This document shows positions 1 to 64,000 of a stretch of DNA of 64,000 nucleotides, piece after piece. Position 1 is the stretch's first letter; each line of letters opens with the position of its first letter. This DNA comes from Halopseudomonas salegens (GTDB lineage: Bacteria; Pseudomonadota; Gammaproteobacteria; Pseudomonadales; Pseudomonadaceae): the NCBI RefSeq assembly GCF_900105655.1, contig NZ_LT629787.1, positions 744,001 through 808,000 of the forward strand. Direction: 5' to 3'. The position numbers were made by a program, and so were the translations under genes. The notes beneath the pieces were generated by a model. That model searched no databases. It worked only from the letters and a program-made list of their open reading frames with translations, and had not been told where the DNA came from.

Positions 1-1
1 C

Positions 2-811
2 GCGGAAAGCGAGCAGGCGCTGGCCTGGGCGCAAGCGCAGCAGCAGCCTCTGGATCAGTTGTCGGCAACCCAGGTATATCAGCGGGTGCCGCAGTTGGCA
101 CCGGGTTTTACCCAGGCGTTATGGCAGGCCGATCTGGGTAATGTTCGCAACCCGCGTTTACTTGCAGCGCTCAAGGCACGGTTACTGCAATTCGCCGATT
201 TTTCTCTGCACGAGCACACACCTGTGCTGGGTTTGCAGCAGGCCAATGGACGCGTTTGCGGAGTGCAGTCAGCCGAGGGCGAGATACTGGCTGATGCGGT
301 GGTTCTGGCGGCAGGGGCATGGAGTGGGGATCTGTTGGCGCAGGCGGGTTGGCAGCTGCCGGTGCAGCCGGTCAAGGGTCAGATGTTGTTGTACAAGGCC
401 GCCCCCGGCTGGTTATCGACCATGGTGTTGTATCAGGGGCGCTATGCAATACCGCGCCGTGATGGTCATATCCTGGTTGGCAGTACCCTTGAATATGCCG
501 GTTATGACAAAACCACCACTGCCGAAGCGGCCATCAGCCTGGAGGCTTCGGCAGCCAGACTCTTGCCTGATTTGGCCGAGCAGCGTCCGGTGATGCAGTG
601 GGCAGGATTGCGTCCGGGATCGACGGATGGCATCCCGGCGATTGGTGCAGTCGATCAGTTACCCGGCCTGTGGCTGAATACTGGTCATTTCCGCAATGGT
701 CTGGTGCTGGCTCCGGCGGCCTGTCGTTTGCTGGTCGATCTGATGCTGCAACAGCCGCCGATTATTGCGCCCGAGCCTTATGCAGCGGCACGCCAGCTGC
801 AGCCACTCTAG
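2..811 (+). CDS. thiO: Glycine oxidase ThiO, 3' part (5' end outside window)
   Basis: FAD-dependent amine oxidase of the DAO family. ThiO oxidises glycine to the imine used for the thiazole ring of thiamine. The frame is open from base 2, so at least 269 residues are visible and the N-terminal FAD-binding Rossmann motif lies upstream of the window. The C-terminal signature is clear: a GLRPGSTDGIPAIG stretch followed by GLWLNTGHFRNGLVLAPAA, which closes the active site in this family. The TAG stop (809-811) lies inside the left end of the repeat at 808-930, so the last codons may have been set by that insertion. pilR is convergent downstream. The pilR-thiO neighbourhood matches P. aeruginosa, where minor pilin genes follow. 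Confidence 0.9.
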   Translation, partial: AESEQALAWAQAQQQPLDQLSATQVYQRVPQLAPGFTQALWQADLGNVRNPRLLAALKARLLQFADFSLHEHTPVLGLQQANGRVCGVQSAEGEILADAVVLAAGAWSGDLLAQAGWQLPVQPVKGQMLLYKAAPGWLSTMVLYQGRYAIPRRDGHILVGSTLEYAGYDKTTTAEAAISLEASAARLLPDLAEQRPVMQWAGLRPGSTDGIPAIGAVDQLPGLWLNTGHFRNGLVLAPAACRLLVDLMLQQPPIIAPEPYAAARQLQPL

Positions 812-930
812 GGAGCCTCTGAAAAACGTAGGCGAGGCAGGTGCAGCAAGGCAAAAACAGCCGAAAAAGCGCAGTTTACGCGTGGTGAATGAGCATTTTG
901 AGGCTCCCTAGTGTTTCAGAGACTTCCTAG
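808..930. repeat. 123-bp MITE-like element with 20-bp terminal inverted repeats
   Basis: The left end reads CTAGGGAGCCTCTGAAAAAC (808-827). The reverse complement of the right end (911-930) reads CTAGGAAGTCTCTGAAACAC, a 17 of 20 match. Both ends start with the palindrome CTAG, which could be a target duplication. An internal copy of the terminus (900-911) is a perfect 12-base inverted match to 808-819. The element fills the whole space between thiO and pilR. It contains no ORF. From memory, similar sequences (gcgcagttta..., gagcattttgaggct) are dispersed in several gammaproteobacteria. I saw no second copy in this window. Confidence 0.75.
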
Positions 931-2273
931 TCATCCAGGCCCAGCTTTTTCAGCCGGTAGCGCAATGAACGAAAGGTCAGCCCCAGGCGTTTGGCAGCAG
1001 CGGTCTTGTTCCAGCGGGTTTCTTCCAGGGCATGTTCCAGCGCCTTGCGCTCGATATTGTCGAGGTAGTCTTCCAGTGAGTCGATCTGGTCCAGCCCTGC
1101 AGCTGCTTTGTCCGGGCTGGCGCTGGTGCCGCTGAGCTGAATATCGTCGGCATTTATGCAGTCACTTTCACACAGGGTATAAGCGCGCTCGAGAATGTTT
1201 TCCAGCTCACGCACATTGCCGGGGAAACGGTAATTGAGTAATCGCTCGCGGGCTTCGACGCTGAGCTCGGGCTGACTGTCGTGGCTGCGCTCGGCCAGGC
1301 GCTGCAGGATACGCGTGGCCAACAGCGGGATATCTTCGCGACGTTCTCGCAGCGGTGGGACTTTCAGTTCGATGACATTGATGCGATAGAACAGATCCTG
1401 ACGAAAGTTGCCGGCGGCGACTTCAGCCGCCAGATCGCGGTGAGTGGCGCACAGCAGGCGCACGTCGACACTCTCTTCCTGTTGTGTGCCGACCGGACGC
1501 ACGGCCTTTTCCTGAATTGCACGGAGCAGTTTTACCTGCATCGCCAGTGGCAGGTCGGCGACCTCATCCAGAAACAGAGTGCCGCCGCTGGCCGCCTGAA
1601 ACAGCCCGGGCTTGTCTGCCACTGCGCCGGTAAAACTGCCCTTGCGGTGACCAAAGAACTCGCTCTCCATCAACTCTGCCGGTATCGCCCCACAATTGAC
1701 CGGGACAAAGGGCTGTTCACTGCGCGGCCCTAACTGATGAATTCGCCGGGCGACCAACTCCTTGCCGCTGCCTGATTCGCCACTGATATAAAGAGGCGCC
1801 TGGCTGCGCGACAGTTTGCCGATTTGTCGCCGCAGACGGGCGATCGGCTCGGATTCACCGAGGATAGGGTCGTCGATATCCGGTTGACTGGTAGCGGGTG
1901 AGGTAACCTGCAAGCGCAGCGCATGGTTGACCAGTTCGCGTAGCCGCTGCAGGTCGACCGGCTTGGTCAGAAAATCAAAGGCCCCGGCCTTGAGCGCGTT
2001 GATGGCGGTATCAAGGCTGCCATAGGCGGTAATCATGGCAACCGGTGTTTGAGGGTAGTGCTGCTGGATATGCTTGACGATCTGCAAGCCGTCACCGTCT
2101 GGCAGCCGCATATCGGTCAGGCAGATGGCGAAGCTCTCGGTCTTGAGCAATGCCAGTGCTTCGCCCTGGTTTTTAGCCTTGCGGGCGTCCACCTGCATGC
2201 GTCCCAGAGTCAGCTCGAGTAACTCCAGTATGTCCGGCTCATCATCAATCAGCAGTGCGAGGGGTTTGCTCAT
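927..2273 (-). CDS. pilR: Type IV pilus response regulator PilR (sigma-54 activator)
   Basis: NtrC-type activator that, with PilS and sigma-54, switches on pilin transcription. The 448 residues comprise a receiver domain with phospho-acceptor Asp54 (LTDMRLPDGDG), an AAA+ domain with Walker A GESGSGKE and a GSFTGA sigma-54 contact loop (the Ser variant I recall from P. aeruginosa PilR), and a C-terminal Fis-type helix-turn-helix ending RSLRYRLKKLGLDD. I chose the ATG at 2273, which gives MSKPLALLIDDEPD; a TTG 15 bases upstream would add five residues. A GGGAG lies just before that TTG, so the longer start is not excluded. pilS is 36 bases upstream on the same strand. The TAG stop lies in the right end of the 808-930 repeat. 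Confidence 0.95.
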   Translation of the reverse strand: MSKPLALLIDDEPDILELLELTLGRMQVDARKAKNQGEALALLKTESFAICLTDMRLPDGDGLQIVKHIQQHYPQTPVAMITAYGSLDTAINALKAGAFDFLTKPVDLQRLRELVNHALRLQVTSPATSQPDIDDPILGESEPIARLRRQIGKLSRSQAPLYISGESGSGKELVARRIHQLGPRSEQPFVPVNCGAIPAELMESEFFGHRKGSFTGAVADKPGLFQAASGGTLFLDEVADLPLAMQVKLLRAIQEKAVRPVGTQQEESVDVRLLCATHRDLAAEVAAGNFRQDLFYRINVIELKVPPLRERREDIPLLATRILQRLAERSHDSQPELSVEARERLLNYRFPGNVRELENILERAYTLCESDCINADDIQLSGTSASPDKAAAGLDQIDSLEDYLDNIERKALEHALEETRWNKTAAAKRLGLTFRSLRYRLKKLGLDD

Positions 2274-2309
2274 TGCGCGGTTCGTCAACTCCCTGTTGGT
2301 TTGTCACCA

Positions 2310-3908
2310 TCATACCAGCCGTTTTGCATGCGCAAAGGTTATGCGCATGCAACTGCCCCGCGGTTCTACCGGGGCATACTCCAGCCGGGCCTGGTTGCTC
2401 TCGCAGAGTTCACGACAGATATACAGCCCCAGGCCATTGCCGCTGGCTTCAGTGGTATAGAAAGGTTCGAAAATCTGCTCGACCTTGTCCTCATCGATGC
2501 CGGGGCCGTGGTCAATGACTTCAAGTACCGGTTTATCGGTTTCCGGATGTTGGTAGAGGTTGATGAAAACAGTGCGTTTGTCATCAATCAGTGGGCTGTA
2601 ACGCAGGGCATTCTGGCACAGGTTGTTGAGTACCTGAGACAGCTGATTGGGGTCGATCCGGGTCGTAATGCCTTCCTTTTCGATCTCGCAGCACAGGTTG
2701 TCTTCTGCCGGGTGGCTAAGTCGGAAGTCACGCGCATATTCATGCAGCCAGAGCGCCAGATCGACCAGTTGCGGTTCGCTCGGGCGTCGGCGTGAAAGCT
2801 CCAGCACGGTTTCGATCACTGCGTTCATGCGCTTGGATTGCTGCTGAATGATGTCCAGCAAGCGTTGGTCCTGGCTGTCTTGCACGTCGGACTCGCGCAA
2901 CAGTTGCGCAGCGTGGCTGATGGCTCCCAACGGGTTGCGGATTTCGTGGGCAATACTGGCGGTCAAGCGGCCCAGGGAGGCAAGCTTCAGCTGCTGGGCC
3001 TGCTGTGCTACCTGAGTGTTGTCATCCAGGAAGATCAAGACTGAGCGGTCGGCTTGCGACAGGTGTTTGAAATTCGCCATCAACTCGGCGCCGCCACTGT
3101 GGTTGCGGAAGCCGGAAGGTCGGGCAGATGGATTGTGTCGCCATTGTTGCAGGCGTTGTTCCAGCTCAGGTGCCAGTTGGTGCAAGCGCATACCGCGAAG
3201 GATTGGCTTGCCGAGCAATTGGGCGCTGGCCTCGTTGGCGACCAGCAGCTGCTGGTCGGCATCAGTCACCATGATGCCGGTACGCATACGCTGGATAATC
3301 AGCTGATTGAGCTGTTCAAGGTTGGCCAGGCTGGCAGCCTGTTTTTGTGCCAGACGTTCGGAAACCTGCAAGCGTCGGCTGAGACGCTGGACGAACAGGG
3401 CGACAGCAAAGTAAATGCAGCCAAGAACGCCGACTTGCAGATAACTCTGGGGAATCGAGGGATGCGCGAGACTGATAAAAAAAGTCAGGTAGATCAACAG
3501 CAGACTGGCGATTGCCGGCAACACCAGACCGATACGCCCATGCAGCAAGACATTGGCCACTGCGACAGGAATGATCAGCAGATTGCCGAAGCCGCTGCCC
3601 GAGCCGCCAGCTGCATAGAAAAGTACGCCCAGTAGCAGCATATCCAGGCCAGTGAGGCAGAAAATCAGCAGATCGCGCTTGCCCTTGTAGAGAAAAAGCG
3701 CAGTCAGGACGCTGACGAACAGATACAACCAACTGATGGCGTCAAAGAGGGCAGGACTACTCAGTTGCAGCAGGTCGCCGCGCAAAGCGGAGTTGGTCAG
3801 CAGGGTAAGGCCGAAACCGAGGATAACCCGATAGAGGTTATAGACCCGCAGAATGCGTGGGCGTTGAAGGTCGACCGGATCACTCATGATCTGCGTCACG
3901 GTGCTCAT
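2310..3908 (-). CDS. pilS: Type IV pilus sensor histidine kinase PilS
   Basis: Inner-membrane histidine kinase that phosphorylates PilR; in P. aeruginosa it senses pilin in the membrane. The 532 residues match the usual PilS length. About six hydrophobic segments lie between residues 30 and 175, then a PAS-like domain (about 195-300), the dimerisation/H-box with His321 (SIAHEIRNPLGAISHAAQLL), an N-box (NNLCQNALRYS), G1 (DHGPGID) and G2 (NGLGLYICREL). The start may instead be Met8 (3887), which would shorten the overlap with the preceding small gene from 29 to 8 bases (ATGAGTGA arrangement). No strong ribosome site distinguishes the two. Confidence 0.95.
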   Translation of the reverse strand: MSTVTQIMSDPVDLQRPRILRVYNLYRVILGFGLTLLTNSALRGDLLQLSSPALFDAISWLYLFVSVLTALFLYKGKRDLLIFCLTGLDMLLLGVLFYAAGGSGSGFGNLLIIPVAVANVLLHGRIGLVLPAIASLLLIYLTFFISLAHPSIPQSYLQVGVLGCIYFAVALFVQRLSRRLQVSERLAQKQAASLANLEQLNQLIIQRMRTGIMVTDADQQLLVANEASAQLLGKPILRGMRLHQLAPELEQRLQQWRHNPSARPSGFRNHSGGAELMANFKHLSQADRSVLIFLDDNTQVAQQAQQLKLASLGRLTASIAHEIRNPLGAISHAAQLLRESDVQDSQDQRLLDIIQQQSKRMNAVIETVLELSRRRPSEPQLVDLALWLHEYARDFRLSHPAEDNLCCEIEKEGITTRIDPNQLSQVLNNLCQNALRYSPLIDDKRTVFINLYQHPETDKPVLEVIDHGPGIDEDKVEQIFEPFYTTEASGNGLGLYICRELCESNQARLEYAPVEPRGSCMRITFAHAKRLV

Positions 3909-4113
3909 GGCAGCAATACCAGTATTCCCCCGACTGCAGCGCCTGATCTTGCGGCAAATGCAGCTGGCAGTGCTGACAGCGGACCATCAATGGTGGCTTT
4001 GTCGGGTCCGCCGACGGTGCCTGATTGGCTGCGTGCCAGGCCTGAATGCGCCGCCACAGTGTGAGGCAGGCCACAATCAGGATTATCAGGATAATGAGTT
4101 TGATCAGCCCCAT
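3880..4113 (-). CDS. Small membrane-anchored zinc-ribbon protein (PP0621 type)
   Basis: This 77-residue protein has one N-terminal membrane segment (about residues 3-20, LIKLIILIILIVACLTLW). A short soluble tail carries CxxC (RCQHCQ) and, after an aromatic stretch, CCHEH. The four Cys plus His look like a small metal-binding ribbon. I recognise it as the small conserved protein found just upstream of pilS in pseudomonads. Its biochemical role is unknown to me. The ATG is preceded by GAGAGA. It overlaps the start of pilS, so the two are probably translationally coupled, which hints at a link to PilS function. Confidence 0.8.
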   Translation of the reverse strand: MGLIKLIILIILIVACLTLWRRIQAWHAANQAPSADPTKPPLMVRCQHCQLHLPQDQALQSGEYWYCCHEHRDADHE

Positions 4114-4289
4114 GCTCTCTCGCTACAGGAAATCACTGGTTCAATGCGGGGCAGGCCAAATGGCCACCCTCGGCATTGGTTGATTGAGTGTCCAGTTTAG
4201 CCTGCAAGCAGGGCGCTTAACCAGCAGACGATTGCCCCGCCAGCGCGCTTGCCGGACAATAGTGGCAATGACCTTGATGGAGATGATTG

Positions 4290-5921
4290 ATGAGCGCCAG
4301 TTTGCGTGTGGTAATGGCCCAGCTCAACCTGCGGGTAGGGGACGTTCAGGGCAATGTACAGCGCATTGTTGACATGGCTGTGCATGCCCGCGATGAGCTT
4401 GATGCCCGGGTAGTGGTCTTTCCCGAGTTAAGTCTGTGCGGTTATCCGCCGGAAGATTTGCTGCTGCGCTCAAGCATGCAGGCGCGCATAGAAGCCGCGC
4501 TGAACCGATTGTGCAATGAAGTGCAGGGCATTTACATGGTGGTGGGCTACCCCTGGCGCGAAGGCGAGCTGTGCTTCAATCAGGCTGCAATCATTGCTGA
4601 TGGCCAGGTGCTGGCGACTTACGCCAAGCAAGAGCTGCCCAATTACAAGGTATTCGACGAAAAGCGTTATTTTGCCGCCGGCAACAGCCCCTGCGTGCTG
4701 GAGATCGATGGCTTGCCTGTCGCTTTGACTATCTGCGAAGACATCTGGCATCCAGGACCCATGGCCCAGGCCAAAGCGGCGGGTGCACGCCTGATGTTGA
4801 ACCTGAATGCGTCACCTTTTCACATGGATAAACAGGCTGAGCGCGAAGCGGTATTGGCTGAGCGTTGCGCCGAAAGCGGTATGCCGATTATCTATGTCAA
4901 TCAGGTCGGTGGGCAGGACGAGCTGGTATTTGACGGTGGTTCGGTGGCAATGGGTGCACAGGGTGACCTTGCGTTGCGGGCGCCGGCCTATGTCGAAGGC
5001 CTGTATCCGGTGGATGTTACACATACCGGGCAGCAGGTGTTGTTGCGCCAGGGCAGTGTTGCTGCCTTGCCCGAACTGGAATCCAGCGTTTATCAGGCGC
5101 TGGTCACCGGTGTGCGCGATTATGTCAACAAGAATGGTTTCAAGCGCGTAGTGCTCGGGTTGTCCGGCGGTATCGATTCGGCGTTGAGCCTGGCCGTTGC
5201 TGCCGATGCGCTGGGGCCAGAGCGGGTAGAGGCGGTAATGATGCCTTATCACTACACGTCCAGTATGAGTCTTGAAGATGCCGAAGCCCAGGCCAAAGCC
5301 ATGCATGTTGCCTATCATGTGGTGCCGATCGCCCCCATGGTAGACGCCTTTATGCAGAGCCTGGCGCCAATGTTTGAGGGCCTGCCACGAGATACCACAG
5401 AAGAGAATCTGCAGGCCCGCTGTCGAGGAACCCTGTTGATGGCATTGTCGAACAAGACAGGGGCGCTGGTCCTGACCACCGGCAACAAGAGTGAAATGGC
5501 GGTCGGTTATGCCACCTTGTACGGTGATATGGCTGGCGGCTTTGATGTGCTCAAGGATGTGCCCAAGGTACTGGTGTTCAAGCTGGCGGAATACCGCAAC
5601 CGCCAGGGGCAGGTGATCCCGCAGCGGGTAATCGATCGCCCGCCGAGTGCAGAGCTGGCGCCGGATCAGAAGGATGAGGATTCACTGCCGGGTTATCCGG
5701 AGCTGGACGAAATTCTTCGGCTGTATATCGAGCACGATTTGTCGGCCACCGCAATCATTGCCGCCGGCTTTGATGCCGATACGGTCAAACGGGTGTTGCG
5801 GCTGGTAGATATCAATGAATACAAGCGTCGGCAGGCCGCGGTTGGCCCGCGGATTACCCAGCGCGGCTTTGGTCGTGACCGGCGTTATCCGATTACTTCC
5901 GGGTGGCGAATGGAAGACTAG
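4290..5921 (+). CDS. nadE: Glutamine-dependent NAD+ synthetase
   Basis: Converts nicotinic acid adenine dinucleotide to NAD+ with ammonia released from glutamine. The 543 residues fit the two-domain form. The N-terminal nitrilase-type glutaminase has the Glu (VFPELSLCGYPPEDL), Lys (AKQELPNYKVFDEKRYF) and Cys (ALTICEDIWH, near residue 148) triad. The C-terminal synthetase has the ATP loop LSGGIDSALSLAVAADAL near residue 291 and the TGNKSEMAVGY stretch. The ATG at 4290 has TGGAGA seven bases upstream; the TTG codon just before it is not needed. The gene is divergent from pilS and convergent with bamD. I do not recall nadE at this position in P. aeruginosa, so it may be an insertion into the pilS-bamD block. 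Confidence 0.93.
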   Translation: MSASLRVVMAQLNLRVGDVQGNVQRIVDMAVHARDELDARVVVFPELSLCGYPPEDLLLRSSMQARIEAALNRLCNEVQGIYMVVGYPWREGELCFNQAAIIADGQVLATYAKQELPNYKVFDEKRYFAAGNSPCVLEIDGLPVALTICEDIWHPGPMAQAKAAGARLMLNLNASPFHMDKQAEREAVLAERCAESGMPIIYVNQVGGQDELVFDGGSVAMGAQGDLALRAPAYVEGLYPVDVTHTGQQVLLRQGSVAALPELESSVYQALVTGVRDYVNKNGFKRVVLGLSGGIDSALSLAVAADALGPERVEAVMMPYHYTSSMSLEDAEAQAKAMHVAYHVVPIAPMVDAFMQSLAPMFEGLPRDTTEENLQARCRGTLLMALSNKTGALVLTTGNKSEMAVGYATLYGDMAGGFDVLKDVPKVLVFKLAEYRNRQGQVIPQRVIDRPPSAELAPDQKDEDSLPGYPELDEILRLYIEHDLSATAIIAAGFDADTVKRVLRLVDINEYKRRQAAVGPRITQRGFGRDRRYPITSGWRMED

Positions 5922-5922
5922 C

Positions 5923-5956
5923 AATAAAAAAACCGGCCAAGGCCGGTTTTTTTATT
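5923..5956. terminator. Bidirectional rho-independent terminator, nadE / bamD
   Basis: Inverted repeat with an A-tract on the left, ACCGGCC stem, AA loop, GGCCGGT stem and a T-tract on the right. It lies between convergent nadE and bamD and works in both directions. Confidence 0.92.
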
Positions 5957-5968
5957 ACTTGTTTGAGC

Positions 5969-6955
5969 TCAATCCAGCAAGCCGAAGGTCAGGCGGCTCC
6001 ACCAACTGCGCTGCGGTTGCTGTGGAACGCGGATTTCACGCGGAAGACTGGCAACTGCATCGTTGTACTGGCGTTGCATCTCGCGGTCCATCATTGAGCC
6101 CTCGGCTACCGTGGGCGGGGTCAACAATTTGTCCAGAGCGCCTACGGTCATGCTCTCCACCCAGCCGGCTTGGCGCTGGCGTGGTTCTACATGATGACGG
6201 AACTCGCCATTGTTCAGGCTGGGGTGTTCAGGGTAGTTGCTCTGCAAGGTCAACAGCGCGGCATCAGCCAGATCGTTCAGTGCCAGGCGTTGGTAGGCTT
6301 CGACCATCAGCGCAAGACCATCACTGACGGACGGGGTCTGCTGAAAGTTCTCGACGATGTAGCGGCCACGATTGGCGGCAGCAACATAGGCACCCCGTTT
6401 GAGGTAGAAATGACCGACATGGGCATCATAGGCGGCCAGCAGGTTGCGCAGATAGACCATGCGCAAGCGCGCATCGGGTGCGTATCGGCTATCCGGATAG
6501 CGGCTGACCAGTTGGGCAAATTCATTGAAGGAGTCGCGCGCACCACCCGGATCGCGGCGCGTCATATCCAGTGGCAGGAAGCGCTCGAACACACCCTGAT
6601 CCCGGGTAAATGATGCCATCCCGCGAATGTAATAGGCGTAATCCGCATTCGGATGTTGTGGGTGCAAGCGAATAAAGCGCTCAGCGGCGGCGCGGGACGC
6701 TTCCGGCTCGATGTTCTGGTAATAGGCGTAAATCAGTTCCAGTTGGGCTTGTTGTGCATAGCGGCCAAAAGGATAACGCGATTCAAGAGCTTGCAACTTT
6801 TCAATGGCAGCGGCGTAATTGCGGCTTTCCAGGTCCTGTTGCGCCTGCTGGTAAAGCTCGCTTTCACTCAATGACTCATCGATAACCCCACGGTTCGAGG
6901 CACATGCGGTGAGCAGGACCATGAGGGCGATCAGCAGAATGTGTTTCATTGGCAT
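5969..6955 (-). CDS. bamD: Outer membrane assembly lipoprotein BamD
   Basis: Essential lipoprotein of the BAM complex that inserts beta-barrel proteins in the outer membrane. The N-terminus has a lipoprotein signal with lipobox LLTAC (Cys18 in the form starting MPMKHILL). The mature part is built of TPR-like helices ([20 protein letters not shown] ...), including the conserved DYAYYIRG and [10 protein letters not shown] segments. Length is 328 residues, close to the usual size but with a longer C-terminal tail than E. coli BamD. Met3 (6949) is an equally good start. rluD is divergent upstream, as in other pseudomonads. Confidence 0.93.
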
Positions 6956-7137
6956 AGTACGTTATCCAGTGGGAGGCCTTGTCTGTTGCGCGCGGGGCCG
7001 TCCTGTTATAGTTGGCGCAGTTTATTGCTGTTGGTTGGACCAGCAGCATGCAACGAAGCCGTATTTAACCACAGCGCAGGCCCGAAACCAAAAGGGATTC
7101 ATGTCTGCCCCAGCCTGCCACACTTCAGCGAGTCTGC

Positions 7138-8100
7138 ATGTCCGAACGTATCCGCTTGTCCGCCCAGGTCAGCCCGCAACAGGGCGGTCAGCGTCTTGAC
7201 CAGGTTGCCGCCCAGTTGTTCCCCGACCACTCACGCTCTCGTCTGCAGAACTGGATCAAGTCGGGTGAACTGACCGTTGATGGCCGCCAGCTGCGTCCGC
7301 GTGATGCCGTTTTTGGTGGTGAGGAGCTGGTGCTGGATGCCGAGCGCGAAGTGCAGGGCGACTGGCAGGCGGAAGCCATCGCGCTGGATATCGTCTATGA
7401 AGATGACGCTTTGCTGGTGATCAACAAGCCCGCCGGTCTGGTCGTGCATCCGGCTGCCGGGCACCATGACGGTACCTTGCTGAATGCGCTGCTGCATCAT
7501 GTGCCCTCCCTGAAAACCGTCCCGAGGGCCGGTATTGTGCATCGACTGGACAAGGACACCACAGGCCTGATGGTCGTGGCCAAGACCCTGGAAGCCCAGA
7601 CGGCACTGGTCAATCAGATGCAGGCACGCACCGTCAGTCGTGAATACGAGTGTGTGGTGGTCGGGGTGATGACCGCTGGCGGCAAGGTCGATGAGCCGAT
7701 TGCCCGGCATGGCGTCAATCGGCAGAAAATGGCAGTGGTGGCTGGCGGCAAGGAAGCGATCAGTCATTATCGGGTGATTCAGCGCTATCGCGCGCATACC
7801 CATGTCAAGGTCAAGCTGGAAACTGGCCGCACCCATCAAATCCGGGTGCATATGGCGTATATCCACTATCCTCTGGTGGGTGACCCGGTATATGGCGGGC
7901 GCATGCGCATCCCCCCGGGTGCCAGCCCTGAATTGCTGCGCGAGTTGCGTGAATTCCCGCGTCAGGCCCTGCATGCCCGGCGGCTGGAACTGGAACATCC
8001 GGATGATGGTCGCTTGCTGCATTGGCAGGTGCCGCGTCCGGCGGACATGCAGCACCTGCTGGCGCTGCTGGAAGAAGATGCAGGAGAGCTGCATGACTGA
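7138..8100 (+). CDS. rluD: 23S rRNA pseudouridine synthase RluD
   Basis: Makes the pseudouridines of helix 69 in 23S rRNA (E. coli positions 1911, 1915, 1917). The 320 residues have an N-terminal S4 RNA-binding domain (GGQRLDQVAAQLFPDHSRS) and the RluA-type catalytic domain with the Asp motif HRLDKDTTG and the downstream GRTHQIRVHM signature. The end of the gene carries the ribosome site and start codon of pgeF (overlap of 8 bases), so the two are coupled. Divergent from bamD; the 182 bases between them should hold both promoters, but I see no clear consensus. Confidence 0.95.
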   Translation: MSERIRLSAQVSPQQGGQRLDQVAAQLFPDHSRSRLQNWIKSGELTVDGRQLRPRDAVFGGEELVLDAEREVQGDWQAEAIALDIVYEDDALLVINKPAGLVVHPAAGHHDGTLLNALLHHVPSLKTVPRAGIVHRLDKDTTGLMVVAKTLEAQTALVNQMQARTVSREYECVVVGVMTAGGKVDEPIARHGVNRQKMAVVAGGKEAISHYRVIQRYRAHTHVKVKLETGRTHQIRVHMAYIHYPLVGDPVYGGRMRIPPGASPELLRELREFPRQALHARRLELEHPDDGRLLHWQVPRPADMQHLLALLEEDAGELHD

Positions 8101-8839
8101 ATTGCTGAGCAATTGCCTGACTGCCCGCTGGCCGGCTTTGCCTCGGGTGCGTACCTGTATTACCACGCGGATCGGTGGGAACAGCCAGGCACCCTGGGAC
8201 AGCTTCAATATGGCTGCGCACGTGGGGGATGATGCCGAGATGGTAGCGGCCAATCGGACACAGTTGCAGCAGGCTCTGGATTGCCAGCCGGCATGGCTGC
8301 AACAAAGTCACAGCACCCGGGTGGTAGCTGCGGATCCGGGTCAGGACGTCGACGCCGATGCCAGTTGGACGGACACACCAGGTATTGCCTGTGCGGTGCT
8401 GACTGCCGACTGTCTGCCGGTGTTGCTGACTACCTTTGCTGCCGATCGGGTGGCTGCAGCGCATGCGGGCTGGCGCGGGCTGGCTGACGGGGTGGTGGAA
8501 AATACCCTGGCGGCGCTGGAAGTTCCCGGCAATCAGGTGCTTGCCTGGCTGGGTCCGGCGATTGGTCCGCAGGCTTTCGAAGTCGGTGAGGATGTGGTCG
8601 AGGCGTTTGTTCGTCAGGATGACAGCGCCTGGCAGGCATTCGAGGAAACCGGGCAGGCGGGCAAGTACCTGGCCAATATTTATCAGTTGGCACGGATGCG
8701 TCTCAAGGCTGCCGGGGTCGAACATATTTATGGTGGTGACTTGTGCACTGTGAGTGACCCGCAGCGTTTCTATTCCTATCGCCGTGATGGCGACACCGGG
8801 CGCATGGCTTCACTGATCTGGCTGGCTGACGCCGATTGA
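8093..8839 (+). CDS. pgeF: Peptidoglycan editing factor PgeF (laccase-domain family)
   Basis: Member of the YfiH/PgeF family, which in E. coli keeps L-serine out of the peptidoglycan stem; older annotations call it polyphenol oxidase or laccase. The metal site residues are visible in SHSTRVV, LTADCLPVLL and AAHAGWRGL (His, Cys, His). The open frame extends far upstream, but the ATG at 8093 with GGAGAG just before it gives the normal start (MTELLSNCLTARWPALP) and 248 residues. It overlaps the rluD stop. Same order as P. aeruginosa rluD-pgeF-clpB. Confidence 0.92.
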   Translation: MTELLSNCLTARWPALPRVRTCITTRIGGNSQAPWDSFNMAAHVGDDAEMVAANRTQLQQALDCQPAWLQQSHSTRVVAADPGQDVDADASWTDTPGIACAVLTADCLPVLLTTFAADRVAAAHAGWRGLADGVVENTLAALEVPGNQVLAWLGPAIGPQAFEVGEDVVEAFVRQDDSAWQAFEETGQAGKYLANIYQLARMRLKAAGVEHIYGGDLCTVSDPQRFYSYRRDGDTGRMASLIWLADAD

Positions 8840-8889
8840 GTCGGTTGGGAAGAAGCGACAAATAATTGACCCTGATCAAGTGTCAGCCC

Positions 8890-8917
8890 CTTGAAACGGC
8901 AATAATCAACCCTATCT
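8890..8917 (+). promoter_or_regulatory. Sigma-32 heat-shock promoter of clpB
   Basis: CTTGAAA (8890-8896), a 13-base spacer, then CCCTATCT (8910-8917). This fits the sigma-32 consensus CTTGAAA-N13/14-CCCCATNT with one changed base, about 60 bases before the clpB start codon. Confidence 0.85.
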
Positions 8918-8975
8918 ATTAAGCATATGATGAATGCTGCCGGCTTCTGGCTGGCCAACAGATAGGACAGTGACC

Positions 8976-11543
<2,568 letters not shown>

Positions 11544-11558
11544 TTGACCGGTACTGAC

Positions 11559-11592
11559 AAAAGGCCGTATTCCGCCAGGAATACGGCCTTTT
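11559..11592. terminator. Bidirectional terminator, clpB / aceF
   Basis: Perfect 15-base stem AAAAGGCCGTATTCC / GGAATACGGCCTTTT with a four-base loop between convergent clpB and aceF. The A/T ends make it active in both directions. Confidence 0.92.
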
Positions 11593-11595
11593 CGT

Positions 11596-13335
11596 TTACA
11601 GCAGCATCGAGCGAATGTCTGCCAGCAATTCACCCAATCTGCGGGTGAACTGGGCGGCCGCTGCGCCATTGATCGCACGATGATCGTAGGACAGTGACAG
11701 CGGCAACATCAGCCGTGGCTGGAAACTGTCGCCATCCCATACCGGCTGCATGCTTGCCTTGGAGACGCCAAGAATCGCCACCTCGGGGCTGTTCACAATG
11801 GGGGTGAAGTAGGTGCCGCCAATATGCCCCAGGCTGGAGATGGTAAAGCAGGCGCCCTGCATATCCTTGCTGCCGAGTTTCTTGTTGCGTGCCTTGTCGG
11901 CCAGTTCGGCAGCTTCCCCGGCCAGATCCAGCAGGCTCTTGCGATCGACATCGCGAATCACCGGTACCAGCAGGCCATCCGGCGTGTCCACGGCAAAGCC
12001 CAGGTGCACGTATTTTTTCTGGATCAGCGCCTTGCCGTCCGGGCTCAAGGAGGCATTGAAATCCGGCATTTCGCGCAGCAAATGAGCGCAGGCCTTGAGC
12101 AGGAAGGGCAGTAGCGTCAGTTTGACGCCGGCTTTCTCGGCAGCGGTTTTCTGCGCTTTGCGGAAGGCCTCCAGTTCGGTCATGTCGGCCAGATCAAACT
12201 GGGTCACATGGGGCACATTCAGCCAGCTGCGGTGCAGGTTGGCAGCGCCGACCTGTTGCATCCGTGTCAATGGTTTTTCCTCGGTTTCGCCAAAGCGACT
12301 GAAGTCGATTTCGGGTACTGGAGGTATTCCGCTCTTGGCTGGACCGGCCTGCTTGCGCTGCTGCATCACGGTTTTGACGTAGCCGTCGACATCTTCCTTG
12401 AGAATGCGCTCGCGCGGGCCGCTGGGTTTGACCTCGGGCAAGTCAACGCCGAGTTCCCGTGCCATTTTGCGCACCGCCGGGCCGGCATGCACCTTGGTGC
12501 CTTCGCGGCTTGGGCCACCAACCGGTGGTGGGGTGCTGTCGTCGCGGTCATCCGCGGACTTGTCTTTACTACTGTCACTGGATGCCTTGCGTTCCGGCTG
12601 GTCGTCTTTATTTTCCGCTGTCTCTGCCTGGTCGTCGTCCGAGGTGTCGCCGGTGTCTTCCCCTGCGTCATCAGCGTCATCCGCCCCGGCGCTGGTGCTT
12701 AACGTCAGCATGGCATCGCCGGTTTTGACTTCCTGCTCCAGCTTGAGATCAATGGATTTGACCACCCCGGCCTGTGGCGAGGGAATCTCCATACTGGCCT
12801 TGTCGGACTCGAGTACGATCACTGAGTCTTCGGCCTGGATTTCGTCGCCCTCCTTGACCAGGATTTCGATCACCCTGGCGCTGTCGCCACCGAGGTCGGG
12901 AATCTTGATCGCTTGTTCCTGTGTTTTTTCTTTGTCAGAAGTGCTTTTGGAAGCGCTTTGTTTTTTCGATTTCTCAGGCTTATTGTCGGCTTTCTGGTTT
13001 TTTTCTGCGTCTTTGTCCGTGTCCTGATCTTTGTTGTCTGACGAGGCTTGCTTGTCCTCGGTGTCATCCTCGTCTGCATCGCTCGCGCTGTCGTCCTTGT
13101 CGGCTTCTGCTTCCAGCTCGATCATGACATCACCCTCCTTGAGGGTGTCACCGATCTTGACCTTGATGCTTTTAACCACGCCAGCCTTGGGGCTGGGCAC
13201 CTCCATGCTGGCCTTGTCGGATTCCAGTACCAGCAGTGAATCTTCTGCGGCAATGCTGTCGCCTTGCTTGACCAGAATCTCGATGATTTCACCCTCACCG
13301 CCGCCGATGTCGGGTACTTTGATGGCTTCACTCAT
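11596..13335 (-). CDS. aceF: Pyruvate dehydrogenase E2, dihydrolipoyl acetyltransferase
   Basis: Core of the pyruvate dehydrogenase complex; transfers acetyl from lipoyl-lysine to CoA. The 579 residues have two lipoyl domains with lysines 41 and 179 (both in LESDKASME), a peripheral-subunit-binding domain near 280-320 (VHAGPAVRKMARELGVDLPEV), and a catalytic domain ending with SYDHRAINGAAAA, where the active-site pair is His and Asn as in Azotobacter E2. The linkers are unusual: residues 79-140 and about 220-275 are rich in Asp, Lys, Glu and Ser instead of the usual Ala/Pro. GAGGAG precedes the ATG. Eleven bases downstream of aceE, same operon. Confidence 0.95.
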   Translation of the reverse strand: MSEAIKVPDIGGGEGEIIEILVKQGDSIAAEDSLLVLESDKASMEVPSPKAGVVKSIKVKIGDTLKEGDVMIELEAEADKDDSASDADEDDTEDKQASSDNKDQDTDKDAEKNQKADNKPEKSKKQSASKSTSDKEKTQEQAIKIPDLGGDSARVIEILVKEGDEIQAEDSVIVLESDKASMEIPSPQAGVVKSIDLKLEQEVKTGDAMLTLSTSAGADDADDAGEDTGDTSDDDQAETAENKDDQPERKASSDSSKDKSADDRDDSTPPPVGGPSREGTKVHAGPAVRKMARELGVDLPEVKPSGPRERILKEDVDGYVKTVMQQRKQAGPAKSGIPPVPEIDFSRFGETEEKPLTRMQQVGAANLHRSWLNVPHVTQFDLADMTELEAFRKAQKTAAEKAGVKLTLLPFLLKACAHLLREMPDFNASLSPDGKALIQKKYVHLGFAVDTPDGLLVPVIRDVDRKSLLDLAGEAAELADKARNKKLGSKDMQGACFTISSLGHIGGTYFTPIVNSPEVAILGVSKASMQPVWDGDSFQPRLMLPLSLSYDHRAINGAAAAQFTRRLGELLADIRSMLL

Positions 13336-13346
13336 ACCGTCGCTCC

Positions 13347-16004
13347 TCAGCTGTCCAGTGGGTTGGGTTTATTGCTGTCCAGCTTGTACGCCTTGAGCGC
13401 ATCGGCCAGCACCTTGGGCTTGATGGTGCCATCCTCCACCAGCGCGCTGAGCGCAGCACAGACAATCCAGTAGCGATCCACTTCGAAGAAATGCCGCAGC
13501 TTGCTGCGCGAGTCACTGCGTCCGAAACCGTCGGTTCCCAATACCTTGTAGGTGGCCGGCACCCACTGGCGAATCTGGTCGGCATAGAGTTTCACATAGT
13601 CGGTGGCGGCAATGACCGGCCCTTTGGCCTTGGCCAGCTGGCTTTCCACATAGCTGTTCTTGCGTTTGCCGGTCGGGTGCAGGCGGTTCCAGCGCTCCAC
13701 CTCCAGGCCGTCACGCCGCAGCTCGTTGAAGCTGGTCACGCTCCAGATATCGGCAGTAATGCCGTGCTCTTCGGCCAGCAGCGTCGCTGCCTCGCGCACT
13801 TCGCGCAAAATAGTGCCGCTGCCCATCAGTTGCACATGGTTTGCTGCCGGCTTGCCGGCCTTGTCGAGCAGATACATGCCACGCATGATCTGTTCTTCCA
13901 GCCCTTTGGTTTTGGGCATGGCGGGTTGCTGGTAGGACTCGTTCATCACCGTCAGGTAATAGTAGACATTTTCCTGCTCTTCCATCATCCGCCGCGCGCC
14001 TTCGCGGATGATCACCGCCAGCTCGTAACCATAGGTCGGGTCATAGCTGCGGCAATTGGGGATGGTGCCGCCGAGGATGTGGCTGTGGCCGTCCTGGTGC
14101 TGCAGGCCTTCCCCGTTCAGGGTGGTGCGCCCGGCCGTGCCGCCAATCAGAAAGCCTTTGGCGCGGCTGTCACCGGCGGCCCAGGCGAGGTCACCAATGC
14201 GCTGGAAACCAAACATCGAGTAGAAGATATAGAAGGGCAGCATCGGCTGGTTATGCGTGCTGTAGGCGGTGCCCGCCGCAATCCAGCTGGACATGGCGCC
14301 GGCTTCGTTGATGCCTTCCTCAAGAATCTGGCCCTTCTTGTCCTCGCGGTAGAACATCACCTGGTCACGGTCGACCGGCTCATACAGCTGGCCCACCGAG
14401 GAGTAGATGCCCAGTTGGCGGAACATGCCTTCCATACCAAAGGTGCGTGCCTCATCCGGTACGATGGGCACGATGCGATGGCCCAGCTCCTTGTCCTTGA
14501 CCAGTTGCGAGATGATGCGCACAAAGGCCATGGTGGTGGAGATTTCACGGTCGCCGGAACCATCGAGAATCGCCTTGAGGGTATCCAGCGGCGGTACCGG
14601 CACCTTGACGCTTTCGGTGCGGCGCTGGGGCATATAGCCGCCCAGGGCTTCACGCCGTGAATGCAGATACTTGTATTCCGGGCTGTCCTTTTCCGGCTTG
14701 TAGAAGGGCAGCTTTTCCAGCTCGCTGTCCTTGATCGGAATGTCAAAGCGGTCACGGAATTTTTTCAGGCTGTCGATATCGACTTTTTTGGTGTTGTGCG
14801 CGGTGTTTTGCGCTTCACCGGCGCCAGTGCCATAGCCCTTGATGGTCTTGGCCAGAATGACCGTCGGCTGGCCTTCATGGTTGACTGCGGAATGGTAAGC
14901 GGCATAGACCTTGTAGGGGTCATGGCCGCCCCGGTTGAGCTTCCAGATCTGCTCGTCGGTCAGGTCCTTGACCATCTCTTTCAGTTCCGGCCGGGTGCCG
15001 AAGAAGTGCTTGCGAACGTAGTCGCCGCCCTTGGCCTTGTAGTTCTGATAGTCGCCATCGACAGCTTCTTCCATACGCTGTTGCAGCAGGCCATCATGGT
15101 CCTCGGCCAGCAGTGGATCCCACATGCGTCCCCAGATCACCTTGATCACGTTCCAGTCGGCACCGCGGAAGCTGCCTTCCAGTTCCTGGATGATCTTGCC
15201 GTTGCCGCGCACCGGGCCGTCCAGACGCTGCAGGTTGCAGTTGATGACGAAAATCAGGTTGTCGAGTTTTTCGCGGCCAGCCAATGAAATCGCGCCGAGG
15301 CTTTCCGGCTCATCGGTTTCACCGTCACCGACAAAGCACCATACTTTCTGTTTGCCGGGTTCGATCAGGCCGCGATGCTCCAGATACTTCATGAAACGCG
15401 CCTGATAGATGGCCTGGATCGGGCCCAGCCCCATGGATACGGTGGGGAACTGCCAGAACTCGGGCATCAACCAGGGGTGCGGGTAGGACGAAAGCCCGTT
15501 GCCATCGGTTTCCTGGCGGAAATTGTTCAATTGCTCTTCATCGATGCGTCCTTCCAGAAAGGCGCGGGCGTAGATGCCGGGCGATGCATGGCCCTGGAAA
15601 AACACCAGATCACCGCCATGTTCCTCGGTGGGCGCTTTGAAAAAATAGTTGAAGCCGATGTCGTACAGGGTGGCGCTGGAGGCGAAGGTGGAAATATGCC
15701 CACCCAGGTCGGGATCTTGCTGATTGGTGCGCATGACCATGGCCAGTGCATTCCAGCGCACCATGGAACGAATGCGCCGTTCCATGAACAGGTCCCCCGG
15801 CATGCGCGATTCCCTGGCAACCGGGATGGTGTTGCGATAGGGCGTCGTGATGGCATAGGGCAGGGGGGTGCCGCTGCGGCTGGCCAGTTCGCCCAGGCGG
15901 GTCATCAGGTAGTGGGCGCGTTCTTCACCTTCCTGTTCCAGTACTGACTCCAGTGAGTCGAGCCATTCCTGGGTTTCCTGCGGGTCGATATCGTCGTGCT
16001 TCAT
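13347..16004 (-). CDS. aceE: Pyruvate dehydrogenase E1 component (homodimeric type)
   Basis: Thiamine-diphosphate enzyme that decarboxylates pyruvate and acetylates the lipoyl groups of AceF. The 885 residues match the homodimeric E1 of gammaproteobacteria. The ThDP/Mg motif GDGETDEPESLGAI...NLIFVINCN is present, as is the substrate-site stretch around GHASPGIYARAFLEGR. The ATG at 16004 has GGAGAG spaced correctly. First gene of aceEF; the upstream region to glnE holds two PdhR-type palindromes that probably control this operon. Confidence 0.96.
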   Translation of the reverse strand: MKHDDIDPQETQEWLDSLESVLEQEGEERAHYLMTRLGELASRSGTPLPYAITTPYRNTIPVARESRMPGDLFMERRIRSMVRWNALAMVMRTNQQDPDLGGHISTFASSATLYDIGFNYFFKAPTEEHGGDLVFFQGHASPGIYARAFLEGRIDEEQLNNFRQETDGNGLSSYPHPWLMPEFWQFPTVSMGLGPIQAIYQARFMKYLEHRGLIEPGKQKVWCFVGDGETDEPESLGAISLAGREKLDNLIFVINCNLQRLDGPVRGNGKIIQELEGSFRGADWNVIKVIWGRMWDPLLAEDHDGLLQQRMEEAVDGDYQNYKAKGGDYVRKHFFGTRPELKEMVKDLTDEQIWKLNRGGHDPYKVYAAYHSAVNHEGQPTVILAKTIKGYGTGAGEAQNTAHNTKKVDIDSLKKFRDRFDIPIKDSELEKLPFYKPEKDSPEYKYLHSRREALGGYMPQRRTESVKVPVPPLDTLKAILDGSGDREISTTMAFVRIISQLVKDKELGHRIVPIVPDEARTFGMEGMFRQLGIYSSVGQLYEPVDRDQVMFYREDKKGQILEEGINEAGAMSSWIAAGTAYSTHNQPMLPFYIFYSMFGFQRIGDLAWAAGDSRAKGFLIGGTAGRTTLNGEGLQHQDGHSHILGGTIPNCRSYDPTYGYELAVIIREGARRMMEEQENVYYYLTVMNESYQQPAMPKTKGLEEQIMRGMYLLDKAGKPAANHVQLMGSGTILREVREAATLLAEEHGITADIWSVTSFNELRRDGLEVERWNRLHPTGKRKNSYVESQLAKAKGPVIAATDYVKLYADQIRQWVPATYKVLGTDGFGRSDSRSKLRHFFEVDRYWIVCAALSALVEDGTIKPKVLADALKAYKLDSNKPNPLDS

Positions 16005-16094
16005 TATTCTCTCCAGACCTTGTGGGCCTTGACTGATCCTTGGCGGGCTATGCGCAATGATCAGCAGGGTGGTTGTCGTGCGTAGTGTATTATT

Positions 16095-16164
16095 CTTGTA
16101 GTTTTACTACATAAAGAGCTTTTTATCCATGCTTTAAAGGGGCTTTATGTAGTTAAGCTACAAG
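16095..16164. promoter_or_regulatory. Paired PdhR/FadR-subfamily operator palindromes upstream of aceEF
   Basis: Site A, TGTAGT-TTT-ACTACA (16097-16111), has perfect six-base arms. Site B, TGTAGT-TAA-GCTACA (16148-16162), has one arm mismatch. Each fits the TNGTNNNACNA core of GntR regulators of the FadR subfamily, which includes PdhR (site B with one change). Centres are 51 bases apart, and 16095-16116 and 16143-16164 are also inverted copies of each other (20 of 22 bases). They lie between aceE and glnE, so control of aceEF by a pyruvate-sensing PdhR-like protein is likely. The regulator gene is not in this window. Confidence 0.65.
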
Positions 16165-16261
16165 TCGTTCTACCGGTCGATGTTTCCAAACGTCTCTTGG
16201 CGTGGCACTCTGCGTGAGCACAATAATTAACCGCTGACTGTGTTGTTAAACAGGATAGACC

Positions 16262-19204
16262 ATGCCGATGACGCCACCATTTCCGCTTCCAGATTCGCTG
16301 CAACCTCTGGTTGCCCATCATCGACAGCAATGGCTGCAAGCGGTTGAGCAGGCTGGTCTGGTTCCCCGATTGGCAGAACTGGATGAGCGTTTTGACCGGA
16401 GTCTTGATCAGGTACTGGCCGGTAGTGATTTCGTCGCCGAGCAGTTGCGCCGTGATCCTGAAATGGCCTGGCGCCTGGAAGCGGCTGAAGGGCTGCTATG
16501 GCGTCCTCTGCGCCAGGGCGAACTGAATGAACGTTTGTGTGCCGAGTTGGCCGAGGTGGCGACCGAAGATGACTTGCTCAAGGTCTTGCGCCGTTTCCGC
16601 AATCGGCATCAGGTGCGCCTGATCTGGCGCGACCTGACCCGGCAGGCAGCAACCATGGAGACTACCCGCGAGCTGTCTGATCTGGCGGACACCAGTATCG
16701 AACAAGCCTACCAGTGGCATTACCGGCAGGCTGCTGACAGCATCGGCATGCCGGTAGGAGAGGATACCGGCAGTCCTCAGCATATGGTCATTCTCGGTAT
16801 GGGCAAGCTGGGTGCCCAGGAACTCAACCTGTCATCGGATATTGACCTGATTTTTGCCTATCCCGAAGCCGGTGAGACACAAGGCGGACGTCGCAGTCTG
16901 TCGAATCAGGAATTCTTCATCCGTATTGGTCAGCGAGTGATCAAGGCACTGGATGCAGTGACGGTTGACGGCTTCGTCTTTCGCGTCGATATGCGCCTGC
17001 GCCCCTATGGTGATAGCGGAGCACTGGTTTTCAGCTTTGATGCACTGGAGCAGTACTACCAGAGCCAGGGGCGGGACTGGGAACGCTATGCGATGATCAA
17101 GGCGCGGGTAGTGGCCGGTGATCAGGCGGCAGGTGCGGAGTTGCAGGCCATGCTCAAACCCTTTGTCTACCGCCGCTACCTGGATTTTGCTGCGATTGAG
17201 GCGTTGCGCAGCCTGAAGCTGATGATCCAGCGCGAAGTCCAGCGCAAAGGGTTGCAGGACAACGTCAAGCTGGGTTCCGGTGGTATTCGCGAGATTGAGT
17301 TCATCGGTCAGGCTTTTCAGTTGATTCATGGCGGGCGTGATCGCAGTCTGCAACAACGCCCGATTCTCAGCGTGCTGGATATGCTGGCCAATAATGGCTA
17401 CCTGCCTGATGTGGCAGTTGATGAACTCAAGGGCGCCTATCTGTTTCTGCGCGATACCGAGCATGCATTGCAGGCCCTGGATGATCGACAAACACAGATG
17501 TTGCCGATTGATAGCCAGAGTCAGGCACGGGTAGGCTGGATCATGGGATTTGCCGGCTGGGCTGAATTCTATGCGGCCCTGGAGCAACAGCGCCTGCGTG
17601 TAGCCCACCACTTTGCCCATGTGATTGCCGATCCGGACGAAGAGGATGATGAGCCGACTCTGCCGTATGAACGTTGGCAGCCGCTGTGGGATGGCACCCT
17701 GGATGCCGAGCAGGCCACCGAGCAGTTGGCTGAAGCCGGCTTTGCCGATGCCCCAGCGGCCTGGAAGCTGGTCAATGACTTGCTGCATTCGGGTCGGGTC
17801 AAGGCCATGCAGCGTCTGGGTCGCGATCGACTGGACGTCTTCATGCCTCGCCTGCTGGCCATGGCGGGTGAGCATGAGCATCCTGATCTGGCTCTGGAAC
17901 GGGTGTTGCCACTGGTGGAGGCGGTAGCGCGGCGCTCAGCCTACCTGCTGTTGTTGACGGAAAACCCCGGCGCCCTGCGCGAACTCCTGGTGCTGTGCGC
18001 GGCCAGCCCATGGATTGCTGATCAGATTGCCCGCTTCCCGGTGGTACTGGATGAACTGCTCAATGCGGGCCGTCTGTATCGACCACCGGAGCCGCAGGAA
18101 CTGGCCGACGAGCTGCGCCAACAGCTACTGCGCATTCCCGAAGATGATCTTGAGCAGCAGATGGAAGCGTTGCGCTATTTCAAACGCGCCCACGTCTTGC
18201 GCGTAGCCGCCTCGGAAATTGCCGGTAGCCTGCCGTTGATGAAAGTCAGTGATTATCTGACCTGGATTGCCGAGGCGATTTTGCAGCAGGTGTTGCAACT
18301 GGCCTGGCGTGAAATGGTCCAGCGTCATGGCCGTCCGCAGCGGGTGGATGGCAGTCGCTGCGAGCTGGATTTCATTATTGTCGGTTACGGCAAGGTGGGC
18401 GGCATCGAGCTGGGACATGGTTCGGATCTGGATCTGGTGTTTATCCATGATGGTGATACCAGTGCGGAGACCGATGGCGAGCGGGCGATTGATGGCGGTC
18501 GCTTCTTTACCCGACTGGGCCAGCGCATCATCCATATCCTCAATGCCAACACCACCTCGGGTGCGCTGTATGAAGTCGACATGCGCCTGCGACCCTCGGG
18601 CGATTCCGGTTTGCTGGTCACGTCACTGCAGGCTTTTGCCCGTTATCAGCGTGAAGAAGCCTGGACCTGGGAGCATCAGGCGCTGGTCCGCGCGCGCGTA
18701 CTGAGTGGGTGCCCGCGTCTGGCGAAGGGGTTCGAGGCCCTCCGGGGAGAAGTGCTTGGTCGCGAGCGGGACGGCACGGCATTGGCGACAGAGGTACGGT
18801 CAATGCGTGAAAAAATGCGCGTCAATCTGGCTAACAAGAAAACCGATGGTGGTCGCGCAGCCAGCGCCTGGGACGCTGAACACAACTTTAGCCTCAAGCA
18901 TGATGCTGGAGGTATCGTCGACATTGAATTTATGGTGCAATATGCGGTTCTGGCCTGGTCGTGCAGGCACCCCGAATTACTGCGCTACACCGACAACATC
19001 AGAATTCTTGATGGGCTGCGGGACGCTGGCCTGATTGCCGCAAGCGATGTCCAGCAATTGCAGGAGGCTTACAAGGCCTACCGCGCAGCAGCCCACCGCC
19101 TGGCTTTGCAAAAGCAGCCGGGCTCAGTGAGTGGCGATCAACTACATGATTACCGCCAGGGGGTCATCCGCATCTGGCAGCAGATATTGCCCGATCGTTC
19201 CTGA
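16262..19204 (+). CDS. glnE: Bifunctional glutamine synthetase adenylyltransferase/deadenylase
   Basis: Adds AMP to and removes it from glutamine synthetase in response to PII, so it sets nitrogen assimilation. The 980 residues have two nucleotidyltransferase halves: the first with GMGKLGAQELNLSSDIDL near residue 178, the second with GYGKVGGIELGHGSDLDL near residue 709, with helical GlnD-PII-UTase-like regions after each. Length agrees with pseudomonad GlnE. The ATG lies about 250 bases from aceE, which is divergent. ilvE follows on the same strand after 81 bases. Confidence 0.95.
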   Translation: MPMTPPFPLPDSLQPLVAHHRQQWLQAVEQAGLVPRLAELDERFDRSLDQVLAGSDFVAEQLRRDPEMAWRLEAAEGLLWRPLRQGELNERLCAELAEVATEDDLLKVLRRFRNRHQVRLIWRDLTRQAATMETTRELSDLADTSIEQAYQWHYRQAADSIGMPVGEDTGSPQHMVILGMGKLGAQELNLSSDIDLIFAYPEAGETQGGRRSLSNQEFFIRIGQRVIKALDAVTVDGFVFRVDMRLRPYGDSGALVFSFDALEQYYQSQGRDWERYAMIKARVVAGDQAAGAELQAMLKPFVYRRYLDFAAIEALRSLKLMIQREVQRKGLQDNVKLGSGGIREIEFIGQAFQLIHGGRDRSLQQRPILSVLDMLANNGYLPDVAVDELKGAYLFLRDTEHALQALDDRQTQMLPIDSQSQARVGWIMGFAGWAEFYAALEQQRLRVAHHFAHVIADPDEEDDEPTLPYERWQPLWDGTLDAEQATEQLAEAGFADAPAAWKLVNDLLHSGRVKAMQRLGRDRLDVFMPRLLAMAGEHEHPDLALERVLPLVEAVARRSAYLLLLTENPGALRELLVLCAASPWIADQIARFPVVLDELLNAGRLYRPPEPQELADELRQQLLRIPEDDLEQQMEALRYFKRAHVLRVAASEIAGSLPLMKVSDYLTWIAEAILQQVLQLAWREMVQRHGRPQRVDGSRCELDFIIVGYGKVGGIELGHGSDLDLVFIHDGDTSAETDGERAIDGGRFFTRLGQRIIHILNANTTSGALYEVDMRLRPSGDSGLLVTSLQAFARYQREEAWTWEHQALVRARVLSGCPRLAKGFEALRGEVLGRERDGTALATEVRSMREKMRVNLANKKTDGGRAASAWDAEHNFSLKHDAGGIVDIEFMVQYAVLAWSCRHPELLRYTDNIRILDGLRDAGLIAASDVQQLQEAYKAYRAAAHRLALQKQPGSVSGDQLHDYRQGVIRIWQQILPDRS

Positions 19205-19285
19205 AGGACGCCGGGCAGCGGAGTCAGCACGGCACAGGCAAGAACACAACTAATTGATTAAAGACAATTGATGGAGCTGGCTGCT

Positions 19286-20209
19286 ATGTCGATGGCCGAT
19301 CGTGAAGGTGTTATCTGGTTTGATGGTGAAATGGTGCCCTGGCGCGAGGCCAATGTGCATGTGCTGACCCATACCCTGCATTACGGTATGGGCGTGTTTG
19401 AAGGTGTGCGTGCCTATGATACGCCGGATGGCACCGCCATCTTTCGCCTGGAGGCACATACTGACCGCCTGTTCGATTCTGCCAAGATCATGAATATGCA
19501 GATCCCGTTCAGCAAGGAAGAGTTGAATGCTGCCCAGTGTGCCGCAGTACGCGAGAACAACCTGAAAAGCGCCTACCTGCGTCCGATGGTGTTCTATGGA
19601 GCCGAAGGCATGGGCCTGCGCGCCACCGGACTGAAGACCCACGTGATCATCGCCGCCTGGGACTGGGGCGCCTACATGGGCAAGGAAGCGCTGGAGAATG
19701 GCATCAAGGTGCGCACCAGCTCCTTTACCCGTCATCATGTGAATATTTCCATGACCCGTGCCAAGGCCAACGGACATTACATCAACTCGATGCTGGCCCT
19801 GCAGGAAGCCATTTCTGCCGGTGCCGAAGAGGCGCTGCTGCTGGATCCGGAAGGCTATGTGGCGGAAGGCTCGGGCGAGAATATCTTCATCATCAAGAAC
19901 GGGGTGATCTATACCCCGGAAGTGACGGCCTGCCTGAATGGCATTACCCGCAACACCATCCTGACTCTGGCCAAAGAGCATGGGTTGGAGCTGGTCGAAA
20001 AACGCATCACCCGCGATGAAGTCTATATCGCCGATGAGGCTTTCTTCACCGGCACGGCTGCCGAAGTAACGCCGATTCAGGAACTGGATGGACGCAAGAT
20101 TGGCCCGGGTCATCGTGGCCCGATCACGGCCAAGCTGCAAAAATCCTACTTCGACCTGGTCAGCGGTCAGACTGCTGAACATGCCGAATGGCGAACGCTG
20201 GTAGGCTGA
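19286..20209 (+). CDS. ilvE: Branched-chain amino acid aminotransferase
   Basis: PLP enzyme for the last step of Leu, Ile and Val synthesis. The 307-residue protein begins MSMADREGVIWFDGE, as in P. aeruginosa IlvE. I took the ATG at 19286 because GGAG lies nine bases before it; TTG/ATG codons at 19268 and 19271 would add six residues. The class IV fold is visible through GMGVFEGVRAYDT, the lysine-bearing SMTRAKANGHYINSMLA, EGYVAEGSGENIF and ACLNGITRNTI. Confidence 0.95.
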   Translation: MSMADREGVIWFDGEMVPWREANVHVLTHTLHYGMGVFEGVRAYDTPDGTAIFRLEAHTDRLFDSAKIMNMQIPFSKEELNAAQCAAVRENNLKSAYLRPMVFYGAEGMGLRATGLKTHVIIAAWDWGAYMGKEALENGIKVRTSSFTRHHVNISMTRAKANGHYINSMLALQEAISAGAEEALLLDPEGYVAEGSGENIFIIKNGVIYTPEVTACLNGITRNTILTLAKEHGLELVEKRITRDEVYIADEAFFTGTAAEVTPIQELDGRKIGPGHRGPITAKLQKSYFDLVSGQTAEHAEWRTLVG

Positions 20210-20332
20210 AATCCGCTGAAGGCCAGAGGCTTGAGGCCGGAAGTTTGAGACTGGGCGCTGGAAGCTGGACTTCCGCGTTTGGCATCAGCCTTTCGGTTTC
20301 AGTCTTCAGTCTTCGGCCTTAAGCGGCTTTTT
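20210..20332. repeat. Intergenic imperfect inverted repeat before waaF
   Basis: CCGCTGAAGGCC (20213-20224) pairs with GGCCTTAAGCGG (20316-20327), 11 of 12 bases. The inner part is made of short degenerate gaag/cttgag and cttcagtcttc runs that also partly pair. A T-run follows the right arm just before the waaF ATG, so this could be a large terminator for ilvE or the leader of the waa operon. No ORF. Confidence 0.5.
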
Positions 20333-21379
20333 ATGAAGATATTGATTATCGGTCCGAGCTGGGTAGGCGACATGGTGATGGCGCAGACGCTGTTCGTCTG
20401 CCTCAAGCAACGCCATGGCGCTGATTGCCTCATCGATGTGTTGGCGCCGGACTGGAGTCGGCCGATTCTCGAGCGCATGCCCGAAGTCAATCAGGCACTG
20501 AGTTTTCCGCTCGGGCATGGTGTACTGGGCCTGCGCGAGCGGCGGCGTATCGGCAAGTCATTGGCCGGTCAGTACGATCAGGCCATTTTGTTGCCCAATT
20601 CGCTGAAGTCCGCACTGGTGCCTTACTTTGCAGGTATTCCCTTGCGCACCGGCTGGCTGGGCGAGATGCGTTACGGTTTGCTGAATGACCACCGCAAGCT
20701 CGACAAGCAAGCATACCCGCTGATGATCGAGCGCTTTATGGCCTTGGCCTATGAGGCTGATGCCAGCTTGCCGCAGCCCTATCCCCGCCCACAGTTGCAG
20801 ATTGAGCCTGCCAGCCGTGATGCCGCGCTTGTGCGCTTCGAGCTTGAGCTGGATCGTCCGGTGTTGGCGCTGTGCCCGGGTGCCGAATTTGGTGAAGCCA
20901 AGCGCTGGCCAAGCGAGCACTATGCCGCGGTGGCCGATCACTGCATTCGTCAGGGCTGGCAGGTCTGGCTGTTCGGCTCCAGGAATGATCATCCGGTGGG
21001 CGAGGATATCCGCCAGCGACTGATTCCCGGGCTGCGTGAAGAAGCGATAAACCTGAGTGGTGAAACCAGTCTGGCCGAAGCAATCGATTTGATGTCAGCC
21101 GCAACAGCGGTGGTCAGCAATGATTCCGGTCTCATGCATGTCGCGGCGGCGCTTGAACGCCCGTTGGTGGCGGTTTACGGTTCCACCTCGCCGGGTTTTA
21201 CTCCGCCACTGGCCGATGCTGTGGAAACCGTGCGTCTGGGCCTGGATTGCAGCCCCTGCTTCGATCGTACCTGCCGTTTCGGGCATTACAACTGCCTGCG
21301 TGACTTGCCACCGGCTCAGGTGATCGCTGCCTTGCAACGTCTGGTCGGCGACCCCTTGCCTGACCCGCAGGATCTCTGA
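20333..21379 (+). CDS. waaF: ADP-heptose:LPS heptosyltransferase II
   Basis: GT9 family enzyme that adds the second L-glycero-D-manno-heptose to the LPS inner core. The 348-residue form starts MKILIIGPSWVGDMVMAQ, the family N-terminus. The frame upstream to 20279 lies in the intergenic repeat and is rejected. The ADP-heptose site CPGAEFGEAKRWPSEHYA and the C-terminal VVSNDSGLMHVAAALERPLVAVYGSTSP are visible. No strong ribosome site. First gene of a 12-gene run reaching to 34391. Confidence 0.94.
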   Translation: MKILIIGPSWVGDMVMAQTLFVCLKQRHGADCLIDVLAPDWSRPILERMPEVNQALSFPLGHGVLGLRERRRIGKSLAGQYDQAILLPNSLKSALVPYFAGIPLRTGWLGEMRYGLLNDHRKLDKQAYPLMIERFMALAYEADASLPQPYPRPQLQIEPASRDAALVRFELELDRPVLALCPGAEFGEAKRWPSEHYAAVADHCIRQGWQVWLFGSRNDHPVGEDIRQRLIPGLREEAINLSGETSLAEAIDLMSAATAVVSNDSGLMHVAAALERPLVAVYGSTSPGFTPPLADAVETVRLGLDCSPCFDRTCRFGHYNCLRDLPPAQVIAALQRLVGDPLPDPQDL

Positions 21380-21382
21380 GGG

Positions 21383-22441
21383 ATGCGGGTACTGTTGATC
21401 AAGACGTCCTCCCTGGGCGATGTGATTCATACCTTGCCAGCATTGACCGATGCGGCCAGGGCGATCCCCGGTATCCAGTTTGACTGGGTGGTGGAAGAAG
21501 CCTTCGCCGAAATTCCGCGCTGGCATCCGGCCGTGGCCGAGGTCATACCGGTGGCGATTCGGCGCTGGCGCAAGCAGCCCCTGGCTACCTGGAAAAGTGG
21601 CGAATGGCGCGCTTGCAAACAACGCCTGGGCGCACACCCCTATGATCTGGTCATTGATGCCCAGGGCTTGCTGAAAAGTGCCTGGTTGACCCGCTATGCG
21701 CAGGGTCCGGTAGCCGGGCTGGACCGCGCCTCGGCACGTGAGCCTTTTGCCAGCCGTTTCTATGACCAGCCGCACAGCGTGGCCTGGGGTCAGCATGCGG
21801 TTGAGCGACTTCGCCAGCTGTTTGCAGCGGCGCTGGGCTATCGGGTACCGGATAGCGTGGGTGAATACGGCCTGAATCCTCAGCAAGGAAACCTGTCGGC
21901 TCAGAATGAGCCCTACCTGGTGTTTTTGCACGGCACCACCTGGGACACCAAGCACTGGCCGGAGCTCTATTGGCGGCAGTTGGCTGAACGGGTGGTTGCG
22001 CAGGGCTGGCAAGTGCGCTTGCCCTGGGGTAATCCCACGGAACAGGCGCGGGCGCAGCGTATAGCCGCCGAGCTGCCCGGGGTCAGCGTGCTGCCAAAGC
22101 TGAACCTGGCCGGTGTTGCCCGTGAGCTGGCCGGAGCCAGCGCCTGTGTCGCGGTGGATACCGGTCTCGGGCATCTGGCGGCGGCGCTGGATGTGCCGAC
22201 CCTGTCGCTGTTTGGCCCCACCAACCCCGGCTTTACCGGTGCCTACGGTGCCCGGCAACAGCATCTGGCCAGCGACTTTGCCTGCGCCCCCTGTCTGCGC
22301 AAGCGGTGCAACTACCAGCCGACTGCGGATGAACGGGCGCGATTCGACCTTTCCCGCGAGCAACCGCTATGCTTTACCCGACTCAACCCCGCCCATGTGA
22401 TGGCGCGGTTGCAACCCTTGCTGGCGTCTGAGGCAACCTGA
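21383..22441 (+). CDS. waaC: ADP-heptose:LPS heptosyltransferase I
   Basis: GT9 enzyme that attaches the first heptose to Kdo-lipid A. 352 residues starting MRVLLIKTSSLGDVIHTLPAL, where the Asp and the SLGD turn are typical of WaaC. The acceptor/donor regions FLHGTTWDTKHWPELYWRQLA and AVDTGLGHLAAALDVPTLSLFGPTNP are present. It starts three bases after waaF with GAGG in the waaF tail, and its TGA overlaps the waaG ATG (TGATG). Confidence 0.94.
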   Translation: MRVLLIKTSSLGDVIHTLPALTDAARAIPGIQFDWVVEEAFAEIPRWHPAVAEVIPVAIRRWRKQPLATWKSGEWRACKQRLGAHPYDLVIDAQGLLKSAWLTRYAQGPVAGLDRASAREPFASRFYDQPHSVAWGQHAVERLRQLFAAALGYRVPDSVGEYGLNPQQGNLSAQNEPYLVFLHGTTWDTKHWPELYWRQLAERVVAQGWQVRLPWGNPTEQARAQRIAAELPGVSVLPKLNLAGVARELAGASACVAVDTGLGHLAAALDVPTLSLFGPTNPGFTGAYGARQQHLASDFACAPCLRKRCNYQPTADERARFDLSREQPLCFTRLNPAHVMARLQPLLASEAT

Positions 22442-23574
22442 TGCAACTGGCTTTCCTGCTCTACAAGTATTTCCCCTTTGGTGGTTTGCAGCGCGATTTT
22501 GTGCGTATTGCCCAGGTCTGTCAGGCGCGTGGTCATCAGATCCGGGTCTATACCCTGAGCTGGGAGGGCGAGGTGCCGGAAGGTTTTGAACTGGTCATGG
22601 TGCCGGTCAAGTCCTGGTTCAATCACCGCCGTTACGCCAAATTCACCCGCTGGGTGCAGGCGGATATGCAGCGCCGCCCGGTCGATCGTGTCGTCGGTTT
22701 CAACAAGATGCCGGGGCTGGACAGCTACTACGCCGCCGACCCCTGTTATGAAGAAAAAGCGCGCACCCTGCGCAAGCCCATGTACCGCTACAGCCCGCGT
22801 TACCGGCATTTTTCCGCCTATGAGCGGGCCGTATTCGATCCTGCCGGGCACACCGCACTGATGATGATCTCGGCGACCCAGATGGCGTTGTTCAAGCAGC
22901 ACTACGGCACGCCTGATGAGCGCTTTCACCTTCTGCCGCCGGGCATTTCGCCGGATCGCCGTGCACCGGCCAATGCTGCCGAGCTGCGGCAGGCTGCCCG
23001 GCAACGCCTGGGCGCCGAGTTTGACTTGCCGGCGGATGGTTTGCTGCTGGTGCAGATCGGTTCGGATTTTCACCGCAAAGGCCTGGATCGCAGCATTCAG
23101 GCGCTGGCCGCGCTGCCAGAAACGTTGCGCCGGCGCACCCGCCTGGTCGCCCTGGGGGCAGATGATCCGGGCAGCATGCAGGCTCTGGCCCGTGAACATG
23201 GGGTAGCGGGGCAGGTATTCATGCCCGGTGGGCGCAAGGATGTACCGGATTTTCTGCTCGCCAGCGATGTGCTGCTGCATCCGGCGCGTCAGGAAAACAC
23301 CGGCACCGTGCTGCTCGAAGCCCTGGTCGCCGGTTTGCCTCTGTTGGTGACCGAAGTCTGTGGCTACGCGCATTATGTGCAGGATGCCGATTGCGGCCTG
23401 GTCGCCCCGGAGCCCTTTAAACAGAACGTTTTCAACGCGCAACTGGCGCAGATGCTCGGCGACGATGATCAGCGCCAGCGTTGGCAGCAGAATGCGCTGG
23501 CCTTTGCCGACAGTCATGATCTTTACAGCATGCCGGAGAAGGCCGCCGATGTGATTCTGGGTGAGATCAAGTGA
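22441..23574 (+). CDS. waaG: UDP-glucose:(heptosyl)LPS alpha-1,3-glucosyltransferase
   Basis: GT-B fold, family 4 transferase that adds the first hexose to heptose II; in P. aeruginosa this position is galactosamine, so the true donor here is open. The 377 residues include the N-terminal YKYFPFGGLQRDF loop and the family E-x7-E motif ENTGTVLLEAL. Coupled to waaC by a one-base overlap; waaP follows after 19 bases. Confidence 0.93.
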   Translation: MQLAFLLYKYFPFGGLQRDFVRIAQVCQARGHQIRVYTLSWEGEVPEGFELVMVPVKSWFNHRRYAKFTRWVQADMQRRPVDRVVGFNKMPGLDSYYAADPCYEEKARTLRKPMYRYSPRYRHFSAYERAVFDPAGHTALMMISATQMALFKQHYGTPDERFHLLPPGISPDRRAPANAAELRQAARQRLGAEFDLPADGLLLVQIGSDFHRKGLDRSIQALAALPETLRRRTRLVALGADDPGSMQALAREHGVAGQVFMPGGRKDVPDFLLASDVLLHPARQENTGTVLLEALVAGLPLLVTEVCGYAHYVQDADCGLVAPEPFKQNVFNAQLAQMLGDDDQRQRWQQNALAFADSHDLYSMPEKAADVILGEIK

Positions 23575-23593
23575 TGCCGGGGAGTCTGCAGCT

Positions 23594-24406
23594 ATGCTGA
23601 TCCTCAAGGAACCCTTCAATCGGCTGTGGGCCGATCAGGACCCTTTTGTTGCTGTCGAGGCACTGGAAGGGGAGGTATTTCGCGCCCTGGAAGGGCGGCG
23701 CACACTGCGTACCGAGGTTGAAGGGCAAGGGTATTTCGTCAAGATTCATCGAGGTATCGGCTGGACCGAGATCATCAAGAACCTCAGCCTGCTGAAAAAG
23801 CCGGTGCTGGGGGCCGAGCAGGAATGGCTGGCGATTGCCGCGCTGGAACAGGCCGGGGTCGCCACCATGCGCCCGGTGGCCTATGGGCAGCGCGGCAGCA
23901 ACCCGGCCACCCGCCACTCGTTTATCATCACTGAAGAGCTGGCACCGACCATCAGTCTGGAAGACTTTTGCCGGGACTGGCCGCAGCAGCCACCGCCTGT
24001 TGCTCTCAAGCATGCCCTGATCGAACGGGTCGCCGGGATGGTCGGGCGCATGCACCGCGCCGGGGTCAATCACCGTGACTGTTATCTGGTGCATTTTCTG
24101 CTGCATACCGAGCCAGCGCCGCAGCCTGACGCTTTCCGGCTGTCGATTATCGACCTGCACCGGGCGCAGATTCGTGACCGCGTGCCTGCCCGCTGGCGCA
24201 ACAAGGATCTGGCCGCCCTGTATTTTTCCGCCTTGCAGATTGGCCTGACCCGGCGTGACAAGTTGCGCTTTCTGCGCGCTTACTTCGATCAGCCATTGCG
24301 CCAGACCCTGCAGCAGGAAGCTCGCCTGTTGGCCTGGCTGGAGCGTCGTGCGGCCAAATTGCTTGACCGCTGGTTCCGCCGCTTCGCCCCTGGAGCCGAA
24401 GGATGA
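23594..24406 (+). CDS. waaP: LPS core heptose(I) kinase
   Basis: Kinase that phosphorylates heptose I of the inner core; essential in P. aeruginosa. The 270-residue form starts MLILKEPFNRLWADQDPF with GGGGAG upstream; the 11-residue extension to 23561 is not needed. Kinase features: YFVKIHRGIGW (ATP-site Lys), catalytic loop NHRDCYLVHFLL, and metal-site Asp in LSIIDLHRAQIRD. Very close in sequence to what I recall for P. aeruginosa WaaP (268 residues). Ends with ATGA overlap into wapP. Confidence 0.94.
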   Translation: MLILKEPFNRLWADQDPFVAVEALEGEVFRALEGRRTLRTEVEGQGYFVKIHRGIGWTEIIKNLSLLKKPVLGAEQEWLAIAALEQAGVATMRPVAYGQRGSNPATRHSFIITEELAPTISLEDFCRDWPQQPPPVALKHALIERVAGMVGRMHRAGVNHRDCYLVHFLLHTEPAPQPDAFRLSIIDLHRAQIRDRVPARWRNKDLAALYFSALQIGLTRRDKLRFLRAYFDQPLRQTLQQEARLLAWLERRAAKLLDRWFRRFAPGAEG

Positions 24407-25143
24407 CTGGTTGGACCCTGAATCCCGAATACACAACGGGCGAGAGTGGCAAGGCCTTCAGCAACCTGGACACAGTGTTTGCCTTGCAAGGGGAGTTCAT
24501 TACCAGTGATCCCCTGAGTGAGGTACATCGGGTACACATCGGTGGGCGCACCTATTACGTCAAGCGATATACCGGTGCGGGCAAACACCTGCGGCGCTAT
24601 CTGGGGCGCCCCCGGGTCCAGGCCGAATGGGAAAACCTGCTGCATTTTCAGGCCTGGGGTATTCCGGCAGCCACTGTGGTAGGTTTCGGGCTGGAGCGTG
24701 ACAACGGCGCTTTTTCCCGTGGCGCGCTGATTACTGAAGAGCTGGCCGATACGCGGGATCTGGCCTGGTTGGCGAGTCAACAGGATGCTTGCCTGGCTGA
24801 TCGCCAGTGGGTTGCCAGAGTAAGCTATCAGCTCGCCCACGCCACGCGCATGATGCATGATCAGGGTTTTGCCCATAACGATCTCAAGTGGCGCAATGTG
24901 CTGGTCACCCGCGGTGGCGAGATGTTCCTGATTGATTGTCCGACCGGGGCTTTCTGGCCGCAGCCGTTTCTTGGCTATCGCGTCATCAAGGACCTTGCCT
25001 GCCTCGACAAGATCGCCAAGTACCAGCTCAGCCGCACCCAGCGGTTACGTTTTTATCTGATCTACCAGCGGCAAACGCGATTGCGGACTGCCGATAAGCG
25101 GATCATTCGCCGCATCCTGCGGTTTTTCGAGGGACGTGAATGA
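24403..25143 (+). CDS. wapP: LPS core kinase-like protein WapP
   Basis: This 246-residue protein-kinase-fold protein of the LPS kinase family (WaaY/WapP type) is thought to phosphorylate the second heptose. TYYVKRY holds the ATP-site Lys, FAHNDLKWRNVLV is the catalytic loop, and MFLIDCPTGAFW holds the metal-binding Asp. The C-terminal KDLACLDKIAKYQLSRTQRLRFYL is shared with the other kinases of this locus. ATGA overlaps at both ends show translational coupling with waaP and wapQ. Confidence 0.9.
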   Translation: MTGWTLNPEYTTGESGKAFSNLDTVFALQGEFITSDPLSEVHRVHIGGRTYYVKRYTGAGKHLRRYLGRPRVQAEWENLLHFQAWGIPAATVVGFGLERDNGAFSRGALITEELADTRDLAWLASQQDACLADRQWVARVSYQLAHATRMMHDQGFAHNDLKWRNVLVTRGGEMFLIDCPTGAFWPQPFLGYRVIKDLACLDKIAKYQLSRTQRLRFYLIYQRQTRLRTADKRIIRRILRFFEGRE

Positions 25144-25916
25144 CAGCCCAACCTTTTATTGCAGTCAACGCCCGAGCGCTGCTTGAGCAGCATGGGCTGG
25201 ACAGCTTTGATGCACTTTGGTCTTTGCAACTGGATGCGGTGGACGACCCCAACATCGAGCGCGGAGGCTGGAGCAGTGTCTATCGGCTTACCCTGGCTGA
25301 TGAGTACGGCCGGGAGCACAATTTTTTTCTCAAGCGGCAGGATAATCATCTGACGCGAAATCTGCGCAAGCCTTTTGGTGAGCCGACCTTTGCACGCGAG
25401 TTTCGCTATATACAGGCCTATGCCAGAGCCGGGGTGCCGGCACTGGAAGCGGCTTTTTTTGCCCAGCGCGCATTGCCGGGGCATCAGCAAGCCGTTCTGC
25501 TCACCCGGGCGCTGGATGGTTATCAGGATGCGGAGGACTGGGTCGCCAGCTGGAATACGCTGAAGTGGACCGACAGGCGTGATTTGCTGCAGGCAGTTGG
25601 TGCTCTGGTGCGCTCCCTGCATAATGCTGGCCTGGTGCACAAGTGTTTGTATCTGAAGCATATTTTCCTGAAACTGGATCAGGATGGTGCCGGTGCGCGA
25701 CTGATTGATCTGGAAAAAACTCACCCGGCTTGGTTGGGTCGGCGTGATTTTGTCAGTGAACTGACCACGCTGCACCGGCGTAGCCCTGTTTTCAGTCGCA
25801 CGCAGCGCCTGCGTTTTTTGCTGGCTTATTTGGGAAGCGAGCGGGTCAACGCAGAGGCGCGGCGCTGGGTGCGGGATATCCGTCGTATGCAGGAACGCAA
25901 GGAGTCACGGCGGTGA
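25140..25916 (+). CDS. wapQ: LPS core kinase-like protein WapQ
   Basis: 258 residues, LPS kinase (InaA/Kdo-kinase-like) family. NFFLKRQDN holds the presumed ATP-site Lys and ARLIDLEKTHP the metal-site Asp. The catalytic loop is altered to LVHKCLYLKHIFL, with Lys-Cys in place of Arg/Asn-Asp, so the general-base Asp is missing at the usual place. Either the enzyme uses a different base or it is a pseudokinase. GAGGG lies before its ATG, and its TGA overlaps the GTG of the next gene. Confidence 0.85.
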   Translation: MTAQPFIAVNARALLEQHGLDSFDALWSLQLDAVDDPNIERGGWSSVYRLTLADEYGREHNFFLKRQDNHLTRNLRKPFGEPTFAREFRYIQAYARAGVPALEAAFFAQRALPGHQQAVLLTRALDGYQDAEDWVASWNTLKWTDRRDLLQAVGALVRSLHNAGLVHKCLYLKHIFLKLDQDGAGARLIDLEKTHPAWLGRRDFVSELTTLHRRSPVFSRTQRLRFLLAYLGSERVNAEARRWVRDIRRMQERKESRR

Positions 25917-27367
25917 ATGTTACCCGGCAACTGGTCGCCTATGGCCGCAAACCGCCGACACCTTTGACAGTGCCATTGGAGGCCGGGAGTGAGCTGCAGA
26001 TTACACAGTGGCTGCGTATCTTGCCCGGCAAGCGGTTGGTTGGCTGCGGGGAGTGGCAAGGGCAGCTAGTGCTGGTCAAGTTGTTTATCGCCAGCGCTGC
26101 GCGCCGGCATTGGCAGCGCGAGCTCAACGGCGTAAAAGCACTGCGGGAGCAACAGCTGCAAACGCCCGAGCTGCTTGCCAGTGGTGCCTTGCCGGGTGGG
26201 GGGTTCTATCTGATAACCCGTTATCTTGAGGGGGCTCGGAGTCTGCAGCAGAACTGGCAGGCGTTGCCCGATACCAGCCCGGCCAACCCGGATGCCCGTG
26301 CCATTGTGCAGCGGGTGCTTCGTGCTTTGGCTCAACTGCACCGCCATGGTTTGACCCAGAGCGATTTGCATCTGGGTAACTTTCTGTGTTGGCAGGATGA
26401 TCTCTATATAATTGATGGCGATGCCATCCAGCAGCACAGTCCCGGTGAACCCATCACTGCTGCCGAGGCGGCGCATAACCTGGGCCTGTTCTTTGCCCAA
26501 TTGGTGCCGGCCTGGGATGAGCAGGTTGAGCTGATGCTGATTGACTACCTGAGCCTCAACAGCGAACGCGCCTTGAACCCGGAACAGATTCAGCAGAGTA
26601 TCGACAGTGGCCGCGCCTGGCGCCTCAGGGATTACCTCGGCAAGGCAGTACGAGACTGTACCCTGTTCAGCGTACGGCAAAATTGGTGGCGTTTCCTGTC
26701 GGTCCAGCGCAAGGACAGCAAAGCGCTGACAACCTTGCTGGCAGCGCCGGATGAGCCCTTTACCCGACAGCCTCCGGCACTCAAGGATGGTGGCAGCAGT
26801 ACGGTAACCCGGGTAAGCCTTGCAGACCGCGAGCTGGTGATAAAGCGCTATAACATCAAGAGCCTGGCCCATTGGTTACGGCGTTTCTGGCGCCCCAGTC
26901 GGGCCTGGCATTCCTGGCTGGCCGGGCATCACCTCCGCTTTCTGGATATCGCCACACCGGAGCCGCTGGCCATGCTTGAGAGCCGCTTCGGACCCTTTCG
27001 CCGGCGAGCCTGGCTGGTTACTGCCTTTTGCCCTGGCCAGGATCTGTGCGAGCTGGTGCCGGCAGATGGTTCCTGCCTGCCATCACTGGAGCAGCAAAGT
27101 GCCTTGTTGGCCCTGTTTACGCAATTGCAGCGCCACCAGATATCCCATGGGGATTGCAAAGGCACCAATATCCTCTGGGCTGAGGGGTGCTTCTGGCTGA
27201 TCGACCTGGATGCCATGCAGGCCCACCAGCGTCCGGCCAGTTGGCAACAGGCCTGGGCCAGAGATCGGGCACGATTGATCCGCAACTGGCCGGCAGACAG
27301 CCAAATGGCTTGTTGGCTGGAGCAAGCACTGCCAAACTTGTCAGCTGACACTGGAATCCGAGGATGA
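25913..27367 (+). CDS. Tandem double kinase-like LPS locus protein (PA5006 type)
   Basis: 484 residues, starting at a GTG that overlaps the wapQ stop (GTGA). Two kinase-like domains lie in one chain. Domain 1 (about 1-250) has the catalytic loop GLTQSDLHLGNFL and metal Asp in LYIIDGDAIQ; domain 2 (about 285-480) has QISHGDCKGTNIL and FWLIDLDAMQ. Both keep loop Asp, Asn and metal Asp, so both may be active. I recall a protein of the same size and place in P. aeruginosa (PA5006), function not known to me. Likely role: phosphorylation of core sugars beyond heptose I and II. Confidence 0.8.
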   Translation: MNVTRQLVAYGRKPPTPLTVPLEAGSELQITQWLRILPGKRLVGCGEWQGQLVLVKLFIASAARRHWQRELNGVKALREQQLQTPELLASGALPGGGFYLITRYLEGARSLQQNWQALPDTSPANPDARAIVQRVLRALAQLHRHGLTQSDLHLGNFLCWQDDLYIIDGDAIQQHSPGEPITAAEAAHNLGLFFAQLVPAWDEQVELMLIDYLSLNSERALNPEQIQQSIDSGRAWRLRDYLGKAVRDCTLFSVRQNWWRFLSVQRKDSKALTTLLAAPDEPFTRQPPALKDGGSSTVTRVSLADRELVIKRYNIKSLAHWLRRFWRPSRAWHSWLAGHHLRFLDIATPEPLAMLESRFGPFRRRAWLVTAFCPGQDLCELVPADGSCLPSLEQQSALLALFTQLQRHQISHGDCKGTNILWAEGCFWLIDLDAMQAHQRPASWQQAWARDRARLIRNWPADSQMACWLEQALPNLSADTGIRG

Positions 27368-27370
27368 CGG

Positions 27371-28816
27371 ATGGGTAATCCTGCAACTGATGACCGCGTG
27401 CCCCTGGTGATTGATCTGGATGGCACCTTGTTGCACTCGGACCTGTTGCTGGAAAGCAGCCTGCTATTCGTGCGCACCCAGCCATGGAATGCCTGGCGGC
27501 CATTGCGTTGGTTGCAGCAGGGCGGCAAAGCCGGTCTGAAACAACGGCTTGCCGAGGCAACCGACCTGGATGTCAGCGTGCTGCCGTACAACGAAGATGT
27601 CCTGGCTCTGGCCCGTGAGGCACGCGAGCAGGGTCGTGACGTCGTTCTGGCAACTGCCAGTCACCTTTTGCTGGCGCAGCGGATAGCAGAACATTTGCAG
27701 TTGTTTGATCAGGTTTTCGCAACGGCAGACGGGCACAACCTGTCGGCAGGCAACAAGCGCGATGCCCTGGTTGCCGCTTTTGGAGTTGGTGGCTTTGATT
27801 ATGCCGGCAATGCAGCCGACGACGTGCCAGTCTGGGAGCAGGCGCGAAGCGCCATTCTGGTCAATGCGTCGGCAGCTGTAACCCGCAGCGCCAGAGCCGT
27901 CGGCAATGTCCATTCGGTCATGCGTTCCCCTGCAGCAACTGCCGGTACCTGGTTCAAGGCCTTGCGGCTGCACCAGTGGCTGAAGAATCTGCTGATTTTT
28001 GTTCCCTTGCTGGCGGCACATCAAGTGGCCAATCTGTCGTTGTGGCTGGATGGACTGCTGGCATTTTTCATCTTTGGTCTTTGTGCCTCCAGCGTGTATC
28101 TGTTGAATGACCTGCTTGACCTGAATGATGATCGCCATCACCCGGTGAAAAGCAAACGACCCTTTGCGGCGGGTCTGTTGTCAATCCGACAGGGTATGGC
28201 TGTTGCACCGACCCTGTTGGTGATCGCCTTCGCGCTGGCCTTGTGGTGCCTGCCCTTGCTGTTTGTTGGCGTCCTGTTGCTGTATTACCTGGTGACCCTG
28301 GCCTACTCGCTGCTGCTCAAGCGCATCATGGGCCTGGATGTGATCATTCTGGCCTCCTTGTATACCCTGCGGATTATTGCCGGTGTGGCGGCACTGGCCT
28401 TGACCCCAACCTTCTGGCTGTTGGCATTTTCCATGTTCATTTTTCTCAGTCTGGCGCTGGTCAAGCGCTACACCGAGTTGCGCGAACAGCGGCGCAAAGG
28501 AAATACCGAGAAATCGCGCGGGCGTGGGTATTATCCGGACGATCTGGAGATGATTTCCTCGCTGGGTGCTGCCTCGGGTTATCTGTCGGTGATGGTATTG
28601 GCCCTCTACATCAATGATGCCAAAACCATGCAAATGTACGCCTATCCACAGCTGATCTGGCTGGCTTGTCCGTTATTGCTGCTCTGGATAACCCGCATCT
28701 GGATGCTGACCCATCGTGGCCAGATGCCTGATGATCCCGTGGTGTTTGCCGTTACCGACCGCTTCAGTCTGCTGACCGGGCTGGTATTCGCACTGACTTT
28801 CTGGATTGCCGTTTGA
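27371..28816 (+). CDS. HAD phosphatase-UbiA prenyltransferase fusion (polyprenyl-P phosphoribosyltransferase)
   Basis: 481 residues. The N-terminal HAD domain (about 1-190) has the nucleophile motif IDLDGTLL with Asp15 and Asp17. The C-terminal UbiA-family membrane domain (about 200-481, seven or more membrane segments) carries YLLNDLLDLNDDRHHPVKSKRPFAAG and LDVIILASLYTLRIIAG, close to the mycobacterial decaprenyl-phosphate 5-phosphoribosyltransferase. SLALVKRYTELRE is also typical of that subgroup and not of ubiquinone UbiA. Predicted reaction: PRPP + polyprenyl phosphate to polyprenyl-phospho-ribose-5-P, then 5-P removal by the HAD domain. The next two genes fit DprE1 and DprE2. GAGG precedes the ATG. 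Substrate is inferred. Confidence 0.82.
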   Translation: MGNPATDDRVPLVIDLDGTLLHSDLLLESSLLFVRTQPWNAWRPLRWLQQGGKAGLKQRLAEATDLDVSVLPYNEDVLALAREAREQGRDVVLATASHLLLAQRIAEHLQLFDQVFATADGHNLSAGNKRDALVAAFGVGGFDYAGNAADDVPVWEQARSAILVNASAAVTRSARAVGNVHSVMRSPAATAGTWFKALRLHQWLKNLLIFVPLLAAHQVANLSLWLDGLLAFFIFGLCASSVYLLNDLLDLNDDRHHPVKSKRPFAAGLLSIRQGMAVAPTLLVIAFALALWCLPLLFVGVLLLYYLVTLAYSLLLKRIMGLDVIILASLYTLRIIAGVAALALTPTFWLLAFSMFIFLSLALVKRYTELREQRRKGNTEKSRGRGYYPDDLEMISSLGAASGYLSVMVLALYINDAKTMQMYAYPQLIWLACPLLLLWITRIWMLTHRGQMPDDPVVFAVTDRFSLLTGLVFALTFWIAV

Positions 28817-30123
28817 TGCGCCGCTTGCTGCCATGGGGACGATACCCCAAGCATCCACAACAGCCGCACCCGGTCAGTTGGCGGTCTGAAGTACCTGCCC
28901 TGTTGCAGCGCCTGCAACAGCAGGCGGGCACGACCTTGCCCTGGGGCAATGGTCGCAGTTATGGCGACTCCTGCCTGGCGGTATCAGATCATGTGTGCAA
29001 TCTGCGCCCACTGGATCGGTTTATCAGTGTTGACTGGTCCGGGGGTACACTTCTGGCCGAGGCTGGCGTCACCCTGGATGAAGTATTGCGCCTGGCGATT
29101 CCGCACGGCTGGTTTCTGCCGGTAACCCCGGGCACCCGCTTTGTCACCCTTGGTGGAGCTGTCGCCAACGATGTGCATGGCAAGAATCATCATCGGCGCG
29201 GCACATTTGGCTGCCATGTCCAGGGGTTTGAACTCTTGCGCAGTGACGGCAGCCTGCAGTGGATCACTCCGGGCAGCGAACTGTTTGCCGCGACTGTGGG
29301 TGGCCTGGGTCTGACCGGCATCATTACCCGGATTGCCGTGCAACTGATGCCCGTCAATTCCAGTCAGGTCATGCAGACACGGCAGCGTTTTGCCGGTATA
29401 GATGACTTTTTTGCCTTGTCCGATGAGCTGGATGCCCAGCATGAATACAGTGTCGCCTGGGTCGATTGTTGCGCCCGGGGAACACGCCTGGGGCGCGGTG
29501 TCTACATGGTTGCTGATCATGCCGACTACGGTGAACTGGCAACCGAGCGGCTGTCGCGCTTCAGTGTCCCGGTGACGCCGCCGCTATCGCTGATCAATCG
29601 CCTGTCGTTGCGTGCTTTCAATGCCGCCTATTGGCGGGCCGCCCCGGCCAGCCCGCAGCGTGCCCGCTGTGGCTATGGCCCTTTCTTCTACCCATTGGAT
29701 GGTATTCGGCAGTGGAATCGGATCTATGGGCCTGCCGGCTTTCAGCAATATCAATGTGTGTTGCCGGAAGGCGTGGCGCGTGAAGCCTTGTCCGAGTTGC
29801 TGGCGCTGATCGCCGCAGCCGATACCGGCTCCTTTCTGGCTGTGCTCAAGCGCTGTGGCGAACAAGGTTCGCCCGGCTGGCTCTCGTTTCCGCTGTCCGG
29901 CGTCAGCCTGGCGCTGGATTTTCCACAGCAGGCAGCCCGGCTGAATCCGTTGTTCCAGCGTATGGATGCGTTGGTGCATGAAGCTGGTGGACGCTTGTAT
30001 CCGGCAAAGGATGCGCACATGCGCGGGGAAGATTTCCGTCAGGCCTACCCGCAGTGGCAGCGTGTGGAAGCGCTGCGCGATCCTGCGATTCAATCCCGTT
30101 TCTGGCAACGAGTGACCACATGA
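28816..30123 (+). CDS. dprE1: DprE1-like decaprenylphosphoryl-ribose 2'-oxidase
   Basis: FAD-dependent oxidase of the VAO family, 435 residues. It shows the DprE1 landmarks in order: GNGRSYGDS (FAD loop, near 44-52), TPGTRFVTLGGAVANDVHGKNHHRRG split around residue 115, WNRIYGPAGFQQYQCVLP, and GGRLYPAKDA with Lys398 matching the catalytic Lys418 of the mycobacterial enzyme. Predicted to oxidise C2 of polyprenyl-phospho-ribose to the keto intermediate. The position of mycobacterial Cys387, attacked by benzothiazinones, is Ala366 here (SLALDFP). The start is ATG 28816 (TGATG overlap with the previous gene); a TTG codon just upstream is ignored. The stop overlaps the next start (ATGA). Confidence 0.87.
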   Translation: MRRLLPWGRYPKHPQQPHPVSWRSEVPALLQRLQQQAGTTLPWGNGRSYGDSCLAVSDHVCNLRPLDRFISVDWSGGTLLAEAGVTLDEVLRLAIPHGWFLPVTPGTRFVTLGGAVANDVHGKNHHRRGTFGCHVQGFELLRSDGSLQWITPGSELFAATVGGLGLTGIITRIAVQLMPVNSSQVMQTRQRFAGIDDFFALSDELDAQHEYSVAWVDCCARGTRLGRGVYMVADHADYGELATERLSRFSVPVTPPLSLINRLSLRAFNAAYWRAAPASPQRARCGYGPFFYPLDGIRQWNRIYGPAGFQQYQCVLPEGVAREALSELLALIAAADTGSFLAVLKRCGEQGSPGWLSFPLSGVSLALDFPQQAARLNPLFQRMDALVHEAGGRLYPAKDAHMRGEDFRQAYPQWQRVEALRDPAIQSRFWQRVTT

Positions 30124-30860
30124 AGAAAATCCTGATTATTGGTGCCTGTTCGGCGATTGCCGCCGCCTGCGCCCGGCGCTGGGTAAGTTCAGAGAGCGAA
30201 TTTGTTCTCACCGGGCGGGATGCCGACAAGTTGCAACAACAGGCAGATGACTTGTTGAGTCGGGGAGCCAAGGCAGTGCACTGCCATGTCGTGGATGTGA
30301 ATGAGCTGTCGACGCATCAGCCCCTGGTGGACTTTGCCATTGAACACTTGCGCCAACTCGATCTGGTACTGATGGCCTACGGAAGTCTGCCGGATCAGGC
30401 CCGTTGTGAGACTGATGTGGCTTATGCGCTGCAGGAGTTCCATACCAATGCGGTTTCAACCATCAGCCTGCTTGGACTGTTGGGCGCCAGGCTCGAGCAG
30501 CAGGCGCATGGTGCCCTGGCCGTGATTGCCTCGGTTGCGGCTGACCGTGGGCGACCCAGCAACTACCTTTATGGCAGTGCCAAGGCAGCGGTAGCCACCT
30601 ATGCTGAAGGCCTGCGTGCCAGGCTGTTCAAGGTGGGTGTTTCGGTGACTACGATCAAGCCGGGTTTTGTTGATACTCCGATGACCCAGGGGCTGGACTT
30701 GCCGGCATTGCTGCTGGCCACCCCGGATCAGGTCGCCCGGCGTATCGTCAAATCCGTCGCCGCTCGTCGGGCGGTGGTCTATGCGCCGGCTTTCTGGTGG
30801 CCAATCATGTTGATTATCCGATGCCTGCCGCAAGTCGTGTTCAAGAGATTGAATCTGTGA
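30120..30860 (+). CDS. dprE2: DprE2-like short-chain reductase
   Basis: SDR of 246 residues starting MKKILIIGACSAIAAACARRW, with the cofactor loop GxxxxIA found in DprE2-type reductases. Catalytic residues: Ser in VIASVAADRGRPS and the YxxxK set in YLYGSAKAA. The C-terminus ends in a hydrophobic helix (WWPIMLIIRCLPQVVF), as in mycobacterial DprE2. Predicted to reduce the 2-keto intermediate to polyprenyl-phospho-arabinose. The frame open to 30054 overlaps dprE1 and is rejected because the ATG at 30120 gives the exact family start and a coupled ATGA overlap. Confidence 0.83.
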   Translation: MKKILIIGACSAIAAACARRWVSSESEFVLTGRDADKLQQQADDLLSRGAKAVHCHVVDVNELSTHQPLVDFAIEHLRQLDLVLMAYGSLPDQARCETDVAYALQEFHTNAVSTISLLGLLGARLEQQAHGALAVIASVAADRGRPSNYLYGSAKAAVATYAEGLRARLFKVGVSVTTIKPGFVDTPMTQGLDLPALLLATPDQVARRIVKSVAARRAVVYAPAFWWPIMLIIRCLPQVVFKRLNL

Positions 30861-31834
30861 GCCAGACCCGCTGGTTCAGTGGTTGGCGCTATCAGGCACT
30901 ACTGATTTCAATTGCTCTCAGCGCCCTGGGTTATCTGTTGTTTTCCCTCTGGGGTGGCTGGGACGATGTGGTGCAGGCGGTGGCACGTGTTGGCCTGTTC
31001 GGGGTACTGCTGGCGTTGCTGATGTCCCTGGTCAATTACGGCCTGCGTTTTCTGCGCTGGCAGTTGTACCTGAGCCTGTTGTCGCACCGGGTTCCCTGGT
31101 TGGTCAGCCTGCGCATTTATCTGGCCGGATTCGCCCTGACCACAACCCCCGGCAAGGCCGGTGAAGCCATGCGAGGTGTGCTGCTGCGGCCCTGGAGCGT
31201 GGATTATACCCACAGCTTTGCGCTGTTCTTCAGTGAACGGCTGTCTGACCTTCTGGCTATTGTGCTCTTGACCCTGTTCGGGCTCTTGCTCTACCCCGAC
31301 GCGACCTGGCTGATCCTGTTGGGGTTGGCGCTGGTTGGCTTCTGTTTTGTCATACTCAGCCAGCGGCGGCTGCTGCGCTGGTCAACCGCACGCATAGCCG
31401 AGCGCAAGGGACCCTGGTGGCAAGCCTTGCTGCATGTGCTGCAGATGCTGGCCTCCGCGCAGCGCTGTCACCGTCCGCTGCCACTGTTGCTGGCGACCTT
31501 GCTGAGCCTGATCGCCTGGTCGGCTGAAGCCCTCGCCTTTTACTGGATACTTGGCTGGATGGGCTTCCCGGTAACACTGCCCTTTGCCTGTTTTGTGTAT
31601 GCCCTGGCCATGCTGGCGGGGGCCTTGAGCTTCATGCCAGGTGGTCTTGGCGGTGCCGAGGCGGTCATGGCAGGATTACTGATCTGGAAAGGCATGGCAC
31701 CGGCAGATGCAGTGGCGGCCACTGTGCTGATTCGCCTGGCCACATTGTGGTTTGCCGTTGCCATTGGTGTGGTTTGCCTGCAACTGGAATCAAGGGCCGG
31801 TGTCAGAAAACATCAGCCTGTTACCCGTTTATAG
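30857..31834 (+). CDS. Polytopic membrane protein of the LPG-synthase TM / UPF0104 family, flippase candidate
   Basis: 325 residues with about eight hydrophobic segments and family signatures LRFLRWQLYL, PGKAGEAMRG, FFSERLSDLLAI and MPGGLGGAEAVMAGLL. The family (PF03706 type) includes the membrane half of MprF, which flips lysyl-lipids, and other putative lipid translocases. It starts at GTG 30857, overlapping the dprE2 stop (GTGA). An upstream frame to 30797 is a shadow. Position directly after the arabinose-lipid genes suggests it flips polyprenyl-phospho-arabinose or a glycolipid built from it; this is inference. Confidence 0.8.
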   Translation: MSQTRWFSGWRYQALLISIALSALGYLLFSLWGGWDDVVQAVARVGLFGVLLALLMSLVNYGLRFLRWQLYLSLLSHRVPWLVSLRIYLAGFALTTTPGKAGEAMRGVLLRPWSVDYTHSFALFFSERLSDLLAIVLLTLFGLLLYPDATWLILLGLALVGFCFVILSQRRLLRWSTARIAERKGPWWQALLHVLQMLASAQRCHRPLPLLLATLLSLIAWSAEALAFYWILGWMGFPVTLPFACFVYALAMLAGALSFMPGGLGGAEAVMAGLLIWKGMAPADAVAATVLIRLATLWFAVAIGVVCLQLESRAGVRKHQPVTRL

Positions 31835-31844
31835 GAGCATTACT

Positions 31845-34391
31845 GTGAATAAGGATGCGCGCGTTGTGGTCATTACGCCGACTATTGGTACGCCTGAATT
31901 GCGTCAGGCAGTGGCCAGTGTTCAGGCCCAGACAGCGCCGGTACGGCATCTGGTCGTGGTGGATGGCGACAAATTCCTGCCTGCGGTGCAGCAGGTACTG
32001 GCTGATTTGCCGGCGCCGGAACTGATGGTGCTGCCGGAAAATACCGGGGCCAATGGTTTCAATGGCCATCGCGTGTATGCCTCGGTGCCCCATCTGGTGA
32101 ATGCCGACTATGTGCTGTTTCTGGATGAGGACAACTGGTTCGAGCCCGAGCATGTCGCCAGCCTGCTGGAATTGGCCCTGCAGGACGAGCTGGATTTTGC
32201 CTATGCCTTGCGCAAAGTGGTCAGCAAGACTGGCGAGTACCTGTGTCACGATGACTGCGAAAGTCTGGGCAAGTGGCCGGCTTTTCATGGGCGCACACAT
32301 CTGGTGGATACCTCCTGCTATCTGTTTCGCCGTCAGTGGCTGATCAAGCATTGCCACCTCTGGCATACCGATAACTGGCATGTCGACCGCAACTTTTTTT
32401 CCCATTCCAGCCAGTTGCCGAATGTGCGTTTTGCCTGTAGCGGGCACTATTCGCTGAATTACCGTCTGGGCAGTACCGAACGCTCGGTGAAGCAGGACTT
32501 TTTCCAGCGTGGCAATGCCCTGATGGCGCAAAAATACGCGGGCAAGTTCCCCTGGAGTCAGCGAGGCAGTGCCGATGTGGCAACTGATGTGGTACCCGCT
32601 GAGGCGCCCAGGCCAGTGTATCGGCTGGAAGACCTGATCCTGTTTGCCGGGGTGAAACAGGACGCCTATCGGCCGGATGCTGCCTTGCTGAGTAAAGCGG
32701 ATCGCCAGACCTTTGCCGTGCTGCCGCCAGCGATCAGCGAACAACTGCAGCAATTGCAGCGCTTGTTGCCGCTGGAGCAGCACCAGCAAATGTTGCGGCA
32801 GCTGTATGGCCGGTCAGCGATTGATCTGAAAACGCTGATACCGGATTTGCGCCGCGCCGGGCTCGTAACCAGTGGAAACGATCTGTATGACAAGGTGCTG
32901 TCGGAAACACCGACTCGCGCTGGCCATGGGGCTGAATGGGTGCTGGGCATCGCTTCAGCGGATCGCCCGGCCATGGTTGAGCGCTTGCTGCAAAGCCTGT
33001 TGCCCTATGTCTCGGATGTGACGCCCAGCCCTTTGCTGGTGTTTGTCGATGATTCACGTCAGGCTGACCATGCGCAGCGGAATGAAGCGGCGCTGCGAGC
33101 CTTTGCTGCCGATAGCGGGTTGCAGCTGGTGTATCACAATCGGGCAACCCGCGCTCGCCTGGTCAAGACACTGGCGGGGCGGCAGCCTGAACTGTCAGCA
33201 TCCTTGCATTGGCTACTGGACCCTGTGGCGCATCCTGAAGACAGTGGAACTTATGGTTTGGGCAAGAACTTGCTCAGCCTGTATGCCAGCGGCAAGAAAT
33301 TGTTGATGCTGGATGATGATTGCCTGTTGCCGCCCTGGCAGGGCGACGAGGTCAAACCCGGTGCCAGCCTGAGCTTTCAGACCAGCGACTTTGCCATTTA
33401 TGACAGTTTTGACGCCGCCATGGCGGACGCCCGGCCGGCCGGGGTGAATCCCTTGCAGGCCCATCTGGACGTCCTGGGTCAGCCGTTGGGCCAGGTGTTC
33501 CGGCAGCGAAATGCGCAGCCGGAAGAGATTGCTTTGTGGCAAGGTCTGAGTGCTGAACAGATACCGCATCTGTCATCTGCAGCGCCGGTCAGCATGACCA
33601 CCAATACCATCATTGGCGCGCAGAACTCCCGACGCATGGACATGCTGTTTACCCTTGGCCAGTCGGGTGAGCGGGTCGAACGCTATCTGCAGGGGGCGGT
33701 CGGACAAACGGAAAAACCCCAGATCAGCTGGCGCATGAGTGAGCGTGACTGTATTCACCCGCAGATTGCCCTGTTGTGTACCACGCTGAGTGGTGTGGCG
33801 GTTACCGAGTTACCTGCACCCTGTATTCCGGTTGGTCGCAGTGAGGATCTGTTTCTCGGCGAGCTGACTCGTTATCTGACGTTCTCAGCCCAGCATTATC
33901 GCTTTGCCTGGGGGCTGGTGCATCAGCCCCAGCCGGAACGCAGCTGGAACCCCTGGGCCGTGCAGTCTGGCGGCCCATTGGACACTGTGTTTCTGCACCG
34001 TGCGCTATTGCGCTTGTGTGAAAGCGAGTGTCATTTACAGTCACCTGAGCAGCGTTATGCGTATCTGTTGACCCGTTTGCAGGAGTTGTTGCTGGATCCG
34101 GACGCCTGGATGTTTGCCGAGGGGGTCAGGTTTCGAACGCAGCGCTGCAAGAGTCTGCGGCAGAATTTGCAGGATTCAGCCCACCTGCCGCATTACCAGG
34201 CCGCGCTGAAGCGCCAGCTGGCAGATGCCGACAAGGCGCTGGCGGAGGTCAAAAGCGAGCTGGCTGCTCTGCGCTTCAGCTGGCAAAGTGAAGGACTGGC
34301 CTTGCTCAATGCATTGCGTGACTGGCCGGGCATCGTTGCTTTGTGCCGCAGTCAGCAAGAACTCCTGGCTGGCCTCGGGGATGAGTCATAA
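31845..34391 (+). CDS. Large two-module glycosyltransferase
   Basis: 848 residues, GTG start with TAGGAG eight bases before. Module 1 (about 1-250) is a GT-A/GT2-like domain: VVVITPTIGTPELRQAVASV, then the DxD-type YVLFLDEDNWFEPEH, then an acceptor region WPAFHGRTHLVDTSCYLF. Module 2 (about 365-700) starts EWVLGIASADRPAMVERLLQ and has a second acidic motif KLLMLDDDCLLPP. A short coiled coil (ALKRQLADADKALAEVKSELAAL) and a helical tail follow. No membrane segments, so cytoplasmic. It could build a two-sugar unit on core or on a lipid carrier. I do not recognise the family of module 2. Last gene of the waaF run. Confidence 0.75.
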   Translation: MNKDARVVVITPTIGTPELRQAVASVQAQTAPVRHLVVVDGDKFLPAVQQVLADLPAPELMVLPENTGANGFNGHRVYASVPHLVNADYVLFLDEDNWFEPEHVASLLELALQDELDFAYALRKVVSKTGEYLCHDDCESLGKWPAFHGRTHLVDTSCYLFRRQWLIKHCHLWHTDNWHVDRNFFSHSSQLPNVRFACSGHYSLNYRLGSTERSVKQDFFQRGNALMAQKYAGKFPWSQRGSADVATDVVPAEAPRPVYRLEDLILFAGVKQDAYRPDAALLSKADRQTFAVLPPAISEQLQQLQRLLPLEQHQQMLRQLYGRSAIDLKTLIPDLRRAGLVTSGNDLYDKVLSETPTRAGHGAEWVLGIASADRPAMVERLLQSLLPYVSDVTPSPLLVFVDDSRQADHAQRNEAALRAFAADSGLQLVYHNRATRARLVKTLAGRQPELSASLHWLLDPVAHPEDSGTYGLGKNLLSLYASGKKLLMLDDDCLLPPWQGDEVKPGASLSFQTSDFAIYDSFDAAMADARPAGVNPLQAHLDVLGQPLGQVFRQRNAQPEEIALWQGLSAEQIPHLSSAAPVSMTTNTIIGAQNSRRMDMLFTLGQSGERVERYLQGAVGQTEKPQISWRMSERDCIHPQIALLCTTLSGVAVTELPAPCIPVGRSEDLFLGELTRYLTFSAQHYRFAWGLVHQPQPERSWNPWAVQSGGPLDTVFLHRALLRLCESECHLQSPEQRYAYLLTRLQELLLDPDAWMFAEGVRFRTQRCKSLRQNLQDSAHLPHYQAALKRQLADADKALAEVKSELAALRFSWQSEGLALLNALRDWPGIVALCRSQQELLAGLGDES

Positions 34392-34484
34392 GCGGTATGC
34401 CGAGAAAACCGATTTGAGCGCGAACCCGAGCTCTGGACTATCCGCATCTGGCCAACGGTGTTGGGCGGTGGTGAGAGGTTCAGG

Positions 34485-34772
34485 TCAGTTGCACTGGTCA
34501 GGGTCGCGCTCATTGTTTGCGTTCAATTCACTCTTGACGATATATCTCGGCCGTCCTTTGACTTCTTCATAAATGCGGCCAATATATTCGCCCAAAATGC
34601 CAATACCGATAAGCTGTATCCCGCCGAGAAACAGAATGGCAGTCATCAGTGACGGGTAACCTGGTACCGGGTTACCCCAGATCAATTTCTGAAGAATCAT
34701 TGAACTGGCATAGAGGAACGCAAGGCTGGCAACGTCGAAACCAATGTAAGTCCAGATGCGCAGTGGCCAGGT
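34485..34772 (-). pseudogene. gtrB: gtrB remnant: C-terminal part of a bactoprenol glucosyltransferase
   Basis: The last 95 or so residues of a GtrB-type GT2 enzyme remain, from [15 protein letters not shown] through the two C-terminal membrane segments to [18 protein letters not shown], the usual family end. The N-terminal catalytic domain (about 215 residues in relatives) is missing. The fragment is joined, out of frame, to the start of gtrA near 34771, so it has no start codon of its own and is not expected to work. Confidence 0.82.
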
Positions 34773-34932
34773 ATGAAAAGCTGACCGCTGCCATGAAGGC
34801 AATGGTATTTGATATGGCCTGGCTGATGCCAAACAGGCTGACCAGCAAAAGAAAAATGCTCCAGTGCAGCACTGTATTCAACACGCCGACACTGCTGTAT
34901 CGCAGGAAGGTGTTCGCAGGGATCATCTTCAT
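34771..34932 (-). pseudogene. gtrA: gtrA remnant: N-terminal half of a GtrA flippase
   Basis: 54 residues of a GtrA-family membrane protein ([20 protein letters not shown] through [11 protein letters not shown]), roughly the first two of four membrane segments. After FSY the frame runs into the gtrB remnant out of register and adds 32 unrelated residues before a stop at 34672. Its ATG lies three bases after the gtrII stop, so it was once the second gene of that operon. Confidence 0.82.
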
Positions 34933-34935
34933 CGG

Positions 34936-36456
34936 CTATTCCTCATGCTGATTGATGATGACTACAACAGTGCCGTTATCAAGAAAAAATACCGATTCGT
35001 GGCTTGGCCAACCAGAGCGCCCGGCAGCAGCCTCGCGCGCAATCTGTTCGGTTTCTGGTGCAGGCCTCAATTGAGGGCTGGCCAGGCGGAAAATCCATTC
35101 CTTTGACCAGGGTGCGTGGCGTGCGGTGCCAGCGTCGCCACGGGGTGATGATTGCAGCGGAATGTCATGGATAACTACAAGGGGTTGTGGTGTTTGCAGG
35201 TCTCGTTGTTCATTGGCCGCTACCAGTTCTATGCGACTGATGATGCGATTGGTCGCCAGCATGTCCACCTGCGTGGACAGATGTTTGTCGTAGGCAAAAT
35301 TATTGATTTGAGCACCACTGTCGAAAACAAACAGGAATGCAGCCAGCAGTACGGCGCCACCGATGTAATGGGAACTGCCGTTTTTGACGCTGCGGTCAGC
35401 TATCGCGTCGAACGCAAATGCCACCCAGAAACCATGCAACACAGCCAGGCTTATCAGTGAACGTGGAGGGAATGGAGTATTTGATCCGGCGAAGGCGAGT
35501 GCGAAGGGTGAAAAGAAGCCAAGCAGAATCAGTAGTGCCACGATAATGCTGTGCAGTGGTTTGCGCTGTTGCTTGCTCTTTGTGATCACCACCAGCAGAA
35601 ACAACGCGAATATTGCCGCCAGGGGAAGCAGCCAGCGTACGGTACGGTAAGACCCCAAACAGTCGGTACACAGGAATGGAAACGTGTGTCCACCAAGCAG
35701 CGAATAAATCACCCGAAAGTTGTCAATGGCAGCAAGGGGCGAAATGGACATGCGCTGGCCAGGGGCAATGTTCAGCAACTGGTACGCCAGGCGGGTGATC
35801 AGGTAGTAGGCTATCAATGACAGAATTATGCCGAGCCCGCCCCACAGGAAGCGCTTCAGATGGCTCAAATTGCCTTCACGCAACACCGAGGCGATCGCAG
35901 CGCATATCAGGACAGTGCCTGCCAGTTGAGAGGCCGCCGGATAAAGCGCGGGGGCCAGTGACATGATCAGAACCCCTGCCAGAGGGCGTTGATTGATGCA
36001 CAGCCACAACCCGCCTAATGCAGCCAGATTGGCTAATGGGTAAGCAAGGCGCGTGCTGGAGAAATCAAACAACATGCCATAGTAGATTGAAATGCAGCTG
36101 ACCAGGAGAAAGGCATACACGGCAGCGCCATGTCGTAGACCTATGATCCTTGCAGCAATCCAGCTACTCAACAAGAGCACCGCCAAACCTGCAGCGCCAT
36201 AGAAAAGAGCGCCTGGATTGTTGTCCTGAAGCCACTCGAAGATAATGAAGTAGCCCCAGCGACCTTGCGCTATGAAGGTGAGTGCGTCGCGCGAAATACT
36301 CTGAATCTGTATGACATCGTCACTGTTCAGCGATGGAGCAATGAACGGATAGGCATACACCAGGACAATAATCGCAAATATCCAGGCTATTCCTTGCAGT
36401 GAAACAGTCAGTCGCCAAACCGGTGCCATGGCCCTTGATAGCATTGATTTACTCAC
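34936..36456 (-). CDS. GtrII-type integral membrane glucosyltransferase
   Basis: 506 residues with ten or more hydrophobic segments and a soluble C-terminal tail. It resembles the GtrII family of serotype-converting transferases, which use bactoprenol-phosphate-glucose in the periplasm to modify O-antigen. The acidic loop PSLNSDDVIQIQSISRDAL after the first membrane segment is where the catalytic Asp pair sits in this family. Starts at GTG 36456 or ATG 36444. Its donor-making partners gtrB and gtrA just downstream are collapsed, so it may be orphaned unless another gtrAB exists. The stretch looks somewhat AT-richer than its neighbours by eye, consistent with transfer. Confidence 0.75.
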   Translation of the reverse strand: MSKSMLSRAMAPVWRLTVSLQGIAWIFAIIVLVYAYPFIAPSLNSDDVIQIQSISRDALTFIAQGRWGYFIIFEWLQDNNPGALFYGAAGLAVLLLSSWIAARIIGLRHGAAVYAFLLVSCISIYYGMLFDFSSTRLAYPLANLAALGGLWLCINQRPLAGVLIMSLAPALYPAASQLAGTVLICAAIASVLREGNLSHLKRFLWGGLGIILSLIAYYLITRLAYQLLNIAPGQRMSISPLAAIDNFRVIYSLLGGHTFPFLCTDCLGSYRTVRWLLPLAAIFALFLLVVITKSKQQRKPLHSIIVALLILLGFFSPFALAFAGSNTPFPPRSLISLAVLHGFWVAFAFDAIADRSVKNGSSHYIGGAVLLAAFLFVFDSGAQINNFAYDKHLSTQVDMLATNRIISRIELVAANEQRDLQTPQPLVVIHDIPLQSSPRGDAGTARHAPWSKEWIFRLASPQLRPAPETEQIAREAAAGRSGWPSHESVFFLDNGTVVVIINQHEE

Positions 36457-36523
36457 TCAAAAATGTTGTTGACTGAATAAATGGGAATAACGTTGCTGCA
36501 AGCCGGCAAGGCTCAACGAAAAG

Positions 36524-36546
36524 ATCAACAGGCATTGCCTGTTGAT
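36524..36546 (-). terminator. Hairpin after uvrA
   Basis: Perfect ten-base stem ATCAACAGGC / GCCTGTTGAT with a three-base loop. On the minus strand it is followed by CTTTTCGTT, a weak T-tract. It should separate uvrA from the gtrII gene downstream. Confidence 0.6.
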
Positions 36547-36589
36547 GCAGTTGCTGGTCTGGTCGTCCTTGAGCCATGTCTAATCCCGG

Positions 36590-39421
36590 TTATTTTGTAT
36601 TCGTCAGTAAAGGGCCCAGAAAGCGCCCGGTATGTGATGCGGGGTTGGCTGCCACCTGCTCCGGTGTACCTGTGGCTATGATCTGCCCGCCACCCGAGCC
36701 ACCTTCCGGTCCCATATCCACCAACCAGTCTGCGGTCTTGATGACATCCAGATTGTGTTCGATGACTACCACAGTGTTGCCATGGTCGCGCAACCGGTGA
36801 AGTACGTCGAGCAATTGTTGAATGTCGGCAAAGTGCAGGCCGGTGGTGGGTTCATCAAGAATATACAGGGTTTTGCCGGTATCTCGCTTGGACAGCTCGC
36901 GGGCAAGCTTGACCCGTTGAGCTTCACCGCCGGACAGGGTGGTGGCTGATTGACCCAGACGAATATAGGAGAGACCAACATCCATCAGGGTTTGTAGTTT
37001 GCGCGCCAGGGCCGGCACTGCATCGAAGAACTCACGCGCTTCTTCAATGGTCATCTCCAGCACTTCATGGATGTTCCTGCCCTTGTATTTGATCTCCAGC
37101 GTTTCCCGGTTGTAGCGCTTGCTCTTGCATACATCGCAGGGTACGTAGATATCCGGCAGGAAGTGCATTTCGACCTTGATCAGCCCATCGCCCTGGCAAG
37201 CTTCGCAGCGGCCACCCTTGACGTTGAAGGAGAATCGACCGGCCTTGTAACCGCGCGAGCGCGCTTCCTGGGTGCCGGCAAACAGGTCACGAATCGGCGT
37301 AAACAGGCCGGTATAGGTTGCCGGATTGGAGCGTGGGGTGCGGCCAATCGGGCTCTGGTCGATATCCACCACCTTGTCCAGGTATTGCATACCGTCAAAG
37401 CTGGTGTGCGGGGCGGCGTCCAGAGTAGTGGCGCCGTTCAGCTCGGTGGCGGTAAGCGGGTACAGGGTATTGTTGATCAGGGTGGATTTACCCGAGCCCG
37501 ATACACCGGTGACACAGGTCAGCAGGCCGACCGGAATCTCCAGGTTGACCTTCTGCAGGTTGTTGCCACAGGCCCCTTTGAGTCGCAGCCACTCCTGTTT
37601 GCGGGGTGGGGTACGCTGGGCCGGTACGGCAATCTTGACGCGCCCGGAGAGGTATTTTCCGGTCAATGAATCCGGATGCTCCATTACGGCCTGTGGCGTG
37701 CCATGGGCAACGATCTGACCACCATGGACGCCGGCCCCGGGACCTATGTCCACGACATAATCGGCCAGGCGGATGGCATCCTCGTCGTGTTCGACCACAA
37801 TCACGGTGTTGCCCAGGTCGCGCAGGTGAATCAGGGTGCCGAGCAGGCGCTCATTGTCACGCTGGTGCAAGCCAATCGAGGGTTCATCGAGAATGTACAT
37901 GACGCCGACCAGGCCAGCACCGATCTGGCTGGCCAGGCGAATACGCTGTGCTTCACCGCCGGAGAGGGTGTCGGCACTGCGGTCCAGCGTCAGGTAATCA
38001 AGCCCGACATTGACCAGAAACTGCAGGCGGGCACGAATTTCCTTGAGAATCTTCTCGGCAATCTCACCGCGGTTGCCCTGCAAGGTGAGTTGACCGAAAT
38101 ACTCGGCGGCGGCGCCGACCGGCATGGTGGTCAGTCCGGGCAGGTTGCGTTCGTCGATAAATACGTGGCGTGCTTCACGGCGTAGCCGGGTGCCGTGACA
38201 GGAAGGACAGGGCTGGGTGCTGAGAAACTTGGCCAGTTCTTCACGCACGCTGGCCGATTCGGTTTCCCGGTAGCGGCGCTCCATATTGGGCAGAATACCC
38301 TCGAACGGATGCTCACGACGGACCACATCGCCCCGGTCATTCATATAGCGGAAGGGCACTTTCTCCGTGCCGGTACCGGTGAGGATCACCTGTTGATGTT
38401 CAGCCGGGATATCGTCGAATGGCAGGTCGAGATCAATGCCGAAATGCTCGGCCAGTGAATTAAGCATCTGGAAGTAATACACGTTGCGTCGATCCCAGCC
38501 GCGGATCGCCCCTTCGCCAAGGGTCAGCTCACCATTGACCAGGCGCTTCTGATCAAAGAACTGTTTGACCCCCAGGCCATCACAGGTCGGGCAGGCGCCC
38601 GCCGGATTGTTGAAGGAGAACAGTCGGGGTTCCAGTTCGCTGATGGAGTGCCCACATACCGGACAGGCAAAGCGCGCGCTGAAGGTGACCTCGTCGCCGG
38701 TTTCACCTTCCATGGGCGCGATGATTGCCAGGCCATCGGCCAGATTGAGCGCAGTTTCAAACGACTCCGCCAGCCGCAGTTGCAGGTCATCGCGCACCTT
38801 GAACCGGTCAACCACTACTTCAATAGTATGCTTGCGCTTCTTGTCCAGTGCCGGGGCTTCATCCAGATCATGGATGCGGCCGTCAATGCGAGCCCGGACA
38901 AACCCCTGGGCACGTAATTCTTCAATGACCGCCAGGTGCTCGCCCTTGCGCTCGCGCATGACCGGTGCGAGCAGCATCAGCTTGCTGCCCTCGGTCATGC
39001 CCAGCACCTGATCGACCATCTGGCTCACGGTTTGCGCCGCCAGCGGCAGGTCGTGATCAGGGCAGCGCGGAATCCCCACACGGGCAAACAGCAGACGCAG
39101 ATAATCGTAGATCTCGGTAATGGTGCCAACGGTTGACCGGGGATTGTGCGAGGTGGATTTCTGTTCGATGGAAATCGCCGGTGACAAACCTTCGATATGG
39201 TCAACGTCGGGCTTTTCCATCATCGACAGAAACTGGCGTGCATAGGCAGACAGCGATTCGACATAGCGGCGCTGACCCTCGGCATAGAGGGTATCGAAAG
39301 CCAGAGAGGATTTACCCGAGCCGGACAGGCCGGTAAATACAATAAGCTTGTCGCGGGGCAAATCCAGGTCAATGTTCTTCAGGTTGTGGGTGCGCGCCCC
39401 ACGGATCAGAATGGTATCCAC
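36590..39421 (-). CDS. uvrA: Excinuclease ABC subunit A
   Basis: DNA-damage recognition ATPase of nucleotide excision repair, 943 residues. Two ABC modules are present, each with Walker A ([14 protein letters not shown] and [14 protein letters not shown]) and signature LSGGEAQR. Two zinc fingers: CPVCGHS...CPTCDG and CEACQGDG...[10 protein letters not shown]. The GTG at 39421 gives the usual start ([16 protein letters not shown]); the longer frame begins at a TTG and adds 11 residues not in relatives. The upstream region shows no clear LexA box. Order uvrA-MFS-ssb as in P. aeruginosa. Confidence 0.95.
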
Positions 39422-39601
39422 AGCAATGTCCCGGCCGGTCAGCAAAGCCAACAAGTATACGGGTCAGTAGCCTCATGCAGCAAAAGCTGTGTGCGCTGTT
39501 TGCAAAGGTTTTGCAACCAGAGTTGTCTTCTCCACAGGATGTGCGTCAGCCTTGGCAAGGCGTGCTAAAATGCGCGCTTTTCATTGACCCTTGGAGTTGT
39601 G

Positions 39602-40972
39602 ATGCCCCAGGCTGATGCCATGTCCACTGCCGAAAGGCGAGCGGCTTCCTCGCTGGCTGGTGTGTTTGCCTTTCGCATGCTGGGGCTGTTTATGGTGTTG
39701 CCGGTGCTGGCGACTTACGGTCAGAGCCTGCGTGGCGCGACACCCTTTCTGATCGGGGTGGCGATCGGTGCCTATGGCTTCACCCAGGCCCTGTTGCAGA
39801 TTCCGTTCGGCATGTTGTCCGATCGGATCGGACGCAAGCCGGTGATCATCGGTGGCTTGCTGCTGTTTGCCCTTGGTGGTCTGGTCGCCGCCCAGGCAGA
39901 CAGCATGTGGGGAGTGATTTTTGGGCGTGTATTGCAGGGTGCCGGGGCGATTGCGGCTGCCATTATGGCACTGGTGGCTGATCTGACGCGCGAACAACAC
40001 CGTACCAAGGCGATGGCAATGATCGGTATGAGTATTGGCCTGGCTTTCGCCGTCGCCATGGTCGTGGGTCCGGTGATTGCCGGGATGGCCGGCCTGTCGG
40101 CGGTGTTTTATGTCACCAGTGGCCTGGCGGTCGTCGGTATGGCCCTGGTGATCTGGGTCGTGCCGGCGCCGGATGCGGTATTCCCGCACCGTGATGCCGG
40201 CGTAGTAGCCAGTGCTTTCCTGCCGGTGCTGCGCCAGGCCGATTTGCTGCGTCTGAATTATGGTATCGCCGTGCTGCATGCCATCCTGATGGCCAGTTTT
40301 GTGGCTATTCCGCTGGCGCTGCAAGACCGCGCGGGGTTGCCGGCAGACCAGCATTGGTGGGTTTATCTGTCGGCATTGCTGTTGTCATTCTGCGTTATGG
40401 TGCCATTCATTATCTATGCCGAGCGCCAACGCAAAATGAAGCAGGTGGTGCTTGGCGCCATTCTGCTGCTGGCCCTGGTGCAGCCACTGCTATGGCTCAG
40501 CCTGGATTCGCTCGCCTGGCTGGTTGCGGCTATTGTGTTGTTTTTTGTCGGTTTCAATCTGCTTGAGGCAACCATGCCCTCGCTGTTGAGCAAGATTGCG
40601 CCGGCCGGAGGCAAAGGGACGGCCATGGGCATTTACTCCACCAGCCAGTTTGCCGGTGCTGGGCTGGGCGGTGTGCTGGGCGGGGCGGTATTCAGCGCCT
40701 TTGGCCTGGGTGGTGTTTTCGTCTGCTGTGCGGTGCTCGCGCTTTCATGGTATGTGATTGGTGTTACCATGCGTGAACCGCCATATGTCACCAGCTACCG
40801 CCTGACGTTGCCCCTGGCCCTGGCCCGGGATGAGGCATTGCCCCGGCGCATTCTGGCGGTACCGGGAGTGGCAGAAGCGGTAGTGGTTGCTGATGAAGGC
40901 GCCGCTTATTTGAAAGTTGATACCAAGGTGTTGGACCGTGAGGCGCTGGAGCTGCTGGTGCAGCCTGCCTGA
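39602..40972 (+). CDS. MFS transporter with C-terminal YAM-like domain (YajR type)
   Basis: 456 residues, 12 membrane segments. Motif [18 protein letters not shown] lies in the first half. The last 70 residues ([29 protein letters not shown]) form a small ferredoxin-like domain, as in E. coli YajR. Substrate unknown. The ATG at 39602 has GGAG six bases before; the upstream TTG at 39584 is not used. Divergent from uvrA; ssb follows after 26 bases. Confidence 0.88.
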
Positions 40973-40998
40973 ACGCGTCCGCCCGCAAGGAGAAGAAG

Positions 40999-41493
40999 AT
41001 GGCCAGAGGCGTAAACAAAGTAATTCTGATCGGCAATCTGGGTGGTGACCCGGATGTGCGTTACCTGCCCAATGGCAATGCCGTAGCCAATATCACCCTG
41101 GCAACCACGGATAGCTGGAAAGACAAGCAGAGCGGCCAGATGCAGGAAAGAACCGAATGGCACCGGGTGGTGTTTTTTGGTCGCGTTGCCGAAGTGGTGG
41201 GTGAATATGCACGCAAGGGCTCCAAGCTCTATGTGGAAGGCCGCCTGCAGACCCGCGAGTGGGAAAAGGATGGTGTCAAGCGTTACACCACTGAGGTAGT
41301 CGTTGATCTGGGCGGCCAGATGCAGCTGCTTGATGGCCGCAGTCAGGGTGGCGATGCGCCGGCTCCACGGCAGTCTGCCCCGCGTCAGCAGCCTCAGCAG
41401 CCGTCGCAACAGCAACGTCCTGAGCAGCAGCCCGCTGCAGCACAGCAGGCAACGCCCGATTACGACAGCTTCGATGATGATATTCCGTTCTGA
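40999..41493 (+). CDS. ssb: Single-stranded DNA-binding protein
   Basis: Binds and protects ssDNA and recruits partners through its tail. 164 residues: OB fold (about 1-112, starting [22 protein letters not shown]), a Gln/Pro-rich flexible linker and the acidic tip DDDIPF that docks repair and replication proteins. A strong AGGAGAAG precedes the ATG. Followed by a clear terminator. Confidence 0.97.
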
Positions 41494-41512
41494 AATGAAC
41501 CTGTCCTGAATG

Positions 41513-41562
41513 CCCGGTATGCCGGAGGATGGTCAGCATCCTCCCGCAACCGGGTTTTTTTA
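41513..41562 (+). terminator. Terminator after ssb
   Basis: Two-tier hairpin: outer arms CCCGGT / ACCGGG, inner arms GGAGGATG / CATCCTCC, then a run of seven T. Confidence 0.9.
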
Positions 41563-41583
41563 TACCAGTGAACAGGAATCTGC

Positions 41584-42261
41584 ATGTCCCAGGTCTATTT
41601 TGTGCGCCACGGCCAGGCCTCGTTTGGTACCGATAACTACGATCAACTCTCGCCCATGGGGCACCAGCAGTCAGTCTTGCTGGGTGAATATTTCCGCCAG
41701 AGGAATATGCAGTTTGATCATATTCTGCTCGGCGACATGGTACGCCACCGGGAAACTGCCGAGGGCATCTGCAGCGGTATGCAAATCGATACCGATGGTT
41801 TTGAGGTGCGCCCGGAACTCAACGAGTTCGATTTTCACAGCATCCTGCAAGCCTTTCTGGTCCAGTTTCCCGAGCAAGCATTGCCGGAGAAGCCGGCTGT
41901 AGCCGATTTTTTCAAGCGCCTGCGCAAGGGCATCATCCTCTGGTCCCGCGGTGAGCTGGAAGGCAACCTGCCGGAAACCTGGGTTGAGTTTGAGGAGCGC
42001 ATGCTGAGAGTACGCAATGACATCATGCAGCAGTGCATCGGCAAGAAAGTACTGGCGGTCAGTTCCGGTGGAGCTATCGCCATGCTGGTGCGCCAGTTGC
42101 TGCAAGCACCCAGCGAAACCATGGTTGAGCTAAATTTGCAGACGCGCAACACGGCGCTGATCCATTGCGTATTCAACCCGCGTTCCATGCGCTTGAGCAG
42201 CTTCAACAACATTCCTCACCTGGACAATGAAGCCAATCAGCACCTGATCAGCTATGCCTGA
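41584..42261 (+). CDS. Histidine phosphatase family protein
   Basis: 225 residues with the RHG motif at residues 8-10 (YFVRHGQASFGTDNYDQLS) and the second catalytic His region VLAVSSGGAIAML, where the usual Gly-His is Ser-Gly, so the second His is not obvious. Phosphoglycerate-mutase-like fold; the substrate may be a phosphosugar or phosphoprotein. The insert between residues 80 and 130 is longer than in SixA-type enzymes. No partner genes nearby suggest a pathway. Confidence 0.8.
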   Translation: MSQVYFVRHGQASFGTDNYDQLSPMGHQQSVLLGEYFRQRNMQFDHILLGDMVRHRETAEGICSGMQIDTDGFEVRPELNEFDFHSILQAFLVQFPEQALPEKPAVADFFKRLRKGIILWSRGELEGNLPETWVEFEERMLRVRNDIMQQCIGKKVLAVSSGGAIAMLVRQLLQAPSETMVELNLQTRNTALIHCVFNPRSMRLSSFNNIPHLDNEANQHLISYA

Positions 42262-42322
42262 GGGGCGATGAAAGTGCTACATTATTGCGCATGAGCGTTT
42301 TGGTTTGGTCAAGGGTGGTTGA

Positions 42323-43195
42323 ATGCGCAAGCGGGTAATGCTGGTGGGGGCGGAAACCACCCTGGGGCAGGAATTAGAGGCACTGGCGGCCATGCAGGGT
42401 GTCACCCTGCTGGCACGCAGCTGTCCGGCAGCAGGCTGGGACGCTGCCGAACTGAATAGCTGGCTGGACCAGGATCGCCCCGATGTGGTGGTCAATCTGG
42501 CGCACTTTCATCAGCAGTTTCAGTGTGATGTACCCGCTGTGGCGGATCTGCAGCATTTGCAGGCTTTTCATGAACGGCTGATGGAGGCTGCAACGGCGCA
42601 TGGCTGCTGGCTGTTGATGCTGTCCAGCGCACGGGTTTTTGATGGTGAAAAAACCACGCCTTATGCTGAAAAGGACGAAGTGGCGCCGCTGGATGCGCTG
42701 GGTCGTTTGCAACACCTGCTCGAGAGTGAACTGCGCCGCGCGAATGACCGGCATCTTATACTGCGCTTGAGCTGGGTGCTGGATAACAGCGCTGATGGTC
42801 ATTTGCAGCGTTTGCGACATCAACTGTGTGCTGGAGACAGTCTGGCACTGGCCAAAGAGTGGCGGGGTAATCCGACGCCGGTGGCTGACGTGGCGCGAGT
42901 GATCTTTGCCATGCTGCGACAGGTGGACTGCGCTGCCGCAGTGCAAGGCACCTATCATTATGGCAGTGTCGAGGCATCCAGCTGGATAAGCCTGGCCAAA
43001 AGCCTCGCCCAGGAGCTGCTGGCCAGTGGCGAGTTGGAGCAAGACCCGGTCATCATTCCGGCCCCCTTTTTCGAACAATCCATGGCAGGTCATCAGCCAC
43101 AGAATGCCGCCTTGACGCACAAGCGTCTGATGCATGTGTTCGGTATCAAGCCGCGTCCCTGGCGTGCGCAGTTGGTGCATTTGCTGGCGAGTTAA
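42323..43195 (+). CDS. Degenerate RmlD-like sugar-nucleotide-binding protein
   Basis: 290 residues with the overall pattern of dTDP-4-dehydrorhamnose reductase (VVNLAHFHQQ..., LMLSSARVFDGEKTTPYAEKDEVAP). The catalytic YxxxK is replaced: the expected YGRTK position reads LGRLQ. The cofactor loop VGAETTLGQ lacks the middle Gly. It is therefore unlikely to be a normal reductase and may be a binding or regulatory protein. No other rhamnose genes lie nearby. Confidence 0.7.
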   Translation: MRKRVMLVGAETTLGQELEALAAMQGVTLLARSCPAAGWDAAELNSWLDQDRPDVVVNLAHFHQQFQCDVPAVADLQHLQAFHERLMEAATAHGCWLLMLSSARVFDGEKTTPYAEKDEVAPLDALGRLQHLLESELRRANDRHLILRLSWVLDNSADGHLQRLRHQLCAGDSLALAKEWRGNPTPVADVARVIFAMLRQVDCAAAVQGTYHYGSVEASSWISLAKSLAQELLASGELEQDPVIIPAPFFEQSMAGHQPQNAALTHKRLMHVFGIKPRPWRAQLVHLLAS

Positions 43196-43208
43196 GATAA
43201 CTGCATAA

Positions 43209-43236
43209 AAAAACGGCCGCATGGGCGACCGTTTTT
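43209..43236. terminator. Bidirectional hairpin between the RmlD-like gene and ompW
   Basis: AAAAACGGCCGC / GCGACCGTTTTT with one mismatched pair and a four-base loop, between two convergent genes. Confidence 0.85.
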
Positions 43237-43251
43237 GTCTGCGACTGGAGC

Positions 43252-43947
43252 TTAGAACTTGTAGCCCAGACCGACCATGTAGACCCAGGGATCAATGTCC
43301 ACTTTTACCTTGGTTTGCTGGTATCCCAGTGCAGTGGGGCCATTGACAGAGGCATCGGTACTGATGTCGATGTAGCGAGCCTGGGCATTCAGCATAAGGT
43401 TGTCGCTGAGCATGTAATCAGCACCGATCTGCACCGCCAGACCCCAGGAGTCATCCAGGCTAAGGCCACTGAAACCCTGTGCCTTACGGGTGCCGGTGAG
43501 GTCTTCACTGAAGAAGGTGGTGTAATTGATGCCGGCGCCGACATACGGCTGGAAAGCCGATTGATGCTGCAGCGGATACCATACGGCACTCAAAGTGGGT
43601 GGCAGGTGCTTGATGTCAGCCAGCTTTCCATCCAGACCGCCGCCAAGCCCTTTGACGCCGACGGTGTGGCTGAACGGAGTAGCAGCCAGAAGCTCGATAC
43701 CCAGATTGCTGTTCAGCATGTAGACAAAGTTGAGACCCAGTTGGGTGTCGCTGTCAACGGTTGCGCCAGTTCCCGGAATCGAGGCACCGTCAAACTTCAG
43801 GGTGCTGCTGCTTTCGCGCGGATCGACAGTTACCGCGCCAGCGCGAACGATGATATCGCCGGCCTGGTAGGCTTGGGCCACTGAAGCAGCCAGCAGGGCG
43901 GGGGCAAGCAGAAGGCCAGCGGCCAGTTGAGTGGTGAAGCGCGACAT
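43252..43947 (-). CDS. ompW: OmpW family outer membrane protein
   Basis: Eight-stranded beta-barrel porin-like protein for small hydrophobic compounds. The 231 residues start with signal peptide MSRFTTQLAAGLLLAPALLAASVAQA, cut before YQAGD. Family features: QAGDIIVRAGAVTVDP, LGIELLAATPF, HLPPTLSAVWYP, PYVGAGINYT and the C-terminal GLGYKF for BAM recognition. The ATG at 43947 has GGAG at the right distance; the upstream frame is rejected. Confidence 0.93.
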   Translation of the reverse strand: MSRFTTQLAAGLLLAPALLAASVAQAYQAGDIIVRAGAVTVDPRESSSTLKFDGASIPGTGATVDSDTQLGLNFVYMLNSNLGIELLAATPFSHTVGVKGLGGGLDGKLADIKHLPPTLSAVWYPLQHQSAFQPYVGAGINYTTFFSEDLTGTRKAQGFSGLSLDDSWGLAVQIGADYMLSDNLMLNAQARYIDISTDASVNGPTALGYQQTKVKVDIDPWVYMVGLGYKF

Positions 43948-44051
43948 AGTTATGTCTCCTTTGAGTGTTGGCAGGAGCAATACTAGGGGCTGCGAGTGGG
44001 TGGGTTATTGATCTGCAGCAATTTTTTGGTTGTCGTGACTGCGACAGTTGA

Positions 44052-44074
44052 CCGCAGGTATCGGCAACCTGCGG
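44052..44074. promoter_or_regulatory. Perfect 8-base inverted repeat upstream of the TtpC operon
   Basis: CCGCAGGT, seven-base spacer, ACCTGCGG. No T-run follows, so it looks more like an operator or a leader stem-loop than a terminator. No known regulator assigned. Confidence 0.35.
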
Positions 44075-44093
44075 GTTGCATTGGTTGTCGCAT

Positions 44094-44112
44094 AAAGATG
44101 ATAATGCTTCTC
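44094..44112 (+). promoter_or_regulatory. Possible Fur box of the TtpC/TonB2 operon
   Basis: AAAGATGATAATGCTTCTC agrees with the 19-base Fur consensus at 13 positions by my count, about 40 bases before the first start codon. Iron control would suit a TonB-energising operon. The match is modest. Confidence 0.4.
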
Positions 44113-44153
44113 TTTTAGAGTTCGTGGCGCGCAATGCGCATTGGGGGAAGGCA

Positions 44154-44921
44154 ATGAAAGGGTGGTTAATTGGACTGTTGCTGTTACCAGCTGTAGTACT
44201 GGCTGATACGCGGTTGCAGGATGCCCAGCAGGAAAGCGAGGCCTTGCAGCGCGACGCAGCGGCAGCCCAACAGCGCATCGATCAGCTTGACGATGCCGCC
44301 CGCGAGGCTCTGCAACGCTACCGTGATGCCTTGTTGCAAAGCCGGCAATTGCGCGATTACAACACGCGCATGGCAGCAATGGTCGAAGCCCAGCGTGACG
44401 AGCTGGCCAGCCTCGAAGAGCAGCTGGCCAGTATCGAACAAACCCAGCGCGCGGTTCTGCCGTTATTGCAACAGATGGTCAGCAGCCTGGAGCAATTCGT
44501 CGCTCTGGATTTGCCGTTTCTGCCCGAAGAGCGCGCAGCGCGGATCAATCACTTGCACACGTTGATGGACCGGGCCGATGTCAGCGTAGCGGAGAAATAT
44601 CGGCGGGTGATCGAGGCCTACCAGATCGAGAGCGACTATGGCCGCACCCTGGAAGCCTGGCGCGGCACACTGAAGGTCGAACAGGGTCAGCGAACCGTTG
44701 AATTCCTCCGCCTGGGGCGGGTCATGCTTTATTTCCAGAGCCTCGATAGCCGTGAGCAAGGCTATTGGGATGCCAGTGCCCAGCGCTGGACCAGCTTGCC
44801 CGGAAGTTACCGGCGCGCTCTGGAACAGGGTATTCGCATTGCCCGCCAGCAACAGACCCCGGAGATGTTGCGCCTGCCGCTGAAACCGGTAACACCCACT
44901 GTCGCCGGGGAGGGCAACTGA
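44154..44921 (+). CDS. DUF3450 periplasmic coiled-coil protein of a TonB2 system
   Basis: 255 residues: signal peptide MKGWLIGLLLLPAVVLA, long coiled coil (about 20-110, QESEALQRDAAAAQQRIDQL...), then a compact C-terminal part (LPFLPEERAARI, EAYQIESDYGRTLEAWRG). DUF3450 proteins occur almost only next to TtpC-type TonB systems. GGGGGAAG precedes the ATG; the upstream frame to 44076 is rejected. Its TGA overlaps the next ATG. Confidence 0.88.
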   Translation: MKGWLIGLLLLPAVVLADTRLQDAQQESEALQRDAAAAQQRIDQLDDAAREALQRYRDALLQSRQLRDYNTRMAAMVEAQRDELASLEEQLASIEQTQRAVLPLLQQMVSSLEQFVALDLPFLPEERAARINHLHTLMDRADVSVAEKYRRVIEAYQIESDYGRTLEAWRGTLKVEQGQRTVEFLRLGRVMLYFQSLDSREQGYWDASAQRWTSLPGSYRRALEQGIRIARQQQTPEMLRLPLKPVTPTVAGEGN

Positions 44922-46285
44922 TGCGTATTGCCAAGCACAAGAGCCTGACACTGAGCCTGGTTCTGATAGTGGGGCTGGTCAGCAGTCTTGCTCTGGCCGA
45001 CAGTCCGGATCTGGATCGCCTGCTGCAGGATATGCGCGAGTTGCGCAGTACCGAACAGCAGGCCATGCAGGCCCGTGAGCAAGCCTTTATTGCCGAACGC
45101 GGGCAGCAACAAGCTCGCGTACAAAGAGCTGAAGCGGAGCTGGCCGAGCTGGAAGCCGAGGCCGAAGCCCTGCGCCAGGCCTTTGATGAGCTGGATGCTG
45201 CCCTGACTGCTGGTGAGGAAGAATTGACCCAGCGCAGCGGGAACCTGGGCGAGCTCTTTGGCGTAGTGCGCCAGAGCGCTGGCGATACACGAAGTCAATG
45301 GCAGGACTCGTTGCTTAACGTACGCTTTCCGCAACGCCTGGAAATCCTTGAGCAGCTGGCAGAAAGTCGCCGGGTGCCGACCGCTGAGTCGCTGGAAGAT
45401 TTCTGGCTGCTGCTGCAGGAAGACATGACCGCCAGTGCTCGCATTGCTCGCTTCAATGCCCCGGTGGTGGGGCTGGATGGCCAGCAGCAAGAGGCCGAGG
45501 TAGTGCATGTCGGACCCTTTATGGCACTGCGGGATGGTCAGTATCTGAGTTATACCGCTGAAGCTGGTCAGTTCGAGGTGCCGCAACGGCAACCGGCCGG
45601 GCGTGGGCTCATCGATGATTTCGTTGCCCCACGCAATGATGTGGCTGACCTCTGGGTCGATGTCACCCGGGGCAACCTGCTCAACCAGTTGCAACGTACT
45701 CCCAGTCTGCTCGATAGGGTGCAGCAGGGCGGGCTGGTCGGCTATGTCATCGTATTTCTGGGTGTACTGGGGGTATTGCTTGCGCTGGGCAGGCTGGTCT
45801 GGCTGCAGCGTATTCAGCAAAAGGTCAATCGACAGATCGCCGATCTGGACCACCTGCGCAGCGACAACCCGTTGGGTCGGGTACTCGGCGTGATCGGCAG
45901 CCATCCACGGCTGGAGCAACTGGATACCCTGGAGCTCAAGCTGGACGAAGCGATTCTCAAGGAAACGCCGGCGCTGGAGCGCTGGCAAGGGCTGATCAAG
46001 CTGCTCGCTGCCGTCGCTCCCCTGCTGGGCTTGCTGGGTACAGTGACCGGCATGATTGCGACCTTCCAGGCGATCACCCTGTTCGGTACTGGTGATCCAC
46101 AACTGATGGCCGGGGGGATTTCCCAGGCATTGGTGACCACCGTGCTCGGTTTGATTGCGGCGATCCCGTTGTTGTTCATGCACGCACTGGTCGCTGCTCG
46201 CAGCAAATCACTGGTGCAGTTGCTGGAGCAGCAAAGTGCCGGACTGATTGCGTTGCATCTGGGGGAGGAGCGCCCGCGTGAGTGA
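44921..46285 (+). CDS. TtpC-type MotA/TolQ/ExbB proton channel with periplasmic N-terminal domain
   Basis: 454 residues: signal peptide (about 1-28), periplasmic coiled coil (DSPDLDRLLQDMRELRSTEQQ to about 110), beta-rich periplasmic part, then a membrane segment (about 273-295) and an ExbB-like channel domain with LLAAVAPLLGLLGTVTGMIATFQAI. Resembles Vibrio TtpC, which joins TonB2 to a second ExbB/ExbD pair to power iron-siderophore uptake. Overlaps both neighbours, so tightly coupled. Confidence 0.88.
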   Translation: MRIAKHKSLTLSLVLIVGLVSSLALADSPDLDRLLQDMRELRSTEQQAMQAREQAFIAERGQQQARVQRAEAELAELEAEAEALRQAFDELDAALTAGEEELTQRSGNLGELFGVVRQSAGDTRSQWQDSLLNVRFPQRLEILEQLAESRRVPTAESLEDFWLLLQEDMTASARIARFNAPVVGLDGQQQEAEVVHVGPFMALRDGQYLSYTAEAGQFEVPQRQPAGRGLIDDFVAPRNDVADLWVDVTRGNLLNQLQRTPSLLDRVQQGGLVGYVIVFLGVLGVLLALGRLVWLQRIQQKVNRQIADLDHLRSDNPLGRVLGVIGSHPRLEQLDTLELKLDEAILKETPALERWQGLIKLLAAVAPLLGLLGTVTGMIATFQAITLFGTGDPQLMAGGISQALVTTVLGLIAAIPLLFMHALVAARSKSLVQLLEQQSAGLIALHLGEERPRE

Positions 46286-46823
46286 AGGGCTCTGGTTGCT
46301 GCGCGACTTTCTGGATAGTGGCGGCTGGGTGCTGTGGAGCATTCTGCTGGTCAGCATCCTGCTCTGGACCCTGATGCTGGAGCGGCTGTGGTTCCTGGCC
46401 CGGGTATTTCCGCGCCAGGCCGGGCAATGGCAGCAGCGCTGGCAGGCGCGCAGTGATCGCAGCAGCCAGGCAGCCCGGCAGGTGCGGGCCGCCTGGCTGG
46501 CCCAGGCCCAACAGGAATTGATCCGTTATCTGCCGCTGGTGCGCGTGCTGATTGCGCTATGCCCCTTGCTCGGGTTGCTGGGTACCGTCAGCGGCATGAT
46601 TCAGGTTTTCGATGTGCTGGCCCTCAGCGGTCAGGGCAATCCCCGCGCCATGGCGGCCGGGGTATCGCGGGCGACTATCCCGACCATGGCCGGCATGGTG
46701 ATTGCCATCAGCGGCCTGTTTTGTCTGGCTCGACTGGATCAACAGTCACGTCGGGCCCTGCAGCGGTTGACCGACCGCCTGCGATACAGCGAGGAGCGAA
46801 CGCATGCGCATGCGACGGCATAG
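46278..46823 (+). CDS. exbB: ExbB-like proton channel protein of a TonB2 system
   Basis: 181 residues, three membrane segments, short form of ExbB/TolQ with LIALCPLLGLLGTVSGMIQVFDVLA. The GTG start at 46278 overlaps the TtpC stop by eight bases; the longer frame to 46248 is a shadow. Works with ExbD (overlap of 20 bases) as the proton-driven motor. Confidence 0.88.
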   Translation: MSEGLWLLRDFLDSGGWVLWSILLVSILLWTLMLERLWFLARVFPRQAGQWQQRWQARSDRSSQAARQVRAAWLAQAQQELIRYLPLVRVLIALCPLLGLLGTVSGMIQVFDVLALSGQGNPRAMAAGVSRATIPTMAGMVIAISGLFCLARLDQQSRRALQRLTDRLRYSEERTHAHATA

Positions 46824-47214
46824 CAGCAGTGAGGAAGAAGCCGGTATCGATTTGACGCCGATGCTGGATGTGGTCTTCATCATGCTGATTTTCTTTATTG
46901 TGACCAGTTCCTTTATCAAGGAATCCGGGATTACCGTACAGACGCCTTCGGCGGACAGTGCATCCGAACAGCCGCGCGGCAATATCATGATTGCAGTAAA
47001 CCCGCAGGGTGAGATATGGATTGATCGCCAGCCGGTTGATATTCGTGCCGTACGCGCCACAGTGGAACGTCTGCGAGTCGATCAGCCGGATAGCAGCGTG
47101 GTGGTCCAGGCGGATCAGGACGCGCGCAGTGGCCTGGTCATTCAGGTGATGGATCAGGTTCGCCTGGCCGGGGTTGCCGATGTCGCACTCGCGGCGACTG
47201 CCGAGGGTCGTTGA
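46804..47214 (+). CDS. exbD: ExbD-like protein of a TonB2 system
   Basis: 136 residues: cytoplasmic start, one membrane helix carrying the essential Asp (LTPMLDVVFIMLIFFIVTSSF), periplasmic domain with VVVQADQDARSGLVIQVMDQVRLAG. Standard ExbD/TolR length. Stop overlaps the tonB start. Confidence 0.9.
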   Translation: MRMRRHSSSEEEAGIDLTPMLDVVFIMLIFFIVTSSFIKESGITVQTPSADSASEQPRGNIMIAVNPQGEIWIDRQPVDIRAVRATVERLRVDQPDSSVVVQADQDARSGLVIQVMDQVRLAGVADVALAATAEGR

Positions 47215-47879
47215 TGCGCCTGCTGCTGAGTTTTGTTGTCGCACTCGGGGTGGCTCTGGGGCTGTTTGCGCTGATGCTGGCGCTGGTCAGCCCGCCACGG
47301 GACAACCGACTGCCGGATGAAGAGCTGGCACGGGTTGGTTTTGTCCGCAGCCTCAGCGACACGGATACCGAACAACGTGAACGCCAGCGCCGGGAACCAC
47401 CACCCGAGCCACAGCCACCTGAGCCCCCGCAACCCCCGCAGCCGCCACAAACAGAGGTGGCTCCCCAGGTTGAACTGAATATTGCCTTGCCACAATTGCC
47501 CAGCGCAATCAGCCTGGATGCTGCGCCTTCTCCAAGCAATCTGGAAATGGCCAGTGTTGAAGCGCCTGCTGCATCGGCGCAGCAGAGTGCGCCAGGCCCG
47601 AGTGAAGAGGTGACGCCTCTGGTGGAGATTCCACCGAATTACCCGCAGCGGGCGCTGGCTGCCGGTATCGAAGGTGAAGTTGCTCTGGCTTTTACCATCA
47701 CTGCCGAGGGGCGGGTGGACAATCTGCGCGTCGTGCATGCCGAGCCACCGGGTGTATTTGATCGTGAGGCACGTCGGGCTGCGATGCGGTGGCGTTTTAC
47801 CCCGCGCCGGGAAGGTGGGCAGGCGGTCGCGCGGGAAGCGACCAAAACGCTGTATTTTCGTCTTGACGGGAGTCGTTGA
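47214..47879 (+). CDS. tonB: TonB2-type energy transducer
   Basis: 221 residues: N-terminal membrane anchor (LLLSFVVALGVALGLFALMLALV), Pro-rich spacer (PPPEPQPPEPPQPPQPPQ), and C-terminal TonB domain with NYPQRALAAGIEGEVALAFTITAEG split by a typical turn and ending RWRFTPRREG. Short spacer, as in TonB2. The ATG at 47214 overlaps the exbD stop. It carries force to TonB-dependent receptors, none of which lies in this window. Confidence 0.9.
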   Translation: MRLLLSFVVALGVALGLFALMLALVSPPRDNRLPDEELARVGFVRSLSDTDTEQRERQRREPPPEPQPPEPPQPPQPPQTEVAPQVELNIALPQLPSAISLDAAPSPSNLEMASVEAPAASAQQSAPGPSEEVTPLVEIPPNYPQRALAAGIEGEVALAFTITAEGRVDNLRVVHAEPPGVFDREARRAAMRWRFTPRREGGQAVAREATKTLYFRLDGSR

Positions 47880-48970
47880 TGCGGATTTTGTTGTTGCTGC
47901 TGTGTCTGTTGCCGCTGATCCATTTGCAGGCGCAAACCCAGTCGATTGCGCCTGCAGTGTATAACGCATTGTCCAGTGCCCGGCAGGCGCAAGCTGAAGG
48001 CAATCTTGCGCAAGCCAGGCAAACCCTGCGCGAGGCGTTGTCGGACACTGACAGCGAGTCGCTGGAAGCGGCCTTGTTGCATCAGCGCCTGGGCTATCTG
48101 GCAATTGCCACGGATGATTATCCGACAGCCATTCGTGCCTTGCGCACAGCCCTGGAAAGCGAGCAACTGGCTGCCGAGGTTGCCCGTCAGGACAGGCTCA
48201 ATCTGGCTCAGCTGTATTTGCTTGATGAGCAACCGCAAGCAGCAATCGAGCTGTTTGTGGTGGCTCGGAACAGGGAACCCTTACCGCTGAACAGCAAGCG
48301 TCTGTTGGTCCAGGCCTATATGCAGACCGGCCAGTACCGCGCCGCCTTGCCGTTGGCCGAGGAGGTCGTGTCCGCCGATGCCGGCGCGGAGGATATCTGG
48401 TACCAGTTGCTGGTTGGTCTCAATCACCGTTTGCAGCGCTTTCGGGCAGCGGCGGACTGGCAACAGGTGTTGGTCCGTCGTAACCCGGGTAGCGTCAGTG
48501 CCTGGCGCCAACTGGCCGGGTTGCAAAGTCTGGCGGGGCAACAACGTGCCGCAGCGGCCAGCTTGCGCCTGGCCCGCGAGGCGGGCCTGGATCTGAGCGA
48601 GCAGGACATGGACAACCTGATTGCCTTGCAGGTACAGGCGGGTGCACCGTGGCAGGCGGCGCGATTGACCGAAGAGTTGATGGCGGCCGGCTTGCTGGCT
48701 TCAACGCCACAACGCCAACGGCAGCTGGCTCAACTATGGCAGCAAGCGCGCGATCATGATCGTGCGCTTGCTGCCTGGACACGGGTTGCCGAAGCCAGTG
48801 GCCGATCGGAACATTGGCTGCAGGTTGCCGGGCTGCATCTGCAACAGGCTGACTGGCCAGCCTTGTTGACGATCCTGGAGCGGGCCGAGAGCAATGCCAA
48901 TAGCCGACAACGGCAACAGATTGCCGAGTGGCGTCATTATGCACGCCAATATACCGAGCTGGATAATTAG
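47879..48970 (+). CDS. TPR protein of the TonB2 operon
   Basis: 363 residues: signal peptide MRILLLLLCLLPLIHLQA, then repeated TPR-like helices (LHQRLGYLAIATDDYPTAIRALRTAL, LLVQAYMQTGQYRAALPLAEEVV, and others). Vibrio TtpC operons end with a similar TPR protein. Probably a periplasmic or outer-membrane-side partner of the TonB complex. Coupled to tonB by a one-base overlap (TGATG). Confidence 0.85.
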   Translation: MRILLLLLCLLPLIHLQAQTQSIAPAVYNALSSARQAQAEGNLAQARQTLREALSDTDSESLEAALLHQRLGYLAIATDDYPTAIRALRTALESEQLAAEVARQDRLNLAQLYLLDEQPQAAIELFVVARNREPLPLNSKRLLVQAYMQTGQYRAALPLAEEVVSADAGAEDIWYQLLVGLNHRLQRFRAAADWQQVLVRRNPGSVSAWRQLAGLQSLAGQQRAAAASLRLAREAGLDLSEQDMDNLIALQVQAGAPWQAARLTEELMAAGLLASTPQRQRQLAQLWQQARDHDRALAAWTRVAEASGRSEHWLQVAGLHLQQADWPALLTILERAESNANSRQRQQIAEWRHYARQYTELDN

Positions 48971-49074
48971 GCAGTAGCGGCCTTTTGCCCTTGAATTGCA
49001 TGTTGCAACCAGCCTATGCTGCGCGAAACAATCAACCCGAAGATTGACTCGGATCTGGCAGCGCGTGGTTATGG

Positions 49075-50412
49075 ATGTTCAAGGGATGTAACTTCAGCGG
49101 TTTCCGCGTACTGATTTTTTTGTCTGTGTTGGGCCTCTCGGGCTTGGCACATGCCGAGTGTCAACGCACCGGGGACGCCGATGTGGCGGTAGGGATCCGG
49201 CTGGCCCCGCCCTTTGTCAGTGAGGACAGTATTCGCGGTTTGCGGGGTCTGGCGGTTGATCTCTGGCGCAGCATCGAGCAGGATCTGCAGGCGCAGGGCC
49301 TGATGGTCAGCAGTGAGTTTGTCGAGTGTGATCTGCGGCAGCAGCTGGTGGCTCTGGCAGAGGGCCGGCTCGACGTGGTGATTTCGCCATTGACGATTAC
49401 TGCCGAGCGACTCGCAAACATCGACTTTTCCCAGCAATATCTCAGTTCCGGCCTGACCGTGGCGGTTCCCCAGGGCAGTGCCATCGATTTCGGTCATGCG
49501 CTGCGTATCCTTGGTCAAACCATTACCCAACCCGGTGTGCCGCGCGCGATTCTGATTTTTTTGCTGCTCAATATGTTTTTTGCTTTCCTGTTCTCTCGTG
49601 CTCTGCGTGATCACCGTCATGCCGGTGACATCATGACTGAGCCGCGCGTCATGCGCGGCTATCGCTACATGATGGAATCCATTATTCGCACCACTGGCTT
49701 GTACACCATGAGCGTTGATTTCAAGTCCACGCTGGGGCGGTCGCTGGATATGATTATGGCGATTCTCGGTGCGGTCCTTTCAGCTGCCATTTTTGGCGTC
49801 TTGACTGCCGCCCTGATCGGTTCGATTGGCGCAAGCCGCGATATCACTCTGGAGCAATTGAGCGAGTTGCGGGTTGCCACCCTGCATGGTTCTACCGCGC
49901 AGCATTTCATCGAGGAAATGTCGACTGCCAGCGCTGCCTGGCAGCAAAGCCGCTATTTCAATCCGCAGGCAGATGCCGGTCCTACCTATGCTTTCCACCG
50001 CCGTGCCGCACTGCTTGACAACAATGATGACGCGATGGCCGATATTCTTGGCGCAGTGGCTGATCTGCCGACGGTACGTTGTCAGCCCGCAGAGCTGGCG
50101 ACGACGGATAGCACATGCCTATTGCTACCGACCTGGGATGAAGCGATGCAGCGGCTGGCCCGGGGTGAGGTGGATGTGGTCCTTGGCGACTGGGCGCAAC
50201 TCACCTATCTGGCTCGCCTGCCGGCATACCATGGACGCATCGAGGTTCAGTCCGAGGTGTATCGCAATGAGCCCTACGGTTGGGGTATCAATCCGGCGCG
50301 GCCAGAGCTGCGCCATGCCATTGACCGTGCGCTTTTGCAACGCTTGCGCAGCCCGGAATGGCGCTATCTGGTGCAGGAGTATATGGGCAGTGGCAGTATC
50401 GCGCCGGATTAG
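49075..50412 (+). CDS. Ionotropic glutamate receptor-like membrane protein
   Basis: 445 residues: signal peptide (about 1-27), S1 half of a periplasmic ligand-binding domain (28-135), membrane helix M1 (157-176), re-entrant pore-like region (196-222), M2 (224-250), S2 half (260-435). The S1 stretch PLTITAERLANIDFSQQYL has the Arg and IDFS pattern of iGluR binding sites; GDWAQ in S2 holds a likely acidic ligand residue. This is the GluR0-like layout, not a plain solute-binding protein. The selectivity filter is not TVGYG but TTGLYT (206-211), so ion selectivity or even conduction is uncertain. A 29-base gap leads to the methyltransferase and ABC genes. Confidence 0.78.
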   Translation: MFKGCNFSGFRVLIFLSVLGLSGLAHAECQRTGDADVAVGIRLAPPFVSEDSIRGLRGLAVDLWRSIEQDLQAQGLMVSSEFVECDLRQQLVALAEGRLDVVISPLTITAERLANIDFSQQYLSSGLTVAVPQGSAIDFGHALRILGQTITQPGVPRAILIFLLLNMFFAFLFSRALRDHRHAGDIMTEPRVMRGYRYMMESIIRTTGLYTMSVDFKSTLGRSLDMIMAILGAVLSAAIFGVLTAALIGSIGASRDITLEQLSELRVATLHGSTAQHFIEEMSTASAAWQQSRYFNPQADAGPTYAFHRRAALLDNNDDAMADILGAVADLPTVRCQPAELATTDSTCLLLPTWDEAMQRLARGEVDVVLGDWAQLTYLARLPAYHGRIEVQSEVYRNEPYGWGINPARPELRHAIDRALLQRLRSPEWRYLVQEYMGSGSIAPD

Positions 50413-50441
50413 CGCGGAGAATAGTCGATTAAAGAGGCAGC

Positions 50442-51194
50442 ATGTCAGGCAGTCAGCAGTCGCAGCAAGCCTATGAGCAGTATCACGCCAGTGGTCACTA
50501 TGATCAGCGTTATCCGCGACCCAACCAGCGAGTGTTGGAGCTGATTCGTGCACATCTGCCTCCCCGTGGCCATGTGCTGGATTTTGGTTGTGGCAGTGGC
50601 CGCTATTTGCTGCCGTTACTGGATCAGGCCGGCCGTTTGGTGGGGCTGGACAATAGCGAAGCCGCGCTGGAACGCTTGCGCACCCGTTTGCCGGCCGATG
50701 CGGGGGTGGTGCACCTGCTCACCTCTGACGGGCCAGTGTTAACCGCCCATGTGCAAGCGTTCGGCCAGTTGGATCTGGTGCTCTGTCTGTTTGGCGTACT
50801 GGCACATATGCCCTCGGGTGCCGAGCGACAGAAGGTTTTGCAACAACTGCATCTCAGTCTGAACGCCGGCACAGGCCGCTTGCTGCTCTCGGTTCCCAAC
50901 CGTTACCGGCGTTTCTGGTGGCGACAAATTCGCAGTGGGGCAAGTATCCGCTATCAGCGTCGGGTCAAGGGTGAATCTATTGTCCTGAACTACCAGTTGT
51001 TTGATGCCTCTCGCTTGCAACAAGAGCTGCAGCAGGCCGGCTTCCGGTTGGAGCGACTGCATGCAGAAAGTATGTTGCCGGAAAGCTGGATAGCACGCTG
51101 GCCGCGTTTACAGCCTCTGGATCGTTGGCTCTGTCACCGGTTACCTGCCCGTTACGGTTATGGTTTGCTTGCTGTGGCCCGGGTCAGGTCATGA
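50442..51194 (+). CDS. Class I SAM-dependent methyltransferase
   Basis: 250 residues; SAM motif I VLDFGCGSGRYLLPLL, acidic motif II VGLDNSEAAL, and motif IV LDLVLCLFGVLAHM. UbiE/type-11 methyltransferase group; substrate unknown. AGAGG precedes the ATG and the stop overlaps the next ATG (ATGA). Its place between a receptor-like protein and ABC transporter parts is unusual. Confidence 0.82.
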   Translation: MSGSQQSQQAYEQYHASGHYDQRYPRPNQRVLELIRAHLPPRGHVLDFGCGSGRYLLPLLDQAGRLVGLDNSEAALERLRTRLPADAGVVHLLTSDGPVLTAHVQAFGQLDLVLCLFGVLAHMPSGAERQKVLQQLHLSLNAGTGRLLLSVPNRYRRFWWRQIRSGASIRYQRRVKGESIVLNYQLFDASRLQQELQQAGFRLERLHAESMLPESWIARWPRLQPLDRWLCHRLPARYGYGLLAVARVRS

Positions 51195-52834
51195 TGCTGC
51201 GCTCGTGGATAGCGGTTCTATGGATTGGCTTGCTGTGGTTGGCCACCGGGCCTGGTCAGATGGCTGTAGCGGGAATGGTCACCGAGGATGCTGGCCGGCT
51301 GGCCCTGATTGAGCGCCGCGGGGTCGTGCGGGTCGGGGTCAAAATTGATTACCCACCCTGGGGCATGGTGGCGCGGGATACCCGGATTGTGGGTCTGGAA
51401 GCTGACCTGGCCGCCGATCTGGCTGCACGCCTTGGCGTAGCGCTGGAATTGCAGGCGGTGACCTCTGCCAATCGCCTGCAACGGTTGCAGCAGGGCATGG
51501 TGGATGTGGTGATTGCCACCCTCAGCGATACGCCAGCGCGTCGCCGCATGGTGGATATGATCGAGCCGCATTATTACGCCAGTGGCGTCTCCCTGCTGCA
51601 CCACAAGGCTGTGTCCGTTGCTGGCTGGGAGTCTTTGCGCGGACGTCCGGTATGTCTGACCGAGGGGGCCTATTTCAATCGTGAACTGATTGAACGCTAC
51701 GGTATCCGGCCGCTGGTCTTCCCCGGTACACGCGATACGCTGATGGCGCTTCAGGATGGCCGCTGTGTCGGCTGGGCCTATGACGACACTGCGTTGCTGC
51801 CACTATTGCACACCACCGAGCTGGCCGAGTATCGCCTGTTGGATGAGCGCATTTTCACCACCCCCTGGGCGGTGGCGGTGGCCAAAGGGGAAGGCGATGC
51901 CGCGCTTGGTCGTCAGGTAGCAGAAATCGTCGCCGATTGGCATCGTCAGGGGCTGTTGAATGAGCTGCAGGCCGCCTGGCAGCTGCCGCCGAATGCTTTC
52001 CTGCACAGACAGCAGGCGCGCTGGTTGGCACGGGATGATGCCGGTGCCCGGCGTTGTCACCCCGGGTTGCAGGACTTGTTCGATGCCGGTTGTGCCGAGC
52101 ATGCCGTAAGCGCGGCCGACGTGACCGGCAGGCACCCGCTACCGCCCTGGCTGGATCGCTTGCAACGTGCGAGTGGTCTGCAGTTGGTGGCGCTGGCTGA
52201 CCCGTTCAACCAGAAACGCTTGTTGGGCGGATTGCTGCTCACGCTGCTGGTTGCTGGCCTGGCGGTGCTTGGCTCGCTGCTGACCGGCGTGTTGTTCGCC
52301 GCGTGTGAAAGCCTGTTGCGCGGTGGTCCGCTGACCGGGCTGCTACAACGACTGATTCGTGGCTTTATCGCGCTGGCGCGCATGACACCGCCGATTCTGC
52401 AGCTGTATATCGTTTTTTTCGGGCTCGGAGGCCTGTTGCTCAGCGGTCTCGGGTGGTCACCCGGCGGGGTGCTGGTCGCCAGCCTGGTGTTCTCCTGTTA
52501 CGCCGGGGCGACCAATGCGGCACTGCTGGCCCCGGCACTCAGTCAGCTGCGGCTTGAAAAGCCGGACTGGTCGTTGCGGCAGCTGTTGGCGGCGGCTATC
52601 GACCGCAGTTACGAGGGGCTGGTCTCGACTCTGGTGAATATCGTCAAGGCAGCGGGCATGGCCAGCACCATTGCCGTGCCGGAAATCATTTCCGTGGTCA
52701 ACACGCTGATTGCCGAAGGTGCCAACGCAACCGGGTTGATGACGTTGCTGTTGCTGTTCTATTTCGGCTTCGTGCTGCTGATCATGGCACTCTTGCGTCT
52801 GGCGATGGGGGGGCTGCTGCGATGTCTGCGCTAG
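51191..52834 (+). CDS. Solute-binding protein-ABC permease fusion (amino acid type)
   Basis: 547 residues: signal/anchor helix (about 5-25), family-3 solute-binding domain (about 38-290, RVGVKIDYPPWG, GLEADLAADLAARLG), a linker with two Cys (RRCHPG, DAGCAEH), then a BPD_transp_1 permease domain with five or so membrane segments (about 360-545) and the HisMQ-type ARMTPPILQLYIVFF. Fused binding-permease proteins exist in amino acid importers. The ATPase partner is not encoded next to it. The ATG at 51191 overlaps the methyltransferase stop; it overlaps the next permease by 13 bases. Confidence 0.85.
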   Translation: MMLRSWIAVLWIGLLWLATGPGQMAVAGMVTEDAGRLALIERRGVVRVGVKIDYPPWGMVARDTRIVGLEADLAADLAARLGVALELQAVTSANRLQRLQQGMVDVVIATLSDTPARRRMVDMIEPHYYASGVSLLHHKAVSVAGWESLRGRPVCLTEGAYFNRELIERYGIRPLVFPGTRDTLMALQDGRCVGWAYDDTALLPLLHTTELAEYRLLDERIFTTPWAVAVAKGEGDAALGRQVAEIVADWHRQGLLNELQAAWQLPPNAFLHRQQARWLARDDAGARRCHPGLQDLFDAGCAEHAVSAADVTGRHPLPPWLDRLQRASGLQLVALADPFNQKRLLGGLLLTLLVAGLAVLGSLLTGVLFAACESLLRGGPLTGLLQRLIRGFIALARMTPPILQLYIVFFGLGGLLLSGLGWSPGGVLVASLVFSCYAGATNAALLAPALSQLRLEKPDWSLRQLLAAAIDRSYEGLVSTLVNIVKAAGMASTIAVPEIISVVNTLIAEGANATGLMTLLLLFYFGFVLLIMALLRLAMGGLLRCLR

Positions 52835-53439
52835 CCTTGCTGCTGGAACATACGCCCTGGCTGCTGGGCGGTTTCGTCTGGAATCTGTTGATCAGCCTGT
52901 TGGCCATGCTGTTCGGCACCCTGCTGGGTGGTGCTCTCGGTTGGCTGCGCGATCAGCCGATCTGGTCGCTGCGCGCCCCCGCAGGTGTGCTGACCAGCGT
53001 GTGCCGCAATGTACCGAGTTTCGTGCTCTTGTTTTACGTGGCCTTTGTATTGCCGGTCGAAGTAGTGGTAGCAGACCAGGTGATTCTGTTGCCGCTGTGG
53101 CTGAAAGCCGTGTTGGCGCTGACCATACCGGTGATTGGTTTTGCCTCGGACCAGACGCTGGGCTACCGTCGCCAGGTACGCATGCGGCTGGCCAGTGCCC
53201 GCGCGGTGTTTACCTTGTCCTGGTTGCAGTATTTTCTGATTGTGTTGATGGCCTCGGCGACTGCCTCGGTGATCGGTGCCGATGAGGTGGTCGGACGCGC
53301 CAACCGTGTCATTGCCATCGACAGCAGCCCCGGCTTTCTGCTGCTGGTGTACACCTGGGTGTGCAGCTGGTTCCTGTTGGCCGGTTTGCTGCTGGTGCGC
53401 CTGAGAGCGCTGCTTGAGCGTGGCTGGAGGGTTCAGTAG
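52822..53439 (+). CDS. Amino acid-type ABC transporter permease
   Basis: 205 residues, about five membrane segments, HisMQ-type motif CRNVPSFVLLFYVAF and the EAA-like loop DQTLGYRRQVRMRLASARAVF. Second permease half for the fusion protein upstream. Ends tail to tail with the DUF3299 gene; the two stop codons overlap within seven bases and no terminator separates them. Confidence 0.85.
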   Translation: MSALALLLEHTPWLLGGFVWNLLISLLAMLFGTLLGGALGWLRDQPIWSLRAPAGVLTSVCRNVPSFVLLFYVAFVLPVEVVVADQVILLPLWLKAVLALTIPVIGFASDQTLGYRRQVRMRLASARAVFTLSWLQYFLIVLMASATASVIGADEVVGRANRVIAIDSSPGFLLLVYTWVCSWFLLAGLLLVRLRALLERGWRVQ

Positions 53440-53954
53440 ACGTAGGGCTCGATATCCGCTCCGCTGATACGGTAGCCGGCATTGGCCAGCTCACTTTCAA
53501 CCAGGTCTACCTGCATTTCACCGCTGATCCAGAACGGCTGATAGAGGTCAGCCAGAGCAATGGCCTGCTGACTCTGCACATGCACAATCTGATTGGATGG
53601 CGGTGGCGGCACGTGAATGCAGGCGCCGAAATAGGGCACCAGCAAGAATTCATCCACCTTTCCCTCCGCGGTGATACCAAGCGGCACTATGTAGCCGGGC
53701 AACTTGATATGTTTGCCGTGCAGATCATTGACCACCGGGGCCAGCGGTTCCATTTGCACCGCCGGGTCGCCTAACTCGCTTTCCATCATGTCGGCGAGGT
53801 CGCCCATCTCGTGCATGGGTTCGGGTGTGCCGATCATATCCCTGGCCTCTGGCGGCACCAGATCGAACCAGGTCAGTTCCTGCACGTTGGCCAACACAGG
53901 CTGCAGGGCCAGCAACATCAGGCTGATAACGGCACTGGCGGTAGATCGCCACAT
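53433..53954 (-). CDS. DUF3299 periplasmic protein of a zinc operon
   Basis: 173 residues; signal peptide MWRSTASAVISLMLLALQPVLA, then a DUF3299 domain with the invariant FLLVPYFGACIHVPPPPSNQ. Last gene of the Zur-box operon; the same four-gene set is Zur-regulated in P. aeruginosa (PA4063-PA4066). The Cys/His of the motif could bind metal. GAGAGG lies before the ATG; the longer frame to 53987 overlaps the permease gene and is rejected. Confidence 0.85.
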   Translation of the reverse strand: MWRSTASAVISLMLLALQPVLANVQELTWFDLVPPEARDMIGTPEPMHEMGDLADMMESELGDPAVQMEPLAPVVNDLHGKHIKLPGYIVPLGITAEGKVDEFLLVPYFGACIHVPPPPSNQIVHVQSQQAIALADLYQPFWISGEMQVDLVESELANAGYRISGADIEPYVY

Positions 53955-53964
53955 AACAAACCTC

Positions 53965-55227
53965 TCAGGTACGAATCGACAGGCCATCCACCAGGGATTG
54001 GCGGTAGGCGCGCCAGGCCGGCACGCTGCCCATCAGAATACTGGCGAGCAGAATAGCGCCGAGCAGCTTGGCTTCATAGAGTCCTGGCGCACTGATGCCG
54101 ATATGGACACCATAATTGGACAAGATCCAGGGCTGAGAAATTCCCAGCGCGATATACAGCAGGGCCAGGCCGAGCAGGATGCCGGCCAGCGCCAGGCTGG
54201 CCGCCTCCAGCAACAGCAGGCCGAAGATGTGTCGGGGTTTGGCACCGACCGAGCGCAGGATTGCCATCTCCCGACGGCGCTCGTTCAGGCTGGTCAGAAT
54301 GGCGGTGAGCATGCCGACCAGGCCGGTGAGTACGACAAATATGGAGACAATAAACAGGGCCTTTTCAGCCACCCCGAGCAGGCTCCAGAGCTCTTGCAAT
54401 GCCACACCAGGCAGAATCGCCAGCAATGGCTCGCCGCGGTGCTGATTGACATCCCGTTGCACGGCAAAGGTACTGACGCGGTTTTCCAGCCCGACCAGCA
54501 TGGCGGTAATCGCACTCGGCGTCAGGTCCAGTTCGCGCGCTTCGTCGGCGCTGACAGCCGCGCTGCCGCGTGCAGGCATGCCCTGTTGCCAGTCCACATG
54601 GATGGCTTCCATACCTTCCAGACTGATATGCACGGTACGGTCGACGGGTGTACCGGTGCGCTGGAGAATGCCGCTGACAATAAAGGGTTTGTCATCGTGG
54701 TCGACAAAGCTGACGGCGCCGGTGCCGTGGGCCAGCACAAGCTTGTCGCCCAACTGGTAATTCAGTTCGCGGGCGATATCGGCGCCCAGTACCGCATCAT
54801 ACAAATCGTCAAAAGGCGTGCCGGCAGCAAAGTCGAGTTGCTGTTGGCGACCATAGCGATAGCGCTCGAAGTAGGTTCGGTTGGTGCCCATCACCGGGAA
54901 GCCGCGATGGGAGTCACCGAGGGAGATGGGGATGGTCCAGGCGACGCGCGGGTGGTCACTGACGAACTGGTAGCTGTCCCAGCGAATATTGTTGGTGGCA
55001 TGGCCGATGCGAAAGACCGAATAGAGCAGCAATTGCACCGAGCCGGAACGGGCGCCAACAATCAGGTCCGTGCCGGCGATGGTATTGGCAAAGCTGGCGC
55101 GAGCTTCGGTACGCACCTTTTCCACCGCCAGCAGCAAGGTCACGCTGAGGGCAATGGCCAGCACCGTCAGCAGCGCGGTAAAGCGGCGGTTGGCCAGGCT
55201 GCGTAAAGACAATGTGAGCAAGTACAT
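53965..55227 (-). CDS. ABC transporter permease, FtsX/MacB type, of a zinc operon
   Basis: 420 residues: N-terminal membrane helix (about 17-36), large periplasmic domain (about 40-270), three C-terminal membrane helices with the FtsX coupling motif SLNERRREMAILRSVGAKPRHIFGL split across a turn. Type VII ABC exporter or mechanotransmission fold. It starts within the ATPase stop (TGATG overlap). Its role in zinc homeostasis follows from the operon and is inferred. Confidence 0.88.
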   Translation of the reverse strand: MYLLTLSLRSLANRRFTALLTVLAIALSVTLLLAVEKVRTEARASFANTIAGTDLIVGARSGSVQLLLYSVFRIGHATNNIRWDSYQFVSDHPRVAWTIPISLGDSHRGFPVMGTNRTYFERYRYGRQQQLDFAAGTPFDDLYDAVLGADIARELNYQLGDKLVLAHGTGAVSFVDHDDKPFIVSGILQRTGTPVDRTVHISLEGMEAIHVDWQQGMPARGSAAVSADEARELDLTPSAITAMLVGLENRVSTFAVQRDVNQHRGEPLLAILPGVALQELWSLLGVAEKALFIVSIFVVLTGLVGMLTAILTSLNERRREMAILRSVGAKPRHIFGLLLLEAASLALAGILLGLALLYIALGISQPWILSNYGVHIGISAPGLYEAKLLGAILLASILMGSVPAWRAYRQSLVDGLSIRT

Positions 55228-55940
55228 CAGATTGCCTCCGATGTCTGGGGCACGCGATTGAGCTGCGGCAGCGACAGGCTGCGATCAAACAGGCTTTCCA
55301 GTGCGGCATCGTGGCTGACAAACAGCAGGCTGCTGCCGGCCTCGTCACAGGTGCGGAACAGCAGTTGCAAAAAGGCTTCGCGGCTGTCGGCATCCAGCGC
55401 CGAGGTGGGCTCATCGGCAATCACCAACTCCGGGCTGCCGATCAGGGCACGGGCCGCAGCGACCCGCTGTTGCTGGCCGATCGACAGTTCGGTGACCGGG
55501 CGCGCCAGCAGAGCGGCATCGTGCAGGCCGAGGTGGCCCAGCAGGGTCAGTGCCGCCTGCTCCAGGGTGTCTGCCCGGGTCAGGGTGCGTTCACGGCGCA
55601 CGCGTGAGAAACGGCAGGGCAGCACCACGTTCTCGACCACCGACAGGTAGGGCAGCAGGTTGAACATCTGAAAGATATAGCCGGTATGGTCAGCCCGAAA
55701 GCGGTCGCGGCGAACCGAGGACAGCTGTGCCAGATCCTGGCCGAGCAGGCTGATCTGGCCGGTAGCAGGCAGATAGACGCCGCCCAGCAGACCCAGTAGC
55801 GTGGTTTTGCCACTGCCGGAGGGGCCTTTGAGGAAGACCTTTTCGCCCGGCCGCAGGGTCAATTGCTCAATGTCCAGCAGGGTTGGTTGGCGGGGCCAGG
55901 CATAGGTGATATGCGTGAGCTCGATCACCGGTGAGGACAT
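55227..55940 (-). CDS. ABC transporter ATP-binding protein of a zinc operon
   Basis: 237 residues, LolD/MacB group: Walker A GPSGSGKTT, Q-loop FQMFNLLPYLS, signature LSIGQQQRVAAARAL, Walker B LVIADEPTSALD, H-loop FVSHD. The ATG at 55940 has GGGAG before it; the TTG at 55958 is not needed. Pairs with the FtsX-type permease downstream. It is not a plausible partner for the amino-acid permeases at 51191-53439, which belong to a different ABC class and strand. Confidence 0.9.
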   Translation of the reverse strand: MSSPVIELTHITYAWPRQPTLLDIEQLTLRPGEKVFLKGPSGSGKTTLLGLLGGVYLPATGQISLLGQDLAQLSSVRRDRFRADHTGYIFQMFNLLPYLSVVENVVLPCRFSRVRRERTLTRADTLEQAALTLLGHLGLHDAALLARPVTELSIGQQQRVAAARALIGSPELVIADEPTSALDADSREAFLQLLFRTCDEAGSSLLFVSHDAALESLFDRSLSLPQLNRVPQTSEAI

Positions 55941-55977
55941 GGACGGCTCCCTGGTCAAGCAATGGAAAACAGAGGAG

Positions 55978-55999
55978 CAGAGTAGCGGCTGCTACTCTG
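55978..55999. other. Hairpin between the zinc-binding protein gene and the ABC ATPase gene
   Basis: CAGAGTAGC / GCTACTCTG with a four-base loop, in the 93-base gap inside the operon. No T-run, so possibly an mRNA-stabilising or processing element that lets the first gene be expressed more than the rest. Confidence 0.4.
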
Positions 56000-56033
56000 G
56001 GCAACAAGGGCCGGTTGCCCGGCCCCTGTCGTC

Positions 56034-56657
56034 TCAGAAGCGGATGCTGTTGTTGCCGGCGCTCAGCTCGCCACCCTGCTGGCCGCCGGGGGTGATGGCC
56101 TGGAGGATAACGGTTTCGGTGCGCGGAAAGTGCTCGAACAGGCTCACTTCAACGGCACTCAGGGCATCCGGGTTGCTGCAGGTAAACTGATACTGGGCGC
56201 TGATGTCGTTGTGCGCGGATTTTCCATCTTCATGCTGGTGGTCATGGTCATGACCGTGATGGTGCTCTTGCTCCAGCGCCGCAAAAATCGGGCTCTTCAG
56301 GGTGACGTCATCCAGCGCGCAGTCAGCCGTCGATGGCAGGCTGATGATTGCGTCGGCCTGGCGCAGCGTGTCCATGGCGGCTTTGGCGGTAGCTTTATCG
56401 GCGTTGCTGGTGGGCAGGTACTCGAAGCCCAGAATGTTGTCCGCCGGGCTGTCCAGTTCCACGGCCAGTTCAGCGCCTTGCAGGACGAGATTCAGATGGG
56501 CTACGCCGTGGGCATGGGCGGCCAGGCTATCGCCATGGTCGTGCTGGTGCTTGTCGTGATCATGTTCGGTATGCCCATGACCATGGTCGGAGTGGGCGTG
56601 CAGAGCAAAGGCCAGGCTGGTCAGCAATCCACCGGCAATCAGGGGCAGTACGCGCAT
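56034..56657 (-). CDS. His-rich periplasmic zinc-binding protein (DUF2796/ZrgA type)
   Basis: 207 residues: signal peptide ending in ALHA, then two His-rich stretches (HSDHGHGHTEHDHDKHQHD near 22-42 and HHHGHDHDHQHE near 132-144) flanking a compact domain (AHAHGVAHLNLVLQGAELAV). Family members bind and deliver zinc in the periplasm. First gene of the operon, 34 bases downstream of a Zur box. GAGGA precedes the ATG. Confidence 0.9.
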   Translation of the reverse strand: MRVLPLIAGGLLTSLAFALHAHSDHGHGHTEHDHDKHQHDHGDSLAAHAHGVAHLNLVLQGAELAVELDSPADNILGFEYLPTSNADKATAKAAMDTLRQADAIISLPSTADCALDDVTLKSPIFAALEQEHHHGHDHDHQHEDGKSAHNDISAQYQFTCSNPDALSAVEVSLFEHFPRTETVILQAITPGGQQGGELSAGNNSIRF

Positions 56658-56690
56658 GGGAAGTCCTCGTGGTCGGGTTAAAGATGCTTT

Positions 56691-56713
56691 GATGTTATCT
56701 TATAACCTTAATC
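56691..56713 (-). promoter_or_regulatory. Zur box of the zinc operon
   Basis: GTTAT-CTT-ATAAC (56694-56706) fits the Zur core GTTATANTATAAC with one change, inside a longer partly symmetric site. On the minus strand it includes TATAAGAT, a plausible -10, so zinc-loaded Zur would block the promoter. Confidence 0.8.
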
Positions 56714-56742
56714 CCGGCCAGTGCCATATCTGCCCCGGCTGA

Positions 56743-57612
56743 TCAATACAATGCCTGGTACAGCTTGCGCCGGTACTCGATGGTCAGCGGGTGGTCATTA
56801 CCAAGCAGATCAAACACTTCCAGCAGCGTGCGCTGCGGACTGTTGTCGGCATAGCCGCGATCCTGCTGTAACAATGTCAACAGACGTGGCAGGGCCTGTT
56901 CTGCTTGCTGCGCGGCCAGATCAATGATTGCCAGCTGATAGAGCGCTTCACTGTCGGACGGGTTGCTGGCGACACGCTGTTCCAGGCTCTCGCGGGGCGG
57001 CAGGTCACTGGCCTGTTGACGGAAACTGATCTGCGCCTTGATGCCATTGATGGCCTGACGATTGGCGTCCTTGTCCTGCAGGCGCGACAGCGCTTCGGTG
57101 GCCTCGGTCAGCAGGTCCTGTTCGGCCAGGGCGCTGGCCAGTAGCAGCCAGAGACGGTCATCCGGCGTATCGGTCAGGGCGTGTTGCAGCAATTCAGTGG
57201 CGGTTGCGAGGTTCCCTGCGGCAATCAGGGCTTCGGCCTGGGCGCCAATATCCGTGGCTTCGCTATCAATCACCGGAGCGCTGACATGGGGGGCGAGCAG
57301 TTCACGAATGGCGCTTTCCGGTTGCGCGCCACTGAAACCTTCCACCGGCTGACCATCCTTGAACAGGACGACGGTGGGCAGGCTGCGAATACCGAAACGC
57401 TGGGTCAAGCCCGGGTGCGCATCACAGTCGACCTTGGCCAGCAGCATTTCCCCGGCATAATCCTCGGTAATCTTCGCCAATAACGGCATCAAAGCCTTGC
57501 ACGGGGCACACCATTCGGCCCAGAAATCCACCAGCACCGGCTTGTGGTGCGAGTTCTCGATTACATAGCGGTCAAAGTCCGCTTCGCTGACATCAAAAAT
57601 ATAGTCTGACAT
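56743..57612 (-). CDS. cnoX: Thioredoxin-TPR co-chaperone (YbbN/CnoX family)
   Basis: 289 residues: thioredoxin domain (1-108) with an intact WCAPC active site and cis-Pro SLPTVV, then TPR-type repeats (about 120-285, ALIAAGNLATATELLQHAL, EALYQLAIIDLAAQQAEQALPRL). E. coli YbbN has lost the redox motif (SQHC), so this one may be a true redox chaperone. It sits just upstream of the zinc operon on the same strand. Confidence 0.88.
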   Translation of the reverse strand: MSDYIFDVSEADFDRYVIENSHHKPVLVDFWAEWCAPCKALMPLLAKITEDYAGEMLLAKVDCDAHPGLTQRFGIRSLPTVVLFKDGQPVEGFSGAQPESAIRELLAPHVSAPVIDSEATDIGAQAEALIAAGNLATATELLQHALTDTPDDRLWLLLASALAEQDLLTEATEALSRLQDKDANRQAINGIKAQISFRQQASDLPPRESLEQRVASNPSDSEALYQLAIIDLAAQQAEQALPRLLTLLQQDRGYADNSPQRTLLEVFDLLGNDHPLTIEYRRKLYQALY

Positions 57613-57709
57613 AAGGGTGTCCAGGGGGCGGTTTACATGCCGGGATAGTGGGGGCGTGGAGGGGGGAAATCAAGCTGGGAGTAGCGAGAAAATCCACCAG
57701 GACGCCCTC

Positions 57710-58366
57710 TCAGCAAAACCAGCCACTCCCATACAAAGCCACCTGACGAAACTCCAGCGGCTCGCCCAGATCCGGCCAGGTCTGGCTGTTGAGGGTTGTC
57801 AGCTTGCGAAAATCGGCGTGCTGCAGGTCGCGCACCCGGGAGTCGGCAATCAGCGTCTGCCGGGCGCGGCGGGTGAAATGGTCAAGCAGCGGGTGGTTGT
57901 CGCTATCGTAGAGAACGTCTGCGGCCAGCAGTAGATCGATGGAATCCCTGCAGGCAAAATAATCGCCGGCAATCCCGATCTCGGCCTGGTTCAGCTCAGC
58001 ATTCAACCGGCTGGCCAGTTGCGCTGCCGGATCGAGATCGCAGGCAATGCTGGTTTTTGCCCCGGCCAGCGCACACGCAATGGCAACAATGCCGGAGCCG
58101 GCACCAAAATCCAGCACCCGCTTGCCGCGAACGTGGTCCGGGTTATCCAGAATCCAGCGTGCCAATGCCAGACCGCTACCCCAACAAAAGCCCCAGTAGG
58201 GTGGTGATTCCAGCAGACGTTGGGTTTCTTCACTGGCGAAAGCGCGGTCAAGATTCTCCGGGTCGAGCAGCCACAGCCGTATCTCCGGCAGGCCGGGCAG
58301 GGCACTGATGGTCAGCTTCGCCGCTGGCAATACCTGCTGCAGGCTGGCTTCGAGTTGATTGTGCAT
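57710..58366 (-). CDS. SAM-dependent methyltransferase, ETF-beta lysine methyltransferase-like
   Basis: 218 residues from ATG 58364-58366 (MHNQLEASLQQVLP). SAM motif I VLDFGAGSGIVAIACALAGA, the PPYWGFCWGSGLALARWI entry helix and LLLAADVLYDSDNH place it with the PrmA/EtfB-lysine methyltransferase group. An ATG at 58390 with GAGG at suitable spacing would add eight residues, so the start is uncertain. Target protein unknown. Confidence 0.82.
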   Translation of the reverse strand: MHNQLEASLQQVLPAAKLTISALPGLPEIRLWLLDPENLDRAFASEETQRLLESPPYWGFCWGSGLALARWILDNPDHVRGKRVLDFGAGSGIVAIACALAGAKTSIACDLDPAAQLASRLNAELNQAEIGIAGDYFACRDSIDLLLAADVLYDSDNHPLLDHFTRRARQTLIADSRVRDLQHADFRKLTTLNSQTWPDLGEPLEFRQVALYGSGWFC

Positions 58367-58559
58367 GGTGGTCTTTGACGCAACAAACATTCCTTGATCA
58401 GCCTCATTGTCTGGCGGCATTGCCGGCCATCTGTCCAGGTTTGTGCACGGAGCATTGCGCGTTGATTCTAAGGCCTGCGCCGGGCTGGTCAATCAGCGTT
58501 TATTCACTGCGCGCCAGCGGGTAAGATGGGCGGATACTCACCGGTTCAGGAAACTTGCC

Positions 58560-59027
58560 ATGCATTGCCCCTTTTGTGGTGCCGTTGACACCAAGGTGAT
58601 TGACTCGCGGTTGGTCGCTGAAGGTGATCAGGTGCGCCGCCGGCGTGAATGCCTGGCCTGCCAGGAGCGCTTTACCACCTTTGAAACCGCTGAATTGGTG
58701 ATGCCGCGCCTGATCAAGCAGGACGGCCGTCGCCAGCCCTTTGATGAAGACAAACTGCGTGCCGGTATGCAGCGTGCGCTGGAAAAGCGCCCGGTCAGCG
58801 TGGAAGAGATCGAGGCGGGCATCGGCCGCATCAAGCACCGCTTGCGCGCCACCGGTGAGCGTGAGGTGAATGCGATGGTGGTGGGTGAAATGGTCATGGA
58901 CGAGCTCAAGCAGCTGGATGAAGTGGCCTATATCCGCTTCGCTTCGGTGTATCGCCGCTTCCAGGATCTGAATCAGTTCCGCGAGGAAATCGAGCGTTTA
59001 TCCCGTGGTGGTCAACCCGATGAGTGA
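58560..59027 (+). CDS. nrdR: Transcriptional repressor NrdR
   Basis: Senses dATP/ATP and represses ribonucleotide reductase genes. 155 residues: zinc ribbon ([17 protein letters not shown] ... [12 protein letters not shown]) then the ATP-cone ([30 protein letters not shown] split over two helices). AGGA lies nine bases before the ATG. The 51-residue upstream extension of the frame is a shadow. Overlaps ribD by eight bases. Confidence 0.96.
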
Positions 59028-60132
59028 TCAGCAGTGGATGCTGCGCGCGTTGCAACTGGCACGACAGGGGTTGTATTCCACTGAACCGAATCCACGGGTT
59101 GGTTGTGTCCTGGTGCGTGATGCGCAGGTCGTCGGTGAGGGCTGGCATGTGCGCGCCGGGGAGGGCCACGCCGAGGTCAATGCGCTGGCGCAGGCTGGCG
59201 AGCTGGCCCGTGGCGCAACCGCTTATGTCACTCTGGAGCCCTGCAGCCATTTCGGCAAGACACCACCCTGCGCCGATGCCTTGATTCGTGCGGGCGTCAG
59301 CCGCGTGGTGGTGGGCATGCAGGACCCCAATCCGCAGGTGGCCGGCCAGGGGTTGGCACGTTTGCAGGCGGCGGGTATTGCCGTCACCAGTGGCGTTCAG
59401 GAAGCCGATGCGCGGGCGTTGAACCCCGGATTCATCAAACGCATGCAGCAGGGCCTGCCCTGGGTGCGCTTGAAGCTGGCCATGAGTCTGGACGGCCGCA
59501 CGGCCATGGCCAGTGGCGAAAGCCAGTGGATTACCGGGCCTGCTGCCCGCGCCGATGTGCAGCGCTGGCGGACACGCAGTGGCGCGGTGATCAGCGGAGC
59601 CGACAGCGTCCTGCTGGATGATTCGGCGCTCACGGTACGCCAGGAGCAGCTCGGCCTGCCGGCCGCCGAAGCAGCGCTGGCGGCCGAACGTCAGCCCTTG
59701 CGGGTACTGATTGATGGTCGCTTGCGCGTGCCTTTGCAACAGCGACTGTTTCAACTGGCAGGTCCTACCCTGGTCGCGACCTTGAGCGATCAGCGCCAGA
59801 GCGACTATCAGGCTGTCGGCAGCGAATTGCTGGCGCTGCCGAATGCCGACGCCAGCCAGGTAGATTTGCATCGCTTGCTGACCGTTCTGGCCCAGCGAGG
59901 TTGTAACGAAGTATTGGTCGAATCCGGCGCGCGTCTTGCCGCGGCCTTCTGGCAGGCCGGGCTGGTTGATGAACTGCTGGTCTATATGGCTCCGCGCCTG
60001 CTCGGCAGCAGTGCCCGGCCCTTGCTCGAGCTGCCCTTTACGCAGATGAGCGAAGCCCGGGATGTGCACATCGAAGAGCTGCGCGCCGTGGGTAATGACT
60101 GGCTGATTCGCGCGCGTCCTGCGGCCACCTGA
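59020..60132 (+). CDS. ribD: Riboflavin biosynthesis deaminase/reductase RibD
   Basis: Bifunctional enzyme of steps 2 and 3 of riboflavin synthesis. 370 residues: N-terminal deaminase with zinc ligands HAEVNAL and [11 protein letters not shown] (about 48-82), C-terminal reductase ([23 protein letters not shown], about 150-365). The ATG at 59020 lies inside the nrdR end. Followed by 117 non-coding bases to ribE. Confidence 0.95.
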
Positions 60133-60209
60133 GGTTGGTCGCACGCATTTTGCCGGCCCCGCCGACACACGGTGACACTGCAGGGGCAGCCAATCGCCCC
60201 CGGCTTGGG

Positions 60210-60215
60210 TATAAT
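60210..60215 (+). promoter_or_regulatory. Possible -10 box before ribE
   Basis: TATAAT preceded by a G-rich TTGGG stretch, 35 bases before the ribE ATG. No good -35 hexamer at 16-18 bases, so only tentative. No FMN riboswitch pattern is seen here. Confidence 0.35.
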
Positions 60216-60249
60216 GCCGCGTTTTCCATTTTCTGCGAGCAACCCGACT

Positions 60250-60915
60250 ATGTTCACTGGCATCATCGAAGCCGTTGGCCAGATTCAACGCATGCAGCCG
60301 CGCGGTGGCGATGTGCGTCTCTATGTGCACACCGGCAAGCTTGACCTGTCTGACGTCAAGTTGGGTGACAGCATCGCCGTCAATGGGGTGTGTCTTACTG
60401 CCGTCGAGCTGCCGGGTGATGGCTTCTGGGCTGATGTCAGCCAGGAAACCATTCGGCGCAGCGCCCTGAGCAACCTCAAGGAAGGCAGTCGAGTCAACCT
60501 GGAAAAGGCGTTGACGCCGGCTTCACGACTCGGTGGCCATCTGGTCAGCGGCCATGTCGATGGCGTCGGCAAGGTGTTGACCCTGGAGCAGGATGCGCGC
60601 TCCTGGCACTTTCGTATCGAAGCGCCGGCAAGCCTGGCCAAATACATCGCCGAGAAAGGCTCGATCACCGTCGATGGCATCAGTCTCACGGTCAATGCCG
60701 TTGAAGGTGCTATCTTTCATTTGAATATCGTGCCGCACACCATGCAGGAAACCGTGATGGGCGACTACCAGCCCGGTACGACGGTGAATCTGGAAGTGGA
60801 TGTGATTGCCCGTTATCTGGAACGCCTGTTGCTGGGTGACAAGGCCGCCGAGCCTGGTACCGACAGCAACATCAGTATGGCCTTTCTGGCCGACAACGGC
60901 TTCCTCAAGTCCTGA
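60250..60915 (+). CDS. ribE: Riboflavin synthase alpha subunit
   Basis: Dismutates two 6,7-dimethyl-8-ribityllumazine molecules into riboflavin. 221 residues, two homologous lumazine-binding halves: [12 protein letters not shown] ... [13 protein letters not shown] and [16 protein letters not shown] ... [15 protein letters not shown]. The ATG at 60250 gives the invariant MFTGI start. Confidence 0.96.
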
Positions 60916-60936
60916 TCAAGTGCCCGGGAGGGCCGC

Positions 60937-62034
60937 ATGCAGCTGAACAGTATCGAAGAAATCATTGAAGACATTCGTGCCGGTAAAATGGTCATCCTGA
61001 TGGATGATGAAGATCGCGAGAATGAAGGCGACCTGATCATGGCTGCGCAGGCAGTACAGCCTGAGCACATCAATTTCATGGCCCGTTTTGGTCGTGGGCT
61101 GATCTGCATGCCGATGAGTCTGGAACGCTGCGAACGTTTGCAGCTGCCTTTGATGGTACAGCGCAACGGCTCAGGCTTCGGCACCAAGTTCACCGTCTCG
61201 ATCGAAGCGGCAGTGGGTGTCAGCACCGGAATTTCTGCGGCAGACCGGGCGCGAACCGTGCAAGCCGCGGGGGCGCCTGGCGCCGTCGCCAAGGATATCG
61301 TCAGCCCGGGCCATATCTTCCCGCTCATGGCTCAACCCGGTGGTGTGCTGGCGCGAGCCGGGCACACCGAAGCTTCCTGCGATCTGGCCCGTATGGCGGG
61401 TTTCGAGGAGGCTGCGGTAATCTGCGAGATCATGAATGAAGACGGCACCATGTCGCGGCGCCCCGAGCTGGAAACGTTTGCCGAAGAGCATGGCGTGAAA
61501 ATCGGTACCATTGCCGACCTGATTCACTATCGCTTGCTGAATGAGCGTACCGTGCAGCGGGTATCCGAACAGACGCTGACCAGTGAGTTGGGCACGTTCA
61601 ACCTGATTGCCTATCGTGACAGTCTGGAGGGCCTGATCCACCTGGCGTTGACCCAGGGCGAGATTGCTCCGGAAGAGCCGACCCTGGTGCGTGTCCACAA
61701 CATCGACCCGCTGCGCGATCTGTTGATGGTGCAGGAGCCGGGTCGCTGGAGCCTGCAGGACGCGATGAAAAAAGTTGCCGCCGATGGCAGCGGTGTGGTG
61801 CTTTTGCTGGGTAATCATATCGACAGCGATGGCCTGCTCAATCATGTCCGCAAGTTGTCCGGCGAAGAAGTCCCGGCTGCTCGTCGCCCGGCTACCTACA
61901 ACACCGTGGGTGCCGGCTCGCAGATTCTGCGTGATCTGGGCGTGCGCAAGATGCGCCTGCTGTCGACACCAATGAAGTTCAATGCCATATCCGGTTTTGA
62001 CCTGGAAGTAGTAGAATACTTGCCACGTCAGTAA
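60937..62034 (+). CDS. ribB: 3,4-dihydroxy-2-butanone-4-phosphate synthase with degenerate GTP cyclohydrolase II-like domain
   Basis: 365 residues. The N-terminal DHBP synthase domain is complete ([27 protein letters not shown], about 1-200). The C-terminal domain follows the GTP cyclohydrolase II outline but lacks the zinc Cys cluster: where RibA has a Cys-rich ECLTGD...RCDCG loop, this protein reads [18 protein letters not shown]. It is thus the RibBX form, with a domain of unknown use, and the cell needs a separate ribA. GGGAGGG precedes the ATG. Confidence 0.93.
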
Positions 62035-62044
62035 ATGCATCCCC

Positions 62045-62066
62045 GGCGGCACTTGCACGTGCCGCC
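62045..62066. other. Stem-loop between ribBX and ribH
   Basis: GGCGGCAC / GTGCCGCC with a six-base loop, followed by CGTTCTTTAAA. A partial terminator or processing site inside the operon. Confidence 0.5.
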
Positions 62067-62093
62067 CGTTCTTTAAATTCAGAGAGATTTGTC

Positions 62094-62570
62094 ATGACTG
62101 CAATCCGTACTATCGAAGGCGATTTCGTTGCCGTAGAAGGCCGCTATGCCCTGGTGGTTGGCCGCTTCAACAGTTTTGTGGTGGAAAGCCTGCTGGCCGG
62201 CGCCCTCGATACGCTCAAACGCCACGGCGTGAAAGACGAAAACATCACCATCGTGCGCGTGCCGGGTGCTTTCGAAATGCCGCTGATGGTCAAGAAAGTG
62301 GCCGAACTCAAGCAGTATGACGCCATCGTTGCCCTCGGCGCCGTGATTCGTGGCGGCACCCCGCATTTCGAGTATGTGGCCGGTGAGTGCGTCAAGGGCC
62401 TGGGTGTGGTCTCTCTGGAATACGGCGTACCGGTTGCCTTCGGTGTGCTGACTGTCGACAGCATCGAGCAGGCCATTGAACGTTCCGGCACCAAGGCCGG
62501 TAACAAGGGTGCTGAAGCCACCTTGTCAGCGATTGAAATGGTCAGTGCGATCAAACAGCTGGGGGCCTGA
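62094..62570 (+). CDS. ribH: 6,7-dimethyl-8-ribityllumazine synthase
   Basis: 158 residues. Family landmarks: [56 protein letters not shown] (active-site His) and [15 protein letters not shown]. Condenses the RibB product with the RibD product (after dephosphorylation). AGAGAG precedes the ATG; nusB starts at the next base after the stop. Confidence 0.96.
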
Positions 62571-63047
62571 GTGAGCGAGCAGCAGGCACGACCGGGCCGC
62601 TCCGGTCAACCCAAACCATCCGCCCGGCGCAAAGCGCGCAGCTATGCCATGCAGGCACTGTACGCCTGGCAGATGGCTGACCTGCCGATTCATGAGCTGG
62701 TTGCCCAGTTTCTGGTCGACAATGATTTCAGCAAGGTCGACGAGGTTTACTTCCGTGAACTGGTCAGTGGCGTGCCCGGGAACCTGGATGTGATCGACAA
62801 TCACCTGGGTGACGTGCTGGATCGCCCGCTGAAGGAACTGGATCCGGTCGAGCTGGCAATTCTGCGCCTCGGGGTCTACGAACTGACCCAGCGTCTTGAT
62901 GTGCCGTACCGGGTGGTGATCAACGAAGGCATCGAACTGGCCAAGACCTTCGGTGCCACCGACGGCCACAAGTATGTCAATGGCATTCTCGACAAGCTGG
63001 CGCCGCGTCTGCGTAGCGTGGAATTCAACGCGCCACGCCGGGGCTGA
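62571..63047 (+). CDS. nusB: Transcription antitermination factor NusB
   Basis: Binds boxA RNA with NusE (ribosomal protein S10) during rRNA transcription. 158 residues starting at GTG directly after the ribH stop. All-helical fold with [34 protein letters not shown] and [24 protein letters not shown]. The Arg-rich first 20 residues are typical. ribH-nusB-thiL is the common order. Confidence 0.95.
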
Positions 63048-63053
63048 ATCAGG

Positions 63054-64000
63054 ATGAGCCAGGACGGCGCATCCGTCAGCGGTGAATTCGAACTGATTCA
63101 CCGCTACTTTCAGCAGTCAGCCCTGACCGCTGCTGCCCCCGAATCCCTCCCCCTGCTCGGTATCGGTGACGATGCCGCGCTGTTACACATCGATCCAGGC
63201 CAGCATCTGGTTATCTCAACCGATAGCCAGGTATCCGGTGTTCACTTCCCGTTGACCTTTCAACCCGCTGATATTGCCTACCGCGGGTTGGCGGCCGCCG
63301 TCAGTGATCTCGCTGCCATGGGCGCTGCCCCCCTCGGTTTTACCCTCGCCCTGACGCTCCCGGATACCGCTGCCGACTGGCTGGCTGGTTTTGCTTCCGG
63401 GTTGGCGCAGTGTGCGCAGGATCACCGGATCAATCTGATCGGTGGCGATACCACCCGTGGACCGCTTAATCTGGGCTTTAGCGTACTGGGTCAGGTGCCT
63501 GACGGTCAGGCTTTGCGGCGTAGTGGTGCGCAACCGGGGGATTTGCTCTGTGTCGGCGGCTCGCTGGGCGACGGTGGTGCCGGCCTGCAACTGGCACTGC
63601 AGCAGCCACTGCCGGACGGGCTCAGCCAGGTGCAAGGTGATTACCTGCACCAGCGTTTCTGGCGCCCGCGTGCGCAATTGGACCTGGGTATCGCCCTGCG
63701 CGGCCGCGCCACTGCAGCGCTGGATATATCCGATGGCCTGCTGGCCGATGCGGCGCATATAGCGGCTGCCAGCGGTGTGGCTGTGCATATCGAGCAATCA
63801 TCCCTGCCAGCCTCGGAAGCTCTGCAGGCCTGGCCGGAGAATGTCCGCAACCAATGGATGCTGCGCGCCGGGGATGACTACCGCTTGCTGTTCAGCCTGC
63901 CTGCCGCCATGCTTGCAGCCTTGCGTGCCGAACAGCCTGACATTCAGGTCATCGGCAAGGTTCAGGCGGGGAGTGGTGTCTGGCTGGATAGTGGTCAGGG
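63054..64000 (+). CDS. thiL: Thiamine-monophosphate kinase, 5' part (3' end outside window)
   Basis: Phosphorylates thiamine monophosphate to the active diphosphate. The frame starts at ATG 63054 (MSQDGASVSGEFELIHRYF), six bases after the nusB stop, and is open to the end of the window (315 codons). Motifs: GIGDDAALL (metal/ATP), STDSQVSGVHFP, LAAAVSDLAAMGA, LIGGDTTRG and ALDISDGLLADAAHIA. Same place as in P. aeruginosa. Confidence 0.93.
   Translation, partial: MSQDGASVSGEFELIHRYFQQSALTAAAPESLPLLGIGDDAALLHIDPGQHLVISTDSQVSGVHFPLTFQPADIAYRGLAAAVSDLAAMGAAPLGFTLALTLPDTAADWLAGFASGLAQCAQDHRINLIGGDTTRGPLNLGFSVLGQVPDGQALRRSGAQPGDLLCVGGSLGDGGAGLQLALQQPLPDGLSQVQGDYLHQRFWRPRAQLDLGIALRGRATAALDISDGLLADAAHIAAASGVAVHIEQSSLPASEALQAWPENVRNQWMLRAGDDYRLLFSLPAAMLAALRAEQPDIQVIGKVQAGSGVWLDSGQ

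Follow-up and report, generated by a model that had tools for sequence, protein, structure and literature searches.

Mycobacterial cell walls are the best-known site of D-arabinose made by DprE1 and DprE2, and this route is a drug target there. The mycobacterial DPA pathway comprises Rv3806c, Rv3807c, DprE1, DprE2 and Rv3789. P. paraeruginosa PA7/Pa5196, which belongs to the same bacterial family as Halopseudomonas salegens, likewise obtains a D-arabinofuranose (D-Araf) donor from UbiA/DprE1/DprE2-type genes (PSPA7_6245-6251). These genes lie in genomic island RGP80, outside the waa locus, as a preliminary description of the DNA analysed here had stated (PMC12369383). D-Araf is documented on the pilin of this species, with the donor genes and the GT-C TfpW at separate loci (PMC12369383, PMC11841053), and for this set a UbiA protein that lacks the HAD domain is described, with the phosphatase as a protein of its own (PMC11127046). 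Kelly et al. (2024) described DprE1/E2-containing pentofuranose systems, with DprE1/E2 homologues in candidate systems for Araf-containing glycans; DprE1/E2 are linked to Araf, and Xylf to ORF13, an SDR epimerase; the characterised Citrobacter prototype acts on O-polysaccharide (PMC11127046). In these three-component systems (Citrobacter youngae O1/O2), a polyprenyl phosphoribose synthase of UbiA fold carries a HAD domain at its N-terminus, DprE1/E2 serve for arabinose, a flippase gene is present and the donor is expected to be undecaprenyl-phosphate-linked (PMC11127046). A cell-wall polysaccharide with D-Araf has also been reported for Devosia submarina (PMC8707391). Among the titles and abstract openings of the open-licence PMC literature, we found neither DprE1/E2-type genes in a waa/core operon nor D-Araf in the LPS core of the Pseudomonas family. 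The donor pathway described below is itself not new; its placement in a waa operon appears to be.

A predicted D-Araf donor cassette in the LPS core operon

The window analysed here is a stretch of 64,000 nt from H. salegens (NZ_LT629787.1, 744,001-808,000, forward strand), and all coordinates are positions in it unless a genome position is given. The inner-core part of its LPS core operon (20333-27367, + strand) consists of waaF, waaC, waaG, waaP, wapP, wapQ and a double Kdo/WaaP-type kinase, with Pfam matches to GT9, GT9, Glycos_transf_1 and four times PF06293. The names waaF to wapQ follow the gene order of P. aeruginosa, and the order given for these seven genes in the preliminary description was borne out by Pfam and position. 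Upstream lie glnE (profile match) and ilvE (named by eye); the double kinase has a match in 35 of the 37 genomes of the genus, its own included. The kinase is followed by the donor cassette (27371-30860), three overlapping genes for a HAD-UbiA fusion, a DprE1-like and a DprE2-like protein, all intact and at the positions first reported for them. Overlaps of 1-4 bases, as previously claimed, were found at 7 of the 11 junctions between waaF and the large glycosyltransferase gene closing the operon, but not at the remaining ones, which are gaps of 3 (waaF/waaC), 3 (kinase/UbiA) and 10 bases and an overlap of 14 bases at the first possible waaP start. The cassette thus shares the strand of the inner-core genes and nearly overlaps them, and the GC3 of the five genes at the operon end is 0.65-0.71, compared with 0.68-0.72 for waaG, waaP and the double kinase; waaF, read one base out of frame, is left out of this comparison. 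From this operon-like layout we infer co-transcription of the cassette with the inner-core assembly genes; a promoter and terminator scan gave numbers close to those of shuffled sequence. The gene callers were crude and mixed in antisense ORFs where genomes were GC-rich; one of them used a codon table built from 13 training genes, among them waaF one base out of frame.

The first cassette gene (27371-28816, + strand) encodes a HAD phosphatase-UbiA fusion, a predicted polyprenyl-phosphate phosphoribosyltransferase and 5-phosphate phosphatase with the same domain arrangement as in the three-component pentofuranose systems. It scored 661 bits with NF006088 and 153, 139 and 119 bits with three decaprenyl-phosphate phosphoribosyltransferase models, and its best PDB match was the decaprenyl-phosphate phosphoribosyltransferase 8j8j (2e-24). 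A quinone or heme-o prenyltransferase was rejected, as other UbiA models gave only 22-30 bits (heme o synthase 28, 4-hydroxybenzoate octaprenyltransferase 25) vs 661. The Asp pair of the HAD motif is present in 80 of 81 aligned HAD-UbiA proteins. Among residues whose roles in Rv3806c are described in PMC10994848, the positions of K28, N73, D77, Y138 and K143 are kept in 81/81 aligned proteins, Q135 is replaced by Thr in all 81, and K208 is not kept. In a tree of the 81 proteins, that of H. salegens had a long branch, and no partner of it was well supported. The possibility that other UbiA proteins of the genome offer a second route to the donor was discarded: two of them match strongly at the general UbiA level, and a third is MenA-like (74.9 bits, below the cut-off of 264).

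The DprE1-like FAD oxidase (28813-30123, + strand; start TTG, or ATG at 28816) reached 360 bits with the DprE1 model, with the FAD oxidase model next in rank at 42, and DprE1 4aut was its best PDB match (2.9e-70). Of the key DprE1 residues, the positions of Y60, H132, K134, W230, Q334, Q336, K367 and K418 are kept in 76/76 aligned proteins; C387 is Ala and Asn385 is Ser or Thr in all 76, and the other key positions are invariant except F369. The DprE2-like SDR reductase (30120-30860, + strand; ATG at 30120), searched as the longer ORF from 30054, gave 181 bits with NF053786, its second-best model after NF005489 for an uncharacterised SDR (321 bits), with DprE2 chain 21gq_C as best PDB match (8.3e-24). 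In the SDR triad, Ser and Tyr are present in 76/76 DprE2-like proteins and Lys in 75/76, with one gap. The search tables give molecule names for 8j8j, 4aut and 21gq_C, which we take to be mycobacterial. Profile searches and best PDB matches therefore point to decaprenyl-pathway enzymes for all three genes, in agreement with the donor pathway originally proposed. Since all three proteins stay below the NCBIfam decaprenyl equivalog cut-offs (152.8 of 207, 359.7 of 500 and 181.5 of 250), they are homologues and not members of these strict mycobacterial equivalogs. Compared with the mycobacterial pathway, the three homologous enzymes, the predicted chemistry and most key residues are alike, but the phosphatase is a fused HAD domain instead of Rv3807c, Q135 and C387 are exchanged for Thr and Ala, and the flippase candidate is of another family.

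The sub-threshold DprE1/E2 scores and the exchanges at Cys387 and Asn385 in all 76 proteins would also agree with polyprenyl-phosphate-ribose or another pentose as the final donor. We regard this as extremely improbable: the DprE1/E2 epimerisation pair of the pentofuranose systems is present, DprE1 and DprE2 occur together in 75/80 related loci, all other key DprE1 positions but F369 are invariant, and Kelly et al. tie DprE1/E2 to Araf and ORF13 to Xylf (PMC11127046).

A probable flippase and the search for the transferase

Directly behind the cassette, a PF03706 (LPG_synthase_TM/UPF0104) membrane protein is encoded (30857-31834, + strand; Pfam 3e-48), with 93.9 bits to the flippase-like model TIGR00374 and 7 predicted TM segments by a simple hydropathy count. 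Among 80 cassette loci, PF03706 is found in 32 and GtrA (PF04138) in 29, but never both (Fisher p 6e-10 among the 75 full-set loci, phylogeny not corrected). The first number counts direct matches of the H. salegens protein and the second matches above 200 bits, with L082 left out at 30 bits; the identity of GtrA was checked on three examples. This exclusion suggests that the PF03706 protein is probably a polyprenyl-phosphate-Araf flippase, and makes it a testable candidate for polyprenyl-phosphate pentose export. A count with widened seeds (46/80 loci, 8 also with GtrA) was dropped, because its 14 extra loci were only weak (32-103 bits). In these 14, the matches start at DprE2 and are probably the read-through ends that overly long seed ORFs produce. 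In a locus without DprE1/E2 (L069), an SMR/EamA-type gene overlaps the end of HAD-UbiA. The PF03706 protein scored 41 bits with the GlcN-PG flippase model (cut-off 320). MprF, whose membrane domain is of the same Pfam family, and GpgF of P. aeruginosa differ in having a phospholipid cargo instead of the polyprenyl-phosphate sugar predicted here, and the flippase activity of GpgF is described as still unverified (PMC12713373). Compared with the three-component systems, PF03706 would replace a MATE flippase, the genes are set in a waa core operon, and the operon ends without a GT-C in a soluble, probably two-domain glycosyltransferase (PMC11127046).

This 848-aa protein (31845-34391, + strand) has an N-terminal GT2 domain (PF00535, 9e-9), an Asp-rich second half that by eye is probably GT-A-like, and no predicted TM segment. 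Among 20 matches, its own included, from 8000 scored candidates, three homologues cover nearly the full length (77, 68 and 44%); against the PDB, its profile gave two N-terminal GT2 matches and a C-terminal one at chance level (E 0.2). Lacking TM segments and having a GT2 domain, it was rejected as arabinosyltransferase; a lipid-phosphate donor would call for a GT-C, which this protein is not. The flippase candidate and glycosyltransferase announced for the operon end are both present. As no periplasmic GT-C of the type used by such systems was found in the operon, the pathway first called complete is so as far as donor synthesis goes, but not in the use of the donor.

A candidate transferase adjoins the operon in convergent orientation. 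It is an intact GT-C protein of the GtrII family (34936-36456, - strand; PF14264, 8.5e-17) with 9 predicted TM segments and an Asp-Asp after the first that is invariant in 24/24 proteins; among 198 family genomes it was found in one. Its GC3 of 0.58 lies below that of the operon. The three homologues with a telling source name were all called glucosyltransferase domain-containing, and with its profile no relative was found in the PDB up to E 1. Next to it on the same strand (34488-34934) is a remnant in which the N-terminal part of gtrA, covering only positions 1-48 of 117 of PF04138 (34759-34902), is followed in another frame by the C-terminal part of a gene that by its sequence is gtrB-like. 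Because of this neighbourhood, the original donor of GtrII was probably the GtrB product, a hexose, and GtrII may be a relic. Among the 80 cassette loci, a GtrII-family neighbour occurs in one, a Chromatiaceae MAG with DprE1/E2 cassette (L050; E 5.7e-24). Multi-TM proteins of 400-720 aa lie within 8 kb in 48/80 related loci, by a crude TM count that does not tell GT-C proteins from transporters. That GtrII, having lost gtrA and gtrB, switched from a hexose to polyprenyl-phosphate-Araf and now serves the LPS core, in a waa operon that captured the mycobacterial-type DprE1/E2 route with a PF03706 flippase instead of GtrA, SMR or MATE, appears quite doubtful to us.

GtrII is a family of O-antigen-modifying proteins, and further PF04932 proteins and polysaccharide genes lie near 1.80-1.83 Mb of the genome. 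D-Araf could accordingly be a side chain of the O-polysaccharide, attached once the chain is polymerised, as with the Citrobacter prototype (PMC11127046), and not sit on the core itself. We consider this unlikely, as the cassette is located with the inner-core genes and not in the 1.80-1.83 Mb locus, and no O-antigen structure was found for the organism.

The pilin as possible acceptor

As P. paraeruginosa carries D-Araf on its pilin with donor genes and TfpW at separate loci (PMC12369383, PMC11841053), the donor described above might likewise be used on a protein, be it type IV pilin or some other glycoprotein, with the waa operon doing no more than provide expression. Two weaker, genome-specific GT-C candidates away from the operon would fit such use. 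A third weak match, to PMT_2, was seen at genome position 1176515-1176940. At a pilA-like gene named by eye (genome position 2553866), the neighbours are genes for a 603-aa sulfatase-like and a 525-aa PF04932 (O-antigen-ligase/TfpO-like) protein on one side and pilB on the other, and the gene calls for the 15-kb stretch around it include no other kind of GT-C. Judged by these neighbours only, the locus is nearer to the TfpO arrangement than to that of P. paraeruginosa, where TfpW is encoded beside pilA (PMC12369383). Pilin is therefore the less likely target, and a protein acceptor in general is unlikely. From the preliminary proposal of D-Araf on LPS core, O-antigen or pilin, the LPS part fits the operon context, but pilin is disfavoured.

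Distribution of the cassette and rearrangement of the core locus

The full set of HAD-UbiA, DprE1 and DprE2 is carried by 75 of the 80 named loci, and none of the 80 matches the heptosyltransferases or core kinases of the window in its flanks; only weak waaG matches were obtained. In 17 of the 80 loci less than 9 kb is available on at least one side, which weakens the statement for these. The cassette protein was found in no other genome of the genus. The comparison across relatives that had been suggested thus recovered the donor set widely, but the waa placement in this genome alone, so that conservation cannot vouch for the placement. Moreover, the core locus is broken: its second half, with the WaaL candidate of the genome, is found about 82 kb beyond the double kinase, and the next gene after this kinase in the nearest congener is 82 kb away here. 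The cassette makes up the first 7 kb of this interval; much of the remainder consists of chromosomal genes, uvrA among them.

Co-location could hence be an accident of rearrangement, and the cassette a chance passenger near the breakpoint with little or no function in the strain. The partial deletion of the neighbouring gtr cluster would agree with this, as would the juxtaposition in a single genome, where misassembly is possible. All five genes are intact, however, their composition is near that of the waa neighbours and only 3 bases separate them from the kinase, so a passenger appears highly unlikely.

Proposed function

We propose that the cassette product, made in the cytoplasm, would be a polyprenyl (presumably undecaprenyl in a Gram-negative) phosphate-D-arabinofuranose. 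The UbiA domain would transfer ribose-5-phosphate from PRPP to the lipid phosphate, the HAD domain would take off the 5-phosphate, and oxidation of C2 by DprE1 and reduction by DprE2 would lead to arabinose. The PF03706 protein would then turn the lipid over to the periplasmic face, where a GT-C, either the adjacent GtrII or one encoded elsewhere, would add D-Araf to lipopolysaccharide. The core oligosaccharide or a core-attached glycan is the most likely acceptor, because the donor genes appear to be co-transcribed with inner-core assembly genes; we hold this reading, with the cassette supplying the donor, to be about evenly balanced between right and wrong.

Core assembly is normally cytoplasmic and based on nucleotide sugars, without lipid-linked periplasmic addition except for L-Ara4N. 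If the core does carry D-Araf, such a lipid-linked step of sugar addition in the periplasm would have been adopted by an inner-core operon. Judged from its genes, this organism may decorate its lipopolysaccharide with D-arabinose, a rare sugar, as the locus suggests.

Location of the predicted donor cassette in a split core locus

The predicted polyprenyl-phosphate-D-arabinofuranose donor genes lie next to lipopolysaccharide core genes. In the 3.80-Mb genome, whose single contig contains the window (bases 744001-808000), glnE and ilvE stand before waaF, and waaF, waaC, waaG, waaP, wapP, wapQ and a double kinase gene (20333-27367) follow tightly packed on one strand. The HAD-UbiA gene (27371-28816, +) starts 3 bases past the end of the double kinase and is followed by the genes for the DprE1-like protein (28813/28816-30123, +), the DprE2-like protein (30120-30860, +), a PF03706 membrane protein (30857-31834, +) and an 848-aa glycosyltransferase (31845-34391, +). 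The core locus itself is in two pieces, one at genome 771.4 kb and the other at genome 853.4-869.4 kb. The nearest congener has a gene directly after its double kinase whose counterpart is found here at genome 853.4 kb, 82 kb beyond the kinase and 75 kb beyond the cassette. The cassette makes up the first 7 kb of this interval, followed by uvrA (39454-36590, -) and other chromosomal genes, the latter named by eye. The donor cassette therefore closes the inner-core half. The second half continues with a GT4 gene, a WaaL candidate, nonulosonic-acid genes, and msbA-like and hldE-like genes. One gene past the WaaL candidate, pseudaminic/legionaminic-type pathway genes were observed (genome 858663-864845), with Polysacc_synt_2, DegT aminotransferase and NeuB confirmed by Pfam and the remaining genes assigned by eye.

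Within Pseudomonadaceae, HAD-UbiA was matched in 39 of 298 genomes, 22 times at full length (own genome included) and 17 times in the UbiA part alone. The 37 genomes of the genus sample (2.7-4.6 Mb) are all counted within these 298, and none but the own genome gave a match, so that the frequency in the genus is taken as 1/37. In 34 congener stretches the operon runs on past the double kinase with varied genes, and the cassette proteins, included among the queries, were best match to no ORF there. When the best 80 of 287 relatives from named genomes were analysed, no match to the window's waaF, waaC, waaP, wapP, wapQ or double kinase was detected in their flanks (9 kb or more on each side in 63 loci); waaG matches of 24-36 bits, which any GT4 might score, occurred alone in six. 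DprE1 and DprE2 are both present in 75 of these loci and absent in five (L069, L077, L103, L104, L105). L069, from Serpens gallinarum, has consecutive genes for HAD-UbiA, an SMR/EamA protein and a protein of 652 aa with no Pfam match, and is probably a ribofuranose system.

Predicted donor enzymes

The preliminary description had assigned the UbiA domain to arabinose donor synthesis, and this was supported by profile scores, which group it with decaprenyl-phosphate phosphoribosyltransferases, far over quinone/heme prenyltransferases. The top PDB matches of the three cassette proteins are the three decaprenyl-pathway enzymes. In an alignment of 81 HAD-UbiA proteins, the positions of Rv3806c K28, N73, D77, Y138 and K143 are invariant, K208 is replaced by Thr, Ala, Ser or Val, and all 81 carry Thr at the position of Q135, described as a contact to ribose O3 (PMC10994848). 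The DprE1 residues Y60, H132, K134, W230, Q334, Q336, K367 and K418 are kept in all 76 sequences (window and 75 named loci), with Ser or Thr at the N385 position, Cys at the F369 position in 69 and Ala at the C387 position in every one. Cys387 is the covalent site of benzothiazinones, and proteins with Ala at this position may be naturally insensitive to these compounds. Given the kept and substituted key residues, the cassette enzymes form a branch of their own, predicted to carry out the same chemistry as the mycobacterial equivalogs but not belonging to them.

Putative flippase slot

A direct match to the window's PF03706 protein was detected in 32 of the 80 loci (Pseudomonas, Azomonas, Chromatiaceae, Marinobacter, Zoogloeaceae, Competibacteraceae, a Planctomycete and an unplaced MAG) and GtrA in 29 (22 Burkholderiaceae, three Pseudomonas, three Chlorobiaceae, one Chromatiaceae; three examples confirmed by Pfam), but never both in one locus. 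An SMR-type gene was found in one locus, and none of the three in 18. Among the 75 loci with DprE1/E2, 32 have PF03706, 28 have GtrA, none has both and 15 have neither one (Fisher p 6e-10, without correction for phylogeny). Because of this split, PF03706 is read as the putative occupant of the flippase slot. Of the same kind are the membrane region of MprF and GpgF, a predicted flippase of GlcN-PG (PMC12713373). Behind DprE2, a block of SDR epimerase, amine-oxidase-like flavoprotein and GtrA was seen in L050, L053, L095, L100 and other GtrA loci, mostly Burkholderiaceae (with L050 as the one locus tested for domains). The additional epimerase and flavoprotein may modify the sugar further.

Transferase candidates

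Three-component pentofuranose systems are described to employ a GT-C transferase (PMC11127046). A protein of about 480 aa follows PF03706 in 20 of the 80 loci, all Pseudomonas with PF03706; 15 of these 20 proteins have 8-10 predicted TM segments, and the one example tested gave no Pfam match. In the window this slot is occupied by the 848-aa glycosyltransferase, which is soluble and carries a GT2 domain at its N-terminus, with three near full-length relatives only among the matches found. Its GT2 domain recurs in 16 proteins (P0011-P0026; 34-43% identity over 25-33% of the length), in ten of them accompanied by a PF00852 fucosyltransferase-type domain.

A candidate transferase of the donor sugar is the GtrII-family protein encoded opposite to the operon (36456-34936, -), present in 1/198 family genomes, with an Asp-Asp pair after the first TM segment invariant in 24/24 sequences. 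In favour of this role, a Chromatiaceae MAG (L050) encodes a GtrII-family protein next to its DprE1/E2 cassette. Against it, the gtrA and gtrB that belong to this gtrII are broken, and those homologues that have a name are annotated as glucosyltransferases, which points to hexose transfer as the past of GtrII. In the remnants (34934-34488, -), gtrA keeps only the first 48 of its 117 model positions and runs into a C-terminal gtrB-like part in another frame; with gtrII intact, 34488-36456 (-) is a partly deleted O-antigen glucosylation cluster. One full-length gtrA lies elsewhere (genome 3532847-3533218). Two further candidates match PMT_2 with scores below the Pfam cut-off (genome 3581723-3583405 and 3688008-3689579), each in 1/37 genus genomes.

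Novelty and likely acceptor

Both the donor pathway and the logic of three components have already been published and are not new. Neither the waa-operon placement of the cassette nor its association with PF03706 was found in searches of the open-licence literature at the level of titles, abstracts and selected passages. At genome 2550342-2553866, a 603-aa membrane sulfatase-like protein is encoded between a pilA-like and an O-antigen-ligase-like gene; the sulfatase-like and ligase-like genes look like an unusual pilin accessory pair.

The neighbours of the pilA-like gene are of the TfpO (PF04932-type) rather than the TfpW (GT-C pilin arabinosyltransferase) sort. With these neighbours and the cassette at the inner-core end, we rank LPS core or a core-linked glycan first as the predicted D-Araf acceptor, followed by O-chain side groups and protein, and last a cassette that would be a non-functional passenger.
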